Shown here: positions 1-64,000 of the stretch, one piece after another
Layout: each line of letters starts with the position of its first letter
Position numbering within the stretch: position 1 is the stretch's first letter
DNA from: Anaerolineaceae bacterium
GTDB lineage: Bacteria; Chloroflexota; Anaerolineae; Anaerolineales; Anaerolineaceae
Assembly (NCBI GenBank): GCA_002702705.1
Contig: PABH01000036.1
Coordinates: forward strand, 62,001 to 126,000
Length of the DNA stretch: 64,000 nt
Reading direction: 5' to 3'
Position numbers and translations under genes: made by a program
The notes under the pieces: model-generated
Seen by the model: the letters and a program-made list of their open reading frames with translations, nothing else
The model's database searches: none
What the model was told of the DNA's origin: nothing

Positions 1-145
1 TTTAAAACCGGATGATTCTGAAGCATTAATAAAACTTCAAAATCTTTATCCTCAAGGCATATTAAATATTTTTGATTCAGGCAGAGAAGGAAAAGACTTC
101 TATATTTTTGAAATTCCGGCTGAGTCTTCTTTTTTACGACAATAA
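1..145 (+). CDS. C-terminal fragment of a probable GT39-like membrane protein
   Basis: This is the last 47 codons of a gene that begins before the window; the open frame starts at base 2 and stops with TAA at 143-145. The visible tail contains LYPQG and DFYIFEIPA. Such short alpha/beta tails often end the soluble C-terminal domain of Chloroflexi GT39/PMT_2-type membrane glycosyltransferases, so that is the best guess. It lies 17 bases before the next membrane protein gene on the same strand and is probably co-transcribed with it. With so little sequence the family assignment is an inference from style and context only. Confidence 0.45.
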   Translation, partial: LKPDDSEALIKLQNLYPQGILNIFDSGREGKDFYIFEIPAESSFLRQ

Positions 146-162
146 TTACATAGGAAAAATCC

Positions 163-3100
163 ATGATTGATGAAAAATTTCCCCAAACCAAGAAAAAAAA
201 TAACAATTTGTTTTATGATTTGTTATTCGTAGCTGTTATTCTAATCGGCCTGTATTTGCGGGTAGGTGGATTATTTTGGGGGGATTACCAATATTTGCAC
301 CCAGATGAACGATTTTTGGTTTGGGTTACAGCGGATATGCACTCAGTGCAATCCTTAGGTGATTATTTTAATACAGCTGTATCGACATTAAACCCTCACA
401 ATGTGGGTCACGGGTTTTACGTTTATGGTGATTTTCCGGTCATATTAACCCGTTATTTGTTGGAAGCTTTTTCAGATAATATCGGATGGAGAGAATCACT
501 ACAATTTGGAAGAAGTTTATCTGCTTTTTTTGATTTAGCAGCTGTAGTTTTAATTTATTTTATTGGAAAACGATTGTTTAATAAACCAATTGGGCTTTTG
601 GCTGCACTATTCTCTGCTATGGCAGTTCTACAAATCCAACAGGCTCATTTTTATACAGTTGATACATTTTCTACATTTTTTACAACACTGGCAGTGTATA
701 TCGCTGTCCGAATTGCCACATTAAAAATTCCCGAAACAAAAAAAATTATTAATTCTGAAAACAATCCTTCAATTCCTGAATCTGAGCAAGTAAAAACAAC
801 TGATACTGATCCATATCAGAAAAAAAATCCCTGGTTCGATTCGCCAAAAACACTGTGGTTGAGTTTGCTGTTTGGTGTTGTTGTAGGCTTGGCTGCTGCA
901 TCAAAGATTAATACTGTTACTGTGGCAATCTTATTACCAGCTGCTTTGATAATTGTTCTATTCCGTTATGCACCTGAAGAGCGAGGTTTTAAATTTGATT
1001 TATTACTTCGCGACCTGATTATTGGTGGGGTCTTTGCACTAATTTCTTTCCGGATTTTCCAACCTTATGCCTTTTCTGGCCCTGGTTTTTTTGGTATTTC
1101 TTTAAACCCAGCATGGATAGAAGATTTAAAAGAGATTCAAAATTTATCCAGCGGCGATGTTGACTTTCCTCCTGCAGTTCAATGGGCGCGGAGAGATTTT
1201 TTGTTTGCTTTCCGAAATATGACTGTTTGGGGCCTAGGTTTACCATTAGGGATTACAGCCTGGCTGGGTTTCTTTTTGATGGCATGGCGAATTGTTAAAG
1301 GTGAGTGGAAAAAATTCATTCTTCCTTTTATATGGACAGCAGCTTATTTTGTTTGGATGTCATCTTTAGGTAATCCTATGATGCGTTACCAATTGCCCGT
1401 ATATCCATTATTTGCTCTCATGGCTGCCTGGTTCATCGGTGCTTTGTGGGAAAAACAGAAGGACAAAATTCAATGGTCTTATGTTTTTCGTTTCCTCGCA
1501 GTTGGTTTAGGTATTATCTCGGTGTTTGGCACGGCACTTTGGGCTTATATGTTTTCGAGGATTTACATAAACCCAATGACGCGTGTAGAAGCCTCCCATT
1601 GGATATATGAAAACATTCCCGGGGCTATTAACTTAATGATTAATCGTGATGGCAACCTGGATCAGAAGGTCGTGCCATTTCCTAATGAGTATTTAATTGA
1701 AGAAGAAAAACCATATACTACTAATTTTATTGTGGATGAACCAGGTAATTTAGATGAAATCCGTTTTGCCAAAATACAACAAATCGATGAACGATTGTTA
1801 ACTGGTTCTGAATTATCCGTGATCGTATATGATTCGGAAAATGGGATGAGAGAGATTGCCCGCGGTGTGGTTTACAGTAGTTTTCAGAAAAAAGATAACG
1901 ATGTAACACCTGCATTTACCATAGATATCGAACCGGAAGTTCTCTTAAAAGCAGATCATGTTTACCAAATTGTGCTTGAGTATAAGGGGCAGGGAGCATT
2001 GACGATAAAAGGTAGTGCTTTGGCTGCTCAAACCCAATGGGATGAAGGTGTACCTGTCCGGTTTGATGGATTAGATGGTTTTGGAGGTATTTATCAAGGA
2101 GATTTGAATTTTGAGGTGTTTTGGGATGAGAATCAAGAAAAATTAAGCCGGTTTCTCTCAATCTTGGATGAAACAGACTATATTATGTTTTCATCGAATC
2201 GACAATATGGCACGATTACTCGTATTCCCGAAAAGTATCCATTAACCACTGGTTTTTACCGAGAACTTTTAGGTTGCCCTGTTGATAGCGAGGTTTTGGA
2301 TTGTTATAACGTCGCTCAGCCAGGAGATTATAATGGAAATCTTGGTTTTGACTTGATCAAAGTATTTGAATCCTACCCACAGATCGGGAATTTTAAAATT
2401 AATGATCTTTCTGCTGAAGAAGCATTTTCCGTTTATGATCATCCAAAAGTGTTGATTTTTAAAAAATCTGAAAACTACAATCCGCAGAAAGTAAGGGAAA
2501 TTCTTGGCGATATCGATTTAGATCATATCGTTCGAGAAACACCTGGTAAATTCCCTGACTATCCGGCTGATTTAATGTTACCGCCGGATCGTTTGACCCA
2601 ACAACGGGTAGGCGGTACCTGGTCGGAATTATTTAATACGGAATCATTTTATAATCGTCATCCCGGATGGGCGGTCGTAATTTGGTATTTGGTCATCACA
2701 ATATTTGGTTGGTTTATATATCCGATAATCCGGGCAGCAATGCCTGGATTGGATGATAAAGCTTATCCTTTTAGTAAATTTGCCGGTATGCTTTTATTAG
2801 CTTTTGTTGTTTGGCAGTTGGGCTCTGCTGGAGTGATAGTTACCAGAATGTTAATTTTGGTGGTTTTGCTGGTTTTGATGTTTATCGGTGCTGTTTTTGC
2901 TTGGTTCCAACGAGAAAGCTTACGAAAGGAATTTAACCAAAATAAAAAATATTTTCTTTTAATTGAGGGGATTAGTCTACTTTTATTCGTTTTCTTTTTA
3001 CTAATTCGCTTAGGTAACCCGGATTTATGGCATCCTAGTAAGGGTGGCGAAAAACCAATGGATTTTGCCTATTTTAATGCGGTGTTAAAAAGTTCAACTT

Positions 3101-5103
3101 ATCCGCCTTACGATCCCTGGTTTGCTGGTGGGTACATTAATTATTACTATTATGGCTTTGTCATCGTAGGTGTATTCGTTAAACTTCTTGGTATTGTGCC
3201 ATCGATTGCTTATAACTTAATTTTGCCGACACTATTCAGTTTTGTGGGAATTGGTTCATTTAGCGTGGTTTGGAATCTCATTAATATGATTCGGCCTGAC
3301 GGTATTCTTGTTGATTCAGAAGTATCTTTTTCATATAGGCGATTAATGCGTATGCCAGCAATGTGGGCTGGAACATTTTCCATTTTTTTGGTATTGATTT
3401 TTGGAAATCTTGGTACTGTGCGCATGATTTGGCATGGTTTACAAAAATTAGGATCACCTGATGGGAATATTGAATTTGCTAACTTTTTGCAAAGAATCAC
3501 ATGGACTTTTGGCGGAATTGCTGATTTCTTCAGGGGTGAATCTCTTCCATTTTACCCTGGTGATTGGTATTGGGTTCCCAGCCGAGCGTTACCAAAGAGT
3601 CCGATTACAGAGTTTCCATTTTTTACATTTACTTACGCTGATTTACATGCCCATATGATTGCTTTACCGATCACCATTTTTGCTTTGGTGTGGATTATCA
3701 GTATTTTTGCTCGAAAATGGCAGATAAAGTGGGATACAAAAGGATTGTTTAATACAGGAATAACATTAGTGATAGGTGCGATCATAATTGGCGCACTTCG
3801 TCCCACTAATACTTGGGATTTTCCCACTTATTTGGTGTTAGCTATCCTGGTTGTGCTTTATACACTGGTTCGATATGGTAAAGGAATTAAGCTCAATGAT
3901 GGATTGCCTTTATGGTGGCGAAAGATCCTCGAAATTGGTTTGGTTGTTTTGGTATTTTTAGTTTTGGTCTTTGTCTTATATCAGCCTTTTGCCAATTGGT
4001 ATGGCCAGGGTTACTCTAAAATTGATCCTTGGAAGGGAGACCGTTCTCCATTTTGGTCATATTTTACCCATTGGGGATTATTCTTATTCATCATCATAAG
4101 TTGTTTTTTTACTGAATCGGTTCGTTGGATGTCTGTCACCCCATTATCTGCTTTAAAGAAACTTAAGCCTTATCGCTATTGGATTTATTTATTTGTTGCT
4201 GGAGTCATTCTGGTCACATTTTATTTGTTAATAGACAAAGTGGTGATTGCTTGGCTTGTTTTGCCTCTGGCGGCCTGGGCTTTGATATTGATGCTGAATC
4301 CACGTCAATCAGATGCAAAGCGATTTGTTTTATTTATAATAGGGACAGCTTTGGTTCTTACCCTTGTCGTCGAGGTGATTGTATTACGTGGGGATATTGA
4401 ACGAATGAACACCGTTTTTAAATTTTATATGCAAGCCTGGGTAATGTTAGGTATAGGTTCTGCCGCCGGATTTGTCTGGATGTTGCCGGATTTTCGCAGA
4501 CTATGGAGTGAAAATACGCGGAATATTTGGCAGTCAGTTTTAATTGTTCTTGTAGGAAGCGCAGCTATGTATCCTCTATTTGCCGCCTCAGAAAAAATCG
4601 ATGATCGGATGACAAAATTTGCTCCTGTAACTTTAGATGGTATGACGTATATGTCTTATTCCAACTATTATGATGCAAATGTTAACTTGGATCTTTCTCA
4701 AGATTTTAGAGCGATTCGTTGGATGCAGGAAAATGTAGTTGGTTCTCCTGTGATTGTGGAAGCAAATACAGTGGAATATCGCTGGGGAAGTCGTTTTACG
4801 ATTTACACTGGTTTGCCATCAGTTGTAGGCTGGAACTGGCACCAACGGCAACAAAGAGCGGTGACACCTTCCGAGTGGGTAACAGAACGAGTTGATGATG
4901 TTGCAAACTTTTATTTAACATCGAATCAGAATACAGCTTCTGATTTTATTGAAACTTACGATGTACAATATATAATTGTAGGTCAATATGAACGAGCCTT
5001 ATATCCAGGGGAAGGCCTTGAAAAATTTGAACGTTTCGATAATATTTTATGGCAAGAAGTCTATAGAGATCAAGACATGGTAATTTATGAGGTGAAAAAA
5101 TGA
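163..5103 (+). CDS. Giant membrane protein: GT39-like N-terminus fused to DUF2298 domain
   Basis: A 1646-residue polytopic membrane protein. Residues about 1-480 look like a GT39/PMT_2 glycosyltransferase: a first transmembrane segment, then an acidic HPDER motif at about 46-50, where lipid-linked sugar transferases place the catalytic Asp/Glu, and many further membrane helices. Residues about 480-820 are a soluble, probably extracytoplasmic region. Residues about 830-1646 form a second membrane block with DUF2298 (Chlor_Arch_YYY) hallmarks: an NYYYYGFVIVG stretch near 995 and YADLHAHM near 1160. ATG start with AGGA about 8 bases upstream. The family is expected to act on lipid-linked sugars at the cytoplasmic membrane; the exact substrate is unknown. 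Its last codon overlaps the next start (ATGA), implying translational coupling. Confidence 0.85.
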   Translation: MIDEKFPQTKKKNNNLFYDLLFVAVILIGLYLRVGGLFWGDYQYLHPDERFLVWVTADMHSVQSLGDYFNTAVSTLNPHNVGHGFYVYGDFPVILTRYLLEAFSDNIGWRESLQFGRSLSAFFDLAAVVLIYFIGKRLFNKPIGLLAALFSAMAVLQIQQAHFYTVDTFSTFFTTLAVYIAVRIATLKIPETKKIINSENNPSIPESEQVKTTDTDPYQKKNPWFDSPKTLWLSLLFGVVVGLAAASKINTVTVAILLPAALIIVLFRYAPEERGFKFDLLLRDLIIGGVFALISFRIFQPYAFSGPGFFGISLNPAWIEDLKEIQNLSSGDVDFPPAVQWARRDFLFAFRNMTVWGLGLPLGITAWLGFFLMAWRIVKGEWKKFILPFIWTAAYFVWMSSLGNPMMRYQLPVYPLFALMAAWFIGALWEKQKDKIQWSYVFRFLAVGLGIISVFGTALWAYMFSRIYINPMTRVEASHWIYENIPGAINLMINRDGNLDQKVVPFPNEYLIEEEKPYTTNFIVDEPGNLDEIRFAKIQQIDERLLTGSELSVIVYDSENGMREIARGVVYSSFQKKDNDVTPAFTIDIEPEVLLKADHVYQIVLEYKGQGALTIKGSALAAQTQWDEGVPVRFDGLDGFGGIYQGDLNFEVFWDENQEKLSRFLSILDETDYIMFSSNRQYGTITRIPEKYPLTTGFYRELLGCPVDSEVLDCYNVAQPGDYNGNLGFDLIKVFESYPQIGNFKINDLSAEEAFSVYDHPKVLIFKKSENYNPQKVREILGDIDLDHIVRETPGKFPDYPADLMLPPDRLTQQRVGGTWSELFNTESFYNRHPGWAVVIWYLVITIFGWFIYPIIRAAMPGLDDKAYPFSKFAGMLLLAFVVWQLGSAGVIVTRMLILVVLLVLMFIGAVFAWFQRESLRKEFNQNKKYFLLIEGISLLLFVFFLLIRLGNPDLWHPSKGGEKPMDFAYFNAVLKSSTYPPYDPWFAGGYINYYYYGFVIVGVFVKLLGIVPSIAYNLILPTLFSFVGIGSFSVVWNLINMIRPDGILVDSEVSFSYRRLMRMPAMWAGTFSIFLVLIFGNLGTVRMIWHGLQKLGSPDGNIEFANFLQRITWTFGGIADFFRGESLPFYPGDWYWVPSRALPKSPITEFPFFTFTYADLHAHMIALPITIFALVWIISIFARKWQIKWDTKGLFNTGITLVIGAIIIGALRPTNTWDFPTYLVLAILVVLYTLVRYGKGIKLNDGLPLWWRKILEIGLVVLVFLVLVFVLYQPFANWYGQGYSKIDPWKGDRSPFWSYFTHWGLFLFIIISCFFTESVRWMSVTPLSALKKLKPYRYWIYLFVAGVILVTFYLLIDKVVIAWLVLPLAAWALILMLNPRQSDAKRFVLFIIGTALVLTLVVEVIVLRGDIERMNTVFKFYMQAWVMLGIGSAAGFVWMLPDFRRLWSENTRNIWQSVLIVLVGSAAMYPLFAASEKIDDRMTKFAPVTLDGMTYMSYSNYYDANVNLDLSQDFRAIRWMQENVVGSPVIVEANTVEYRWGSRFTIYTGLPSVVGWNWHQRQQRAVTPSEWVTERVDDVANFYLTSNQNTASDFIETYDVQYIIVGQYERALYPGEGLEKFERFDNILWQEVYRDQDMVIYEVKK

Positions 5104-5444
5104 AAAAAGAATATATTTATCACATTATTCCAGCGTTGGAATGGGAAGCAATTCGCGATAATGACACTTATGAACCTGAAACGTTAGAATCCGAGAGTTT
5201 AATCCACTTCTCTTTTGAGAGTCAGGTATGTGAAACAGCAGCACGATTTTATACTGGTCGGACAGATTTATTGGCGTTAAAAGTAGATCCAGATTTATTA
5301 GATGGCGAATTGCGGATTGACCCTGTTCCGGGAGATGGTAATTTTCCACATTTATACAGCCCTCTTAACTTAAATGCAGTTGTTGGGGTTTTAAAACTTA
5401 AGTTAAATTCGGATTTGAGTTTTACCTTGGTAGATGGTGCTTAA
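5100..5444 (+). CDS. DUF952 family protein
   Basis: A 114-residue soluble protein that matches DUF952 along its whole length: the opening IYHII, an EW pair near 15, LIHFS near 36, RFYTGR near 51 and the PHLYSPL motif near 83 followed by a hydrophobic strand. Function in this family is unknown; it has been linked by fold to glutathione-S-transferase-like or ADP-ribosyl-type small domains, without a settled reaction. It overlaps the DUF2298 gene upstream by four bases and the DUF2298 gene downstream by one base (TAATG), so the three are almost certainly made together. Sandwiching between two DUF2298 proteins is the only clue to its role. Confidence 0.85.
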   Translation: MKKEYIYHIIPALEWEAIRDNDTYEPETLESESLIHFSFESQVCETAARFYTGRTDLLALKVDPDLLDGELRIDPVPGDGNFPHLYSPLNLNAVVGVLKLKLNSDLSFTLVDGA

Positions 5445-7945
5445 TGATAGGACAATGGTTGATTTGGTATATTACCATTTCTTGCATTGGAATTATTGGT
5501 ATACCGATTAGTTTTCGGTTATTCCACAAATTATATGACCGCGGTTTAATTTTTTCTCGCATATTGGTCCTATTCCTGTGGGGTTATCTGTTTTGGATTT
5601 TAACCTCTTTGCATATCATTAAGAATAATTTATCTGGTGTGGGATTTTCTGGTTTTGTAATCGCACTCATTTCTCTGTTTTTTATTCGAAATGGGCAAAT
5701 TATCCAAATTAAGGAATATATAAAACTTCATTGGAAAACCTATTTAACAGCAGAGGCGATTTTCTTAATATTTTTTATCACCTGGGTTTTTGTCCGTTCA
5801 ACCGTACCGGATATATCTGGTACGGAAAAACCGATGGAGTTAGCATTTATTAATGGCATTTTGCAATCAGAGTTTTTTCCTCCGCAAGATCCATGGTTAT
5901 CCGGTTATGGCATTTCGTATTACTACTTTGGATATGTGATTCTTAGCTTGTTAATTCAAATAACTGGCACGGTTTCGGGCGTGGCTTATAACCTCTCCGC
6001 TGCGTTGTGGTTTGGACTAACCGCTTTGGCTGCTTATGGATTGTTAGTAAATCTCCTGGCTTTTTATCAAAAAAGGGTGGGTCGAGTTTTAAGTATCAAT
6101 CGTTGGGCTATTCTCGCCCCGGTTTATGTGCTTATTGTGAGTAATATTGAGGGATTTTTGGAGATGCTACATGCCGGTGGCTTGTTTTGGAAACAGCAAG
6201 CTGATGGTCAGTGGGTCTCATCCTTTTGGAAATGGCTAAATATACTTGAGTTAAACCAACCTCCGGCTGAGCCATTTCAATTTATTCCAAACCGACCGAC
6301 GGGTATTTTGTGGTGGCGAGCCTCGAGGGTTATTAGTGACACCAATTTACTCTCTATGCCCGAAGAAGTAATTGATGAGTTTCCGTTTTTTTCATATTTG
6401 TTGGGAGATTTACATCCACATGTTTTAGCCATGCCATTTGTGATCTTAACCCTGGCTTTATTATTTCACTTTTTTATTCAACTTAAAGATGAAAATTCAT
6501 TTTTTGTTTACCAATGGGTAAAAAAATGGGATATGGTGTTTGCGGTTTTATTGCTAGGTGGTCTGAGCTTTTTAAATACCTGGAATTTCCCAATTTATGT
6601 AGGTTTATTTAGTGCGGTTTTTGCTTATCATTATTACCGTGTAGTTGGATGGAAAAAAGAAGTTATTTATCAATTTATTATTAATGGTATGACATTGGGT
6701 ATCACAGGCGTGATCTTATACTTACCATTTTATCTAAGCTTTTCAAGTCAGGCTGGAGGTATTTTACCCAGTTTGAGTTATTTCACCAGAGGGGTGATTT
6801 TTTGGGTGATGTTCATGCCTCTTTTGTTACCAATATATATCTGGTTGGTTCGAGATAATTTGCCGGTTATTAAAAAGAATTGGCGTGACGGAATTAAATT
6901 TTCTTTAATACTCTTGGGTGGTCTCAGCCTAACCGCATTGTTATTATCCTTCTTATTATTGGTTATTCCCAGTTTGATTCCGGTATCTCTGATTGTAAAT
7001 GGGGAACCAGGTCTTTGGGAAAAATTAAATCAAGCTTCCGGATTATTAATTTCAAAACATGGGGAGACCAACAGCTTAAATCTGATCTTTCAATCACTGA
7101 GTCGAAGAATTCTTTCTCCTGGCACCTTAATTACATTATTTGGATTAGTTTTCCTGGTTTGGGTAATGCTGAAACGCCCCACAGATGAGATTACGAGTGA
7201 TAAATTGATTCTAAATGAGGGGGTTTTTGTTGGTTTGATGGTACTAATGGGCGCCGGATTAACAATTTTTCCGGAATTTATGTATCTTCGTGACCAATTT
7301 GGCACTCGTATGAATACCATATTTAAATTTTATTTTGAGGCCTGGATACTTTGGGGTCTAGCCGCATCGTATGCGACTGTGTTTATTTTTGAAAACAAAA
7401 CGAAATTAAGTTGGCTCTTTAAAACAACAGTTGTTGTTACATTAGTTCTGTCGTTTATCTATCCGTTTTTTATGACGTTAAATCGAACGAATAATTTTAG
7501 AAACCCAAACAATTGGACTTTGGATGGAAATCGTTTCCGGGAATTGTATCAACCTTACGATTACGCTGGTGCAGAATGGTTACGAACGGCGGATAAAGGT
7601 GTAATCGCAGAAGCGGTAGGTGGCAGTTATTCCGGATATGCTCGAATGGCTACAGTTTCTGGTCAACAAAATGTTCTCGGCTGGGTTGGGCATGAATATC
7701 AATGGCGTGGCGGCGGAGTTGAAGTTGGTTCGAGAGAAACGGATTTACGGCGTTTGTATGAATCTACGCAATGGGAAGAAGCACTAGCGATCATTAAGAT
7801 GTATCAAATTCGTTATATTGTTATTGGATCTTATGAATCCAGTACTTATAACGTGCGCGACCAAAAATTTTCACAAAATTTACCAGTTGTATTTCAAAAT
7901 GAAGGTCTGATTATTTTTGATGCAGGTTATTTATTAGATCAATAA
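5444..7945 (+). CDS. DUF2298 (Chlor_Arch_YYY) polytopic membrane protein
   Basis: An 833-residue membrane protein with a stand-alone DUF2298 domain. It repeats the signature positions of the C-terminal half of the 1646-residue protein upstream: SYYYFGYVI near 165, GDLHPHVLAMP near 320, NTWNFP near 380, a conserved RMNTIFKFYFEAW stretch near 625 and a soluble C-terminal tail with YIVIGSYE near 785. About fifteen hydrophobic segments are visible. The family is found mainly in Chloroflexi and archaea and is thought to belong to the GT-C type membrane transferases; no substrate is known. It is transcriptionally and translationally coupled to the DUF952 gene and followed after 7 bases by another membrane protein. 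Confidence 0.85.
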   Translation: MIGQWLIWYITISCIGIIGIPISFRLFHKLYDRGLIFSRILVLFLWGYLFWILTSLHIIKNNLSGVGFSGFVIALISLFFIRNGQIIQIKEYIKLHWKTYLTAEAIFLIFFITWVFVRSTVPDISGTEKPMELAFINGILQSEFFPPQDPWLSGYGISYYYFGYVILSLLIQITGTVSGVAYNLSAALWFGLTALAAYGLLVNLLAFYQKRVGRVLSINRWAILAPVYVLIVSNIEGFLEMLHAGGLFWKQQADGQWVSSFWKWLNILELNQPPAEPFQFIPNRPTGILWWRASRVISDTNLLSMPEEVIDEFPFFSYLLGDLHPHVLAMPFVILTLALLFHFFIQLKDENSFFVYQWVKKWDMVFAVLLLGGLSFLNTWNFPIYVGLFSAVFAYHYYRVVGWKKEVIYQFIINGMTLGITGVILYLPFYLSFSSQAGGILPSLSYFTRGVIFWVMFMPLLLPIYIWLVRDNLPVIKKNWRDGIKFSLILLGGLSLTALLLSFLLLVIPSLIPVSLIVNGEPGLWEKLNQASGLLISKHGETNSLNLIFQSLSRRILSPGTLITLFGLVFLVWVMLKRPTDEITSDKLILNEGVFVGLMVLMGAGLTIFPEFMYLRDQFGTRMNTIFKFYFEAWILWGLAASYATVFIFENKTKLSWLFKTTVVVTLVLSFIYPFFMTLNRTNNFRNPNNWTLDGNRFRELYQPYDYAGAEWLRTADKGVIAEAVGGSYSGYARMATVSGQQNVLGWVGHEYQWRGGGVEVGSRETDLRRLYESTQWEEALAIIKMYQIRYIVIGSYESSTYNVRDQKFSQNLPVVFQNEGLIIFDAGYLLDQ

Positions 7946-7952
7946 ACTCATA

Positions 7953-9665
7953 ATGGATGTAAATATGAAAAACAAGAAAGAATTAACCATCGAATTAAGC
8001 AGCTACATTATCCTATTTTTAATTGCGCTCATATTTCGCTTGGTTAATTTATATCTTACACCGCTCTCAAATAGTGAAGCTCTGATTAGCCTTCAAGCTG
8101 AAAATCTTGTTCGTTCTGTTGAAATATTAAAAATTGCACCCCATCAAATCCTCTTGGTGAATCTATTGGGGTTGTTATTCACGATTTTTGGAAGCCAAAC
8201 TTTTTTTGTCAGGTTGATACCAGCCCTAGCAGGTGCATTATTGGTATTTTTGCCTTATTCTTTTAGAAACCAAATTGGAAAAACGGCAGCATTGGTTATG
8301 GCGATTTGGTTAAGCTTCGATCCATTGTTTTATTTATTATCTCGCAAGGTTGATAGTACACTGTTGAGTATTGGATTTTTACTGATCGCTTATATTTTGT
8401 TTCAGCGTAAAAAATGGGTAGGCCTGGGTATTGTGTTTGCGTTGGGGGTTTTATCAGGAATGCAATTTTTTATCGGCGTGATCCTCCTTTTACTGACATC
8501 GTGGCTTTCTAAAGTTAATCTATTAACCACGCCTCTTGATGAAAAAGAAAAATTTCCTTGGAAAATTGTTTTAACTGCGTTTATTTCAACATTAATTTTG
8601 GTGGGTACAGTATTTTTTATTTATCCAAGTCAACTGGGCGGAGCATTTAGTGGTTTTATCAACCTTTTTATTAATGTTTCTGCAGAACCAGTACTGCCAT
8701 TAATGAATTTATTCGCCGGTTTGTTTTTTTATGAAGTTATCGTGCTGGTTTTTGGAATTATTGGTTTAATCGTATATTGGAAACAAAATCCTTTGATAGG
8801 AAGATTTGCCGGGATTTGGATCGGGCTGGCTTTATTGTTTTCTGTTTTTTATCCAGCTCGTATGATTTCTCAATTGGTCTGGCTGATATTACCATTAGGT
8901 TATTTTGCGATTTGGTGGATTTTGCGTGTAGTAAATATTAATTCAAAAAACGAAAAATTAACAGGTTTGTTTTCAGCCGTTTTATTTGTGTTTTTGGTTT
9001 ATATTGTTATGCTCATTTTTAGTATGAATGTGAGTGGTTTTCAGTTATTAGGTGTATCGATTAATAGCGGGGTGATTGGTTTTATCGCTATCATCATTTT
9101 TATCATGGCCGTTGTTATGATTGGTTGGGCGTGGTCATGGAAAATTGCGAATCAAAGTTTGTTATTAGCGATTTGTTTTGGTTTTGGTATATTATCAGTA
9201 TCTGCGGCCTGGAATTTAGGTGGGGGACGAAAGCCTTACCATAATGAATTATGGCATGTCGGACTCATTTCACCGGATACTGGCCTTATGTTAAATTCAA
9301 TAAACGAACTTGCAAAAATAAATGGTGTGCCGAATGAAGAGGTGCAAGTCTATATACAGGGTATCGATTCTGCTGCCATGATTTGGGCATTAAGAGATTA
9401 CGATGTGCGGTCTTTGCCTGTATTACCAGCTTCATTGGATACAGATGTTATTATCACACTTTATCAAAACGAAAATCAAGTTTATGGACCTTACCGAGGA
9501 CAAGATTATTTATTAACCTCCACTCCAGCCTGGAATTTGATGACGATTGGCGAATGGAAAAATTGGATTTTAACCCGTCATGCACCACAAGATGGAATTC
9601 ACCAACAAGCAATCATTGTGTGGTTTAATAATCAGTGGTTTGTCTCCGAACCGGTTCAAAATTAA
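7953..9665 (+). CDS. GT39/PMT_2-like membrane glycosyltransferase
   Basis: A 570-residue polytopic protein. The N-terminus has one membrane helix followed by a short loop SNSEALISLQ at about 36-45, which corresponds to the acidic loop of GT39/PMT_2 enzymes (here with a single Glu, not the common Asp-Glu pair), then LLGLLFTIFG and a run of about ten membrane helices. The last 150 residues are soluble. ATG at 7953; a second in-frame ATG at 7965 is possible. The gap to the DUF2298 gene is 7 bases, so it belongs to the same run. I infer a lipid-linked sugar transferase; the weak acidic motif leaves room for an inactive or divergent member. Confidence 0.65.
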   Translation: MDVNMKNKKELTIELSSYIILFLIALIFRLVNLYLTPLSNSEALISLQAENLVRSVEILKIAPHQILLVNLLGLLFTIFGSQTFFVRLIPALAGALLVFLPYSFRNQIGKTAALVMAIWLSFDPLFYLLSRKVDSTLLSIGFLLIAYILFQRKKWVGLGIVFALGVLSGMQFFIGVILLLLTSWLSKVNLLTTPLDEKEKFPWKIVLTAFISTLILVGTVFFIYPSQLGGAFSGFINLFINVSAEPVLPLMNLFAGLFFYEVIVLVFGIIGLIVYWKQNPLIGRFAGIWIGLALLFSVFYPARMISQLVWLILPLGYFAIWWILRVVNINSKNEKLTGLFSAVLFVFLVYIVMLIFSMNVSGFQLLGVSINSGVIGFIAIIIFIMAVVMIGWAWSWKIANQSLLLAICFGFGILSVSAAWNLGGGRKPYHNELWHVGLISPDTGLMLNSINELAKINGVPNEEVQVYIQGIDSAAMIWALRDYDVRSLPVLPASLDTDVIITLYQNENQVYGPYRGQDYLLTSTPAWNLMTIGEWKNWILTRHAPQDGIHQQAIIVWFNNQWFVSEPVQN

Positions 9666-9688
9666 AAATATAGAAGGCAGAACTCTGT

Positions 9689-10381
9689 ATGAAAAATGAA
9701 ATTAACATTATTGCCTTAGATGGTCCTGCTGCTTCAGGCAAATCAACACTGGGTGAACGATTAGCGAACTACCTTGGTTTTGTGTATCTGGATACAGGGG
9801 TTATGTACCGCGCTGTAACATTAGCCGTTCTAAAACAAAACGTAGATGTTGAAGATGAAACATCTGTGGTACAAGTTGCCGAAAAAATGGATTTGGACTT
9901 TTGTCCTCCTTCCTGTTCAGATGGACGAAGTAATGATGTCATATTAGAAGGGGAAGATGTAACCTGGCAAATTCGGAAACCTGAAGTAGAGGCTTACGTT
10001 TCTTTAGTTTCCACATATCCCGGTGTGCGAAATGCAATGACCATGCAGCAGCGAAAAATTGCGAGTAAGGGTGGAATTGTGATGGTTGGGCGGGATATAG
10101 GTACGGTTGTCTTACCCAATGCGGATTTAAAAATTTACCTGGATGCGTCCGTTGAGGTTCGTGCAGAACGACGATATAACGAATTGATTCATCGAAATCA
10201 GAATCCAGATTTTGATTTCATCTTATCTGATCTTAAACGCAGGGATGAAATTGACTCAACCCGTACTGTTGCACCATTAAAACCAGCTTCCGATGCAATA
10301 ATTATTGATTCCAATAAAATGGATGCAGAACAAGTCTTTCAGAATTTGGTAGATATTATCAAAACCAGAAAGTTAAATTAA
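9689..10381 (+). CDS. cmk: Cytidylate kinase
   Basis: A 230-residue CMP/dCMP kinase that phosphorylates CMP with ATP in pyrimidine nucleotide synthesis in the cytosol. The P-loop DGPAASGKST lies at 11-20, followed by the family motif YLDTGVMYRA at about 33-42, the CMP-binding region, GRDIGTVV near 136-143, and R-rich lid residues RAERRYNE and DLKRRDEIDSTR with the conserved ending APLKPASDAI. Length is normal. It lies 23 bases after a membrane glycosyltransferase and 11 bases before a C69 peptidase, so it probably shares their transcript even though the functions are unrelated. Confidence 0.97.
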   Translation: MKNEINIIALDGPAASGKSTLGERLANYLGFVYLDTGVMYRAVTLAVLKQNVDVEDETSVVQVAEKMDLDFCPPSCSDGRSNDVILEGEDVTWQIRKPEVEAYVSLVSTYPGVRNAMTMQQRKIASKGGIVMVGRDIGTVVLPNADLKIYLDASVEVRAERRYNELIHRNQNPDFDFILSDLKRRDEIDSTRTVAPLKPASDAIIIDSNKMDAEQVFQNLVDIIKTRKLN

Positions 10382-10392
10382 AGGTAAAAATT

Positions 10393-11712
10393 ATGTGTGA
10401 TACTTTTGTGGTTCTACCGGAGAAGTCGAATGGGCAGGTCATTTTCGGAAAAAATTCCGATAGAGATCCGAATGAACCTCATCAAGTTCAGTTAATAGAA
10501 GCCGAAACATATCTTCCAGGCCAGGAAGTGAAATGTACTTACAGATCAATTCCACAGGTAAAATCAACAAATCAAGTTTTGTTATTTAAACCGGTTTGGA
10601 TTTGGGGGGCGGAAATGGGTATCAATGAGCATGGCGTGGTGATTGGAAATGAAGCGGTCTTTTCTAAAGTTAAAGCAAGCGCTGAGCCAGGTTTGATTGG
10701 TATGGATTATTTGCGTTTGGGATTAGAGCGGGCATCTACGGCATTAGAGGCATTAAAGGTAATAACTTCTCTATTAGAAGTGTATGGGCAAAGTGGAAAT
10801 TGTGGATTTAACCATACCATGGTTTACCATAATAGCTTTTTAATTTCGGATACATCAGAAGCCTGGATATTAGAAACTGTTGAGAAACATTGGATTGCAA
10901 AAAAAGTAAATTCACTAGCAGCGATTTCTAATGCCTATAGTATTGGTGAATCCTGGGATTTGAAATCTGACGGCTTGTTTGAATATGCAAAAGAATTGGG
11001 TTTTTGGAATGGGAAAACAATTTTTAATTTTGCAAAAAGTTTTTCTGATAGTCTCTACACTTCTTTTGGTGAAGGAAAAAAACGTCAGTACTGTGCTGTG
11101 AATGAGTTATCATCCAAACCGAACGTTGGAGTACGAGATGCGATTCATGTATTGCGAAATCACCATTTGGAGAATTATCGAATTTCAGATAGTTTATTAG
11201 GAAATGATATCTGTATGCATGCAGGGTTAGGTCCTATACGTGCAAGCCAAACGACCGGCTCATTGGTTACTTCTGTTAGCAAACAAAATATTGATATTTG
11301 GTTCACTGGCGCATCTTCTCCATGTTTGAGTATGTTCATGCCATATCAATTTGGTTTTGACCATCCAATTATTAATCAGCAGCCTGGAAAAGTATATGAA
11401 CCTGATTCTTATTGGTGGCAACAAGAAATCATGAATCGGCTAGCGGTTTTTTGTAATAATAAAATTTTGTCTTCTTACAGAAACGAATTATTTGATAGAG
11501 AAAACCAGTTATTGCTTGCATTTGAACCGGGAAAAGAACTTACTAAAAATGAAATACAAGTGTTAATCAACGAGGCTGCAGTAGAAAGTCTTTTGATCAG
11601 AGATAAATGGAAAAAAGAATTTGAGAAATCATACGCATTATCGAACAAAAATATCTTTCACCAAATTGCATGGAAAAATTTTAATAAATCAGCAAATCTG
11701 AAAATTAATTGA
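10393..11712 (+). CDS. C69-family dipeptidase (secernin-like)
   Basis: A 439-residue Ntn-hydrolase of peptidase family C69. The protein starts MCDTFV, so Cys2 becomes the N-terminal nucleophile once Met is removed; this is followed by the family motif FGKNSDRDPNEP at about 18-29. Other family marks are WIWGAEMGINEHGVVIGNEA (about 69-88) and SDTSEAWILET (about 154-164). Family members hydrolyse dipeptides or act as secernins; there is no signal peptide, so a cytosolic role in peptide turnover is likely. The start is supported by AAAGG seven bases upstream and by the need for Cys at position 2. Confidence 0.92.
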   Translation: MCDTFVVLPEKSNGQVIFGKNSDRDPNEPHQVQLIEAETYLPGQEVKCTYRSIPQVKSTNQVLLFKPVWIWGAEMGINEHGVVIGNEAVFSKVKASAEPGLIGMDYLRLGLERASTALEALKVITSLLEVYGQSGNCGFNHTMVYHNSFLISDTSEAWILETVEKHWIAKKVNSLAAISNAYSIGESWDLKSDGLFEYAKELGFWNGKTIFNFAKSFSDSLYTSFGEGKKRQYCAVNELSSKPNVGVRDAIHVLRNHHLENYRISDSLLGNDICMHAGLGPIRASQTTGSLVTSVSKQNIDIWFTGASSPCLSMFMPYQFGFDHPIINQQPGKVYEPDSYWWQQEIMNRLAVFCNNKILSSYRNELFDRENQLLLAFEPGKELTKNEIQVLINEAAVESLLIRDKWKKEFEKSYALSNKNIFHQIAWKNFNKSANLKIN

Positions 11713-11773
11713 GGGATCAATTACGCAATTGTATTCATAATCTGGTATATTGGTTGCAACAAATATAATCAAC

Positions 11774-14700
11774 ATGAATTTTGAATCTGTTTTCCCTTTC
11801 CAAGTATTTATTTTGCCACCACAGGACTTTACCGCGTTCCTGGGATGGTTAATTATGGCTGGAGTGCTTGGGATTTTATTAAAACGTTTTTGGGAACCAG
11901 TACATATCAGGCAAAAAAGAAGCTGGCTGATTTATGCTGTATTAGCCGTCTTATCCGTTTTATTTACCATCTTCGGCAGCATCAAATTAGGGGCATCCAG
12001 TGCTATACCCCTTCCGAATTTAAATAATGAGGCTTATAGCCCAAGACTATTACTATTTTTTATGCTGCCATTTCAGTTAGCTGCAGGTTTATTGGGTGTG
12101 GCTCCTGCATTTATCATCGGTTTAATCAGTGGGGTTTGCCTAGCATTTTTAGAAACTCATAATATTTTTACAATTATTGAAATATCTGGTATGGCAATGG
12201 TTTTTGCCTTTTGTGTTCGACAAAATTATCGCTCCCGATTTGCCAGGTTCGTTAGGATTCCGGTAGTTGCTGCCTCGATCGCAGGAGTGTTGTTAATCCC
12301 GCTCTACATCCTTAATCAATTATTTAGCATTAATGGGCAACTGGCCGTTCGTATTGATTTCGCTTTATCCCAGTCTTGGCAAATTCTTTCTATTCGAATG
12401 ATTGAGCTTTTGATTGCTGCATTTTTCAGTACAATTCTATTTTTACTTAAACAAAAAATATGGTTTAAACCTCAAAAACTAGTTCCTTCTCCCATGGAAC
12501 GTAGTATTGCGCAAAAGTTTATTTTCTTTGCGGTCCCGACATTAATTTTGGTGATTTTTGTTCTGTTAATAAATATTTGGCGTGTGGCAGGAAATGCAGC
12601 TGAAGATATGATTGAATCAAATATGCGGGGGACAGCAGAAATAACAGTTGAAAGTTTGCCATATTTTTTGGAAGCGGGTCAAAATTTGTTATTAACCTTA
12701 TCAGATGTAAATCTGGTTCGTGAAGATGATTTGCAAATTATCCTATCTGAAAAAATCCGATCCGTCCCATTTTACCGGCAGTTGTATGTTTTTGATGCTG
12801 ATCGAAACCCGATTGATGGATACCCCGAACGTGATATTGAACAACTGCGGTTAACCAATGATGAATTTAATGCAATAGATTTAGCTTTGAAGGGTGTTAC
12901 TCTACAAACCTATACAAGCCCACCTTGGCTGGAAAAAGAAACAGCACAAATTTCATTTATTGCATCTATCAAAGATGAAAATCAAGTTCCTGTCGGTGTA
13001 TTACTGGGTAGAACGGATTTAAATACAAATCCATTCACACAACCAGCAATCGAAGCTTTAGATGCTGCTGCTGAAGATGGGGGACAAGGTATCATTTTGG
13101 ATGAGAATAACTTGATTTTGTTCCACACAAAAGGCAGTCCTGATTTATTGATGACCCCTTATGCAGGTGATATACCCGAAGAAGCTTCATTTTACACAGC
13201 TTATTCACCTTTGGGAGCCCCAGAATTAGTTTATTATCAACCCATGCTTGGAAAGCCCTGGGCGGTAGTATTAACTGTGCCGGCACACCAATCACAAGAA
13301 TTAGCATTAGAAATTGCAACGCCCTTGATGATACTGCTGTTCGTTCTGACCGGATTGGTTGCCATTGTAATTCAGTTTAGTCTTCGATCCGTTATGAATA
13401 CGGTAAAGGGTTTATCTCATCAAGCAGCGTTAATAGCACAAGGGAATTTAGATACAGTAATGCCGGTAACCAGGGTTGATGAGTTTGGTCAGCTCGCTTA
13501 TGCTTTTGAGCAAATGCGCCTTCGGTTAAAAGATCGAATCAGTGAATTGAAAAGTTTATTAATTGCGAGCCAGGGTGTAGCTGCGCATCTTGAAATTGAA
13601 GCTGCTGTAAAACCACTATTAGAATCCGCGTTACCGGCCGATGGTTATATTGCTAGATTAGTATTGGACAAATCGGTTTTTTCAGAACAATTGAATAGAC
13701 CTTTTGTTTCAATTGGAATTGGTGAACAAGATTCCCGTTATGAAGAATTAGATCACCAATTGTTTGAACTTGCAAAGAATCAAACGATTGTCCCTGTTTC
13801 AAATTTTAATCGGTTTAAACGGTTATCCAGTCCTCAAGGGCTTACTCCACCTGGCTCATTGTTATCCGTTCCCTTATATTATGAAAATGAATATTTTGGT
13901 GTGATTTGGATCGGATATAAACAGCCCAAAAACTTTACAGAAAGTGATGTGCAATTCCTTTCTACGTTGGCTGGGCAAGCGGCATTGGCTGCCGGTAACG
14001 CAAAATTATATATGAATGCGGAATTAGGACGAGAACGATTTGAGGCTGTATTAAATTCGACACCTGAACCGGTTATGGTGTTTGATGAATTTGACCGTTT
14101 ATTCTTGATTAATCCTGCTGCTAAACATTTAACTGGGTTGGTACGATTGGCAACCACAGGCGCATTTATTGACGATATTATCGAAAATAAAGATTTATTA
14201 ACTCTATTAAAGAGTCCGACCATGGATCGTGATACTTCCCGTGATATTGAACTCTCTAATAACCGGGTCTATTACACAACCGTATCTCCGGTTAATACAA
14301 TGGACAGGTTAGTGGGTAAAGTTTGCATTTTAAGAGATATTACCCATTTTAAAGAATTAGACACTTTAAAATCAGATATTGTGGCAACAGTCAGCCATGA
14401 TTTACGTTCTCCGCTTACCTTGATGCGAGGTTACGCCACGATGCTTCAAATGGTCGGTGAACTTAATGAGCAACAAAAAAATTATGTTGGCAAAATTGTA
14501 ACCGGTGTTGATAATATGTCGAAATTGGTAAACAATTTATTAGATCTGGGACGAATTGAAGCTGGCATTGGGTTAAATATTGAACCAATTTATCCTGGGG
14601 TTATTGTGGAACAGGTGTTGACACAATTACAACCTCAGGCTAATCAAAAGAAAATTAATATTAATTTTCATTCTTCTTTACCCGCAGCATTGAAAATTGA

Positions 14701-15049
14701 ACTAGACCCTGCATTAATTCAACAAGCAATCTACAATTTAATTGAAAATGGGATTAAATATACAGCAATTGGTGGAAATGTTGATATTTATTTGCGTTTA
14801 AAACCGGATCACCAAATCTTATTTGAGGTCCATGATACCGGTATTGGTATATCCCCGATTGATTTACCCAGATTATTTGATAAATTCTATCGAAGCGGCC
14901 GGAGGGAGGCATATAAAGAAAGAGGTACCGGATTAGGCCTAGCGATTGTGAAGTCAATTACTGAGAGACATAATGGGAAAGTATGGGTGGAGAGTAAGCT
15001 TGGACGGGGCAGTGTGTTTTATATGAGTTTACCAACAATTCGTACTTGA
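11774..15049 (+). CDS. Multi-sensor membrane histidine kinase
   Basis: A sensor kinase of 1091 residues from the ATG; a TTG at 11750 would add eight, and neither start has a clear ribosome site. Order seen: about six membrane helices (1-235), a further helix near 260, a periplasmic region of dCACHE type (about 285-515), a helix, HAMP (about 538-592), GAF (about 595-750), PAS (about 755-865), HisKA with SHDLRSPLTLMRG and His875, and HATPase_c with NLIENGIKY, DTGIGI and GTGLGLAIV boxes. All catalytic boxes are intact. No response regulator lies next to it, so its partner is encoded elsewhere. It precedes rpoC, which has its own promoters. Confidence 0.92.
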   Translation: MNFESVFPFQVFILPPQDFTAFLGWLIMAGVLGILLKRFWEPVHIRQKRSWLIYAVLAVLSVLFTIFGSIKLGASSAIPLPNLNNEAYSPRLLLFFMLPFQLAAGLLGVAPAFIIGLISGVCLAFLETHNIFTIIEISGMAMVFAFCVRQNYRSRFARFVRIPVVAASIAGVLLIPLYILNQLFSINGQLAVRIDFALSQSWQILSIRMIELLIAAFFSTILFLLKQKIWFKPQKLVPSPMERSIAQKFIFFAVPTLILVIFVLLINIWRVAGNAAEDMIESNMRGTAEITVESLPYFLEAGQNLLLTLSDVNLVREDDLQIILSEKIRSVPFYRQLYVFDADRNPIDGYPERDIEQLRLTNDEFNAIDLALKGVTLQTYTSPPWLEKETAQISFIASIKDENQVPVGVLLGRTDLNTNPFTQPAIEALDAAAEDGGQGIILDENNLILFHTKGSPDLLMTPYAGDIPEEASFYTAYSPLGAPELVYYQPMLGKPWAVVLTVPAHQSQELALEIATPLMILLFVLTGLVAIVIQFSLRSVMNTVKGLSHQAALIAQGNLDTVMPVTRVDEFGQLAYAFEQMRLRLKDRISELKSLLIASQGVAAHLEIEAAVKPLLESALPADGYIARLVLDKSVFSEQLNRPFVSIGIGEQDSRYEELDHQLFELAKNQTIVPVSNFNRFKRLSSPQGLTPPGSLLSVPLYYENEYFGVIWIGYKQPKNFTESDVQFLSTLAGQAALAAGNAKLYMNAELGRERFEAVLNSTPEPVMVFDEFDRLFLINPAAKHLTGLVRLATTGAFIDDIIENKDLLTLLKSPTMDRDTSRDIELSNNRVYYTTVSPVNTMDRLVGKVCILRDITHFKELDTLKSDIVATVSHDLRSPLTLMRGYATMLQMVGELNEQQKNYVGKIVTGVDNMSKLVNNLLDLGRIEAGIGLNIEPIYPGVIVEQVLTQLQPQANQKKININFHSSLPAALKIELDPALIQQAIYNLIENGIKYTAIGGNVDIYLRLKPDHQILFEVHDTGIGISPIDLPRLFDKFYRSGRREAYKERGTGLGLAIVKSITERHNGKVWVESKLGRGSVFYMSLPTIRT

Positions 15050-15074
15050 ATTTAATGATTTGAATCGGTATAAT
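15046..15074 (+). promoter_or_regulatory. Upstream sigma-70-type promoter of rpoC
   Basis: TTGAAT at 15046-15051 and a perfect TATAAT at 15069-15074 are separated by 17 bases. The -35 box overlaps the stop codon of the histidine kinase gene. It is the first of two promoter-like sites in the 212-base gap before rpoC. Confidence 0.55.
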
Positions 15075-15114
15075 CAAGGATTATTGGGGAAGGAAATAAT
15101 CTTTATTAAAAGAC

Positions 15115-15142
15115 TTCACAAGCTGCGTTTCTGTGATATAAT
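15115..15142 (+). promoter_or_regulatory. Proximal extended -10 promoter of rpoC
   Basis: TTCACA at 15115-15120 and TATAAT at 15137-15142, 16 bases apart, with TGA directly before the -10 (an extended -10 TGn). This is the best promoter match in the gap and would give a leader of about 110 bases. Confidence 0.65.
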
Positions 15143-15184
15143 TTTTGATTGCATGTGTGTTGATATTTTTTTTAATTGATATAG

Positions 15185-15234
15185 GATAAGCGTTTGAAAT
15201 TCTTTTCTGCGCTTATCTTTGTTGTTATTTTTTC
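15185..15234 (+). promoter_or_regulatory. Hairpin in the rpoC leader, possible attenuator
   Basis: GATAAGCG at 15185-15192 pairs perfectly with CGCTTATC at 15210-15217 across a 17-base loop, followed by a T-rich stretch to about 15234. It lies between the promoters and the ribosome site GAGGAGG (15247-15253). A weak terminator or a protein-binding leader element are both possible; nothing in the sequence decides between them. Confidence 0.4.
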
Positions 15235-15261
15235 AGGGTAGATTTTGAGGAGGCTTATTTA

Positions 15262-18200
15262 GTGGAAACCAAGAGTCTTGTTGCATTACGGATAAGCTTG
15301 GCTTCTCCGGATACGATCCGTAGTTGGTCGTATGGTGAGGTGTTGAAGCCAGAAACAATCAATTATCGGCGATTACGACCGGAAAAAGATGGCTTGTTTT
15401 GTGAAGCTATTTTTGGACCGACCCGTGATTATCAGTGTTATTGTGGAAAATATAAAAACCCTCGTTATAAAGGGATCGTTTGTGATAAATGTGGTGTTGA
15501 AGTAACCCGTTCAGCGGTTCGTCGAGAACGGATGGGGCATATTGATTTAGCTGCACCTGTTGCACATATCTGGTACACCCGCAGAATTCCTTCTTATTTG
15601 GGGCTCCTGCTGGATATTTCGCGCCGGAATTTAGACCGTGTGCTTTATTTTGCACAATATATCGTAACCTATGTAGATGAAGATGCTCGTCAGAAAGCTC
15701 TCAAACGTCTTGAAGAAGAGATTAATTTTTCGGAACGAGAACAGGCAACGCAAGTTAATGCCAGGATTTTGGATGTAAAAACCGCTCGTGATCGAAAAGT
15801 TGAAGAACTTAAAAAACAAATCAAAGAAATTGAAGAACGTCGTGAAGAGCAAATTGCAAATCAACTTGCTCCTATAATGCGTGATGGACAAACGCTCGAA
15901 AAAGAATTACAAGATAAAATTGGCAATGTCACCCGGAATGATATTTACTTCGAAAAAGCAAATAATTTGTTGGTTGTGAAAACCGGTGATACGATCAGCA
16001 ATAACCATATTAGTGTTGTCCAAAAAGCGGTTAAAGAACATTTGGATCAACTTGAAAACGAAACTCGGGATCAGATTATCCGTGAACTTGAACAAATTAA
16101 AATGGAAATTGAACAAGTTCGAGCTCAGGCTGATTTGGAAATGGAAAGCCTCCGTAATCAACTGGAAGATCAATCAAATATTTCTCAAAACCAAAATTCC
16201 CGCATGCGTGATGAACTCCAAGATCTGAAACCCTTCACGTTTTTATCAGAGAGCCGCTATCGCGAATTAAAACAGCGCTGGGGTCAGGTATTTCGAGCTG
16301 ATATGGGTGCCGAAGCCTACTTTGATATCCTCAAACGACTTGATCTTGATAAACTTTCGGAAGAATTATGGACGGAATTAAAGACTTCTAAGAGTAAACA
16401 AAAACGAAAGAAAGCGACCACACGTTTAAAGGTTGTAGAAGCCTTCCGTCGTTCTAAAAACCGTCCTGAGTGGATGGTAATGACTGTTTTGCCAGTAATT
16501 CCTCCTGATTTGCGTCCGATGGTTCAACTTGATGGCGGTCGTTTTGCCACCTCAGATTTGAATGACCTTTATCGACGTGTTATTAATCGAAATAATCGAT
16601 TAAAACGATTGTTAGAATTAGGTGCTCCGGATGTTATCGTTCGAAATGAAAAACGCATGCTCCAAGAAGCAGTTGATTCTTTAATCGATAATTCTCAGCG
16701 TGGTAAAGCATTATCAAGACGTGGCCGCCGCGAACTTAAATCCTTGAGCGATATGTTAAAGGGTAAAAAAGGACGTTTCCGACGTAATTTGTTGGGTAAA
16801 CGTGTGGATTATTCAGGCCGTTCCGTTATTGTGGTTGGACCTCAGTTAAAGTTATACCAATGTGGTCTGCCAAAAACAATGGCTTTGGAACTTTACCGTC
16901 CATTTGTTATCTCTCGCTTAGTTTCCCATGGATATGCAGCAAATGTAAAAGGTGCTCGCCGTTTCATTGAACGAAACCGCCCGGAAGTATGGGAGGTTTT
17001 GGAAGAAGTTATCAAAGAAAGACCAGTGTTACTGAATCGTGCCCCAACTTTACACCGTTTAGGTATTCAAGCTTTTGAACCACAGTTGATTGAAGGCAGC
17101 GCCATTCAATTACACCCATTGGTGACAACAGCTTTTAACGCTGACTTCGATGGTGACCAAATGGCAGTGCACGTACCCTTATCAGACAAAGCTGTGTGGG
17201 AAGCGCGTAATTTAATGCTTTCTTCTCGTAACTTGTTGAAACCTGCTGATGGTGAACCGATCATCAGTCCATCCAAAGATATGGTCTTGGGTGTTTACTA
17301 CTTGACGATGAAAAATGATCTGCCGCATAAAGGCGATGGACGGTCGTTTGGTGAGATGGATGAAGCTGAATTGGCTTATAATCTTGGTCAGGTTGATGTC
17401 CATGCTAATGTAAAATATTATGCGGAAACCTGGTATGACGAAGATGGTAATCGTTTACCTGCTTCAGAAAAACGATTAATTGACACAACCATGGGCCGAA
17501 TTATCTTTAATCGAATTCTGCCTGCTGATATTCAATTCATGAATATGGTATTAGATAAAGGTGGGGTAAAAGATCTAATCGCACATGCATATGAAATTTG
17601 TGGAGAGGATATTACGACAGGTTTAGCAGACCGTGTTAAAGATATTGGTTTTGAATACGCAATGCGCTCAGGATCAACTTTAGCAGTAGCAGATATTTCC
17701 ATGCCGCCGCAAAAAGCTGAAATTTTAGCGCAGGCTCAAAGTGGTGTTGAAGGTGTTCAACGATCTTATCGTAGAGGTTTATTGACAGAACAAGAACGTG
17801 ATGAACGTGAAATTGAAATCTGGCAAAAAACAACCAAAGATGTTTCAAATGCAGTCCGTGCTCATATGGATCCTAATGGAAACTTATCTACGATGGCGAA
17901 CTCTGGTGCTACCAAAGGTGGTTTCGGTCCAATTTCCCAGTTAGCTGGTATGCGAGGTTTGATGGCTGACCCGGCAGGTCGTATTATTCGTCTGCCTATC
18001 CAATCGAATTTCCGTGAAGGATTAACTGCACTGGAATACTTTATCTCGACCCATGGTGCTCGAAAAGGTCTGGCAGATACTGCTTTACGTACCGCGGATG
18101 CGGGTTATTTGACCCGACGTCTAGTTGATGTAGCACAAGATGTAATCATTAACGAGTTTGATTGTGAAACGGATTTGGGAATCTGGATCCGCTCATCGGA

Positions 18201-19500
18201 TGATGTGGCTGGCCAACCCATGAGTGTTCGTTTATATGGTCGTGTAGTCAATCGCCGCGTAGTCGACCCGATGACAGGTGAAGTGCTGGCCGAAAGAAAC
18301 ACGCTTTTGGATCATAACAAAATTCGCGAATTAATGAATGCTAATATCGATGAAGTCATGGTTCGTTCTCCAATGACCTGTGAACTGGAACATGGTATCT
18401 GTGCCAAGTGTTATGGTATGGATCTGGGTCGAGGTAAATACGTTGATCAAGGTTCTGCAGTCGGTATTGTTGCTGCCCAGTCTATTGGTGAGCCAGGTAC
18501 CCAATTAACTCTCCGTACATTCCATACCGGTGGTGTTGCAGCAGGTGGTGATATTACAACTGGTCTCCCTCGTGTAGAAGAGTTGTTTGAAGCCCGTCGT
18601 GCACCAAAAGGTGAGGCTGTGATTACTACCATCTCAGGTAAGGTTAGCATTATTCAATCTGACCGGTATAGTGAACAACGGGTTGTTCGAGTTCAACACA
18701 GTGAAATGTTAAGCGATCAATATGATATTCCTGAAGGTTGGGAAATCAATGTTGAAGAAGAAGCAGAAGTTTCATTGGGTGATACGCTTGCTGCCCAAGG
18801 TGAAGCATTGATCTCAGCACAGCATGCAGGCCGTGTACGAATTGAAGGCCGCCAAGTCATTGTTAGTTATGAAAATCGTGAATCGGAAGAATATGAAATT
18901 CCGAGTACTGCACGGTTGACCATTAAAGATGGCGACCATGTGGAAGCAGGCCAACCGCTGACAGAAGGATCATTAAACCCGCATATGATTTTACGGATTA
19001 ATGGCCGTGACGCATGTATGATGTATCTGATGACCGAAATTCAAAAGGTATATCGAGCACAAGGACAGAACATTAATGACAAACATTTTGAAGTGATTGT
19101 TCGCAAAATGTTAGGACGTGTTCAGGTTCTGCGTTCAGGTGATACCCGCTTCTTGCCAATGGACTTGGTTGACCGACTTGAAATACAGCGGGCAAATGAA
19201 GAAGCATTGGCCGAAGGTAAACAGCCAGCTCGTTATGCAGAGGTTTTGTTGGGTGTAACCAAAGCTTCCTTAAGTACAGATTCTTTCCTTTCAGCCTCAT
19301 CCTTCCAACACACGATAAAAGTGTTAGCAGGAGCAGCAATTGCCGGTGAAGAAGATCCGTTGTTTGGTCTGAAAGAGAATGTGATTATCGGTAAATTAAT
19401 TCCAGCGGGAACTGGCTATACTCCTGGTAAATTTAACCACTTAAAAGCAGGTTATGTTGCCCCAGCGGAAGAAGAAGATACCCCTGTCGCTGCAGATTAA
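15262..19500 (+). CDS. rpoC: RNA polymerase beta' subunit
   Basis: A 1412-residue RNA polymerase beta' subunit. The N-terminal zinc ribbon uses C59, C61, C74 and C77; the catalytic Mg site NADFDGDQM is at 626-634; the second zinc site includes C968, C1040 and the CAKC pair near 1047-1050. A strongly charged coiled-coil insertion occupies about 150-330 in the clamp region. The GTG start at 15262 is chosen because GAGGAGG sits eight bases before it and because the family start [13 protein letters not shown] follows directly. No rpoB is seen upstream or elsewhere in the window; the preceding gene is a histidine kinase, so rpoC is expressed from its own promoters. A strong terminator follows. Confidence 0.98.
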
Positions 19501-19520
19501 TTAATATTTTTGTAATTACG

Positions 19521-19551
19521 AAAAGAGGCGAATGTTTAATCGCCTCTTTTT
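19521..19551 (+). terminator. Rho-independent terminator of rpoC
   Basis: An 11-base perfect stem, AAAAGAGGCGA at 19521-19531 with its complement at 19540-19550 and an 8-base loop, ends in a T run. The A run on the other side lets it also serve the convergent minus-strand operon ending at 19594. Confidence 0.9.
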
Positions 19552-19593
19552 AATTTAATTAAATTGTTCTTTTAATATAAAGTTGGAGAAATA

Positions 19594-20703
19594 CTACCTT
19601 CTTATTGGGACGATTGTAAATTGGGTATAGTGATAAGCAATTTTATTATTTAATAAACCGATTGTATCGCTTCCATCCGTTATTTCAGTAATATCGGTTT
19701 TACATGTCCAGTGGAGTTGACGTGCATTTCCACTGCCAGTAAAACCTGTTAGTTTGAATTTGCCATTAGGTAAGAGTTGGTTTAATAAGGTGGTATACCA
19801 AGCCTCTATAGCGGATTTTCCCTGAATTGTTCTTGCGGATGTGATATGTACTGCCTGTGGGTTGTATAATGCGCTAATTTTCTTAATATCTTTTGAGTTT
19901 AAAGCATCAATTAATTGTTGAGATATATCCTTTTGTGGTCCTTCACCATTCCAAGCAAAGTCCGAGATGGTCTGCCAAAGGTGCTGGTATGTTGGGCGGC
20001 ATTCATCCCAACTAAAAAAATTGACTGCTGACAAATTTAATGATTTTGCGGACTGCATGAATTGATTCAAATCCTCAATCGTAGGTACCCATGCACCGGC
20101 ACGGTAAGTAGGGCCAGTGGGGATAATTGGCCTGAATGGATTAATGGAACCAAATTCTCGTACCGTCCTTTCCAAATTTGGGATGGGATTATGTGCTTGT
20201 TCCCAATAAACTTGGGGCATATTATAATCACACCGCTCCAGAAAGGTTTTCCAAGGCAACTGTGGATGGAAAGATGGAAAACGATAGGAACTAAGGGCTA
20301 TTTGAATGTTTGAAATTTTGGATCGGATTCGCCGGATAAAAACATCTGCAGCATAGTCTTTCCCGGGTTCTTTATATTCATGTTCCGCGTCTATCACATA
20401 TTTGTCAATTCCAAGATCACGAAGACGTTCAACAGCGATATCTGCTTCCTGAGTAGGGTGATCACCATAGACATAATGCCAACCCCATACCTGAATTCCA
20501 GCGGCTTTAAGAGACTGTACGACAGGTGCGGTAAAATCAAACCCGGTTTCTCTGTTTATATTATAGGCATAAGCACCGTCTGCAATTTTTAGCAAGACAT
20601 GGGTTAACCCAGCTTGCTGCGCTGCGTTTGTTATGGCCTGTGGATTTCCACCTTCACAATCTTTGATTTTCCAAATAAAAAACCCTTTACCTGAAACGTC
20701 CAT
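19594..20703 (-). CDS. TIM-barrel glycosidase-like protein with C-terminal NTF2-like domain
   Basis: A 369-residue protein with two parts. Residues about 1-250 look like a (beta/alpha)8 barrel of the GH25/DUF4015-like type: strands ending in VLLKIADG, VWGWHYVYGD, KYVIDAEHEY and IALSSYRFP, then YNMPQVYWE and FFSWDE. Residues about 258-369 look like a SnoaL/NTF2-like domain (IDALNSKDIKKISALYNPQA, IQGKSAIEAWY). I do not recognise a specific enzyme. The ATG at 20703 is preferred over one six codons earlier because AAAGGA lies six bases before it. It is the last gene of a minus-strand operon, ten bases after the HD-domain gene; no signal peptide is seen. Confidence 0.6.
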   Translation of the reverse strand: MDVSGKGFFIWKIKDCEGGNPQAITNAAQQAGLTHVLLKIADGAYAYNINRETGFDFTAPVVQSLKAAGIQVWGWHYVYGDHPTQEADIAVERLRDLGIDKYVIDAEHEYKEPGKDYAADVFIRRIRSKISNIQIALSSYRFPSFHPQLPWKTFLERCDYNMPQVYWEQAHNPIPNLERTVREFGSINPFRPIIPTGPTYRAGAWVPTIEDLNQFMQSAKSLNLSAVNFFSWDECRPTYQHLWQTISDFAWNGEGPQKDISQQLIDALNSKDIKKISALYNPQAVHITSARTIQGKSAIEAWYTTLLNQLLPNGKFKLTGFTGSGNARQLHWTCKTDITEITDGSDTIGLLNNKIAYHYTQFTIVPIRR

Positions 20704-20713
20704 TATCCGTCCT

Positions 20714-21295
20714 TTATTCATTCTCTGGAGCTGATAGATTACCTTCGAGATTAATTAACGGAGCGATACTGCGCATAGCCAATATGATATTTTGTGTATG
20801 TTCCCATAAATCAATGTTAAACTCCTCAACTGCTTGCAGAATCTCCTCGCGGTTGGCACCTGCCGCAAAATTTTTATTATTCCATTTCTTTTTCACCGAT
20901 TTGGGTGTGAGGTCATAGATAGATTTAGAAGGACGTACTAGTGCGACAGCGGTTACTAAACCAGTGATCTCATCACATGCATATAGGGCTTTTTCCATCA
21001 GGCTTTCTCTTTTTACACCGGTGTAATCACTATGACTTAAGATTGCGCGTATCCAATGCTCTGGTACATTTTTTGATCTTAAAATTTCTGCCCCTACTAT
21101 GGGGTGTTCTTCCATTGTGGGATGAATTTCCCAGTCAAAGTCATGTAGCAAGCCAACCAAACCCCAATCTTCTTCGTCTTGGTTTAACTTTTTTGCATAG
21201 AATCGCATGGCGGCTTCCACACAAAACATATGATGGATAAGATTTTCATTTTTTACATACGTTTTAACAATTTCTAATGCTTCTTCTCGATTCAT
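20714..21295 (-). CDS. HD-domain hydrolase
   Basis: A 193-residue HD-superfamily protein. Metal ligands are visible in order: His21/His22 in NLIHHM, the H51-D52 pair in LLHDFDWE, a further His in HPIVGAEIL and SHSDYTG, and the Asp of ACDEITG. Family members are metal-dependent phosphohydrolases; small stand-alone ones of this kind are often annotated only as HDIG or HD domain proteins and the substrate is unknown. The ATG at 21295 overlaps the stop of the upstream SanA-like gene as ATGA, which decides the start over a longer frame; the two are translationally coupled. Confidence 0.85.
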   Translation of the reverse strand: MNREEALEIVKTYVKNENLIHHMFCVEAAMRFYAKKLNQDEEDWGLVGLLHDFDWEIHPTMEEHPIVGAEILRSKNVPEHWIRAILSHSDYTGVKRESLMEKALYACDEITGLVTAVALVRPSKSIYDLTPKSVKKKWNNKNFAAGANREEILQAVEEFNIDLWEHTQNIILAMRSIAPLINLEGNLSAPENE

Positions 21296-21951
21296 TCTAT
21301 TATTCCTAACTGGATTGGTTGTGGATCGCCCAAAACCGGAATTGGGTGGCGAATCCATACATCAACCATGGCACCCATGGTTGCCAAAGCTTCCCTAAAA
21401 TTCCATATTATTAAAGATCTGCGAGAATAAGTCCGTAAATCGGCATTAACGCCAGTCGCGTCAATGCCGATTTGATTACATAAAAATAAGGCGCGGGGCA
21501 AATGAAAATTTTGAGTGACCAAAATTGCTTGGTTTACATCAAAAATATATTTGGCGCGGTAACATGTATCATAGGTTCTGCGGCCGGCGTAATCTAAAAT
21601 AATGTCTTCTGGAGGTACATTTAAGGTTAGTGCGTAAGCCCTCATTGATCCCGGTTCATTGTATTCGATAAACCGATTGTCACCACTGAATAAAAGTTTT
21701 TTTACTTTCCCTTGATGATAAAGATCTGCTGCAGTTTGAACTCGATCCCGTAAAATAGCGGTCGGTGTGCCGTCATAACGCAAACCAGCGCCAAATACTA
21801 CCGCAACATTTGTTGAAGGAAGATTTTCAATTTTTTGAATTTTTGAGCCGAAGATCAACTTAAACAAAAACCAGGATAAACCGGGTACAAATATACTAAG
21901 GATGAATATCCATAAAAAGAATTTGGATAAGATTTTGAGAAATTTTTTCAT
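21292..21951 (-). CDS. SanA/YdcF-like DUF218 membrane protein
   Basis: A 219-residue protein with one N-terminal membrane anchor (about 8-32) and an extracytoplasmic DUF218 domain (about 47-205). The family marks are VVFGAGLRYDGTPTAILRDR, LLFSGDN, the DYAGRRTYDT motif near 113-122 and VTQNFHLPRALFL near 140. E. coli SanA and YdcF belong here and act in envelope barrier function or bind nucleotide cofactors; no precise reaction is established. It is the second gene of the minus-strand operon led by a PhnD-like lipoprotein, 7 bases after that gene. Confidence 0.9.
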   Translation of the reverse strand: MKKFLKILSKFFLWIFILSIFVPGLSWFLFKLIFGSKIQKIENLPSTNVAVVFGAGLRYDGTPTAILRDRVQTAADLYHQGKVKKLLFSGDNRFIEYNEPGSMRAYALTLNVPPEDIILDYAGRRTYDTCYRAKYIFDVNQAILVTQNFHLPRALFLCNQIGIDATGVNADLRTYSRRSLIIWNFREALATMGAMVDVWIRHPIPVLGDPQPIQLGIIE

Positions 21952-21958
21952 AAGTATT

Positions 21959-23017
21959 TTAATATCCTAAAAACTGATAGGGGATTACGTTGGCAGCATA
22001 GATCAGTTCTTTAACTTGCGAAAAAAATCGATCATCAATTTGTCTTAAATTTTGAACATCATATCGCAGACTTTTGGTTAATAATTCTTTTCCTTCACTG
22101 CTTTGAGACATGACGGATAAATAGGTTGTGGTTTTTTCTACCACTTGAAGCGGCACATCTTTTTGGACAGCAAAAGCCAAACTGGGAATGATAGGCTCTG
22201 ATCGCCAGATGATTTGAACTTTTTGCAATGCATCTGGAAGATCATTAATTACTTGTGATGAAGTGCGCGGATCACCGGTATAGGCAAAAGTTACGCCAAA
22301 ATCACAAATACCTTTGATGTAAAGCGCTCTTACGATTCCAGTGTGAGTTTGGATCATTACAGGATCCAAATTTTGAATACCATTTTGACTCATTAATCCC
22401 TGTGGAGCAATTGCACTAGATAAGGATGAATCATTAACAAAACAGGGGCGTTTTCCTTCAAACTGGCGAAGGGCAATGCCTGCTTCAGCTGTATTTAGAT
22501 TTGTGTTTTCATCAAAATATGAAAAAAAATTTGATTCAACATTACTTATAAACTGAAATCCGTATTGATAGAGTCCAAAATGATTGGTTACAAATAATGG
22601 GTTGATTAAATCTCGCTCTTTTGCTGCTAGATAGGTTAAAGGATGAAGCCAAACAAAATGCACTTCTCCTTTTCGTAAAGCTTCAAATGCATCTCTTGCT
22701 GAATTAAAATGTTGGTACTGGAAAAAAAAACCGGTTTGTTCTGAAAGATTTTGGATAAAAATATCCATATCCGGAGAGTTTAGATTTTCATCTGTATTAT
22801 TGATGTAAGTGACTATATAAGGGTTTGTTTCCGTTCCAAAAACTAGATCCTCTATAGGAATCGGTGTAATGGTAGGTGTTGCAGTAGGTGTTATGGTGGG
22901 TGTTTGTGTAGGTAAAACAAGAAAATCTCTCGCACTTTTTTGGCTGCAGCCAGAAAGCATGAGCGAAATAAAAGTTACAATAATTAGAAATTTTAATAAT
23001 AAAGTGTGTGATTTCAT
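21959..23017 (-). CDS. PhnD-like substrate-binding lipoprotein
   Basis: A 352-residue lipoprotein. A signal peptide ends in LSGC with lipid Cys24, followed by a Thr/Pro linker (PTQTPTITPTATPTITP) and a type II periplasmic binding domain of the PhnD/phosphonate family: a GEVHFVWLHPLTYLAA segment near 116-131, CDFGVTFAYTGDPR near 247-260 and the late WRSEPIIPSLAFAV. It would bind a small anion or phosphorylated compound at the cell surface. No permease or ATPase gene is nearby, so it is either an orphan binding protein or a sensor partner. It heads a four-gene minus-strand operon with a good promoter at 23066-23095. Confidence 0.8.
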   Translation of the reverse strand: MKSHTLLLKFLIIVTFISLMLSGCSQKSARDFLVLPTQTPTITPTATPTITPIPIEDLVFGTETNPYIVTYINNTDENLNSPDMDIFIQNLSEQTGFFFQYQHFNSARDAFEALRKGEVHFVWLHPLTYLAAKERDLINPLFVTNHFGLYQYGFQFISNVESNFFSYFDENTNLNTAEAGIALRQFEGKRPCFVNDSSLSSAIAPQGLMSQNGIQNLDPVMIQTHTGIVRALYIKGICDFGVTFAYTGDPRTSSQVINDLPDALQKVQIIWRSEPIIPSLAFAVQKDVPLQVVEKTTTYLSVMSQSSEGKELLTKSLRYDVQNLRQIDDRFFSQVKELIYAANVIPYQFLGY

Positions 23018-23065
23018 AGGGTAATCAAGGTGAAAAATTCGTTCTATAAAAAAACCATTATAATG

Positions 23066-23095
23066 ATTATAATCTTAGTTTCCGTTTAATGTCTA
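23066..23095 (-). promoter_or_regulatory. Promoter of the PhnD-like operon
   Basis: Read on the minus strand, TAGACA (23090-23095) and TATAAT (23066-23071) are 18 bases apart, five of six and six of six matches. The start of transcription would fall near 23059, giving a leader of about 42 bases before the ATG at 23017. Confidence 0.6.
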
Positions 23096-23143
23096 ATGTG
23101 GTTAAATAGTAAAGTAAGCAAGGTTTATGCCAAGGAGGAAGGT

Positions 23144-23818
23144 TTGGAAAACAAAAAAGAATTTCATCCAATTTGGAAGATCATTTTGGTTATTATTGTT
23201 GCATTATTGATTTTTTCAATTTTTACAGTATGGGTTATTCGAGATACAACGTTAAAGGTTGTTTCTCCATTAACAAATGCCAGTCAATCCCTAAGTACTC
23301 AGGTAGCCGCAGTTTTACATCCCACCCCAACCATTCTGCCGGATCCGGTAACGATTATTCACGAAGTGCGCAGTTTGGCTCGGTTAGAAACAATTTCCTA
23401 TTCGGTTGAAAAAGTAATTCGAGCCGAAAATGGTCAGGTGGCTTTTAATTTTTTATTTGGTGACAAATTAATCTTTGTAGCCCATGGATATGTAATTGCT
23501 GGAATTGATTTATCAAAGATAGAAAGTGAAGATTTATGGATCAAAGATGGGGCGCTTTATGTTTCAATGCCTCCTGCTGAAGTATTTGTAGCGACATTAG
23601 ATAATGAGAAGTCTTATGTTTTTGATCGAGATACAGGTTTATTAACCAAAGGTGATTTTGAACTAGAAACCAAAGCGCGTCAAGCCGCTGAAATGGAAAT
23701 TTACAATGCCGCCGTGGAGGATGGTATTTTGGACCAGGCTATGGTGAATGCGGAAAATTATTTATCCCGGTTGTTTACTCAACTAGGATATCCTGAGGTG
23801 GTCTTTGTTTTTGAGTGA
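23144..23818 (+). CDS. DUF4230 membrane-anchored protein
   Basis: A 224-residue protein with one N-terminal membrane helix (about 10-31) and an extracytoplasmic DUF4230 domain (about 70-224), marked by VTIIHEVRSLARLETISYSVEKVI and the FGDKLIFVAHGYVIAGIDLSKI region. The function is unknown. I prefer the TTG at 23144: AAGGAGG at 23132-23138 is placed five bases ahead, whereas the ATG at 23096, which would add 16 residues, has no ribosome site and abuts the -35 box of the divergent promoter. It stands alone between two divergent or unrelated units. Confidence 0.8.
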   Translation: MENKKEFHPIWKIILVIIVALLIFSIFTVWVIRDTTLKVVSPLTNASQSLSTQVAAVLHPTPTILPDPVTIIHEVRSLARLETISYSVEKVIRAENGQVAFNFLFGDKLIFVAHGYVIAGIDLSKIESEDLWIKDGALYVSMPPAEVFVATLDNEKSYVFDRDTGLLTKGDFELETKARQAAEMEIYNAAVEDGILDQAMVNAENYLSRLFTQLGYPEVVFVFE

Positions 23819-23896
23819 TAAAAAAATCTAAAAAATAAATACATTCCAAAACAAAAAATCGTAAAAACGGATTTACGAGGATAAGTATCTTGGATT

Positions 23897-23929
23897 CGAT
23901 TGAAAATTTTCAAAGAATTTTATCAATCG
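23897..23929. repeat. Inverted repeat in the gap before the ROK gene
   Basis: CGATTGAAAATT at 23897-23908 is the inverse complement of the segment ending at 23929 except for two extra bases, giving a 12-pair stem with a 2-base bulge. No T run follows. It could end the DUF4230 transcript weakly or be a binding site; the role is open. Confidence 0.3.
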
Positions 23930-23997
23930 TAACATGAGTATTTTCTATCGATATCGAAAAACCTTATAAAAGGGCACGAGATTTTGTGTTAAATAAC

Positions 23998-24025
23998 TTG
24001 ACATTTAATATTGCGGTGTTACAAT
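23998..24025 (+). promoter_or_regulatory. Promoter of the ROK regulator operon
   Basis: A perfect TTGACA at 23998-24003, a 16-base spacer and TACAAT at 24020-24025 with TGT just before it, an extended -10. The predicted transcription start is near 24032, 24 bases before the TTG start codon. Confidence 0.75.
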
Positions 24026-24028
24026 ATT
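24007..24028. promoter_or_regulatory. Putative operator over the ROK promoter
   Basis: AATATTG at 24007-24013 and CAATATT at 24022-24028 form a perfect 7-8-7 inverted repeat lying across the spacer and -10 box of the promoter. A repressor bound here would block polymerase. The obvious candidate is the ROK protein encoded next to it; that is an inference. Confidence 0.55.
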
Positions 24029-24055
24029 GATTAATAAACCCAGGAAAACTGCCTT

Positions 24056-25273
24056 TTGAAAACGAATTATTCTGCTTATCCTCGAATGAATGTTAAAACA
24101 CTTAACAAACATGTTGTAGTGGACTTGATTCGATTTACTTCAGGCGGAATTTCAAGAGCTGGACTATCCCGTGAATTGGGATTAACCAGGGCTGCTGTAA
24201 CTTCAATAGTGAATGATTTGAGTGACATGGGCATTGTGCGTGAAGCGGAAAAACAAACATCTGGCGGCAGAAAACCCGCTGTCCTAGAAATTGTTCCTTC
24301 GCAAGGATATGTTGTTGGGGTAGAGATGGGGGCTACTCATATTTTAGCCCTGGTTGCAGATTATTCAGCACGTGTCATTCGAGAAAAAGAAATTCAAATT
24401 GATATAAAGGATGGCCCTGAAGTGTGTTTGTCTGCTTTAGATCGGGTGGTACAGCAGGTAATTGCCGAGGCGGGTTTACAATTGGTGGATATTCATGCAA
24501 TCGGTATCGGTGTCCCTGGTCCCGTTGTGATTTCCGAAGGACTTGTTAGTGCTCCGCCCATTATGCCAGGCTGGGATAATTTTCCGATACGATCCGTGTT
24601 GAATAAAAAATGGGATTGTCATGTGTTATTAAACAATGATGCTGAATTAGGGGCACTCGGTGAGTGGGCATATGGTGCAGGGCGGAATGAAGCGAATCTG
24701 GTTTACATCAAAGTAGGCACAGGTATCGGAGCCGGATTGATTTTTGATAATGAGCTGTATCATGGTGTAACAGGGTCAGCAGGAGAAATTGGGCATATTA
24801 CAATCCGTGAAAATGGATCGATCTGTACTTGTGGAAACCGCGGATGTCTTGAAGCTGTGGCCGGTGGTAATGCCATTGCTTTACGGGCTTCGGAAGAAGT
24901 ACAGCGCGGAAAAAGAACTCAGTTGGTGGGATTTGGTGATTTTTACCAAATTACGATCAATGATGTTATATCCGCTGCTCGTAAAGGAGATTTGTTATGC
25001 CAGCAGATTATTTCTGAAGCTGGTACACATTTAGGCACAGCAATCGCAAGTTTGGTAAATTTAATCAATCCGAGTATCGTGATCATCGGTGGCGGCGTTG
25101 CACAAAGTGGGGACTTGTTATTAGAGCCAATCCGTACTGCTGTATCACGGAGAAGTTTACGAGTTGCTTCTAAAGCAGTAAGAGTTTCTGCTGCTTTATT
25201 AGGTAGAAGAGCATCAGCGATGGGCGCTGTAGTACAAGCATTATCGCATTCGCTGCATCAATTTTCTGAATAG
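24056..25273 (+). CDS. ROK-family transcriptional regulator
   Basis: A 405-residue NagC/XylR-type regulator: winged helix-turn-helix at about 15-72 (ISRAGLSRELGLTRAAVTSIVNDL), a phosphate-binding VGVEMGATHILALV near 90, and a ROK sugar-kinase-like domain with EIGHITI (His247) and the zinc motif with C257, C259 and C264 (CTCGNRGCLE). It should bind a sugar and control transcription of the transporter and glycosidase genes that follow. The TTG start at 24056 has AGGA about ten bases upstream; an ATG at 24086 is an alternative. An inverted repeat over its promoter suggests autoregulation. malE starts 88 bases downstream. Confidence 0.92.
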   Translation: MKTNYSAYPRMNVKTLNKHVVVDLIRFTSGGISRAGLSRELGLTRAAVTSIVNDLSDMGIVREAEKQTSGGRKPAVLEIVPSQGYVVGVEMGATHILALVADYSARVIREKEIQIDIKDGPEVCLSALDRVVQQVIAEAGLQLVDIHAIGIGVPGPVVISEGLVSAPPIMPGWDNFPIRSVLNKKWDCHVLLNNDAELGALGEWAYGAGRNEANLVYIKVGTGIGAGLIFDNELYHGVTGSAGEIGHITIRENGSICTCGNRGCLEAVAGGNAIALRASEEVQRGKRTQLVGFGDFYQITINDVISAARKGDLLCQQIISEAGTHLGTAIASLVNLINPSIVIIGGGVAQSGDLLLEPIRTAVSRRSLRVASKAVRVSAALLGRRASAMGAVVQALSHSLHQFSE

Positions 25274-25361
25274 AAAAACAAGGAGGTGAATAACAAAAAT
25301 AGTTACTCTTAACGAAAATTCCAACTGTCTGTAAAAAATTTAAAAAAATCTGGAGGAACAG

Positions 25362-26687
25362 ATGTCTAAGAAGTTTTTACCCTTGATCAGTTTAATTCTG
25401 ATCGCAGCTTTTGTTTTAGTGGCTTGTCAATCTGCCGCAACACCGGCTCCAACTGAAGAACCGGCAATGGAAGAACCGACTGCAGAACCTGTAGTAGAAG
25501 AACCGACTGAAGCACCAGCGATGGAAGAACCAACCGCTGAGCCGGCAATGGATGTTACAACGATTTCAATCTGGCATCAATGGGATGGGAAATATCTGGA
25601 AGCTATTGAACAAGCATTCCGAGATTATGAAGCAATGCACCCAGAAGTAAAAATTGACCTTTCCAAACCTGAAGATGTTGCCAGTGCTTTGAACGTAGCT
25701 ATTCCTGCAGGCGAAGGTCCCGATATTATCGGTTGGGCAAATGATAAAATTGGTGAACAGGCTTTCAATGGCAATATTGTTGCTCTTGATGACTACGGTA
25801 TCGATATGAATTACCTCGACACTAATTTTGAACCTGCTGCAGTTGCCGGTGTGGTTTATTCTGATTTCATTTGGGCACTCCCTGAATCTCAAGAAGGTAT
25901 TGCTTTACTCTACAACAAAGATTTAGTTACTGAAGAATATTTACCAGCAGATCCGTTGGATTTTGAAGACCTTTACGCCAAAGCAGAAAAATTCCAACAA
26001 GATACTGGCAAAGTTTTGGTTTGTAACCAAGGTTTTGGCGCTTCAGACGCTTACCATGTAGCCCCAATTTATTTTGGTTTTGGTGTTCCTTCTTATGTTG
26101 ATGAAGAAGGTAATGGTTATTTAAACACCCCTGAAATGATAGCGGGTGCAGAGTGGTTAAAGAAATTCTCCACTGTTTCTTTAGCTGAAAATAGTTATGA
26201 TATTTGTAATGCTGCCTTAGCTGAAGGTGAAGTTGGTATGTGGTGGACTGGCCCATGGGCAGTCGCTGGTGTTGAAGAAAGTGGTTTGAACTACGGTATT
26301 TTACAAATGGGTCGCCCATTTGTTGGTATCAAAACCCTCATGCTTTCTGCTAATGCGGTTGATCGTGGTACAGCTGAAGTTGCTGTGGATGTAATGAAAT
26401 ACTTTACAAGTGCCGAAGTTCAGAAAAAAATCGCTTTGGTTAATAAAACCATCCCGGCAGCAACCGCGGCTTTGAATGATTCGGAAGTTTCTCAATTAAC
26501 CGCTGTGGTTGGTTTTGGTGCTTCCCTTAACTTAGGTGTACCGATGTCACCTTCCCCATTCTCTTCAGCCCAGTGGGGTCCTGTTGGTGATGCATCTGCG
26601 GCTATCTGGACTGGCGCAGCTGAACCTGCCCAGGCTATGGAAGATGCAGAAGCAGCGCTCGAAACAGCCATTGCCGATATGCAATAA
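25362..26687 (+). CDS. MalE-type oligosaccharide-binding lipoprotein
   Basis: A 441-residue extracellular solute-binding protein of the maltose/family 1 type. Signal peptide with lipid Cys22 (LVAC), then a Glu/Pro-rich linker at about 29-64 built from repeated EEPT and AEP units, then the binding domain beginning TTISIWHQWDG. The linker is a degenerate tandem repeat at DNA level too. It would capture malto-oligosaccharides released at the surface and hand them to the two permeases downstream. GGAGG lies eight bases before the ATG. The hairpin that follows (26701-26735) probably allows more of this protein than of the permeases. Confidence 0.93.
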   Translation: MSKKFLPLISLILIAAFVLVACQSAATPAPTEEPAMEEPTAEPVVEEPTEAPAMEEPTAEPAMDVTTISIWHQWDGKYLEAIEQAFRDYEAMHPEVKIDLSKPEDVASALNVAIPAGEGPDIIGWANDKIGEQAFNGNIVALDDYGIDMNYLDTNFEPAAVAGVVYSDFIWALPESQEGIALLYNKDLVTEEYLPADPLDFEDLYAKAEKFQQDTGKVLVCNQGFGASDAYHVAPIYFGFGVPSYVDEEGNGYLNTPEMIAGAEWLKKFSTVSLAENSYDICNAALAEGEVGMWWTGPWAVAGVEESGLNYGILQMGRPFVGIKTLMLSANAVDRGTAEVAVDVMKYFTSAEVQKKIALVNKTIPAATAALNDSEVSQLTAVVGFGASLNLGVPMSPSPFSSAQWGPVGDASAAIWTGAAEPAQAMEDAEAALETAIADMQ

Positions 26688-26700
26688 GATCATCTTTTTT

Positions 26701-26735
26701 GGGGAGGTGGCATTTTAATGCCCCTCCCCATTTTT
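26701..26735 (+). terminator. Intercistronic hairpin between malE and malF
   Basis: GGGGAGG and GGCAT (26701-26713, with one bulged T) pair with ATGCC and CCTCCCC (26718-26729) across a TTTA loop, then TTTTT. It has the form of a terminator but sits inside the operon, as in other binding-protein/permease operons where it gives partial termination or protects the upstream message. Confidence 0.75.
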
Positions 26736-26764
26736 GGTCAGGAAGTCGGTGAAAGGAGTGTATG

Positions 26765-27979
26765 ATGAGCGGCTGGTTAGGAAAGCGCAAATGGATCACA
26801 ATTACATTATTTTTGCTGCCTACGATTATTGCGATCCTCATTTTTAATATCTATCCAATTTTACTAAACTCCTATGTTTCATTTACCAATCGTAATAAGT
26901 TCCATCCCAACCCGGACTGTGATATTTTCCTCACGAATTTGTTAGATCCGTTATGTTGGAAAGCGTTTGAACAAAATGCGCCTAGAGGAATAGGACAACC
27001 CTATACTTTAGCTGAACCCCTATTTAGCAATTACGATACGCTAATGGGAAAACTTTTTCAACCAGAAGCATTAATTGCTGTGCTGCTTTTGCTTATAACA
27101 TTTTTGCCATTATTCGGAGCAAATTACCTTGGTAAAAGACAAGACAGGAAAATTAATTCCCAGATTTCAAAAGGTATGGTATGGGTAATTGGTTTTCTTG
27201 TGACAATAGCTTTATTTTTCCTGTTAAATGTTCCCGAAGCTATTTCTAAATTAATGCAAACCGGCGATTTTATCGTTGTCGTTTTCAGGACGATTTTATT
27301 TGTTGCTCTGCGGGTTCCATTAACCTTTGTAATTGGTTTGGCATTGGCACTTATATTAAATTCGGACATTCGTGGAAAAACATTTTTTAGAGTCGTGTTG
27401 TTTATTCCATGGGGTGCCTCATCCGTTGCAATCCTGATGGCTTTGGTTTGGCAATTTCTATTCCGCCAGCAAGGAACAATTAACCAGTTATTAGATTTAA
27501 TTGGAATTAACGGACCAATTTGGTTAAATAATCCGATATTGGCATTCGGGGTAGTGGTATTGGCAGATATCTGGTTTTCATATCCATTCTTTATGGTTTC
27601 CATTTTAGGTGCGTTACAATCCATTCCGGGAGAATTATATGAGGCGGCAGAAGTGGATGGCGCGAATTGGTGGACTCAATTATCCAAAATCACCCTTCCA
27701 TTAATTCGTCCGGCTGTTTTACCAGCTGCAGTGCTTACATCGATAACTGCTTTCCAAATGTTTGGTACGGCGTTTGCTATCACTGCAGGCGGTCCCATTC
27801 AAGGTGCAGGTAAACCTGGTGCTACGGAATTTGTGATGGTGTATGCGTTTAAGCAGATCTTTCAATCGCAAAATTTTGGAAGAGCAACTGCGTTCGCCGT
27901 GCTTGTATTTATCATGTTATTTATAGCTACTTTATATAGTCTACGAGTGACCCGGATTACGAAAGGAGCGTACGAATGA
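26765..27979 (+). CDS. ABC sugar permease, MalF type
   Basis: A 404-residue inner-membrane permease. TM1 is at about 11-30, followed by a long external region, three more hydrophobic segments and the conserved transport core. The EAA loop that contacts the ATPase reads YEAAEVDGANWW near 293-304, followed by LPLIRPAVLP. The insertion between TM1 and the core (about 60 residues with the CDIFLTNLLDPLCW stretch) resembles the extra external region of MalF. Two ATGs are adjacent (26762 and 26765); AAAGGAG is better spaced for the second. It overlaps the MalG gene as ATGA. The pair probably imports malto-oligosaccharides. Confidence 0.93.
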   Translation: MSGWLGKRKWITITLFLLPTIIAILIFNIYPILLNSYVSFTNRNKFHPNPDCDIFLTNLLDPLCWKAFEQNAPRGIGQPYTLAEPLFSNYDTLMGKLFQPEALIAVLLLLITFLPLFGANYLGKRQDRKINSQISKGMVWVIGFLVTIALFFLLNVPEAISKLMQTGDFIVVVFRTILFVALRVPLTFVIGLALALILNSDIRGKTFFRVVLFIPWGASSVAILMALVWQFLFRQQGTINQLLDLIGINGPIWLNNPILAFGVVVLADIWFSYPFFMVSILGALQSIPGELYEAAEVDGANWWTQLSKITLPLIRPAVLPAAVLTSITAFQMFGTAFAITAGGPIQGAGKPGATEFVMVYAFKQIFQSQNFGRATAFAVLVFIMLFIATLYSLRVTRITKGAYE

Positions 27980-28821
27980 AAAGGAAAACGAAACCGATTA
28001 TTCGCATTTTACAATATACAATCTTAGTAATCGCTGCCATCTACGCTTTTTATCCGGTTTGGTTTGCCATATTAGCCTCTGGGCGGTTAGGTGAACGATT
28101 GTATACATTGAATATTTTGGGCATGTTTATCCCTACTGAGTGGACTTTTGAAAATTACCGCGTCATGTTATTTGAAAGACCATTTTTAACCTGGTTAACA
28201 AACAGCCTAAAAGTGGCTTCGATAACCACGATTGCGAGCTTATTGGTGGCTACTTCGGCCGCTTTTGCATTATCGCGATTTCGATTTAAAGGTCGGCAGT
28301 TCTTTCTGGTCCTCTTACTTGCCATTTCAACCTTTCCCGGTTTGCTTTCTTTGGTAGCAATTGCCCAGGTGCTGACGGCTTTGGGATTGTACGGTACCCA
28401 TGTAGGCTTAATCTTAGCTTATACAACGGGAACGCTGGTTTTCTCCACCTGGAATCTTAAGGGGTATTTTGATACGATACCGATTGATCTTGAAGAATCA
28501 GCGATGCTGGATGGTTGTGGACCTCTTCAAGCTTTTATATTGATCGCATTACCTCTAGCTCGTCCGGCATTGGCAGTTACTGCGATTTTAGGTTTTATGG
28601 CTGGCTGGGGTGATTTTGTGTTTGCCTCCGTTTTGGTTCCTGCACCGGATTCTATGAAGCTGGCCGTTCCTGCATTATATGCATTAGCAAACTCAATGAG
28701 TGTTCCCTGGGGTTATTTTGCCGCCGGTGCTGTAATTGTGATTATCCCCACAATTTTAGTATATCTATCCATGAACCGTTACTTTGAGGGTGGGTTAACC
28801 CTTGGAGGCGTAAAAGGATAA
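27976..28821 (+). CDS. ABC sugar permease, MalG type
   Basis: A 281-residue permease with six membrane helices and an EAA loop LEESAMLDGCGPLQ near 176-189 followed by LPLARPALAV. The C-terminal FEGGLTLGGVKG is the typical MalG ending that reaches the ATPase interface. It forms the heterodimeric channel with the MalF-type protein encoded four bases of overlap upstream. No MalK/MsmX-type ATPase gene is present in the window, so a shared ATPase encoded elsewhere must energise it. Confidence 0.95.
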   Translation: MKRKTKPIIRILQYTILVIAAIYAFYPVWFAILASGRLGERLYTLNILGMFIPTEWTFENYRVMLFERPFLTWLTNSLKVASITTIASLLVATSAAFALSRFRFKGRQFFLVLLLAISTFPGLLSLVAIAQVLTALGLYGTHVGLILAYTTGTLVFSTWNLKGYFDTIPIDLEESAMLDGCGPLQAFILIALPLARPALAVTAILGFMAGWGDFVFASVLVPAPDSMKLAVPALYALANSMSVPWGYFAAGAVIVIIPTILVYLSMNRYFEGGLTLGGVKG

Positions 28822-28873
28822 TAAATTAAGTTTATGGATTTACCAGTTTGTTTCAAAGTGAGAAAAATTGATT

Positions 28874-28914
28874 GCCCGGTTTTCAAGATGGATGCCGGGC
28901 TCGATTTTGTTTTC
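28874..28914 (+). terminator. Weak terminator-like hairpin after malG
   Basis: GCCCGG at 28874-28879 pairs with CCGGGC at 28896-28901 over a 16-base loop, then a T-rich segment (GATTTTGTTTT). It lies in the 113-base gap before the GH13 lipoprotein gene and could reduce read-through into the glycosidases. The stem is only six pairs. Confidence 0.4.
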
Positions 28915-28934
28915 CTGCTAGGTTTGGAGATGGG

Positions 28935-30632
28935 ATGCTAAAACCTTTTAAATTAATTGTTTTTTGTGTATGTGGTTTCTTAATTTTTTCTGCTTGTGTT
29001 CCATCGAGCCAACCAGCACAATCTGAACCAACTCCATCCATAATCGCTACAATAGTCCCTACACCTACACCATATGATCCGATGCCGAGAGGCAGCGAAG
29101 GTTATCCATGGTGGAATGATACTGTTTTTTATGAGGTTTTTTTGCGCAGTTTTTATGATTCAAATGGTGATGGTATTGGAGACATTAACGGGCTGATTGA
29201 AAAATTAGATTATCTTAATGACGGTGATCCAAATACAAAAACAGATCTTGGCATAACTGGTATCTGGTTAATGCCAATATTTCCTTCCCCTTCATATCAT
29301 GGGTATGATGTAACTAATTATTACGAAATCAATCCGGATTATGGCACCATGGATGATTTTAATCGCCTTTTGGAAGAAGCCCATTCAAGAGGAATTCGAA
29401 TTGTGATTGATTTTGTCATTAACCATACTTCGACAGAACATCCTTGGTTTATCGAGGCTCGTAAAGGAGAAGATTCTCTATATCGAAATTGGTATCTCTG
29501 GTCCGAACAAAAACCAGAATATCTTGGACCCTGGGGACAGCCTGTATGGCATGCAAATTATGACCAAACCTATTTTTATGGCGTATTTTGGAGTGGAATG
29601 CCGGATTTAAATTATGAAAATCAAGAGGTGACAGGCGAGATAAACCGGATCGCTTCTTTTTGGTTGGACGATATTGGCGTTGATGGATTCCGTGTTGATG
29701 GAGCAAGACATTTAATTGAAGATGGCGATATTCAGGAAAATTCAGAAGCAACTCATACTTGGTTTCAAAATTTTTATACCTTTTATAAAGGTATTGATTC
29801 TCAAGCTATAACAATCGGAGAAATTTGGGATTCAAATTTTTCTGCAGTTAAATATGTGAAAAATAATGAATTTGATTTGGTTTTTGATTTTGAACTGGCT
29901 GAATCCTTGATGGAAGGAATCAATGGGTATGACGGGAGAAAAATTCAAAACGCATTGGATTTTAACACCAATTTATACCCAAATTTGCAAAAAGCTAATT
30001 TCTTAACCAATCATGACATGAACCGCGTTATGCATGTTTTTCAGCAAGATGTAACAAAAGCAAAAATGGCAGCTGTATTATTATTAACTTCTCCTGGTGT
30101 ACCATTTATCTATTATGGAGAAGAAATCGGCATGATGGGTTCAAAACCTGATGAAAATATTCGCCGTCCAATGCAATGGAACGGTGAAGAAAATGCAGGT
30201 TTTACAACGGGTTATCCATGGGAAAGTTTAAATCAAAATTATGAAGATTTGAATGTAGATAATCAGCTTCGTGATCCTGAATCTTTATTAAGTCTTTATC
30301 GTGAACTAATTAATATGCGAAACCATCATACGGCTTTTCGTGTAGGTAATTATTTTCCCATCGAATCAAAAGAAGTAGGTGTTGTTTCCTTTTTACGACA
30401 AAGCCAAGAAGAAATGGTATTGTTAATTGTTAATCCAACAAAGGAAACGAAAGAAATCTTGTTAAAAGACAAATCCAATAGTTTAAATCCGGGAACTTAC
30501 TTGATAAATTCTATTCTTTCTTCAAACAATTTACCTTCTCAAGAAATTCAGATTTCTTCAGGAGAATATTTTTCTCCAGTTGAACAATTAGAAGCTGGTG
30601 AATTTTTAATATTGGAATTGGTACAGCAATAA
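28935..30632 (+). CDS. Secreted GH13 alpha-amylase lipoprotein
   Basis: A 565-residue lipoprotein: signal peptide with lipid Cys21 (FSAC), a short Ser/Thr/Pro linker, then a GH13 (beta/alpha)8 barrel. The catalytic triad is intact: nucleophile Asp255 in FRVDGAR, acid/base Glu296 in IGEIWD and Asp361 in TNHDMNR; the first conserved region is DFVINHTS. A C-terminal beta-sandwich ends the protein. It should cleave alpha-1,4-glucans at the cell surface, supplying the transporter upstream. ATG at 28935 is chosen because it starts the signal peptide and has GGAGA just ahead; an upstream TTG frame would bury the signal. The next gene starts one base after the stop. Confidence 0.93.
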   Translation: MLKPFKLIVFCVCGFLIFSACVPSSQPAQSEPTPSIIATIVPTPTPYDPMPRGSEGYPWWNDTVFYEVFLRSFYDSNGDGIGDINGLIEKLDYLNDGDPNTKTDLGITGIWLMPIFPSPSYHGYDVTNYYEINPDYGTMDDFNRLLEEAHSRGIRIVIDFVINHTSTEHPWFIEARKGEDSLYRNWYLWSEQKPEYLGPWGQPVWHANYDQTYFYGVFWSGMPDLNYENQEVTGEINRIASFWLDDIGVDGFRVDGARHLIEDGDIQENSEATHTWFQNFYTFYKGIDSQAITIGEIWDSNFSAVKYVKNNEFDLVFDFELAESLMEGINGYDGRKIQNALDFNTNLYPNLQKANFLTNHDMNRVMHVFQQDVTKAKMAAVLLLTSPGVPFIYYGEEIGMMGSKPDENIRRPMQWNGEENAGFTTGYPWESLNQNYEDLNVDNQLRDPESLLSLYRELINMRNHHTAFRVGNYFPIESKEVGVVSFLRQSQEEMVLLIVNPTKETKEILLKDKSNSLNPGTYLINSILSSNNLPSQEIQISSGEYFSPVEQLEAGEFLILELVQQ

Positions 30633-30633
30633 A

Positions 30634-32772
30634 ATGGATACTGGTATTTTAAACTTACCCAAAAAACCTACTTGGTGGAATAAAAATACCTCCATTTTAT
30701 TAATCGTTCTGATTAGTGTATTATTACATGCCTGGTCAGTTTGGCAGTTGCCATTGGATTTTGATGAACCCGTTTATTTAAGTGCTGCATCCGATTATGC
30801 TGATTTTTTACGTAAGGGGGATCTAAAAAGTGTAATCACCTACTCGGAAAATCGTGAACATCCTGCATTAACCAAGTTGTTATATGCTATTCCTTATTTA
30901 CTATTTCCTGATTTACAAAATCCAAATATTTACCTCTTTTTATCAAGGTCAATTTCAGCAATATTTGGTGTATTAAGTGTTTGGTTATTGGCTGAAATGA
31001 ATGTATGGTCAGGACTATTATTTGCCTTTCACTCCATGACATTAAAATATACCAGTCAGGCTTACCTTGAAGCATTACCCATGTTTTTTATGATTTTGGC
31101 TGTTTACTTTTTGGTACAGAATACCGAAAAGCCAAAATATTCCATTTTTTCAGCTTTCTTTTTAGGGTTGACAGGAGCTGGAAAATATCCTTATCTAATA
31201 ATTGTTCCGGTTCTTTTTTATCTGCTTTATTTTCAACACAAAAAGACTATAAAATCTATTTTTTATTATTTTTTGACTGCATTAATCATTGCTTTTTTGT
31301 TTAATCCAACGTTGTGGTTAAATCCAATTGCTGGCATCCTTCAAACCAGTCAATTTCACGCTGCTTATAGTCAGAGTGTACATGATCAAAACTCTGGATA
31401 TGTTTGGTATCAACCTGTAATCACATTAGCGACATCGGTTATCTGGCACCCTCAGGTGTTTTTCTTTTTTACCAGTGATGAGTTCATGTTTTATATTGCC
31501 ATAATTGGTTTATATTTTTCTTGGAAAGATAAAAAACAACGCTGGTCTGTTTTATGGTTTTTCATTGGATTAATTACTTTATTAATTTGGCCTACGAAAT
31601 GGCCTCAATATACGCTAATTATTACGCCGGTTATCGCCTTGTTAGCAGGTAATACAATTCATCGAGGTATTGAATGGATTCGTCCGAGAAATGATTATTG
31701 GAATTATTTAGAAGAAATGCTTCCCCAACCACCACGGATTACCTGGTATCTTTTGGGAATTTTTATTTCCGTGTTAACTATTGGAAAAGTAACTTATGAA
31801 TATCAATTAGCTTTGGGTAGACAAGGTTGGTCATCTTTCACTACTTTCAATGCACCCTTGGTGAGCGATACAATCAATGATATTGTTATGGATGATAGTG
31901 GCAATTTGTTTTTTGCCAGTAATCATGGTATTGGGGTGTGGAAACCGGGTTCGGAAACTTTTTGGGGAGAAACCCCAGAGGTTTTGGATCAAAGAAATAG
32001 TCCTCTTTCATCAAACCGTGTGATTTCATCGACATTTGACCAAAAACGTGAAGGTATTTGGTTTGGTCTGGAAAATAGCCTTGCATTATATCAAAATGGA
32101 AACTGGGAGATATTTCCTTTAGATCAGCTCGGTTGTCCTGATTGTTTGGTTAATGATATTTTTGTTGATAACGTGGATCACGTTTGGCTTGCAACCAGTG
32201 CAGGTGTGTTTACTTATGATGGAAACGATTGGTTCAACTTTAGCCAACAATATTCCGGGATAGAAAGTGATAACACCCTATCCCTTTACATTCAAAATGA
32301 AAACAATTCAAACAAATTATGGGTTGGTACGGTAAAAGGGCTTTCGATTTTTGATTTTGACAAATTTACTTGGGAAAACATTAATTGGGCTGGCAATTTC
32401 TTTGGATGGGGTGGGGTTTCGGAAATTATCGAATCCTCAGAAGGAAAAATTTATACGGCTACCCTTGGTGGTGGTATAAATTTCTGGGATGGAAAAAACT
32501 GGAATCATTACCGTAATTCGAACACCCCATTTAAAAGTAATACGATTAATACCATCCAGTTTAACCCTTCCGGGGAACTATGGGTGGGTATAGGATATCC
32601 AACCGAACCAGGAGGGTATTTAATGCGTTTTGATAGAGAAGAATGGAAAAGTTATACACCGAAGAATTCAGGTTATTCCGGAGGTGAACCAACGGCTATG
32701 TATTTTGATCAAGCAGGTCGTTTGTGGATTACGACCAATGGAACCGGGTTGCAATCATACCAGAAACCTTAA
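30634..32772 (+). CDS. GT39-like membrane domain fused to a C-terminal beta-propeller
   Basis: A 712-residue protein with two unlike halves. Residues 1-400 are polytopic membrane sequence with the GT39/PMT_2 motif LDFDEPVYLS at 41-50, where Asp44-Glu45 are the expected catalytic acids. Residues about 410-712 carry at least six repeats of the two-component-regulator propeller type: GNLFFASNHGIG near 420, VWLATSAGV near 514, LWVGTVKGL near 561, IYTATLGGG near 604, LWVGIG near 647 and LWITTNGTG near 695. The propeller would face outward and could bind carbohydrate. It is placed between two secreted amylase lipoprotein genes, 1 and 11 bases away. I infer a surface glycosyltransferase or glycan-binding membrane protein; function unknown. 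Confidence 0.75.
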   Translation: MDTGILNLPKKPTWWNKNTSILLIVLISVLLHAWSVWQLPLDFDEPVYLSAASDYADFLRKGDLKSVITYSENREHPALTKLLYAIPYLLFPDLQNPNIYLFLSRSISAIFGVLSVWLLAEMNVWSGLLFAFHSMTLKYTSQAYLEALPMFFMILAVYFLVQNTEKPKYSIFSAFFLGLTGAGKYPYLIIVPVLFYLLYFQHKKTIKSIFYYFLTALIIAFLFNPTLWLNPIAGILQTSQFHAAYSQSVHDQNSGYVWYQPVITLATSVIWHPQVFFFFTSDEFMFYIAIIGLYFSWKDKKQRWSVLWFFIGLITLLIWPTKWPQYTLIITPVIALLAGNTIHRGIEWIRPRNDYWNYLEEMLPQPPRITWYLLGIFISVLTIGKVTYEYQLALGRQGWSSFTTFNAPLVSDTINDIVMDDSGNLFFASNHGIGVWKPGSETFWGETPEVLDQRNSPLSSNRVISSTFDQKREGIWFGLENSLALYQNGNWEIFPLDQLGCPDCLVNDIFVDNVDHVWLATSAGVFTYDGNDWFNFSQQYSGIESDNTLSLYIQNENNSNKLWVGTVKGLSIFDFDKFTWENINWAGNFFGWGGVSEIIESSEGKIYTATLGGGINFWDGKNWNHYRNSNTPFKSNTINTIQFNPSGELWVGIGYPTEPGGYLMRFDREEWKSYTPKNSGYSGGEPTAMYFDQAGRLWITTNGTGLQSYQKP

Positions 32773-32783
32773 TGGAGGAAATG

Positions 32784-35700
32784 ATGAAGCAGAAATATTT
32801 GATAATTCAAGTTTTGTTGGTCATGAGTCTCATTCTGACCGCGTGCGGTAACCAACCTGAACCTACCTCTACGGTGGTTGTGCCGACTGATGTCCCTTTG
32901 ACGGAGACGATAGAAAACACCTCCGTGCCGGAACCATCTCCAGCTGAGGATGTTCTTTATTTGAATTTGGTCTGGCATCAGCACCAACCGCTCTATTACA
33001 AAGATGAGAATGGTGTTTATACCAGACCTTGGGTACGTGCCCACGCAACCAAAGATTATCTTGATATGGCAACTGTGATTGCGCAGTATCCGAATGTTCA
33101 TGCCACATTTAACATCACACCGGTGTTAATTAAACAATTAGATGATATGGCGAATAATGGGGCAATTGATAAATATTGGGAATACGCATTGATAAACGCA
33201 GAAGAATTAAATTCAGACCAGAAGGAATTTATTTTACAACGCTTTTTTGATGCGAATTGGGATCATATCATCGCTCGGTTCCCAAGATATCAGGAATTAT
33301 TGGATTTGCGCGGCGGGTCGGATGCGGAATCAATTCAAAAGGCAATTGAATCGTATTCTGTACAGGATTTCCGAGATTTGCAGGTCTGGTTTAACCTTGC
33401 CTGGTTTGATCCGGATTTTCTGGCAGAAGAACCACTAAAAAGCTTGGTGGAAAAACAACGTGATTTTCAGGAAGAAGATAAAACAATTGTATTTTCTGAA
33501 GCACTTCGGATTATCCAGGAGGTAATTCCTTATCATAAACAACTGCAGGAAAGTGGACAAATTGAAGTTATCACCACACCTTATGCTCACCCCATCTTAC
33601 CCTTATTAATTGATTCGAATCTGGCAACTGTAGGCAATCCAGGTGCAGAAACTCCACCCCAATTTAGTTATCCGGTTGATGCCCTGGCTCATCTCAACAT
33701 CAGTGCCGAGATGTACGAACAACATTATGGAACCGCACCACGCGGTTTATGGCCGGGTGAAGGTTCTGTAGCCCAAATAATGGTTCCATTTGTTCTTAAG
33801 GCTGGTTATCAATGGATGGCAACAGGTGAACCGGTTTTAGCAAAAAGCCTCGGAATGGATTCTTTTACCAGAAATGCACAAGAAACGGTTTTAGAAGCTG
33901 ATAAACTATATCGTCCCTATTATGTAACGAATAAGGATGGCGATCAATTGGCTGTCTTTTTCCGAGATGGTGTGATTTCCGATAAGATCGGTTTCACTTA
34001 CTCAGGCGTGTCCGGTACGGCAGCTGCCAAAGACTTTATGAATAGGTTGGAAAATATCCGTGAGGAATTAAAAAAGGAAGAAGCTGATGGACCCCATATC
34101 GTAAGTGTAATTCTGGATGGGGAGAATGCCTGGGAAAATTATGAAAATGACGGTAAAGAATTTTTCCATGCTTTATACCAGATGTTGAGTGAAAGTGAAA
34201 CGATCGCCACGATTACTCCTTCCGATTATCTTGAAAAGTTTCCTCAACAAGAAATAATTGAAGACCTGTTTCCTGGAGCTTGGTTCAGCCCCAATTATGA
34301 TACCTGGATTGGAGAACCTGAAGAAACAATGGCCTGGGACTATTTAGGTCGCACGCGTTCAATGTTAGCAAAATATGATATCAGTAAGGTGAGAGAGGCT
34401 GCTCCGGAAAAAATTAAGGAAGCTGAAGATTATATGTATCTTGCGGAGGGTTCCGATTGGTTTTGGTGGTATGGGGCAGATCAGGATTCCGGCCAGGATG
34501 AATATTTTGATGAAGGATACCGGGCTCTGCTGAGAAAAGTCTACGAAACATTGGATGAACCTGTTCCAACATTTATAAACATTCCAATTATTCAGGCAAA
34601 ATCGATCCCGGCTGACGTACCAGTGAATGGGTTTTCTTCTCCCCAAATTGATGGTTTAAATAAAGAAGGGGAATGGGATAATGCTGGTATTTACTTTGGA
34701 TCAGAGACTGGTAATTCACAAGGTGTGTTATTTACAAACGATGAGAAAAATATTTACTTTCAAATTGGCATCCAGGATATCCAACCTGATAGTCAGGTTT
34801 CCATATACTTAAAAACACCACGAGGCAGCTCAAGTGGATATCCATTTACGTTGGCAATTAATGGGCAAAATCCAGAATTGTTAGGTTTAGCGGCAACTCT
34901 TGCTTTTTCTTGGACACAAGAAGATGGATTAACCGCCTATTCGGGTGAAGAATCCGGCTGGATTGAAAGCGAGCACACAGCAAAAGCATCCGCTGGGGAC
35001 AATATTCTTGAGATAGAAATTCCGTTTGAAATGATTGGTGAATTGGAAAGTGGAGATGAAATCCGATTTATTGTTAATGTTGAACCGGATGGAAATCGTG
35101 TTCCACTATTGGGACCAGGTCAATTGATAATGCCTGATCTTGGCAATTCAACGGTGGTAATGGAAGTGATTGATCCGGAGAACGATGATTATGGGCCAGG
35201 TACATATACTTATCCGACGGATGCAGTATTTGTTGGAAAAGCTTATGATTTAAAATCTTTCCGGGTAGCATATGATGAAAATAACATTATTTTTAAAGTG
35301 GAAACATATGGTGCAATACCCAACCCATGGGGATCACCCAATAATTTAGCAATTCAAACCATTGATATTTATATTGATGTTGATCCAGGAGCAGCCACTG
35401 GAGAACGAAAACTTTTACCCGGCAGAAACCTATCCTTAGAATCTGAAAATGGGTGGGAGTACGCGTTGTGGGCCGAAGGTTGGACGCCTCAAATTCTCAG
35501 ACCTGATGAGGAAGGAATAGAGCCTAAACCGATAACGGATGCAGAGATGAAGATCATAGTTGATCCGGCTGGTCGTTCTGTTACTATTCGCGTACCTAAA
35601 ACCGTATTTGGTAACACTGATCCAAGTCAATGGGGTTACGCGGTAGTCATATTGGGTCAAGAAGGTTACCCGACTGCTGGTGTTTGGCGCGTGCGAGATG

Positions 35701-35897
35701 TTGAGGAAAGTGCAGCACAGTGGCGTTTTGGAGGTGCTCCGGCGGATTCAAATCATACCAGGGTTTTAGACATGATTTGGCCAGAAGATGGTACCCCTTC
35801 TCAAGCTGAAATGTTATCGAATTATGTTTCATCAACAGCCAGTGCGGATGAATTAACAGCGGATGATTATGCATTAATTATGATGCTTAATCCTTAA
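32784..35897 (+). CDS. Secreted GH57 glucan hydrolase lipoprotein
   Basis: A 1037-residue lipoprotein: signal peptide with lipid Cys21 (LTAC), linker, GH57 catalytic barrel from about 52 (LNLVWHQHQPLYY), nucleophile Glu326 in WPGEGSVAQ and acid Asp445 in ILDGENAW. After about 620 come two beta-rich modules: a DOMON-like segment (about 625-770) and a glucodextranase-C-like domain (about 780-970) with GPGTYTYPTDAVF. GH57 amylopullulanases of this layout degrade starch, glycogen or pullulan. ATG at 32784 has GGAGG five bases ahead; earlier in-frame ATGs fall inside the previous gene or too close to the ribosome site. It is the last gene of the glucan locus. Confidence 0.92.
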   Translation: MKQKYLIIQVLLVMSLILTACGNQPEPTSTVVVPTDVPLTETIENTSVPEPSPAEDVLYLNLVWHQHQPLYYKDENGVYTRPWVRAHATKDYLDMATVIAQYPNVHATFNITPVLIKQLDDMANNGAIDKYWEYALINAEELNSDQKEFILQRFFDANWDHIIARFPRYQELLDLRGGSDAESIQKAIESYSVQDFRDLQVWFNLAWFDPDFLAEEPLKSLVEKQRDFQEEDKTIVFSEALRIIQEVIPYHKQLQESGQIEVITTPYAHPILPLLIDSNLATVGNPGAETPPQFSYPVDALAHLNISAEMYEQHYGTAPRGLWPGEGSVAQIMVPFVLKAGYQWMATGEPVLAKSLGMDSFTRNAQETVLEADKLYRPYYVTNKDGDQLAVFFRDGVISDKIGFTYSGVSGTAAAKDFMNRLENIREELKKEEADGPHIVSVILDGENAWENYENDGKEFFHALYQMLSESETIATITPSDYLEKFPQQEIIEDLFPGAWFSPNYDTWIGEPEETMAWDYLGRTRSMLAKYDISKVREAAPEKIKEAEDYMYLAEGSDWFWWYGADQDSGQDEYFDEGYRALLRKVYETLDEPVPTFINIPIIQAKSIPADVPVNGFSSPQIDGLNKEGEWDNAGIYFGSETGNSQGVLFTNDEKNIYFQIGIQDIQPDSQVSIYLKTPRGSSSGYPFTLAINGQNPELLGLAATLAFSWTQEDGLTAYSGEESGWIESEHTAKASAGDNILEIEIPFEMIGELESGDEIRFIVNVEPDGNRVPLLGPGQLIMPDLGNSTVVMEVIDPENDDYGPGTYTYPTDAVFVGKAYDLKSFRVAYDENNIIFKVETYGAIPNPWGSPNNLAIQTIDIYIDVDPGAATGERKLLPGRNLSLESENGWEYALWAEGWTPQILRPDEEGIEPKPITDAEMKIIVDPAGRSVTIRVPKTVFGNTDPSQWGYAVVILGQEGYPTAGVWRVRDVEESAAQWRFGGAPADSNHTRVLDMIWPEDGTPSQAEMLSNYVSSTASADELTADDYALIMMLNP

Positions 35898-35959
35898 ATA
35901 AATCTACACAACAAAGAATAAATAATTCTTTCGTTCGCTACAATATCGATAAAGCCGTT

Positions 35960-36010
35960 CCAATGGGTAGACTAGGAAGTGATAACAACACATCCGAATC
36001 TGCCCATTGG
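35960..36010. repeat. Long inverted repeat between the GH57 and nucleoside kinase genes
   Basis: CCAATGGGTAGA at 35960-35971 and TCTGCCCATTGG at 35999-36010 pair at 11 of 12 positions over a 27-base loop. No T run follows directly. It may be a factor-dependent terminator of the glucan operon, or an RNA or protein-binding element; I could not match it to a known riboswitch. Confidence 0.45.
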
Positions 36011-36097
36011 CATGAGGCTTGAAATTAAGCGAAAAGGGGTTTCAGTATTTCTGGAATTGGTATGAAAAGAAGACTGATCTGTTTGAGGAAAAATTAT

Positions 36098-36126
36098 TTG
36101 AGTTTTGTTTCAACATAAAGTATACT
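36098..36126 (+). promoter_or_regulatory. Promoter of the nucleoside kinase gene
   Basis: TTGAGT at 36098-36103 and TATACT at 36121-36126 with a 17-base spacer. Transcription would start near 36133, giving a leader of about 38 bases before the ATG at 36171. Confidence 0.55.
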
Positions 36127-36170
36127 TGTCCTTCCCTGTAAAGGGGGGAAATCAAACTGAGGTGGTGGAA

Positions 36171-37883
36171 ATGTCAAAATTCACGCTTGTAGAACCCCGA
36201 GATACAATAGAGATTCGCTTACCCGATGGGCGCGTTTATGAAGGAAAACGAAATTCAATCTTAGCTGATTTTTTTCGATCTTTACCAGAATTTAATGAAC
36301 CCCAAATCGTTTGTGCAATTGTCAATGGCTCTTTAAGGGAGTTGACGTATTCTATTAAAACTGATGTTGATGTTCAACCAATATCGGTAGCGGATGCAGA
36401 CGGAGCAAGAATTTACCGCCGTTCGCTGACGTTTTTGTTAGAAGCAGCATTCCGAGATTTATATCCAAATGCTATTTTAACAATTGATCATGCAGTTACT
36501 TCAGGTGGTTTTTACTGCCAGGTCTCTCAACACGATCCTTTAACCGTCGAGCAACTGGCTGCATTAGAAAAACACATGCGATTATTAGTGGAACATGATC
36601 TACCTTTCGAACGAAAAGAAGTACCTTTGCAAGAAGCAGTTGATTATTTTCGATCTACGAATCAATTAGACAAACTGCGATTGTTGAAGTATCGAAATAA
36701 AAAATATTTGGTTTTATATCAATTAAATGATCAACGAGATTATCATCATGGTTATATGGTACCTTCAACCGGATATTTAAGAACATTTGCATTAACCCCT
36801 CTAGGCGATGATGCTTTTGTACTTCGCTATCCGCGTCGTCATTCTCCTAGTAAATTATTACCAATGCCTCAAAACCAACAGCTTTTGTCAACGTTTAAAC
36901 AATATGGTAGTTGGTTAAAACGGTTGGATGTGGAGAATGTAGGTGGATTAAACGATGCAATTGTTGGCAAGCGAATCCGTGAAATCGTTTTGGTTTCTGA
37001 AGCTTTGCACGAATTAAGAATTGCTGAAATTGCCCGAAAAGTGGCAGCAAACGCATATCGCGCTCGGATTGTTTTGATTGCTGGACCAAGTTCATCAGGT
37101 AAAACAACATTTTCAAAACGTTTATCCGTGCAGTTGCTGGCACAGGGTTTATCACCTTTTCCTTTAGAAATGGATAATTATTTTGTTGACAGGGATTTAA
37201 CACCCAGGGATGAGAAAGGTCAATATGATTTTGAATCCTTACAAGCACTAAATACAAATATGCTCGAAGAGCATCTTACCCAACTTATTAATGGTGAGGA
37301 AATCCAGTTGCCAAAGTTTGATTTTAAAGCAGGTTGCAGTAAACCTGGAGAAAAGGTTAAACTCCGCAAAGATCAAATTATTATCTTAGAAGGGATACAT
37401 GGATTGAATCCTAAATTATTAAAGGATATTTCTGCTGAACAAACCTTCCGAATTTACATTTCTTGCTTGACACAGTTAAATCTAGATCGGCATAATCGGG
37501 TTTCAACCACAGATACACGTCTGGTAAGAAGAATTGTTCGAGATGCAAGAGAAAGAGGCTATTCGGCTTTTGATACCATACAACGCTGGGAATCGGTTCG
37601 ACGGGGTGAAAAGCGGCATATATTTCCTTATCAAGAAAATGCGGATGAAGTATTTAATTCGGCATTGGTATATGAACTGGCTGCTCTAAAACCGTACGTA
37701 GAGCCATTATTAAGACAAGTACCTTACGGGACACCTGAACATGTGGAAGCAAAACGATTATTATCTTTTTTGGAATGGTTTTTGCCTATCGATACGAGAA
37801 TAATTCCGGATAACTCAATTTTGCAGGAGTTTTTAGGAAATTCTATTTTAAAGAATTTTAAATTATGGGATACTGAAGCTTAA
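36171..37883 (+). CDS. Nucleoside (uridine-like) kinase with ThrRS-type N-terminal domains
   Basis: A 570-residue fusion. Residues about 8-70 form a TGS-like domain (IEIRLPDGRVYEGKR), about 75-225 resemble the second editing-type domain of threonyl-tRNA synthetase, and about 295-510 are a P-loop kinase of the uridine kinase/phosphoribulokinase family with GPSSSGKTT at 305-313, DNYFVDRDLTPRDE and LEGIHGLNP. Such TGS-kinase fusions are known in bacteria and are annotated as nucleoside kinases. It should phosphorylate a nucleoside, probably uridine; the role of the ThrRS-like part is not clear. ATG at 36171 follows GAGGTGG; an upstream TTG frame lies before the promoter start and is unlikely. 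A strong terminator follows. Confidence 0.85.
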   Translation: MSKFTLVEPRDTIEIRLPDGRVYEGKRNSILADFFRSLPEFNEPQIVCAIVNGSLRELTYSIKTDVDVQPISVADADGARIYRRSLTFLLEAAFRDLYPNAILTIDHAVTSGGFYCQVSQHDPLTVEQLAALEKHMRLLVEHDLPFERKEVPLQEAVDYFRSTNQLDKLRLLKYRNKKYLVLYQLNDQRDYHHGYMVPSTGYLRTFALTPLGDDAFVLRYPRRHSPSKLLPMPQNQQLLSTFKQYGSWLKRLDVENVGGLNDAIVGKRIREIVLVSEALHELRIAEIARKVAANAYRARIVLIAGPSSSGKTTFSKRLSVQLLAQGLSPFPLEMDNYFVDRDLTPRDEKGQYDFESLQALNTNMLEEHLTQLINGEEIQLPKFDFKAGCSKPGEKVKLRKDQIIILEGIHGLNPKLLKDISAEQTFRIYISCLTQLNLDRHNRVSTTDTRLVRRIVRDARERGYSAFDTIQRWESVRRGEKRHIFPYQENADEVFNSALVYELAALKPYVEPLLRQVPYGTPEHVEAKRLLSFLEWFLPIDTRIIPDNSILQEFLGNSILKNFKLWDTEA

Positions 37884-37901
37884 TAACGATCAAGAAAAAA
37901 C

Positions 37902-37935
37902 AAAACTGGTGGTTTTTTAAACCACCAGTTTTTCT
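37902..37935. terminator. Bidirectional terminator
   Basis: A perfect 14-base stem (37902-37915 with 37919-37932) around a TTT loop, with a T run after it and an A run before it. It ends the nucleoside kinase transcript and can also stop the convergent aminotransferase transcript. Confidence 0.9.
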
Positions 37936-38045
37936 TTAAGTATTGAGCATGATTTTTGTAGATGGCGATCAGTTTTTAGTGTTCAAACTATTACTTACTC
38001 CTAAATGAACTCAATAATTGATTCGCCCAACGGATTTTAAGAAAA

Positions 38046-39260
38046 CTATAAAGTTTCTTTTAGAGTATCTGCCAAACGCTGAATACCAATGCGAATCATT
38101 TCTGGTTGTGCATTGGAGAAATTTAGCCTCATTGTGTTTTTACCCGTTTTATCAGCATGAAATGCGATACCGGGGACAAAAGCAACTTTCTTTTTTACAG
38201 CTTCTAAGAGTACTTCACTGGTATCAAACTGTTCCGGTAGCGTAACCCATAAAAATAATCCGCCTTGAGGATGGGTCCATTTGACACCATTCGGCATGGT
38301 GTTTTTTAGTGCTTCAACCATAACATCTCGACGTTCTCGATATACATCATTGATTTTAACAATATGTTTATCTACGAAACCATCTCGTGCGACCTCATAA
38401 GCGACCATTTGATTAAAAGTTGAGGTATGAAGATCAGAACCTTGTTTCGCCATCACTAGTTTTTGAACCACATCCGGAGAAGCAACTACCCAGGCAAGCC
38501 GAATCCCGGGAGCTAATATTTTGGAAAATGTGCTGAGATAAATCACATTACCATGATAACAGCCGTTATTTGCGTGTAATTTATCGTCTAAAACTTCAAC
38601 TGCGGGTAAATGTTTACCTTCAAATCGTAATTGACCGTAGGGATCATCTTCAATGATCGGAACACCATACTTTTCTGCCAACTCAACCAATTTTTGTCTT
38701 CTTTCTAATGGTATTGTGACACCGGTTGGGTTCTGAAAATTTGGCAAAACATACATAAACTTTGGTCCACAGCGAAGTGCTGCTTCAAGTTTATCAACAA
38801 TTATTCCGTTTTCATCTGATGGAACCGTTACATATTGTGCATTATAAGTATTCCATGCTTGCAAAGCACCTAAGTAGGTGGGAGATTCCACCAGAATTCG
38901 ATCACCCGGGTTAATAAATATTTTTCCAATTAGATCCAGAGCCTGTTGTGAGCCGGATGTGATCATGATGTTATCTGCGGTTACTTTAATGCCGTATTGA
39001 TTGGTGTGACGTGCGATCATTTCTCGTAAAGGTTGATAACCTTCTGTTGTGCCATATTGTAAGGCTTGTGCACCGTGTTGTTTCATAACACGGACACATG
39101 CTTCTGTAAATTCATCAACCGGAAACACCTCGGGAGCAGGTAAACCCCCAGCGAAGGAAATAATATCAGGTTCTTGGGTGAGTTTTAATAACTCACGAAT
39201 TGTTGAACCCGACATATTTTGTGTCCTGAGCGCAAAACGTTGGTCCCATAAGGTTTGCAT
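38046..39260 (-). CDS. PLP-dependent class I aminotransferase (2-aminoadipate/LysN type)
   Basis: A 404-residue fold-type I aminotransferase. PLP Lys247 lies in LSTFSKILAPGIRLAW; other marks are ISFAGGLPAPEVFP (34-47), SGSQQALDL (102-110), NFQNPTG (174-180) and EDDPYGQLRF (204-213). This subgroup, close to MocR enzymes without the DNA-binding part, includes 2-aminoadipate, aromatic and branched-chain aminotransferases; the substrate cannot be read from sequence. AGGAGA lies about six bases before the ATG. It follows the GlyA-GcvT gene on the same strand but is separated by a hairpin. Confidence 0.9.
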   Translation of the reverse strand: MQTLWDQRFALRTQNMSGSTIRELLKLTQEPDIISFAGGLPAPEVFPVDEFTEACVRVMKQHGAQALQYGTTEGYQPLREMIARHTNQYGIKVTADNIMITSGSQQALDLIGKIFINPGDRILVESPTYLGALQAWNTYNAQYVTVPSDENGIIVDKLEAALRCGPKFMYVLPNFQNPTGVTIPLERRQKLVELAEKYGVPIIEDDPYGQLRFEGKHLPAVEVLDDKLHANNGCYHGNVIYLSTFSKILAPGIRLAWVVASPDVVQKLVMAKQGSDLHTSTFNQMVAYEVARDGFVDKHIVKINDVYRERRDVMVEALKNTMPNGVKWTHPQGGLFLWVTLPEQFDTSEVLLEAVKKKVAFVPGIAFHADKTGKNTMRLNFSNAQPEMIRIGIQRLADTLKETL

Positions 39261-39277
39261 TTTTTTCTCCTATTCTT

Positions 39278-39312
39278 CTCCGAAGATGGATTTATTCTCC
39301 TCGGAGTTTTTT
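39278..39312. promoter_or_regulatory. Small hairpin before the aminotransferase gene
   Basis: CTCCGA at 39278-39283 pairs with TCGGAG at 39301-39306, followed on the plus strand by TTTTTT. Both flanking genes are on the minus strand, where the T run would come first, so its role as a terminator is doubtful; it may be a leader structure of the aminotransferase. Confidence 0.3.
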
Positions 39313-39331
39313 CGTTACCTGACTTTTTGGG

Positions 39332-39367
39332 TATTTAAGGGCAGATCGTTAAATCTGCCCTTAAATA
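39332..39367. terminator. Strong hairpin directly after the GlyA-GcvT stop codon
   Basis: A perfect 15-base stem (39332-39346 with 39353-39367) and a 6-base loop lie three bases beyond the stop codon. It separates the fusion gene from the aminotransferase. The minus-strand T run is poor, so it may stabilise the message end or stop polymerase only partly. Confidence 0.65.
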
Positions 39368-39369
39368 TT

Positions 39370-42300
39370 TTATAACTTTGCAAATCGTGAAACAATTTCT
39401 GCTGCGGCAGGCAGTTTTACACGATCACCATTGCTTAATTCATTGGGGTTTTTTCCAACTGAGGCAGGAGCACTCTGGTAAATATATAGCGTGCTTCCTT
39501 CTTCAGATGATTTATCTTCAAGAAAAGCCTGACCGGTTAAGTAGCCATCGGAATCAATGGCACAACTTGTAACAACCCCAATCACTTTCCCTTTTTTATC
39601 GATTACCGGATCACCCAAATGAGCCATCCGAACACCTTTTTCGGTAAAACGGAATCGAACGACAGTACTTTTTTGTTGTTCCAATCGATTTAAGAATGCC
39701 TGACGGCCAATAAACCAGGGTTTATATGTTTTAACAAATGACCCAAATCCGGCTTCGGCTACACCTAGATTTAATTCGCCACCCATTTCATGTCCATATA
39801 AAGGAAGTCCAGCTTCGGTTCTTAGTGAATCGCGAGCGCCTAGGCCATTTGCTTTTAATCCGAGGGGTTCCCCAACTTCTAACAAGGCATTCCAAAAAGC
39901 TGGTGCTTGATCCGGATGAATAAATAATTCAAATGCCATTTTTTCACCTGTGTAACCGGTTCTTGAAACGACGAGATCAAAATCACCAATTACTGCTTCA
40001 CATAATTCTGTGCGTTTTAACGCTTTTACTCGTTTTATGGTTTCTTCATCTGCGCCGAGTGATAATAAAATGTCACGAGATTTTTTACCTTGTAATGCGA
40101 TATCCACACGCATATCAGGTCCTTCTTTGGGATCCCTTAAATTCCGTAAATTAAATTGACGGGTGCCAAAAGCAGTAACCCATGGGCGCTCGTTGTCCAC
40201 TTTAACGCTGCCATCTTTAACAGCGTTTAACCAAGCCCAATCTTTATCATCATTCGAAGCGTTTACTACGATTAGATATACGTTTTTCCGACGATGATAA
40301 ACGATCAAGTCATCAATAACATCGGCATCGGGTGTGAGAAGGTGGGTATAACATGATTCTCCAACTTGTAATGCACTGATATCATTCCCGCAGACGCTAT
40401 CCAAAAAGACAACCGCATCGGGTCCTTCAGCCTGGTATACACCCATGTGGGATACATCAAATAACCCGGCAGCGCTGCGAGTTGCTTGGTGTTCTTCAGC
40501 AACAGAGGTATACCAAACTGGCATTTCCCACCCGGCAAAAGGAATCATCTTGGCGCCCATTTGGACATGGGTGTCATAAAGTGAGGTACGTTTAATTGGA
40601 GGATCACTTTCTTCTTCCCAAGTGAAGGCTGTTTTTTCCGTTCCAGTATTATTAAATTTTTTAATTCCGACGAAATATGGTTTTGATTCGGTTTCAACTT
40701 CTTGGTTATCTACTTCCTCAAGTGTATTGATTGTGACACTTTCTTTAACAACAACTGGCCCCGGAATTCTGCGTTGGAGATCTTCATCAAAATAAACATA
40801 CGCATCGGAAAGATCACGCAGCCAGGCAGCGGCTAAGCCAGTTCTACTTGTATCAAGTGTGAATCGGAAATTATCCGGAGAAGTGCATGTCAAAATACCT
40901 GAGAGGATTTCTCCATCCACAACAAGTGAACTCACCTGACTATGACCTGGTAATAGTTTGCCTGCATCACTCGCAAAAGCAAAATTTACGAACTGGCGAA
41001 CATTTTTTCCGGAAATTTCTAAGGCGGATTTGCTAGTTAGTGATTTAAATTGATCATCCACATAATAAAAATGAGGATATCCATGTTTTTCAGTGGAGAG
41101 ATCTTTACTCGCCTTATCAGATAACTTGCGGACGCGAATTTTAGCATCTTCCAATACTTTGAAATCTACTTTTGCTCGAAGTTGATCACCTTTTTTCCCA
41201 CCAATAAAATATGGTTTTGTTGCAAACAAAACATCGGCTATGATATTTGCAACTTCTTGCATATCATTTTCGTCCATACCTCTTTGGGTCATCCAAGGTG
41301 TTCCATAACGGATCCCCGAAGCCTTTAATGCGGTTTTATCACCTGGAATTGTATTTCTATTTACAACCAAACCGGCAACATCCAAAATGCGAGCTGCTAA
41401 ATCTCCTGATAAAGAAGCACCGTCTTGGCCTTTGATTGTACTGCAATCTATATTTCCCAAATGTGTATTCGTTCCATCAAAGGGAATCTTTAATCCACGT
41501 TTTCTTAATTGTTGGGTTAAAGCCTGGCAGTTTTTAACAATTTGATCTTGAAGCTGTTTAAAGGTTTCGGTTTTTGCTAATTTAAAGGTTAGTGCCATGC
41601 CGGCAATTGCATGCATGTGTGGACCACCTTGTTCTCCAGGGAAAACAGCTCGGTCAATTTTCCGAGCCAAAAGTCGGTTATCTGTAATGATACAGGCACC
41701 GCGTGGTCCTAGTAATGTTTTGTGTGTTGTAAAAGTAATGACCTGGGCATATCCCACAGGGCTTGGAACAGTACCGCTAGCTACTAAGCCCGCAATATGT
41801 GAAATATCAGCTAATAAGTAAGCCCCAACTGAATCCGCTATAGCTCGGAATTTTTTCCAATCTGGGACAAAAGGATAGGATGAATATCCAGCGATAATAA
41901 TCTTTGGTTTGTGTTCAAGCGCAAGTGCGCTCACCTGGTCATAATTAATTTGTTCGGTGATAGGATCAACATTATAGTGAATGACATTATATAGTTTTCC
42001 AGAGCGATTTACGGATGATCCATGGGACAAGTGCCCCCCATGTAATAAGTTCATACCCAAGACGGTGTCACCTGGGTTAATCAGGTGATAAACGGCATTA
42101 TTTGCTGGTGCCCCGGAGAGGGGTTGTACATTGACGTATAAATCGTCCGGGGTTAATCCATTGGCTGCAAACGCCTCAGCACAACGCCGGCGTGCCAAGG
42201 ATTCTATTACATCAGCATATTCAACGCCTTTGTAATATCTTGGATCAGCGTATCGGCGATAATGAGCAAGCTGCTCATCATAGTCTAAAATTTCATCTTC

Positions 42301-42510
42301 ACGCATTTGGCGGGTACGCTCATCCGGATAACCTTCAGCGTAAATGTTTTGAAAAACGGAACCCAATGCTTCGCGCACTGCGATTGGTGCGGTGCTTTCA
42401 CTGGGAATTAAAATAAGTTTTCGATATTGGCGTTCGGCCTCGATTTGAATTAATTCATCAACTTCTGGATCGAGATCGGAGAGGTTGCCGCGAAAGAGAA
42501 AATCAGACAT
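39370..42510 (-). CDS. glyA-gcvT: Serine hydroxymethyltransferase fused to glycine-cleavage T protein
   Basis: One uninterrupted 1046-residue frame. Residues about 10-430 are SHMT: IPSESTAPIAV, the YKGVEYADVIE strand, SGAPANNAVYHL and PLP Lys264 in TFTTHKTLLGPRG. Residues about 640-1046 are aminomethyltransferase GcvT: TSLYDTHVQMGAKMIPFAGWEMPVWY in two blocks, FDVSHMG, the folate-binding VVSRTGYTGEKMAFELF and LGARDSLRTEAGLPLYGHEM. The 200 residues between contain a degenerate GcvT-like segment (about 490-590: SALEISGKNVRQFVN, LPGHSQVSSLVVDGEIL) flanked by near-repeats KPYFIGGKK and KPYFVGIKK. Both halves act on glycine and tetrahydrofolate one-carbon units. AAGGAG is well placed before the ATG. 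No gcvH or gcvP is present here. Confidence 0.95.
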   Translation of the reverse strand: MSDFLFRGNLSDLDPEVDELIQIEAERQYRKLILIPSESTAPIAVREALGSVFQNIYAEGYPDERTRQMREDEILDYDEQLAHYRRYADPRYYKGVEYADVIESLARRRCAEAFAANGLTPDDLYVNVQPLSGAPANNAVYHLINPGDTVLGMNLLHGGHLSHGSSVNRSGKLYNVIHYNVDPITEQINYDQVSALALEHKPKIIIAGYSSYPFVPDWKKFRAIADSVGAYLLADISHIAGLVASGTVPSPVGYAQVITFTTHKTLLGPRGACIITDNRLLARKIDRAVFPGEQGGPHMHAIAGMALTFKLAKTETFKQLQDQIVKNCQALTQQLRKRGLKIPFDGTNTHLGNIDCSTIKGQDGASLSGDLAARILDVAGLVVNRNTIPGDKTALKASGIRYGTPWMTQRGMDENDMQEVANIIADVLFATKPYFIGGKKGDQLRAKVDFKVLEDAKIRVRKLSDKASKDLSTEKHGYPHFYYVDDQFKSLTSKSALEISGKNVRQFVNFAFASDAGKLLPGHSQVSSLVVDGEILSGILTCTSPDNFRFTLDTSRTGLAAAWLRDLSDAYVYFDEDLQRRIPGPVVVKESVTINTLEEVDNQEVETESKPYFVGIKKFNNTGTEKTAFTWEEESDPPIKRTSLYDTHVQMGAKMIPFAGWEMPVWYTSVAEEHQATRSAAGLFDVSHMGVYQAEGPDAVVFLDSVCGNDISALQVGESCYTHLLTPDADVIDDLIVYHRRKNVYLIVVNASNDDKDWAWLNAVKDGSVKVDNERPWVTAFGTRQFNLRNLRDPKEGPDMRVDIALQGKKSRDILLSLGADEETIKRVKALKRTELCEAVIGDFDLVVSRTGYTGEKMAFELFIHPDQAPAFWNALLEVGEPLGLKANGLGARDSLRTEAGLPLYGHEMGGELNLGVAEAGFGSFVKTYKPWFIGRQAFLNRLEQQKSTVVRFRFTEKGVRMAHLGDPVIDKKGKVIGVVTSCAIDSDGYLTGQAFLEDKSSEEGSTLYIYQSAPASVGKNPNELSNGDRVKLPAAAEIVSRFAKL

Positions 42511-42778
42511 TATTGGAACTCCTTCTGGATGTGGATTGGTGGATTTGGTTTGATATCCATTGTAAATATTGCATAAAATGGTTAATTATAATTAAGTGAC
42601 AACGGTGTTTGGGGATTGGGTATAATTTTGAGCTCACTTAACCACCAGAAAACAAGAATCTAAAAAGATACAAACCTGTAAAATTATTGTAAGGTTGAGG
42701 CGGGTTAAGGTCAAGTCACGATTGTAATAGAAGCACTATTAATTTTTTCATTCATTATTATGAAGAATACCAACTTTA

Positions 42779-43618
42779 TTAAATTAAATTTTCAATCCAG
42801 GTTAACATATCATTTAGAACTGCTTCTTGTTGAGGTTCATTATGTAATTCGTGGTATAAGCCTTCAAAAAGATGAAAAGTCGTTTTGTCTTTTGGGGCTT
42901 TTTCAGCAAATTCTATAACTTTTTGAGCATCAACAATATGATCTTTTTCGCCTAATGCCAAAAATAACGGCAAAGGAAATTGGTCTGCATGATTTAGGAT
43001 CCAATCACCCTTATTGATTAATTCCATTGCTAAACGGGTCGAAATCATAGGGTGGACTAACGGATCATCCTTATAAGCCTGTATTACTTCTGAATCATGG
43101 GATAAATTCTCAACATCCAAGCCATTGTCCAGAGTCATACTAGGTAAAAGAACATTCATCACTTTTGCAAGAGTCAGTTTGAGCGGGGGGATTGGTTCAC
43201 CTACACCTAAACCTGGACTGGTAGAAATTACACCTTTTATCTGCAAGTTTTCCTGATTGCTCAATGTGTAATATAACACCATATTTCCACCCATTGAATG
43301 CCCATATAATATGATTGGAACATCCTTTACTGTTTCTTTAGCTAATTTGATTAATGCTGAGATATATTCATTTACTGTCTTAAAGGATGGTATATGGCCT
43401 CGTTTTCCGGATGATTTTCCGTGTCCTAGATGGTCCAGTGCAAATACAGCAATGTCATGATCATTAAAAAATTGGGCCACGTGTTCATATCGATTGCAAT
43501 GTTCACCTAAACCATGAATTAATACGATTGAGGCTTTGGTTTTTTGTTCCGGCAGCCAATATTGAAAATGAAGTTCTTCACCATTTGGATTTACCCATTT
43601 TTGAATTTTGAGGTTCAT
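42779..43618 (-). CDS. Monoacylglycerol-lipase-like alpha/beta hydrolase
   Basis: A 279-residue serine hydrolase of the Hydrolase_4/lysophospholipase type. The nucleophile elbow GHSMGG contains Ser108, the acid is in GEKDHIVD (about 222-229) and the His in LYHELHNE (about 256-263); the oxyanion strand is VLIHGLGEH. The pattern VFALDHLGHGKSSGKRGHI is typical of monoacylglycerol lipases. No signal peptide, so cytosolic or membrane-associated lipid turnover is likely. It stands alone; the 268-base gap upstream towards glyA-gcvT holds no gene, and I saw no convincing riboswitch in it. Confidence 0.9.
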   Translation of the reverse strand: MNLKIQKWVNPNGEELHFQYWLPEQKTKASIVLIHGLGEHCNRYEHVAQFFNDHDIAVFALDHLGHGKSSGKRGHIPSFKTVNEYISALIKLAKETVKDVPIILYGHSMGGNMVLYYTLSNQENLQIKGVISTSPGLGVGEPIPPLKLTLAKVMNVLLPSMTLDNGLDVENLSHDSEVIQAYKDDPLVHPMISTRLAMELINKGDWILNHADQFPLPLFLALGEKDHIVDAQKVIEFAEKAPKDKTTFHLFEGLYHELHNEPQQEAVLNDMLTWIENLI

Positions 43619-43679
43619 TGCTTACTCCGTTTTTTTGTTTAAGTTTAGCGGAATGAAATTTAAAACGCAATTAAAATTA

Positions 43680-43709
43680 TTGATGAGAATTGGTTCAAAA
43701 AAATATAAT
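43680..43709 (+). promoter_or_regulatory. Possible promoter of the membrane subtilase
   Basis: TTGATG at 43680-43685 and a perfect TATAAT at 43704-43709, 18 bases apart, in the 209-base divergent gap. The leader would be about 110 bases. The region is very AT-rich, so a chance match is possible. Confidence 0.35.
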
Positions 43710-43827
43710 TGAATTTGGTGTATATTTGAGTAATGAATGCTCTGTAGGTTGAAAACGAACGTAGGTATATTTCAAAATAATTTTTATAACAAAAAAACAA
43801 AAATATTCACTTTTCCTATGGAGGAAT

Positions 43828-46206
43828 ATGTCCGAAGTAAATAAAAAACCAAGTGCGAATCAAAAAAATTGTGGTTCAATTTTTATGTTTGTTTTATCCA
43901 TTTTTTGGACATTAAGTATCACCATTGTGGCTCAATTAATGACTTGGTTAATGGAACAAACTATTTTTGAAGCGGCTTTTCTTTTCCCAGATTTGCGATG
44001 GTTAATTAATTTAGCGTATGCTGCATTGATTACCTTACCCCTTGTAATGTTGGTTTTTTTATATCCGGACGCACTTTTAAAACGAATATTTCGTTTCTGG
44101 GCAAGTTTGGGTAGTTTGGGCTTTTTGTTAACCTTAGGACGATTCGCAGATTTAACAGACTCAGTTTTGATAGGGATTAATCAAATACTGGGTCTTATTT
44201 TATTCGGGTTTTTATTTTGGTTATTAACAAAAGGGAAACCGCAACCCTTTCAGCTTTCTTTGAAAAATCACACATCAACCATGTGTTTGGTTTTTGTATT
44301 TATTCCGTTTATTGCTATCCCTTGGGTTTTATGGGGCGCCTTGGGATCTGTGATGGATGTTTTAATCAACACGATTATTTCTATCGGCAGTGCGGTTTTA
44401 ATCATTAATTTATACAGATATATTTTTTTATTAGAAGTTGAAACAAGAGAAAAGTTCCAGGAGGGGAAAATTTTCCGAGGGGTGATTTTATTCACCGGTT
44501 TGATTATTTTTGCAACCGTATTAGGTCAATCCGGTCAACAATTGTTAATGATCCTAGTTTTACCCTTTAGCGCTTGGATAATAATTCAATTGATCGATCA
44601 ATCTTCTCTCAATCTTCTGCCACCTATCGCGTTTTTAAGCAGTTCATTATTTTTTGTTTTAAATTGGGTTGATCCTGATGAACTAGCCTTAATTACATCA
44701 TCAGGAGCAGGTGAATTGATTTATTGGGCTAATCGAATGGTATTCACTACGGTAGTTTTATTATTGATCCTTACTGCTCTATTTGGTTATTTTAATAAAC
44801 GTATCATGATTGAAAAATTGGGATTCTTAAAAGTAATCACTCCAGTATTGTGGATCGGCTTATTCGTCTTATATTTAGTAACTGGGCAGCCCGGGTTGTA
44901 TGGTGAATCGATGTTTGTGATTTTAAAGGATCAGGCTGATGTTCGTTTATTTTCCGAGATTCCTGACTATGAAGACCGTCGGCTCGCTGCTTATGAAACG
45001 CTTACTTCCCATGCAAATGATATGCAGGCTGATCTCAGAGAGTCTTTAGACCGATTTAATATTCCATATACACCATATTATTTGGTGAATGCAATTGAAG
45101 TAAAAGCAGGACCATTTGTTAGGTTGTATTTAAATTCTCGACCTGAGGTTGATCGAATATTAGATAATCCATATTTACGCCCTTTAACACAAGAAATCCC
45201 GGTAAAGGAAGGTGATTTACCAAAGCCAACTGATGTGGTATGGAGTGTAAAAATGATTGGTGCAGATAGGGTTTGGTCTGAAATGGGAGTTACGGGTGAA
45301 GGAATTATCATCGGACAAGGTGATTCAGGTGTAGACGGTTCTCACCCTGCTTTAAAGGACAAATATGTAGGCAGGACCGGCCTTTCAAACACCTGGTTCG
45401 ATCCTTGGAATCATTCAACCTTTCCTCAAGATTTTGGTGGCCATGGAACACATACATTGGGTTCGATACTTGGTGATAATATCGGGGTAGCACCTGGAGC
45501 AGAATGGATAGGTTGTGTAAATTTGGCGCGAAATTTAGGAAATCCGGTTTATTATCTGGATTGTATGCAATTTATGTTGGCACCTTTTCCCGCTGATGGG
45601 GATCCTTTTATAGATGGTCATCCATTAACAGGGGCAGATGTGTTAAATAATTCCTGGGGCTGTCCCGAAGTGGAAGGTTGTGATGCAACAGTTTTTCTTA
45701 ATGCGGTTACAGCATTAAGAGCGGCAGGGATATTTGTTGTTAGTTCAGCAGGGAATTCCGGTTATTATGGTTGTGAAAGTGTGACCGATCCAATAGCAAT
45801 TTATGATGAAGTGTTAAGTGTTGGCTCCATAAATGAAGATGGATTTTTATCCAATTACTCCAGTCTTGGTCCGGTAATTGTAGATGGGAGCGGCAGAATT
45901 AAACCGGATTTGGTTGCACCAGGTGAGGATGTATATTCTGCCATGCCCAATGGAACGTATGCTCGCTTGAGTGGTACTTCTATGGCTGGACCACATGTGG
46001 TTGGTGTAGTTGCATTGATGTGGAGTGCAAATCCATCATTAAGAGGAAATGTCGACTTAACCGAAAAAATTTTGTTTGAAACGGTAACTCCTTTTGAGGG
46101 GATATATCCAACCTGTATTGGTCCAGTAGAGATACCAAATAACGCGGTTGGTTATGGTGTAGTAAACGCTCAACGTGCGGTTGAAGAAGCAATAAATATT
46201 CGGTAA
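43828..46206 (+). CDS. Polytopic membrane subtilisin-like serine protease (S8)
   Basis: A 792-residue protein. Residues about 15-352 contain roughly ten membrane helices with no recognised family. Residues about 365-455 look like an inhibitor I9/propeptide segment (YYLVNAIEVKAGPFVRLYL, then VDRILDNPYL). Residues about 485-785 are a subtilase with an intact triad: Asp499 in QGDSGVDGSHP, His539 in GGHGTHT and Ser718 in SGTSMAGPH, plus oxyanion Asn643 in SSAGNSG. The protease domain probably lies outside the membrane. GGAGG is only three bases from the ATG. An ECF sigma factor and a small membrane protein follow on the same strand, which raises the possibility of a signalling role; this is inference. 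Confidence 0.88.
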   Translation: MSEVNKKPSANQKNCGSIFMFVLSIFWTLSITIVAQLMTWLMEQTIFEAAFLFPDLRWLINLAYAALITLPLVMLVFLYPDALLKRIFRFWASLGSLGFLLTLGRFADLTDSVLIGINQILGLILFGFLFWLLTKGKPQPFQLSLKNHTSTMCLVFVFIPFIAIPWVLWGALGSVMDVLINTIISIGSAVLIINLYRYIFLLEVETREKFQEGKIFRGVILFTGLIIFATVLGQSGQQLLMILVLPFSAWIIIQLIDQSSLNLLPPIAFLSSSLFFVLNWVDPDELALITSSGAGELIYWANRMVFTTVVLLLILTALFGYFNKRIMIEKLGFLKVITPVLWIGLFVLYLVTGQPGLYGESMFVILKDQADVRLFSEIPDYEDRRLAAYETLTSHANDMQADLRESLDRFNIPYTPYYLVNAIEVKAGPFVRLYLNSRPEVDRILDNPYLRPLTQEIPVKEGDLPKPTDVVWSVKMIGADRVWSEMGVTGEGIIIGQGDSGVDGSHPALKDKYVGRTGLSNTWFDPWNHSTFPQDFGGHGTHTLGSILGDNIGVAPGAEWIGCVNLARNLGNPVYYLDCMQFMLAPFPADGDPFIDGHPLTGADVLNNSWGCPEVEGCDATVFLNAVTALRAAGIFVVSSAGNSGYYGCESVTDPIAIYDEVLSVGSINEDGFLSNYSSLGPVIVDGSGRIKPDLVAPGEDVYSAMPNGTYARLSGTSMAGPHVVGVVALMWSANPSLRGNVDLTEKILFETVTPFEGIYPTCIGPVEIPNNAVGYGVVNAQRAVEEAINIR

Positions 46207-46232
46207 ATTGTTAACGTAACGAAAAAACAATT

Positions 46233-46257
46233 ATGGGGTTTATATAAGAAACCCCGT
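46233..46257 (+). promoter_or_regulatory. Hairpin before the sigma factor gene
   Basis: GGGGTTT at 46235-46241 pairs with AAACCCC at 46249-46255, extended by two weaker pairs, over a 7-base loop. There is no T run, so it is a leader structure or a weak end for the protease transcript. The ribosome site of the sigma gene lies a few bases beyond. Confidence 0.4.
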
Positions 46258-46271
46258 AAGAAGGGCCCCTT

Positions 46272-46844
46272 GTGACTGAAGAAATCGATGATGACGCGAT
46301 AATAAAGAAAGCAATAAACGGGGAAACAGAAGCGTTCGGTATTTTATACGAACGTTATGTTAATCGAATATACAATTATATTTACTATCGGACTGGTAAT
46401 GTTAAGGAGGCTGAAGATTTAACATCCAGAGTATTTCAACGTGCATATAAACATATTCAAAATTATACACATCGTGGAGTACCTTTTTCAGCTTGGTTGT
46501 ATCGGATTGCTCATAATTTGGTTGCAAATTGGTATCGCGACAGGAGTCGAAAGAAAGAAGTAACGATTGATGAAAGAATTCCTTCAGCGGCTCAATTTGA
46601 TTTTCCCGAATCAAATGTAGAACATGATCAAGAGGTAGAAAAACTGCTCAAGGTAATCCGAAAATTACCTCAAGAGCGCCAACAATTAATAATTTTAAAG
46701 TATGTTGAAGGTTTAAGTAATGCTGATATTGGCATTATTATGCGTCGTTCAGAAGGAGCAATTAAGAGTTTATATCACCGAACATTATCTTCATTAAGAA
46801 AAGAGTTAGAAAAAAAACCAATTAAGGGACAAAAACATGGTTAA
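46272..46844 (+). CDS. ECF-type RNA polymerase sigma factor
   Basis: A 190-residue sigma-70 family factor with only regions 2 and 4. Region 2 (about 18-95) reads AFGILYERYVNRIYNYIYYR, then EAEDLTSRVFQRAY and FSAWLYRIAHNLVANWYRDR; region 4 (about 130-180) has LPQERQQLIILKYVEGLSNADIG and the recognition helix RRSEGAIKSLYHR. It would direct RNA polymerase to a small regulon. A GTG start follows AAGGG. The stop overlaps the start of the next gene by eight bases, a layout usual for a sigma factor and its membrane antagonist. Confidence 0.93.
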   Translation: MTEEIDDDAIIKKAINGETEAFGILYERYVNRIYNYIYYRTGNVKEAEDLTSRVFQRAYKHIQNYTHRGVPFSAWLYRIAHNLVANWYRDRSRKKEVTIDERIPSAAQFDFPESNVEHDQEVEKLLKVIRKLPQERQQLIILKYVEGLSNADIGIIMRRSEGAIKSLYHRTLSSLRKELEKKPIKGQKHG

Positions 46845-47073
46845 TGATGTTTATATTAATAATTCCGATTTTTCATCTATTGAAGAAAAATTATCCAGCA
46901 GTTTTAGACCAATTATACCTGACCCGCATTTCCGATCGCAATTGGAGAGCAGATTGATTCGCAGGAGTGAAATTACGTTGGATACCAGAAGAAAGGGAAT
47001 GGTATTAATTGTGCTAACAATCGGATTATTTATTGGTGGTTTTTTATATTTCTTGTTCCGTAAATTGACATAA
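46837..47073 (+). CDS. Small single-pass membrane protein, possible anti-sigma factor
   Basis: A 78-residue protein with a cytoplasmic N-terminal part (about 1-52) and one membrane helix (about 54-74). The segment RPIIPDPHFRSQLESRLIR is like the P-x-P-x-F-x-x-x-L-x-x-x-L pattern seen in short proteins paired with sigma factors in Chloroflexi. It is translationally coupled to the sigma gene. I infer that it holds the sigma factor at the membrane; it lacks any zinc HxxxCxxC motif, so it is not a ZAS-type anti-sigma factor. Confidence 0.6.
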   Translation: MVNDVYINNSDFSSIEEKLSSSFRPIIPDPHFRSQLESRLIRRSEITLDTRRKGMVLIVLTIGLFIGGFLYFLFRKLT

Positions 47074-47074
47074 A

Positions 47075-47326
47075 TTAATGCTGGTACGCCTTTAATTTTT
47101 CTTCAAGATCAGCATTTTTTGGTTCGACTAAAATCGATCCATCAGGAAATAGAATGGTAGGGACGCTGCGATATCCATTGTTGGTTTCTTTAACAAAAAT
47201 TTCTGCGTCCTTATCTTTGTCAATATCAATCCATTCATATTCAATATCCATATTTTCAAATACTTTTTTTGCTCTGCGGGTATCTCCACACCAGCGGGTT
47301 CCGTACACAATAATTCCTTTTTCCAT
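47075..47326 (-). CDS. Glutaredoxin-like protein with a CGDT active site
   Basis: An 83-residue thioredoxin-fold protein close to mycoredoxin/NrdH-type glutaredoxins. The N-terminal strand IIVYGTRWCGDTRRAK carries Cys13 and Thr16 in place of the second cysteine; SVPTILFPDG supplies the cis-Pro loop. With a single active-site cysteine it would act by a monothiol mechanism or as a carrier. The ATG at 47326 is used because GAGG lies seven bases before it and the upstream gene ends one base earlier (TAAcATG). An overlapping TTG would add four residues. Confidence 0.85.
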   Translation of the reverse strand: MEKGIIVYGTRWCGDTRRAKKVFENMDIEYEWIDIDKDKDAEIFVKETNNGYRSVPTILFPDGSILVEPKNADLEEKLKAYQH

Positions 47327-47327
47327 G

Positions 47328-47672
47328 TTAATCCTCAAATTGTGATTTGACGAAAATAATAATTTTTTTTGCTTCGTTAATTAAATTAATATAATCGGGA
47401 AAATTATAATTTTGATCTACTTTTCTTAGTAATAAACCAGCTGTTTGGTGAATGTCCGGTGGGGCATCTGCTTTTTCATAAAATAACTCAATGGCTTGAA
47501 AAGGCGAAATGGTTTCATTAAGTAACATCTTATTTTCAAGCCAATATCTTAAAGCTAGCCCTGCTGCTTTTCGAGCGCAAACTCTGGATTTTCCTAATTC
47601 ATTGTTTGATACAAACATCTCTGACTTCGATAATTCCGATTCAATCTCATCGGTTGGGAATATTTTTTTCAT
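47328..47672 (-). CDS. Small HEPN-like helical protein
   Basis: A 114-residue, probably all-helical protein. The stretch GKSRVCARKAAGLALRYWLENK (about 27-48) with a later helix FYEKADAPPDIHQ resembles the HEPN-type four-helix fold, but no RxxxxH catalytic motif is seen, so RNase activity is not supported. I do not recognise a specific function. It is co-transcribed with the glutaredoxin-like gene, one base apart. Confidence 0.5.
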   Translation of the reverse strand: MKKIFPTDEIESELSKSEMFVSNNELGKSRVCARKAAGLALRYWLENKMLLNETISPFQAIELFYEKADAPPDIHQTAGLLLRKVDQNYNFPDYINLINEAKKIIIFVKSQFED

Positions 47673-47743
47673 AACAAAGGAATTATAACGAAAAGTAATA
47701 ATTTCTTACAATCAGACTCGATACAAAATTTATTTTTGGTTAA

Positions 47744-47776
47744 ATAAAAAAACTGCCGGTTTAAAAACCGGCAGTT
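47744..47776 (-). terminator. Terminator of the DUF4870 gene
   Basis: A perfect 12-base stem (47751-47762 with 47765-47776) and a 2-base loop; on the minus strand it is followed by a run of seven T. It lies 9 bases beyond the DUF4870 stop codon. Confidence 0.9.
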
Positions 47777-47784
47777 CAATGATC

Positions 47785-48108
47785 TTATGCCCAACCTTGA
47801 TTTTTTACAAAATCGGTTACAACAGGAATATTTACTTCTTCACCTTTATAGGCTTTGTATGCCCAGTAGAACATAATTAACCATATGATGGACCCACAAC
47901 CAAGTGTGACAGCGGCAATAATGGGAACGACAATAATCATGATTACACCAACTGCCAAAGCTTGGGCGTTATGTGCTTTGATAAATGGGCGATTTTTTTT
48001 ATCTTCTAAAAATAAAATAATGATTGGAACCAATGGCGCAAAGATATAAGCTAATGCGGCTAATAAACGATCATCACTTGTTACTTCATTTGGATTAAAT
48101 TCTGACAT
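47785..48108 (-). CDS. DUF4870 (Tic20-like) small membrane protein
   Basis: A 107-residue protein with three or four hydrophobic segments. It has the DUF4870 pattern: DDRLLAALAYIFAPLVPIIIL, then KNRPFIKAHNAQAL, two further helices and a WAYKAYKGEEVNIPVV ending. Function unknown. The ATG at 48108 is chosen because AAAGGAG lies about ten bases upstream and the predicted promoter lies before it; a longer frame to 48192 would run through the promoter. It is transcribed divergently from fmt and ends in its own terminator. Confidence 0.9.
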   Translation of the reverse strand: MSEFNPNEVTSDDRLLAALAYIFAPLVPIIILFLEDKKNRPFIKAHNAQALAVGVIMIIVVPIIAAVTLGCGSIIWLIMFYWAYKAYKGEEVNIPVVTDFVKNQGWA

Positions 48109-48144
48109 AGTATAAAACTCTCCTTTGGATATTATGATATAACA

Positions 48145-48173
48145 ATTGTAGTCTTTCTTAGTAAAAATTCCAA
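48145..48173 (-). promoter_or_regulatory. Promoter of the DUF4870 gene
   Basis: On the minus strand TTGGAA (48168-48173) and TACAAT (48145-48150) are 17 bases apart. It overlaps the region upstream of the divergent fmt promoter, so the two genes share a very short control region. Confidence 0.55.
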
Positions 48174-48179
48174 GCAGTG

Positions 48180-48188
48180 TGTTAAAAT
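48180..48188 (+). promoter_or_regulatory. Extended -10 element placing the fmt start at the 5' end
   Basis: TGT directly followed by TAAAAT (48183-48188) ends seven bases before the fmt ATG at 48196. Transcription would therefore start at or within a base or two of the A of the start codon, a leaderless message. There is no ribosome site before this ATG, which fits. No good -35 box is visible. Confidence 0.45.
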
Positions 48189-48195
48189 TCATAAT

Positions 48196-49104
48196 ATGAA
48201 TGTAAAAATTGTTTTTATGGGTTCTCCGGAATTTGCTTTACCGTCTTTAAGCGGATTAATAAAGAATTATGATGTTATTGGTGTAGTCACGCAGCCCGAT
48301 CGGCCGGCAGGACGTGGTAAAAAGCTATTAAGTCCACCTGTAAAGGATTTGGCTTTGGAACATCGTATTCCAGTAATCCAACCTAGACGATTAAAAGAAG
48401 AGATTGCTCTGGAACAATTGACACAGTGGAATCCTGACCTAATTGTTGTGGTGGCTTTTGGACAAATTTTAAAGCAGAATGTTTTGGATATGCCAAAATA
48501 TGGTTGTATTAATGTTCATGCATCATTGTTACCACGCTGGCGAGGTGCTGCACCGATTCAGGCATCTGTTTATCATGGTGATACAGAAAGTGGCGTCACG
48601 ATTATGAAGATGGATGCCGGGATTGATACTGGTCCTATTCTACGTCAGAAAAAAGTGAATTTGAGAGAAAATGAAACAGCGGTTAGTTTAGGGAATCGCT
48701 TATCGCAATTGGGTGCAGAGTTGTTGATTGACACCTTGCCAGGTTATTTAAGAGGCGAAATTATTCCACAACCACAACCTGAAAATGGGGCAACTTATGT
48801 TTCGATGATTGATAAATGGGATGGTTTATTAGATTTTTCTCGCCCCGCTTTTGCTTTAATTAATCAAATCAGAGCTTATAATCCTTGGCCGGGCACTTTT
48901 TTTGATATCCAAAATGAACGCCTAAAGATTCATGAAGCGGAACTTGATTTTTCAGATAAACTTGCCGTTGGGGAGCGAGGTGTTGTGAATGGATATCCGG
49001 TAATTGGCACATCAGAGGGTAATTTATTAATACGGGTTATTCAACCCTCGGGGAAAAAACCAATGCCTGGTGATGTATTTTTACGTGGTTTCCGGGTTTG
49101 GTGA
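48196..49104 (+). CDS. fmt: Methionyl-tRNA formyltransferase
   Basis: A 302-residue Fmt, which formylates initiator Met-tRNA using 10-formyl-tetrahydrofolate. It starts with the family motif IVFMGSPEFALPSL; catalytic residues Asn106, His108 and Asp144 are present, with the signature SLLPRWRGAAPI and the MDAGIDTGPIL strand. The C-terminal OB-type tRNA-binding domain (about 205-302) is complete. No Shine-Dalgarno sequence precedes the ATG; an extended -10 lies seven bases ahead, so translation may be leaderless. It is followed after seven bases by a PanE-like reductase. Confidence 0.97.
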   Translation: MNVKIVFMGSPEFALPSLSGLIKNYDVIGVVTQPDRPAGRGKKLLSPPVKDLALEHRIPVIQPRRLKEEIALEQLTQWNPDLIVVVAFGQILKQNVLDMPKYGCINVHASLLPRWRGAAPIQASVYHGDTESGVTIMKMDAGIDTGPILRQKKVNLRENETAVSLGNRLSQLGAELLIDTLPGYLRGEIIPQPQPENGATYVSMIDKWDGLLDFSRPAFALINQIRAYNPWPGTFFDIQNERLKIHEAELDFSDKLAVGERGVVNGYPVIGTSEGNLLIRVIQPSGKKPMPGDVFLRGFRVW

Positions 49105-49111
49105 ATTTGAT

Positions 49112-50155
49112 ATGACCACAAAACCACACTTAAAAATCCTTGTATTTGGCGCCGGTGCAATTGGTACGTATGTTGGGGGAAGCTTGATGAATCAAGGGAA
49201 TGAAGTTGTCTTCCTTGAACGTCCATCTATGATTGATCCTTTGAAAAAAGCGGGTTTGGAAATATCAGTATTTGAGAAAAAAATTCGTTTACCAGATCCC
49301 ATTTTATTTGATAACTTAAGTGAATCTTTAAGAGAATTTCATTTTGATTTAGCAATTCTGGCAGTGAAATCTTATGACACGGACGAAGTTATAAAGGGTT
49401 GGTCAGGTTTAGAAGAATTAATGCCACCCGTTTTGTGTTTACAAAACGGGGTTGAGAATGAACAAAAAATTAGAGCCGTGTTGGGTAATGATCGGGTTTT
49501 ATCAGGGACTGTTACGACAGCGATTGGAAAGCCTAGTCTGGGTAAAATTGTCGTTGAAAAGCTAAGAGGAATTGGTATTGCCGGAGAATCGAAACTTAGC
49601 CAGACTATTGTTACAGCGATGAATGAAGCTGGACTGAATGCAGAGTTGATCGATCATGCTGGTGGTATGAAATGGTCAAAAATGTTAACGAATTTATTGG
49701 CGAATGCAAGCTCAGCTATATTAAGATTATCACCAGAGAAAATCTTTAATAATCCGGACCTTTATAAAATTGAAGTTTTACAAATTCGTGAAACGCTAAA
49801 TGTGATGAATAAATTAGATATCCCTGTAGTAAACTTGCCTGGAACTCCGGTGCGATTAATGGCCTTTTTAATTCAATATATGCCCATTTGGCTCAGTAGA
49901 TTCATTATGAAACGAGCCATGTCAAGCGGCCGCGGTGGAAAAATGCCCTCTTTTTATCTTGATTTAGAAAGTGGACGAAAAAAGAGCGAAGTCATATTTT
50001 TAAATGGCGCTGTAGCAAGGTATGCTGAAGCAAATGGGTTGGATGCCCCGGTAAATCAAACCTTAAATGATGTCTTAATGGGCATTGTGGAGGGTTCGAT
50101 TCCATCCGAAGTTTATGACCATCATCCACAAAAATTAATTCAAAAAATCTTATAA
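49112..50155 (+). CDS. Ketopantoate reductase family protein
   Basis: A 347-residue ApbA/PanE-type NADPH-dependent reductase. The N-terminal Rossmann motif LVFGAGAIGTYVGG has the glycines at 13, 15 and 18; LAVKSYDT and CLQNGVENE follow as in PanE, then KMLTNLLANASSAIL in the helical C-terminal domain. Family members reduce 2-dehydropantoate to pantoate for coenzyme A, but many paralogs act on other 2-oxo acids, and the long C-terminal part is divergent. ATG at 49112 is preferred; a GTG at 49070 would overlap fmt by 35 bases. It is probably co-transcribed with fmt. Confidence 0.85.
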   Translation: MTTKPHLKILVFGAGAIGTYVGGSLMNQGNEVVFLERPSMIDPLKKAGLEISVFEKKIRLPDPILFDNLSESLREFHFDLAILAVKSYDTDEVIKGWSGLEELMPPVLCLQNGVENEQKIRAVLGNDRVLSGTVTTAIGKPSLGKIVVEKLRGIGIAGESKLSQTIVTAMNEAGLNAELIDHAGGMKWSKMLTNLLANASSAILRLSPEKIFNNPDLYKIEVLQIRETLNVMNKLDIPVVNLPGTPVRLMAFLIQYMPIWLSRFIMKRAMSSGRGGKMPSFYLDLESGRKKSEVIFLNGAVARYAEANGLDAPVNQTLNDVLMGIVEGSIPSEVYDHHPQKLIQKIL

Positions 50156-50171
50156 AAACTTGGAGAAATAA

Positions 50172-51581
50172 ATGTCTGAACCGGAATGGGTTAAGCATGC
50201 AATCTTTTATCAAATTTTTCCGGATCGTTTTTACAATGGTAATCCATCGAATGACCCTGAAAACGTGCAGTCCTGGGGGAATAAACCCAACTTATGGTGT
50301 TTTCAAGGAGGTGATTTGGATGGGATTTTGGAAAAGCTTGATTATCTTTTGGACCTTGGAATCACTGCAATTTATCTAAATCCTATTTTTTTATCTCCTT
50401 CTTCTCACCGTTATAACACGGTTGATTATTATCAAATTGATCCAAAATTAGGTAACTTAAATAGTTTTCGGCGTTTTCTTGATGCTTCTCATAATAAAGG
50501 AATTAAAATAATTTTAGATGGCGTATTTAATCATACTGGGAGAGGATTTTTTGCCTTTAATGATATTTTAGAAAATGGAAAATATTCTCCCTATAAAAAT
50601 TGGTATTATATTCATCGTTTTCCAGTGGATGCTTATGGACCAGGTGATGCGGTTGATTATTATGGTTGGTGGAATTATAAAAGTCTACCCAAGTTAAATA
50701 CATTTCATCCTGCTGTGAGGGAGTACCTTTTTAATGTTGCAGAGCACTGGATTAAATTTGGTATTGATGGCTGGCGTTTGGATGTTCCTAATGAAATCGA
50801 TGATGATACCTTCTGGCAAGAATTTCGTTATCGGGTTCGCAAAATAAACCCACAAGCCTATCTTGTTGGTGAAATCTGGGATATCGATCCGCGTTGGGTT
50901 AATGAGACACATTTTGATGGTGTAATGAATTATCCTCTCAAAAAAGCCATTATCAGTTTCTTATTACGATCGATTTCTAATGATGAATTGCTCAAACAAT
51001 TAAATGCCATCTTTTCTGCCTATCCAAAACAGAATTTATTTTATTTGTTAAATTTGTTGGGTTCTCATGATACAGAGCGATTATTTACTATCCTTAACGA
51101 AGATTTGGCTTTGGTGAAATTAGGCTTTTTTATGATGCTTACTTTGCCAGGTGCACCCTCAATATATTATGGCGATGAGATTGGCTTAACTGGGGGCAAA
51201 GATCCACTAAGCCGTAAGGCTTTTCCATGGGATCAGGAATCTTGGAATAGCGAATTACGCGTATGGATACAAAATCTGATCCAAATCCGAAAACAGGAAG
51301 AAGTTTTACGGGTAGGGGATATTGAGTTGATTAATGTTGTAGATCACCAAGATATATTATGTTATACACGCGTTATGGATCAAGCAGTTTTTATCATTAT
51401 GGTGAATGTAGCAAGTGAAACCAGGAAAATAAATCTTTCCATTAAGAATACAACTTTAAAAAAAGGAAATATTCTTAAAAATATATTAGGAAACGAACAG
51501 TTTTCTATTGACAATGACGATCAAATATTCGTTGACATTCCACCAAAATCTGCTTTATTGTTAAAGAACGTTAAGTTCTGA
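50172..51581 (+). CDS. Cytoplasmic GH13 neopullulanase/cyclomaltodextrinase-like enzyme
   Basis: A 469-residue GH13 enzyme without signal peptide, so it acts in the cytosol on imported malto-oligosaccharides. The triad is Asp204 in GWRLDVPNE, Glu234 in LVGEIWD and Asp300 in GSHDTER; the first conserved region is DGVFNHTG. The QIFPDRFYNG start and the VPNE signature point to the neopullulanase/cyclomaltodextrinase subgroup, but the extra N-terminal domain of those enzymes is absent. GGAGA lies seven bases before the ATG. Its last 61 bases overlap, on the opposite strand, the end of the CBS-domain gene. Confidence 0.92.
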   Translation: MSEPEWVKHAIFYQIFPDRFYNGNPSNDPENVQSWGNKPNLWCFQGGDLDGILEKLDYLLDLGITAIYLNPIFLSPSSHRYNTVDYYQIDPKLGNLNSFRRFLDASHNKGIKIILDGVFNHTGRGFFAFNDILENGKYSPYKNWYYIHRFPVDAYGPGDAVDYYGWWNYKSLPKLNTFHPAVREYLFNVAEHWIKFGIDGWRLDVPNEIDDDTFWQEFRYRVRKINPQAYLVGEIWDIDPRWVNETHFDGVMNYPLKKAIISFLLRSISNDELLKQLNAIFSAYPKQNLFYLLNLLGSHDTERLFTILNEDLALVKLGFFMMLTLPGAPSIYYGDEIGLTGGKDPLSRKAFPWDQESWNSELRVWIQNLIQIRKQEEVLRVGDIELINVVDHQDILCYTRVMDQAVFIIMVNVASETRKINLSIKNTTLKKGNILKNILGNEQFSIDNDDQIFVDIPPKSALLLKNVKF

Positions 51582-51970
51582 TCGGAATCTAATTTCCACT
51601 TAATTTCCTGAACCGCAATAAAAAAAGCTTCAATCGAAAGTACTCCTACCAAAATTTGATTATCATTTTTTACGGGCAAATAACTCAGCTCTTTGTTTTG
51701 CATTATTTCTAATGCCTGTTCTAAGGTCCATTCGGATGAAGCAAAGGTAGTTACTGGTGACATAAGATCAATCACTTTTTTTGTTGAACTGAATGGTGCA
51801 TATTTCTTAATCTCACAATTGGTTAGTATAAACAAATTATTATTTTCATCTTCATAAAATAAAAATTGTTCATTATATTGGTTTAACAAATCGATAACCT
51901 CTGATAATAAACAATCCGCTTCAATTGTCAGTATCGTTTTGGTCATCCAATCTTTGACGTACTGTGGCAT
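51521..51970 (-). CDS. Tandem CBS-domain protein
   Basis: A 149-residue protein made of two CBS modules: residues about 1-65 (VKDWMTKTILTIEADCLLSEVIDLL) and about 66-125 (VIDLMSPVTTFASSEWTLEQALEIM, then LSYLPVKNDNQILVGVLSIEAFFIAV), plus a short tail. CBS pairs bind adenosyl compounds such as AMP, ATP or SAM and regulate partner proteins. The ATG at 51970 has GAGG five bases upstream. It lies seven bases after the giant GH13-like gene, so it may sense cell energy state for that enzyme; this is inference. Its 3' end overlaps the convergent GH13 gene. Confidence 0.88.
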   Translation of the reverse strand: MPQYVKDWMTKTILTIEADCLLSEVIDLLNQYNEQFLFYEDENNNLFILTNCEIKKYAPFSSTKKVIDLMSPVTTFASSEWTLEQALEIMQNKELSYLPVKNDNQILVGVLSIEAFFIAVQEIKWKLDSDQNLTFFNNKADFGGMSTNI

Positions 51971-51977
51971 TAAATCC

Positions 51978-54900
51978 TCATGATGTTGGTTTTTTAATTT
52001 TGTCTTTAGGCTGGGATATAAGGTTATCAACCAGGTAGTTTGAATTTTCCATTGCTTCAATTAGTTTTAATACGATACGATATAATCGGATCACTTCTTC
52101 CGTAAATATAGTCGCCGATGTGTTTTTATTGCTGCCTAGTTGGATGATTGCGGAAGTAAACAACCACCAAACCAAACTTTCAAACTGTTCCTTGTTGAAC
52201 CAAAGCTGACCCTGATAACGATTAATTTTCAGGAAGGTCTGTACATCTGAGTTTGATAATAAAGAACGCAGCCATAGAACATGGTTTTCAACTTTATACT
52301 CTTCATACCAATCCCTTAATCCTATAATCGTGTAAGTTAATAATGTCAGATCCTGGTTTTGATTTTCGGAATAACCATATTCTTGTCCTAATGATCTTAA
52401 CAATTTAGAAAATTGCCATTCACTAAACCAACTTTGGCTTTGGAATTGAGAATTTTCTTTGGTACTTAAACTACCCAATGGTGAACAAAAGATAAATGCA
52501 AATAGTTTAATCCAGCTTGAGTCAGAGATTAATCCGGTTTGCAGGTATTGAATGGCGGCTTGGTAATTTTTTGCCATTGGCAGCGGATAGATTTGTTGGA
52601 TTACGGGTAATTTTAAAGAAAATTCTATCGATTGTGAAATTTGATTGAGTACTTCTTGTTTGTATTGAGTGTAGCCGGTAAGTTGTATTACGCCATTAAT
52701 TAAGTCTTCTGCCTTGCGTTCCGATTCAGTAATTACATCCGTTTTTATTTTTTTGTTTTGAAGATCGAGTTTGTTGTTTAACAAATAATCCATAAAACCG
52801 CGGTTAAAAATTTCTTTAAAAGGGTGTTGAACTGGTTGTAAAAACAACTCTTTCATAGCGTTTTCAATACTTGGCACACCCTTTCCGTTTAAATAAGCGG
52901 AAAGCTGACGATATGAAAACCATTCATCATCGTGAACAGAACGAAAATCAACAAACACATTGGATTGGTAAGCGTATAATTCGATAAAAAGGCCTTGGTT
53001 TTTTATTTCCAATGCTGGACGGATATATTCCAAATTGTTTGAAAGATCTTTAAAGATGACATAATCTTTGGATAAATCAATATGTAAATTTTCCCCGAGA
53101 GTAGCCTGAGAAAGATCTTTTGTCCCATCTGCGTATTTTGTATTGATAGGACAAGACATATTAATCCAACCTTGAGTATGGGCAAAACGATTGTGGTAAA
53201 CAACAAGAGAAGCTTGATCCCCAACGAAGTTGGAATAGGCATATACATCTTCATTTACGCTTTGGTCGGCTGTATAAAAATCATACATACGGAATTGGTC
53301 AACTTCTGCAAACATCCAACGGCGGTGTAAAATGGGGAAGATTTGTTGTTGGTGACGTTGAATTAAATGCTGATCAGGGGTTTCATCCCAATAAGCACGT
53401 TTATATTCCATACCATATTTTTCAGCAAAACCTTCTATTTGACCATGTCCAAACATTGGCAATCCAGGCAGGGTGCTCATAAGTGTACATACGCCGAAAT
53501 ATTTATCACCTTTTCCAAATTGTTCTACAGCGGTTTTTTCATCAGGATTGTTCATGAAGTTTACAAAACGTTTCATGATTTCAGGATCAAATGCTATTGT
53601 ATTTTTTATTAATTTTCGGTAATTTGCATTATCTTCATTCCGCAGCATATTCATAAAAGCAGAATTGTATACCCTATGCATTCCCAGAGTGCGCACAAAA
53701 TAACTTTCCATTAACCAAAAAGCCTCTGCAAGAAGCAAGGTGTCAGGAGCATCGACGGCAAGGCGGTCTACGACCTCACGCCAGAATTCGACAGGCATAA
53801 GTTGGTCAAACTGTTCTTTTGTTAAGCCAAATTCAGCTCGGGAAGGAATGGCTCCACCTGTACCTGGTTCAGGGAACCACAATCGTTGGTAGTGTTTTTT
53901 CGCCAAAGTCATGGCTGCGTCAAATCGTATGATAGGGAACTTACGCGCAACAGAGAGAATGGTCTGGTAAACCGCTTCTCGGACCTCTTCATTTAAGTAA
54001 TTTAACTGAGCTGTATCGTTCCATGGCATTGTGGTTCCATCGTTACCGTGATAAATGTACCTGGTGCGGTTCGTATGATATTCATGATGCCGGAAAACAA
54101 CTGCTGCATCAGTTCGATCATAATAATGATCTTCTAATTTGATTTCAACACGGTCATTGTTTGATAAATTTGGACCATTGAATCGATAAGAGGGGTAAGG
54201 ACTATAATCCAGATGGATAAACCAATCGGGATGATCGTAAACCCAATCCGAATCGATGCCCATGTGGTTTGGAACCATATCGGAAGCTAATCGTATGCCG
54301 TAAGCCCAGGCTCGTTCTCGTAAATTGGTATAAGATAGATAACCACCAAGTTCATGGGCGATTTCATAATTTTTTAAGGAGTATGCTGAGGCAATTGCTT
54401 CCGGGTTACCACAAAGTTGTTTAATACGAGCAGATGCAGTACTTCTTTCCCATAAACCAATCAACCACAACCCGCTGAACCCATTTTTTCCGAGATTTGC
54501 TAATTCCTCATCCGGAATTTGATCAAGTCTTTGAATGGGTTGGTTATATTTTTTGCTTAACTGATCCAGCCAAACGTGAACATTTTTTGCAATTAATACC
54601 AGGCTAGGCATCCAATCCTTATCCGGACTGAAATTTTCGATGTCCATTCCTTGTGGTGTGCTAAACAATGGCGAATTATAATCCGGTACGATACTGGGTC
54701 CGGGACCAAAAAAGGTGGCCTTTTCTTCTTCTTTGATAAAATCAATTCCAGTCAGAAGTTTGTAAATCAGATCACCCAAAAACGATTCCCAACGCGTTCG
54801 AATATAATCTAGTTGTGCCTGGAGTGAATTTGGGTATTTAAGAGCAGGAGCTCGTAATAATTCAATGATATTCTGACGATCTGGGCCAAATGGTGGTTTA

Positions 54901-55469
54901 TGTTCAAAAAATGTATATATTGTTTGGATTGATTTCTTATAGGGGCTGTTTTCCGATAATTGTTTTTCTGAAAACAATTCATAATAATTTTCCAATGCTG
55001 GGTTTTGGTTTTCAACCCAAAGTAACAAAATTTCTTCTAAAGTATCTGAAAATTCTGTTGAGTTCTGAATCGTTTCCAAATAAGCAGATAAGCTTTCTTT
55101 TTTTTGATATACCGATTGGGGTGGAAATTCCATTAAAAAAGTAGAAAAAAGTTGTTTTGAACTTTCCACTCCAATGTTTTTTTCCAGATTTTTTACAGCC
55201 TCGATAAATACATCCGCCTGAATTTCTTCCCGGTATCGACGCAAGATAAAATGAAAAATTTCATCCATTAATCCCATTGCATAAATGTCACTTGCTCTAA
55301 CGGCACTTTCCGGATGGTTTAATAAGTCTCGTTTATTGTTAATTTTGCTTGCCAGGAGTCTGGCTGCATGAAAATTACCAACTAAGACATTTCCATTGGT
55401 TTCAAATAACGATTCTTCAAATTGGTATTTGTCTCTGGCTCGTTTGGAGATGTGAAATTCAAATTTCAT
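51978..55469 (-). CDS. Giant GH13-like alpha-amylase family protein
   Basis: A 1163-residue cytoplasmic protein. About 320 N-terminal residues are helical and unrecognised; a GH13 barrel occupies about 330-790. Probable triad: Asp517 in IRFDAAMT, Glu582 in LLLAEAFWL and Asp643 in MNNPDEKTA, where the usual NHD is replaced. HELGGYLSY and SDMVPNHMGID are the other conserved GH13 regions. Residues about 800-900 look like a beta-sandwich, and the last 250 are helical again. This large type exists in Chloroflexi and other phyla as alpha-amylase-family protein of unknown specificity. ATG at 55469 is chosen for the AGG about nine bases ahead. Followed by the CBS gene. Confidence 0.8.
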   Translation of the reverse strand: MKFEFHISKRARDKYQFEESLFETNGNVLVGNFHAARLLASKINNKRDLLNHPESAVRASDIYAMGLMDEIFHFILRRYREEIQADVFIEAVKNLEKNIGVESSKQLFSTFLMEFPPQSVYQKKESLSAYLETIQNSTEFSDTLEEILLLWVENQNPALENYYELFSEKQLSENSPYKKSIQTIYTFFEHKPPFGPDRQNIIELLRAPALKYPNSLQAQLDYIRTRWESFLGDLIYKLLTGIDFIKEEEKATFFGPGPSIVPDYNSPLFSTPQGMDIENFSPDKDWMPSLVLIAKNVHVWLDQLSKKYNQPIQRLDQIPDEELANLGKNGFSGLWLIGLWERSTASARIKQLCGNPEAIASAYSLKNYEIAHELGGYLSYTNLRERAWAYGIRLASDMVPNHMGIDSDWVYDHPDWFIHLDYSPYPSYRFNGPNLSNNDRVEIKLEDHYYDRTDAAVVFRHHEYHTNRTRYIYHGNDGTTMPWNDTAQLNYLNEEVREAVYQTILSVARKFPIIRFDAAMTLAKKHYQRLWFPEPGTGGAIPSRAEFGLTKEQFDQLMPVEFWREVVDRLAVDAPDTLLLAEAFWLMESYFVRTLGMHRVYNSAFMNMLRNEDNANYRKLIKNTIAFDPEIMKRFVNFMNNPDEKTAVEQFGKGDKYFGVCTLMSTLPGLPMFGHGQIEGFAEKYGMEYKRAYWDETPDQHLIQRHQQQIFPILHRRWMFAEVDQFRMYDFYTADQSVNEDVYAYSNFVGDQASLVVYHNRFAHTQGWINMSCPINTKYADGTKDLSQATLGENLHIDLSKDYVIFKDLSNNLEYIRPALEIKNQGLFIELYAYQSNVFVDFRSVHDDEWFSYRQLSAYLNGKGVPSIENAMKELFLQPVQHPFKEIFNRGFMDYLLNNKLDLQNKKIKTDVITESERKAEDLINGVIQLTGYTQYKQEVLNQISQSIEFSLKLPVIQQIYPLPMAKNYQAAIQYLQTGLISDSSWIKLFAFIFCSPLGSLSTKENSQFQSQSWFSEWQFSKLLRSLGQEYGYSENQNQDLTLLTYTIIGLRDWYEEYKVENHVLWLRSLLSNSDVQTFLKINRYQGQLWFNKEQFESLVWWLFTSAIIQLGSNKNTSATIFTEEVIRLYRIVLKLIEAMENSNYLVDNLISQPKDKIKKPTS

Positions 55470-55547
55470 AAGGTTTACCTGCCCCATTAGGATTTGGTTA
55501 ATCCAATTATACTCAGTTTATTTGTTGATCGTGCCCCTTTTGTAGAT

Positions 55548-55576
55548 GAAAAAAGCACAACTTTTTCCGTTGTGCT
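55548..55576 (-). terminator. Terminator of the thiolase gene
   Basis: AGCACAAC at 55554-55561 pairs with GTTGTGCT at 55569-55576 over a 7-base loop; on the minus strand a run of T follows. It lies between the thiolase stop (55598) and the start of the GH13-like gene, separating the two transcripts. Confidence 0.85.
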
Positions 55577-55597
55577 CTTAAATTCTAGTGTATTTTA

Positions 55598-56758
55598 TTA
55601 ATTTATTCTTTTTAGGATATGGGTAATGATATTAGAACCGCTGCCACCGATATTCTGGGCCATGCCAATTTTTGCACCTTCAATTTGTGTACCGTGCGCC
55701 GTATGGCGGAGCTGTTCAACCACTTCAACCAATTGATACATGCCTGTTGCGCCAACGGGATGGCCTCTCGCCTTTAATCCACCTCGTGTTGCGATGGGAA
55801 TTTTTCCGGTTGGGATAATTTCATTTTCAAGCGCCAATCTCGGTCCCTGACCTCGCTCAGCAAATCCGCTTGCTTCTAATGATAAGGCAGCCATAATTGA
55901 AAAGGCATCATGTAACTCAAAAAAATCAATATCCTGTGGTGTTACCCCTGCTTGTTGATATGCTTTTTTTGAAGAGATTTCTGCGGCAGTTAACCATAAC
56001 GGATCTTTACGACCATGCACAGCGATTGAGTCAGTTGCAGCAGCTGAACCAATAATTTTAATAATAGGATAACCAGGAAGGCTTCCCAACTTTTCCACAG
56101 GCACTAAAACAGCAGCAGCTGCACCATCTCCAATAGGGGACGCATCCATTAAGTTAATCGGTTCTGAAACCATGCCTGCTTTTTCGTATTGTTCACGACT
56201 AATTTTTTTGCGGAAACGAGCATTAGGGTTATGAACCCCATTGGCGTGGGCGTTTATTGAGAAATTTGCAAAGTCATTTTTATCCCAGCCATATTCATAG
56301 AGGTACCGCTTCATAATTAGGGCATTTAATGCCACGAATGAAATCCCCTGGCTTACTTCCCAGTCTGCATCGGCGGCGGTTGATAGTTCGGCTGTAATCT
56401 CAGCGCCAGGTGAATCTGTCATTTTTTCAACACCAACAGCTACAGCTGTATCAACTGCACCTGATGCAACTGCTAATAAAGCAGATCGAAAGGCTGAAGC
56501 TCCTGAGCTACAAGCGGATTCAAGTTTGACAGCTTCAGCATATCGTAAACCAACCCAATCCGCGATATATGCACCCAATTGCTGCTGGTGATTGGCAGAA
56601 CCAGACATCATATTGCCAAGATATAAGGCATCTACTTGATCCAAACCAGCGTCTTTTACGGCATCCAAAACCGCAAAACCTGCAAGTTCTCTTAATGAAA
56701 GATCCCAATGTTCATCAACTTTTGTTTGTCCAATTCCAATAACAGCTACTTCTCGCAT
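55598..56758 (-). CDS. Archaeal/SCP-x-type thiolase
   Basis: A 386-residue thiolase-fold enzyme. The nucleophile Cys83 is in LESACSSGASAF; the catalytic His residues are in ELHDAFSIM and ARGHPVGATGMYQ; AQNIGGSGSN closes the family pattern. The sequence style, with VAVIGIGQTKV at the start and KMTD near 112, is that of archaeal acetyl-CoA acetyltransferases and SCP-x thiolases, which condense or cleave acyl-CoA. In archaea such genes sit beside a DUF35 zinc OB-fold protein and HMG-CoA synthase; neither is here. AAAGGA lies about nine bases before the ATG. Confidence 0.9.
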   Translation of the reverse strand: MREVAVIGIGQTKVDEHWDLSLRELAGFAVLDAVKDAGLDQVDALYLGNMMSGSANHQQQLGAYIADWVGLRYAEAVKLESACSSGASAFRSALLAVASGAVDTAVAVGVEKMTDSPGAEITAELSTAADADWEVSQGISFVALNALIMKRYLYEYGWDKNDFANFSINAHANGVHNPNARFRKKISREQYEKAGMVSEPINLMDASPIGDGAAAAVLVPVEKLGSLPGYPIIKIIGSAAATDSIAVHGRKDPLWLTAAEISSKKAYQQAGVTPQDIDFFELHDAFSIMAALSLEASGFAERGQGPRLALENEIIPTGKIPIATRGGLKARGHPVGATGMYQLVEVVEQLRHTAHGTQIEGAKIGMAQNIGGSGSNIITHILKRIN

Positions 56759-56889
56759 TAAGACTGATCCTTTCTATTCTTCGTATGGATAAAATTATAC
56801 ATCTCCAGACTATCAAGAACTATCAAAAATAAAAAATGTACAACCAAAACCTATTCCAAATGGCAAATAACTAATAAAGTTTCTTGCGA

Positions 56890-56895
56890 TATAAT
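56890..56895 (+). promoter_or_regulatory. -10 element just before the first CapA-like gene
   Basis: A perfect TATAAT ends nine bases before the ATG at 56905 and six before a GTG at 56902. Transcription would start at about the initiation codon. There is no ribosome site upstream. No clear -35 box is visible. Confidence 0.4.
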
Positions 56896-56904
56896 CTAAC
56901 CGTG

Positions 56905-58581
56905 ATGCAAAAAATAAAAAAAATAGTTTTATTGATGTTGATTATTATATTGAGCGGTTGTGGAAGTCCGAAGTTGGAATCCGAAGTATTTTCACCCCCT
57001 TCAATTTCAATTACCGAAACCCCGCTTCCCGTAGTGAAACAGATTGAACCAGTTTTAAAATCATTGCCAACACAAATAAAAACAGAAATTTCACCGGTAA
57101 AGTTGTGGATCAACCCGCTAATTTTTGACCGGGTAAAAGAATATTTGGTTTTACCTCCAAACCTTGATATTGTTAACCAAGTTGATTTGGCTGATTACAG
57201 ATTAGATAAAAGCGATTTTAAAAGCGAAGAAGGATCATCCTTTTCAGAATATTTTGTTTTGTCGGTACCTTTTGTAAGTTTGGTAGACAATATTTCTTTC
57301 AATGATTTAAAGGCATTTTGGAATTCAACTGAATCGGACACATATCAGTTATGGATAAACCCAGCGGATTTTCCAGTAATGCAGGTGATTATGGGCACAT
57401 TGAATAATCCTAATGTTCACATCTCCAATGAAATTCCTGATGGTTGTAATTCGGATATTCAATGTGTTCGGATTCATCGATTTGAGGAATCGTCACCCTT
57501 GTGGCGGGTGGTTTCGGTAAATAACCTGTCAATTTTTGACCGTTATGCAGATTTTGATCAATATCCCTTAAGAATCAATTATTTGATCCAAGAATCAAAT
57601 AACATAAAAACCAGGGTTCAAGAAGATTATATCTGGTGGACGCGGTCTTCAAATTTTTATCCAGACCAATTAACGGTCTTAATGTTAACCGGGACAAGTG
57701 CTTTAACTCGGGGAACGGCATTTCAGATGGAAAAAAATGGTGTCGACTTTCCCCTTAAAAATATTGCGGAAATTTTACATCAAGCTGATATTTTGCATGT
57801 TTCCCATGAAGTGCCGATGTTTGAAGATTGTCCGCCTGCTGTACCACTGCGAGAGGAAATGCGTTTTTGTAGTGATCCAAAAAATGTCGATTTGTTTAAA
57901 ATGTTGGGGGTTGATATCATAGAATTAACCGGAAACCATTTATTGGATTGGGGGCCTGAAGCGTTTTTGGAAACCCTTTCTCTTTATGATAGGCAAGGTT
58001 TATTGGTGTATGGTGCAGGTGTGAATCCGGAAACTGCTTCTTCCGGGTTAGAAATAACAGATCATGGTAATCGATTTGTTTTTTTAGGTTGTAATATTAG
58101 TGGTCCTGATAATGTTTGGGTGTCCGATGAGCGCCCCGGTGTTCAAAAATGTGACCAAGATTTCTTGAATGGACAAATTACTTCTTATAAACAACAAGGT
58201 TTTTTGCCCATTGTAACTTACCAACATTATGAACTGGATGGATTTACACCAAACCCTCAACTGCAGGCTGATTTTTGGCAGAGTGCAAAAGCAGGCGCTG
58301 TTATTGTCAGCGGCAGCCAAGCACATTTTCCACAAGGATTTGACTTTGTAAATGGCAGTTTTATTGATTATGGGGTTGGTAATCTGTTTTTTGATCAGAT
58401 GCAAACCTGGTACCGAAAAGCAACCATTGATATCCATTATTTTTATAATGGTTCCTATATCAATACAGCATTAATACCAATCATTAATGAAAATCAAGGG
58501 CAGCCGCGTTTAATGACGGATGAAGAAAGTGAACGGTTTTTATCCAAATTATATGAGAATAGTTTTTATGAAAAAAATTAA
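56905..58581 (+). CDS. CapA-family lipoprotein, first paralog
   Basis: A 558-residue lipoprotein with lipid Cys19 (ILSGC). Residues about 50-230 look like a worn periplasmic-binding-type domain (SVPFVSLVDNISFNDLKAFW in two blocks). Residues about 250-520 are a PGA_cap/CapA domain, a metallophosphatase-like fold used in poly-gamma-glutamate systems: IIELTGNHLLDWG, FLGCNISGPD, VTYQHYE, GSQAHFPQ and IDYGVGNLFFDQ. The first motif, normally GD, reads LTGTSALTRG, so one metal ligand is missing. Start ATG 56905 (or GTG 56902) without a ribosome site. It overlaps the second paralog by 14 bases. Activity cannot be assumed. Confidence 0.85.
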   Translation: MQKIKKIVLLMLIIILSGCGSPKLESEVFSPPSISITETPLPVVKQIEPVLKSLPTQIKTEISPVKLWINPLIFDRVKEYLVLPPNLDIVNQVDLADYRLDKSDFKSEEGSSFSEYFVLSVPFVSLVDNISFNDLKAFWNSTESDTYQLWINPADFPVMQVIMGTLNNPNVHISNEIPDGCNSDIQCVRIHRFEESSPLWRVVSVNNLSIFDRYADFDQYPLRINYLIQESNNIKTRVQEDYIWWTRSSNFYPDQLTVLMLTGTSALTRGTAFQMEKNGVDFPLKNIAEILHQADILHVSHEVPMFEDCPPAVPLREEMRFCSDPKNVDLFKMLGVDIIELTGNHLLDWGPEAFLETLSLYDRQGLLVYGAGVNPETASSGLEITDHGNRFVFLGCNISGPDNVWVSDERPGVQKCDQDFLNGQITSYKQQGFLPIVTYQHYELDGFTPNPQLQADFWQSAKAGAVIVSGSQAHFPQGFDFVNGSFIDYGVGNLFFDQMQTWYRKATIDIHYFYNGSYINTALIPIINENQGQPRLMTDEESERFLSKLYENSFYEKN

Positions 58582-60223
58582 GGTTATTTTTTTAAATAAA
58601 ATAGTTTTGATTGGGGTAACTATTCTTGCGTTAACTTCGTGTAGCCAAGGCAATCTGAATTTATTGGAACCAAATAATGTGGAAGAATTAATTCCCACTA
58701 TTCCAGAGGTAACAACTACACCTTTCTTGCCTGATGAAGAGATAAATCAAGAATCTGTCGGGTTGAAGATAATTGTTCCGGATGGATTTAAAAACCTGTT
58801 TTTTGAGTGGGGTGGAGAGGATAATGTTATTTCTGACCAAAATACAAATTGTATGTTTGGAAGCAATTTTGACGGCGAACCACAAGTCGATTGGATTCTT
58901 TCACTGGTTGCTCCCTTTAACACCATTACGGATGGGTTGGATAAAGGGACGATAATTAATTATTTATCAAATAAAGGTGAACTGCCTTTCCCCTATGCAC
59001 AACTTGTGATGCCACCATCTGTATATGAAGTTATGAATGAACTTTATAATCAAGACCTAAAACAGATATTGGTGGTAGAACAATCTGATATTGTCAGTTA
59101 TCTTTACAATCATCCGCAAACATTGGCAATTATTCCTTTTGATCAAATAACTCCTGCATTGAAAGTATTAAGGATGGACCTGATTTCCCCATTTGATCAA
59201 AATTTTTCCCCAAAGGATTACGAACTTAGTATCCAGCTTGGTCTAAGTTGTGGATCTGATCAAATTGAAGATTTACCAACCTGGACAAATCGAGATCCTG
59301 AAAAATTTACCTCGGTTATATTAACGGGTACAACCGCGTTAACACGGGCAATCGCTTCGCGTATGGAGATTAATGGTAACCAGTATCCTGGTGAAAAAAT
59401 AAAAGATTGGTTTGATGAGGCAGATATTAGCCACATATCAAATGAGGTTTCTTATTATGGAGGCTGCCCGCCTGCTGATCCCAACCAAAGTGATTTGTTT
59501 TTTTGTGGGCGTCCTGAATACACTGAATTGTTTTCATATTTGGGGGTAGATGTAATTGAATTAACCGGAAATCACCTGACTGACAAAGGTGTACCCCCAT
59601 TAATTGAAATGATGTCTTTATTTGATACGATGGGAATACCATATTATGCGGCTGGTTTGGATGCTGCTTCCGCAGCTAAACCACTTTATTTTGAAAATAA
59701 TGGGAATAGGATTGCTTTTTTGGGTTGTAACGCTGCCGGACCAACTTTTGTTTATGCATCGGATTATCGAGCAGGGGTCAATCCATGTGATATGGATATA
59801 CTGGCATCTCAAGTAGCGCAAGTTGTTGAAGAAGGGTATTTACCTATTGTCACCTTTCAGTATTGGGAAACATACCAATTTCAGCCCATGCCTTGGCAAA
59901 GGGATGATTCGAGAAAAATGATCGATAATGGCGCAGTGATTGTAAGTGGCAGCCAAGCTCATTTACCCATGACAATGGAGAGCTACAAACAGGGCTTTAT
60001 TCATTATGGTTTGGGTAATTTGTTTTTTGATCAGATGGATATACCAGTGGTAGGTACCCGGCGGGAATTTGCTGACCGGCACATTTTTTATGATGGATCC
60101 TATTTGGGTGTGGAGTTAAAAACTGCTATGTTAGAAGACTATTCACAACCTCGACCAATGACGGACGAAGAAAGAAAAAGTCTCCTATTCGATGCTTTTG
60201 AGGATTTTATTTATCAACCCTAA
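58568..60223 (+). CDS. CapA-family lipoprotein, second paralog
   Basis: A 551-residue lipoprotein with lipid Cys25 (LTSC). It has the same two-part layout as its neighbour: a binding-protein-like region at about 45-235 (TLAIIPFDQITPALKVLRMD in two blocks) and a CapA domain at about 245-515 with VIELTGNHLTDKG, FLGCNAAGPT, VTFQYWE, GSQAHLPM and IHYGLGNLFFDQM. The first metal motif again lacks Asp (ILTGTTALTRA). It arose by tandem duplication and then diverged. The ATG at 58568 lies inside the end of the first gene; that start gives a clean signal peptide, and translation is probably coupled. Confidence 0.85.
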   Translation: MKKIKVIFLNKIVLIGVTILALTSCSQGNLNLLEPNNVEELIPTIPEVTTTPFLPDEEINQESVGLKIIVPDGFKNLFFEWGGEDNVISDQNTNCMFGSNFDGEPQVDWILSLVAPFNTITDGLDKGTIINYLSNKGELPFPYAQLVMPPSVYEVMNELYNQDLKQILVVEQSDIVSYLYNHPQTLAIIPFDQITPALKVLRMDLISPFDQNFSPKDYELSIQLGLSCGSDQIEDLPTWTNRDPEKFTSVILTGTTALTRAIASRMEINGNQYPGEKIKDWFDEADISHISNEVSYYGGCPPADPNQSDLFFCGRPEYTELFSYLGVDVIELTGNHLTDKGVPPLIEMMSLFDTMGIPYYAAGLDAASAAKPLYFENNGNRIAFLGCNAAGPTFVYASDYRAGVNPCDMDILASQVAQVVEEGYLPIVTFQYWETYQFQPMPWQRDDSRKMIDNGAVIVSGSQAHLPMTMESYKQGFIHYGLGNLFFDQMDIPVVGTRREFADRHIFYDGSYLGVELKTAMLEDYSQPRPMTDEERKSLLFDAFEDFIYQP

Positions 60224-60260
60224 AGAATAAATTACCACCACGCCTCTTCCTTAGATTTTC

Positions 60261-61040
60261 TTAATTTGGGACTACCAACGTAAAACCACCATCTTGTGTG
60301 ATGACTTGACCACAAATCATGTCAGCTGCGGGTGAACACAACATAACAGCGAGTTTCGCTACATCCTCTGGCAAAACAAGTCGTCCGGCGGGCGTGTTTT
60401 TGATTGTTTTGGGGATCGTATCCAAATCACTTAATATGGAAAAGTGTTTTAATGCATCTGTTTCCACGATACCAGGGGCAATTGCATTAACTCGAATCTT
60501 GTCTGGAGCAAATTCTACCGCTAGATAGCGGGTTAAGGATTCAAGTGCAGCTTTTGAAGCACCAACACTGATATAGTCTGGTAATACACGATGACTGCCT
60601 GGGCTGGAAATATTTATGATCCAACCCTGACCGGCTTGTTTCATAAATGGATATGCTTTTTGAGAACAAAATAATGCCGCTCTGGCATTAACATCCATTG
60701 TATAATCCCAACCACTAAATTTTTGCTGCAAAGCTGGGCGATTAAAACCTGTGGCAGCATTATTAACCAGAATATCCAATCTGCCAACCTCATCTTGAAT
60801 TTGAGAGAATAAACTTTCTATTCCTTCTTCTTTGCCAATGTTCGCGCGCAAAATAATTGCTTTTGTTCCCATCGATTCGATTTTAAGAGCGGTTTCTTCA
60901 GCAGGTTTTCGATTTCGGTTATAGTTTACGATAACATCAGCACCGTATTTGGCAAATTCGACGGCTATAGCACTTCCTATACCGCGGCCAGACCCGGTAA
61001 CTAAAACCGTTTTATTTTTTAGGAATTTCTCAGCGAGCAT
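60261..61040 (-). CDS. fabL: FabL-type enoyl-ACP reductase (SDR family)
   Basis: A 259-residue short-chain dehydrogenase. The cofactor loop is TGSGRGIG (15-22), NNAATGF follows at 93-99, and the active site has Tyr156 and Lys163 separated by six residues, the Y-x6-K pattern of enoyl-ACP reductase III rather than the Y-x3-K of FabG. The stretches YISVGASKAALESLTRYLA, ETDALKHF, NTPAGR and ADMICGQ closely follow Bacillus FabL. It would reduce enoyl-ACP in fatty acid elongation; other SDR oxidoreductase roles remain possible. It starts two bases after the DUF309 gene, so they form one transcript. Confidence 0.85.
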   Translation of the reverse strand: MLAEKFLKNKTVLVTGSGRGIGSAIAVEFAKYGADVIVNYNRNRKPAEETALKIESMGTKAIILRANIGKEEGIESLFSQIQDEVGRLDILVNNAATGFNRPALQQKFSGWDYTMDVNARAALFCSQKAYPFMKQAGQGWIINISSPGSHRVLPDYISVGASKAALESLTRYLAVEFAPDKIRVNAIAPGIVETDALKHFSILSDLDTIPKTIKNTPAGRLVLPEDVAKLAVMLCSPAADMICGQVITQDGGFTLVVPN

Positions 61041-61042
61041 AT

Positions 61043-61462
61043 TTACTCCTTGGTTTTCTTGATGACAAGAGGTTTAAATAGTTGTGTAGGAAAGGTATCA
61101 ATGTGCTGAGGCCCTAAGGTTAACAAGGTTTTATAAGCCAATTCAGCATCAATTTTTAATTGTTTTACATTAATATCATAATAAACATCCGGATACAAAC
61201 TTAACCAACCGAATGCTCTTTCAAACATTTTTTTTGCTCCCATGAAATTCATTTTAGAGATATGGTAATAAGCCACCCCAACTTGTAAAATACCGCGGTA
61301 TAACTCTTTTACATAACCTGATTCGGCTCGCCAGGCGATTTCAAATTCTTCATGTGCTTCAAAGAAATCTTTTTGATTAAATAAATCAATTCCTCGGATT
61401 GCATTCGGGTGTAAATCACTAAATATTTTATTTTCCGTTTCCTGTGGTATTTTCGATTCCAT
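61043..61462 (-). CDS. DUF309 family protein
   Basis: A 139-residue helical protein with the DUF309 core: AIRGIDLFNQKDFFEAHEEFE with the conserved FEAHE, a Trp-containing WRAES, then ELYRGILQVGVAYYH near 63-77. Function unknown; the conserved acidic and His residues suggest a metal or small-molecule site but none is proven. It is the first gene of a two-gene minus-strand unit with the FabL-type reductase. Confidence 0.88.
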   Translation of the reverse strand: MESKIPQETENKIFSDLHPNAIRGIDLFNQKDFFEAHEEFEIAWRAESGYVKELYRGILQVGVAYYHISKMNFMGAKKMFERAFGWLSLYPDVYYDINVKQLKIDAELAYKTLLTLGPQHIDTFPTQLFKPLVIKKTKE

Positions 61463-61640
61463 ACTATCGTAGTATAACGGGAAGCTAAAATGAACTTCAT
61501 TGTTTGTGTATGCTTTTTAAATATGACAAGCGGCATACTTATTGATGATTGTTTACCGGATTGGGTTTTTATTTCGCTTATGATAGGATATGAAAGAGAA
61601 ACCATTTATTATTAACTAAGGGAGAGCAGGCTCGATTTTT

Positions 61641-63014
61641 ATGACGACTAATATGATCCGCCAAAGTTTTGAAGAAATTAGCGATGAAGAGATTTATGAA
61701 CAATGTATGCAGACCAATTTCTGGACATGGTCAGCACAGGGGCATGTAAAGCCCATTGCGATAAACCATGCAAAAGGAATTTATTTTTGGGACATTCATG
61801 GAAAACGGTATATGGATTTTAACTCAATGGTCATGTGTGTTAATATCGGCCATGAGGATCAGCGTGTTATTGACGCCATGGTTCGTCAAGCTTATGATTT
61901 ACCATTTGCCGGCCCAACCATGGCAACCAAACCGAGAGCTCTATTAGGACGTGCTTTACGTAGTATCTTACCAGAGGAATTGGATCACTTTTTATATACA
62001 TTGGGTGGAGCGGACGCTAACGAAAATGCAATCAAATTAGCACGATCCTATACGGGAAAATTTAAGATTTTAACCCGTTATCGTTCTTATCATGGGGCTA
62101 CGTATGGTGCGATTGCTTTAACTGGTGATCCTCGCAGGTTGGCCTGGGAACCTTCCGTGATGATGGGCGTTGTTCATTTTTTAGATCCCTACCAATACCG
62201 TTCTACATTTCACCGTACCAACCCTGATATTCCGGAAGAAGAATTTACGCAAGATTATTTAAATCATTTGGAAGAAATCATCATGTATGAGGGGCCACAG
62301 ACCATTGCGGCAATTATGATTGAAACAATTAGTGGAACAAATGGTGTTTTAATTCCTCCCAAAGGGTATCTGGAAGGATTAAGAAAAATTTGTGATAAAT
62401 ACGGAATCGTTTTAATCTGTGATGAAGTAATGAGTGGTTTTGGACGGACCGGAAAGTGGTTTGCTTTTCAACATTGGAATATTGTTCCTGATATTGTAAC
62501 GATGGCAAAGGGTTTATCCTCTGGTTATGCACCCTTGGGGGCTGTTGCTATGCGGGCTGAGATCGCCAATGCTTTTCGTGATAAAGTTTATCAAGGGGGA
62601 TTAACTTACAATGGGCATGCCATTTCCCTGGCCGCAGCAAATGCTGTTATCCATGTGATGAAAGAAGATCGGTTAGTAGAAAAAACAGCAGAAATGGATG
62701 GTATTTTGTGCCGCTTTTTGCAAGAGATGAAAGACAAACATCCATCGGTTGGCACATTCCGTTCAATAGGTTTGTTTGGAATTTTGGAAATTGTTCGCAA
62801 CCGTGAAACAAAAGAACCAATGGCACCCTACAACGGGAACAGTCCAGAAATGATCGCACTACGAAAATATATGTTAGATCATGGTTTATTCATCAGTACC
62901 CACTGGCATACCGTATTAATTATTCCTCCTTTGATCATTACACCTGAACAATTAATGGAAGGATTTGATATCATAGACAAAGCACTTGAAATTACAGATG
63001 CAGCTGTTGTTTAA
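61641..63014 (+). CDS. Class III PLP-dependent aminotransferase
   Basis: A 457-residue fold-type I, class III aminotransferase of the taurine/omega-amino-acid group. PLP Lys290 is in MAKGLSSGYAPLG; LICDEVMSGFGRTGKW supplies the PLP Asp and the usual Arg region; ADANENAIKLAR and RYRSYHGATYGA are family marks. It could act on taurine, beta-alanine, GABA or a related amine with pyruvate or 2-oxoglutarate; the substrate is not readable. ATG at 61641; AGG lies about ten bases upstream. The 178-base divergent gap before it holds no gene and no clear promoter. A thioredoxin reductase follows after 66 bases. Confidence 0.9.
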   Translation: MTTNMIRQSFEEISDEEIYEQCMQTNFWTWSAQGHVKPIAINHAKGIYFWDIHGKRYMDFNSMVMCVNIGHEDQRVIDAMVRQAYDLPFAGPTMATKPRALLGRALRSILPEELDHFLYTLGGADANENAIKLARSYTGKFKILTRYRSYHGATYGAIALTGDPRRLAWEPSVMMGVVHFLDPYQYRSTFHRTNPDIPEEEFTQDYLNHLEEIIMYEGPQTIAAIMIETISGTNGVLIPPKGYLEGLRKICDKYGIVLICDEVMSGFGRTGKWFAFQHWNIVPDIVTMAKGLSSGYAPLGAVAMRAEIANAFRDKVYQGGLTYNGHAISLAAANAVIHVMKEDRLVEKTAEMDGILCRFLQEMKDKHPSVGTFRSIGLFGILEIVRNRETKEPMAPYNGNSPEMIALRKYMLDHGLFISTHWHTVLIIPPLIITPEQLMEGFDIIDKALEITDAAVV

Positions 63015-63080
63015 TTAAGTAACATTTTTGCTGAATTGTGCATCTAATATAGTGAATAAAATATTTTAAGGAGTTTCTAA

Positions 63081-64000
63081 ATGGAATTAAACTTGGGATC
63101 TATAAATATGAATAATGAAACCGAAAGCCCAGGGATTGAAGATGTTATTATTTTAGGTGCCGGACCAGCTGGTTTATCGGCTGCTTTATATGCTGCGCGA
63201 GCGGAACTTTCGCCACTTGTATTAACAGGAATGGAGTTAGGTGGTCAGGCTTCACTCACCCATATTATTGAAAATTATCCGGGTTTTCCGGAAGGATTAG
63301 GCGGACCGGAATTAGGTCAGTTGTTCCAAACACAAGCTGAACGGTTTGGCGCCCGATTTGAATTTGATATGGTGACCGAGGTTGATCTTTCATCCCGTCC
63401 ATATATTGTAAAAACGTACAGTAAGACCTATCAAGCAAAAACATTAATATTATCAACCGGTGCAAGCCCCAATCATCTTCAGAAACCGGGTGAAAAAGAA
63501 CTTACCGGAAAAGGTGTATCCTATTGTGGAACCTGTGATGGTTGGTTTTTTAAGGACAAAAAGGTTGTTGTTGTTGGCGGTGGGGATAGTGCCTTGGAAG
63601 AAGGCTTATTCTTAACACGTTTTGCGACTTCGGTTACAGTGATCCACCGGCGAGATGAACTACGAGCGAGTAAAATCTTACAAAACAGAGCATTTTCAAA
63701 CCCGAAAATGTCATTTATCTGGGATACCGTTGTAGAAGAAATCCAAGGTGATAAAGCAGTCCAATCTGTTTTGCTGCATAATGTAAAAACCGGCGAAAAA
63801 ACTGTTTTCGAAACAGACGGTGTGTTTATTTTTATTGGACATACACCAAATACAAAAATTTACGAAGGACAGTTGGAGATGACGGGGGCTGGGTATATCG
63901 TAACTGACCACCTGATGCAAACCAGTCTACCTGGAGTGTTTGCGGCCGGTGAAGTGATGGACCAGCATTTTAAACAAGTTGTTACTTCTGCAGGAATGGG
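63081..64000 (+). CDS. trxB: Thioredoxin reductase, 3' end beyond the window
   Basis: The first 306 codons of an FAD/NADPH disulfide reductase; no stop is reached. The FAD motif is [17 protein letters not shown] (24-40), ENYPGFPEG follows at 64-72, the redox pair is C149-x-x-C152 in CGTCD, the NADPH motif is [11 protein letters not shown] with HRRDELRAS (189-197), and the second FAD motif is VFAAGEVMD. An N-terminal extension of about 18 residues precedes the domain. AAGGAG lies seven bases before the ATG. It would use NADPH to reduce thioredoxin or a glutaredoxin-like carrier such as the CGDT protein at 47075-47326; that link is only a guess. Confidence 0.95.

Follow-up and report, generated by a model that had tools for sequence, protein, structure and literature searches.

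The locus described here raises the question of what a membrane glycosyltransferase-type domain joined to a β-propeller does within a run of maltodextrin-importer and amylase genes. In the window, i.e., the whole 64,000-nucleotide stretch of Anaerolineaceae DNA that was analyzed, one ATG-started frame with zero internal stops encodes a protein in which a GT-C membrane domain is followed by an eleventh transmembrane (TM) helix and a single Reg_prop propeller. The gene lies in a co-directional run, ROK-MalE-MalF-MalG-GH13-fusion-GH57 (Table 1), and by NCBIfam its three importer proteins come closest to the families MalE, MalF and MalG, at scores under the strict cut-offs of these families. The GH13 and GH57 proteins, both with Pfam matches, flank the fusion as the initial annotation had stated; like the binding protein, they have lipobox-like N-termini and Thr/Pro-containing linkers, and the GH57 ORF opens at 32724, its probable start (32775) falling just past the fusion stop. 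That annotation mentioned neither the importer genes nor a sister family of fusions with a MalF-type permease. The gene order, continued by a uridine kinase gene, is kept in L009, in L041 with an extra GH13 gene and in L010 without a ROK match, and it reads MalE-MalF-MalG-fusion in genome G500. Elsewhere in the window, three more large membrane proteins (1646, 833 and 570 residues) with DUF2298 and/or PMT_2 matches stand in a row at 163–9665, and a 1046-residue frame at 39370–42510 on the minus strand resembles, by eye, a fusion of serine hydroxymethyltransferase with a glycine-cleavage T-protein; homologues of the latter are full-length in L009 and L010 (70–72% identity) and occur as a cut copy in L041 (68%).

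Table 1 Features of the fusion gene and its locus. Coordinates are positions in the window; residue numbers refer to the fusion protein.
Feature	Coordinates	Strand	Evidence and remarks
ROK-family regulator	24056..25273	+	Pfam
MalE-like binding lipoprotein	25362..26687	+	Pfam, NCBIfam, lipobox-like N-terminus
MalF-like permease	26762..27979	+	Pfam, NCBIfam
MalG-like permease	27976..28821	+	Pfam, NCBIfam
GH13 lipoprotein	28872..30632	+	PF00128, E 4.5e-104; stop codon right ahead of the fusion start
GT-C and extracytoplasmic β-propeller fusion protein	30634..32772	+	712 residues; ORF, Pfam, AlphaFold, 28-locus survey
GT-C (PMT/GT39-like) core, residues 1–349	30634..31680	+	AlphaFold, structural matches, Pmt4 profile match, hydropathy and K/R count
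Asp44-Glu45 motif, first extracytoplasmic loop	30763..30768	+	Conservation across fusions
E-H-P-x-x-x-K motif	30856..30876	+	Aligns with H-P-P-F-A-K of yeast Pmt4
K-W-P-Q-Y motif of the fusion's GT-C family, residues 322–326	31597..31611	+	Family alignment
Eleventh TM helix, residues 368–397, ahead of the propeller	31735..31824	+	Hydropathy, model, conservation
Seven-bladed Reg_prop propeller, residues 399–712, predicted outside	31828..32769	+	Pfam, AlphaFold, structural matches, repeat motifs
GH57 and Glucodextran_C lipoprotein	32775..35897	+	E 8.8e-66 and 1.8e-60

In GTDB 220, sampled at one genome per species, a search by peptide pattern recovered three relatives spanning most or all of the fusion protein, and a profile of the GT-C part (E up to 1e-20) found matches in 50 of 396 class genomes and 35 of 400 phylum genomes, the two samples overlapping. 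From the 54 class-scan matches listed, G290:C42 was left out and L114 (G122) was excluded as under the 100-bit limit; seven weak matches of the phylum scan (75–84 bits, all of family f76), four of them L091–L094, were left out as well. The 71 loci classified comprise 28 propeller fusions (window included), all from Chloroflexota, 25 permease fusions, in which a MalF-type permease replaces the propeller on a related GT-C domain, and 18 members in which neither partner was recognized (below, partnerless). Kept despite being cut by a contig end were propeller loci L047, L048 and L075 and permease loci L077 and L112, and the partnerless members include L098 (cut at the 3′ end) and L110 (cut at the 5′ end). 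Because the propeller fusion recurs in 28 loci, and the permease fusion in 25 loci that span 11 family codes, a gene-calling artefact or chance fusion is rejected. Spread by plasmids was also considered and set aside, the GT-C part having no match in the plasmid search.

In a maximum-likelihood tree of 70 rows, from which L112 (233 residues) was excluded, a branch with support 99/94 separates a propeller side (28 propeller fusions and 7 other rows) from a permease side (24 permease fusions and 11 others), and the four labels need 8 changes against a shuffled mean of 33.9. One member of the permease side, L096:9345-10772, has no permease part; it groups with the permease fusion L062 at 100/100, a binding protein is encoded directly upstream, and a GH13 piece adjoins. 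Four further GT-C members (L106–L109) carry about 270–320 extra N-terminal residues and lie beside large membrane proteins, which in the three loci scanned (L107–L109) match DUF2079 or, under cut-off, YfhO.

The two fusion partners attach to what appears to be an enzyme of known type. In a Pfam scan of the window protein, Reg_prop (PF07494) scores over its cut-off (E 9e-13) and PMT_2 (PF13231) just under it at residues 105–228 (E 3e-5, 24.6 bits against 26.1), the identical stretch reaching 26.7 bits, over the cut-off, in the genome scan. AlphaFold models residues 1–410 alone with middling confidence (pLDDT 68, pTM 0.71), and the top match of this model is Chaetomium Pmt4 (Z 23.7 over 345 residues), with Z 23.6 for yeast Pmt1-Pmt2 and 21.3 for ArnT; the best 50 structural matches of the membrane part are all, by our assignment, GT-C enzymes or else complexes that contain a subunit of GT-C type. 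Foldseek gave weak E-values (best 1.1e-3) and again placed GT-C enzymes first. Furthermore, a profile of the GT-C family matches the yeast Pmt4 sequence (E 6.7e-6), with the family motif H-P-x-x-x-K falling on HPPFAK. Asp44-Glu45 is intact in the window protein, which together with the fold bears out the GT39-like membrane core proposed in the initial annotation; of the 28 propeller fusions, 26 have D44 and all have E45, and both residues are present in 22 of 24 permease fusions, namely those with letters at that alignment position. Residues R105, K184, W228, W323 and Y326 are nearly invariant in the family alignment. Sequence and model together suggest that the window protein belongs to the GT-C glycosyltransferases of the protein O-mannosyltransferase (PMT, GT39) type and that its active site faces the outside.

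Two propeller fusions, L051:4546-6672 and L052:665-2812, retain the fusion with the Asp of the motif lost, and no importer genes are seen in their analyzed stretches. These two cases would suit a GT-C domain that is a catalytically idle membrane scaffold retained for assembly, a reading that we consider very unlikely, residues of catalytic type being otherwise nearly invariant across both branches.

Hydropathy, charges and the model suggest a GT-C core of ten membrane helices that has both ends inside, while Asp44-Glu45 lies outside. Both standalone members analyzed (L060 and L068) end after the core with a positively charged tail, and the eleventh helix was not seen in them; in the propeller fusions this extra helix ends near a Trp present in 25 of the 25 members uncut by a contig end. 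The propeller is predicted to lie outside the cell, because a further helix follows the ten-helix core whose C terminus is inside. In the two permease fusions analyzed (L055 and L065), a K/R-rich linker precedes the first MalF helix; in known importers the N-terminus of MalF is inside.

The full-length AlphaFold model (four sequences; mean pLDDT 68, most of the propeller about 75–89) has a separate C-terminal all-β domain with 27 strands of at least three residues. By our reading this predicted propeller has seven blades, as judged from the strands and from repeat motifs at residues 426, 476, 518, 563, about 607, 650 and 698, which agrees with the propeller expected from the initial annotation. 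Residues 399–712 share the seven-bladed fold of the Bacteroides hybrid two-component sensors BT3049 and BT4663 at Z about 31 (first propeller of BT3049: Z 31.8, rmsd 2.5, 284 aligned; first propeller of BT4663: Z 30.7). The earlier designation as a two-component-type propeller accordingly holds for the fold and fails for the architecture: whereas known Reg_prop sensors of the hybrid two-component kind have further domains and a kinase, the window protein has one propeller attached to a glycosyltransferase-type membrane domain, ends with that propeller, and gave no Y_Y_Y or histidine kinase match with Pfam up to E 1.

These folds, the closest found for the propeller, and the starch-type gene run are what one would expect of an extracellular glucan or maltodextrin sensor gating the glycosyltransferase or the importer. 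We regard such a sensor as unlikely; it would have to act in a protein with no Pfam match to Y_Y_Y or a kinase, and at the propeller positions conserved at 80% or more across 25 members the residues are mostly W, G and D, which we take to be structural. The propeller protein may bind glucan, but nothing specific to such binding was found.

In the sister branch, the same kind of GT-C domain is joined to a MalF-type permease. The permease part matches BPD_transp_1 (E 2e-14 to 1e-16 in four scanned), a domain for which Pfam gave no match in the window fusion protein, and its best NCBIfam match is MalF (two scanned). MalG is encoded directly downstream of 24 of the 25 permease fusions, the exception, L095, being cut by a contig end at its 3′ side. 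With L095 set aside, a single pattern for the EAA-type (ATPase-docking) motif matches 23 of the 24 permease parts and 22 of 24 downstream MalG genes; the forms missed, in L111, L072 and L089, are variant or cut. Several of these loci have features of their own. At L057:9383-12434 the genes for GT-C::MalF and MalG are flanked by prfA and prmC, as named by Pfam, in a housekeeping spot, and the other loci of L055–L059 are laid out alike as judged by ORF size; at L065:8763-11153 a 797-residue binding protein with two SBP_bac_8 stretches is encoded upstream of two pairs, an ordinary MalFG and the GT-C::MalF-MalG, and binding proteins of similar size occur in L062, L096 and L102; and at L061:4533-9923 the GT-C::MalF gene is closely preceded by genes for a GT2 glycosyltransferase and a sortase.

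The covalent MalF-type fusion, the nearly constant EAA-type motif and the adjoining MalG could also mean that the GT-C domain is a functional subunit of the importer that acts on the transported sugar or on one linked to a lipid. This we judge decidedly unlikely; no sugar hand-over site was identified, and to our knowledge a GT-C domain serving as a working importer subunit has no precedent.

Gene neighborhoods extend the importer link to the propeller fusions. Counting genes on the same strand within 6 kb, a MalF/MalG-type permease is found near 17 of the 28 propeller fusions, all 25 permease fusions and none of the 18 partnerless members; a binding protein near 15, 7 and 1 of these, respectively; and GH13 or GH57 near 11, 8 and 1. 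Searched with these profiles and counted in the same way, 38 control loci centered on other PMT_2 genes, hand-picked and some overlapping (18 from the window's genome, 20 from G202, G027, G298, G272 and G500), gave no permease and one GH13 gene (L149, 3.2 kb away); in control L141 two MalG-like genes lie 3.8 and 4.7 kb off on the opposite strand. Fisher tests of the propeller fusions for permeases (p 9e-9 against controls, p 2e-5 against partnerless members) and for glycosidases (p 2e-4 against controls) overstate independence, since the loci are related: 8 of the 17 permease-positive propeller loci come from the single family code f71, and per family 7 of 13 are permease-positive (unlabelled L009 and L010 left out). 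The remaining 11 propeller fusions have no MalFG in the analyzed stretch, several stretches being short or cut by a contig end. The fusion thus recurs, and its description as part of an amylase locus fits the window; a glycosidase neighborhood as a rule is rejected, the importer being the commoner neighbor.

The link between the GT-C domain and the importer is well supported by gene neighborhood and covalent fusion, and its recurrence in both, our strongest line of evidence, leads us to propose that the domain works at the importer. Our preferred reading, advanced tentatively and short of an even chance, is that it is a glycosyltransferase dedicated to, or stationed at, a maltodextrin-type MalFG importer, where it probably glycosylates Thr/Pro-rich lipoproteins. 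The GT-C domain would take a sugar from a polyprenyl-phosphate carrier and place it on Ser/Thr/Pro-rich linkers of the binding protein and of the GH13 and GH57 lipoproteins, while the propeller, or the MalF domain in the sister branch, would keep the enzyme at the importer and present the acceptor. The initial annotation's suggestion that the secreted enzymes are glycosylated is, in our view, a reasonable guess.

Three considerations make protein acceptors appear likeliest: PMTs are closest in fold; the binding protein and the amylases are lipoproteins whose linkers contain Thr and Pro; and in Streptomyces coelicolor the glycoproteome, discussed as a product of Pmt, includes ABC substrate-binding lipoproteins and polysaccharide hydrolases (PMC6593405). 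The linkers do not single out the acceptor, since their Ser/Thr/Pro content equals background (0.37, n = 33, at family loci versus 0.37, n = 14, for other lipoproteins of the control loci), in a comparison that used a crude lipobox pattern, missed several starts and let one or more clear non-lipoproteins into the background set; the idea that Thr/Pro linkers specially mark the acceptor is therefore unsupported. Permease fusions L055–L059, whose analyzed stretches gave no match to a binding protein or amylase, count against lipoprotein acceptors. The preferred reading is also weakened by the 11 propeller fusions that lack MalFG in the analyzed stretch, by L051 and L052 with their lost Asp, and by the unfused L096 with its adjoining binding protein and GH13 piece.

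It is rather unlikely, in our estimate, that the enzyme instead builds or caps a cell-surface glycan, with the propeller as a carbohydrate-binding module (CBM) of the kind proposed for accessory parts of the mycobacterial GT-C enzymes AftA, AftB and AftD. The GT-C fold matches do include ArnT, AftA and AftB, and in mycobacteria substrate-binding-like lipoproteins interact with AftA and AftB, a CBM-like role being proposed for one such lipoprotein together with an eight-bladed propeller protein (PMC12802301). This precedent speaks for the propeller as an accessory part, though the acceptor there is a glycan. The AftA/AftB system with LpqZ, FecB and the propeller protein shares with the window locus the combination of GT-C enzyme, substrate-binding-like lipoproteins and propeller (PMC12802301), but its parts are separate proteins that serve arabinogalactan synthesis. 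A surface-glycan role would leave the MalF-permease fusion and the importer gene runs unexplained, and the top structural matches are protein O-mannosyltransferases.

With PMTs (CAZy GT39; yeast Pmt1/2/4 and actinobacterial Pmt) the window protein has in common the GT-C fold, the Asp-Glu in the first outer loop and HPxxxK; in contrast to them, it gave no MIR-type domain with Pfam, and its fusion family has a C-terminal Reg_prop propeller or MalF-type permease and adjoining importer genes. With the MalFGK2-type maltose importer the common elements are MalE, MalF and MalG beside the window fusion and, in the sister branch, a MalF-type domain with an EAA-type motif, whereas the window protein itself lacks a permease domain. 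We know of no MalF with a GT-C domain, and a literature search that covered few subscription papers gave, among the results listed, no report of a GT-C::propeller or GT-C::MalF fusion. As far as that search extends, the window protein would be a PMT-like glycosyltransferase with a previously unreported domain combination.

More generally, and with greater reserve, we suggest that a class of Chloroflexota MalFG-type importers may have a PMT-type enzyme built in, joined to MalF or stationed by a propeller, which would glycosylate binding proteins, amylases or incoming sugar at the transporter mouth. Protein glycosylation outside bacterial cells is usually viewed as a general process for many secreted proteins. 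An importer-bound glycosyltransferase, if real, would mean dedicated glycosylation of one nutrient-uptake machine or, alternatively, a new way of coupling a membrane glycosyltransferase to an ABC transporter, and the importer-linked fusions supply a definite group of partners for testing what such glycosylation does.
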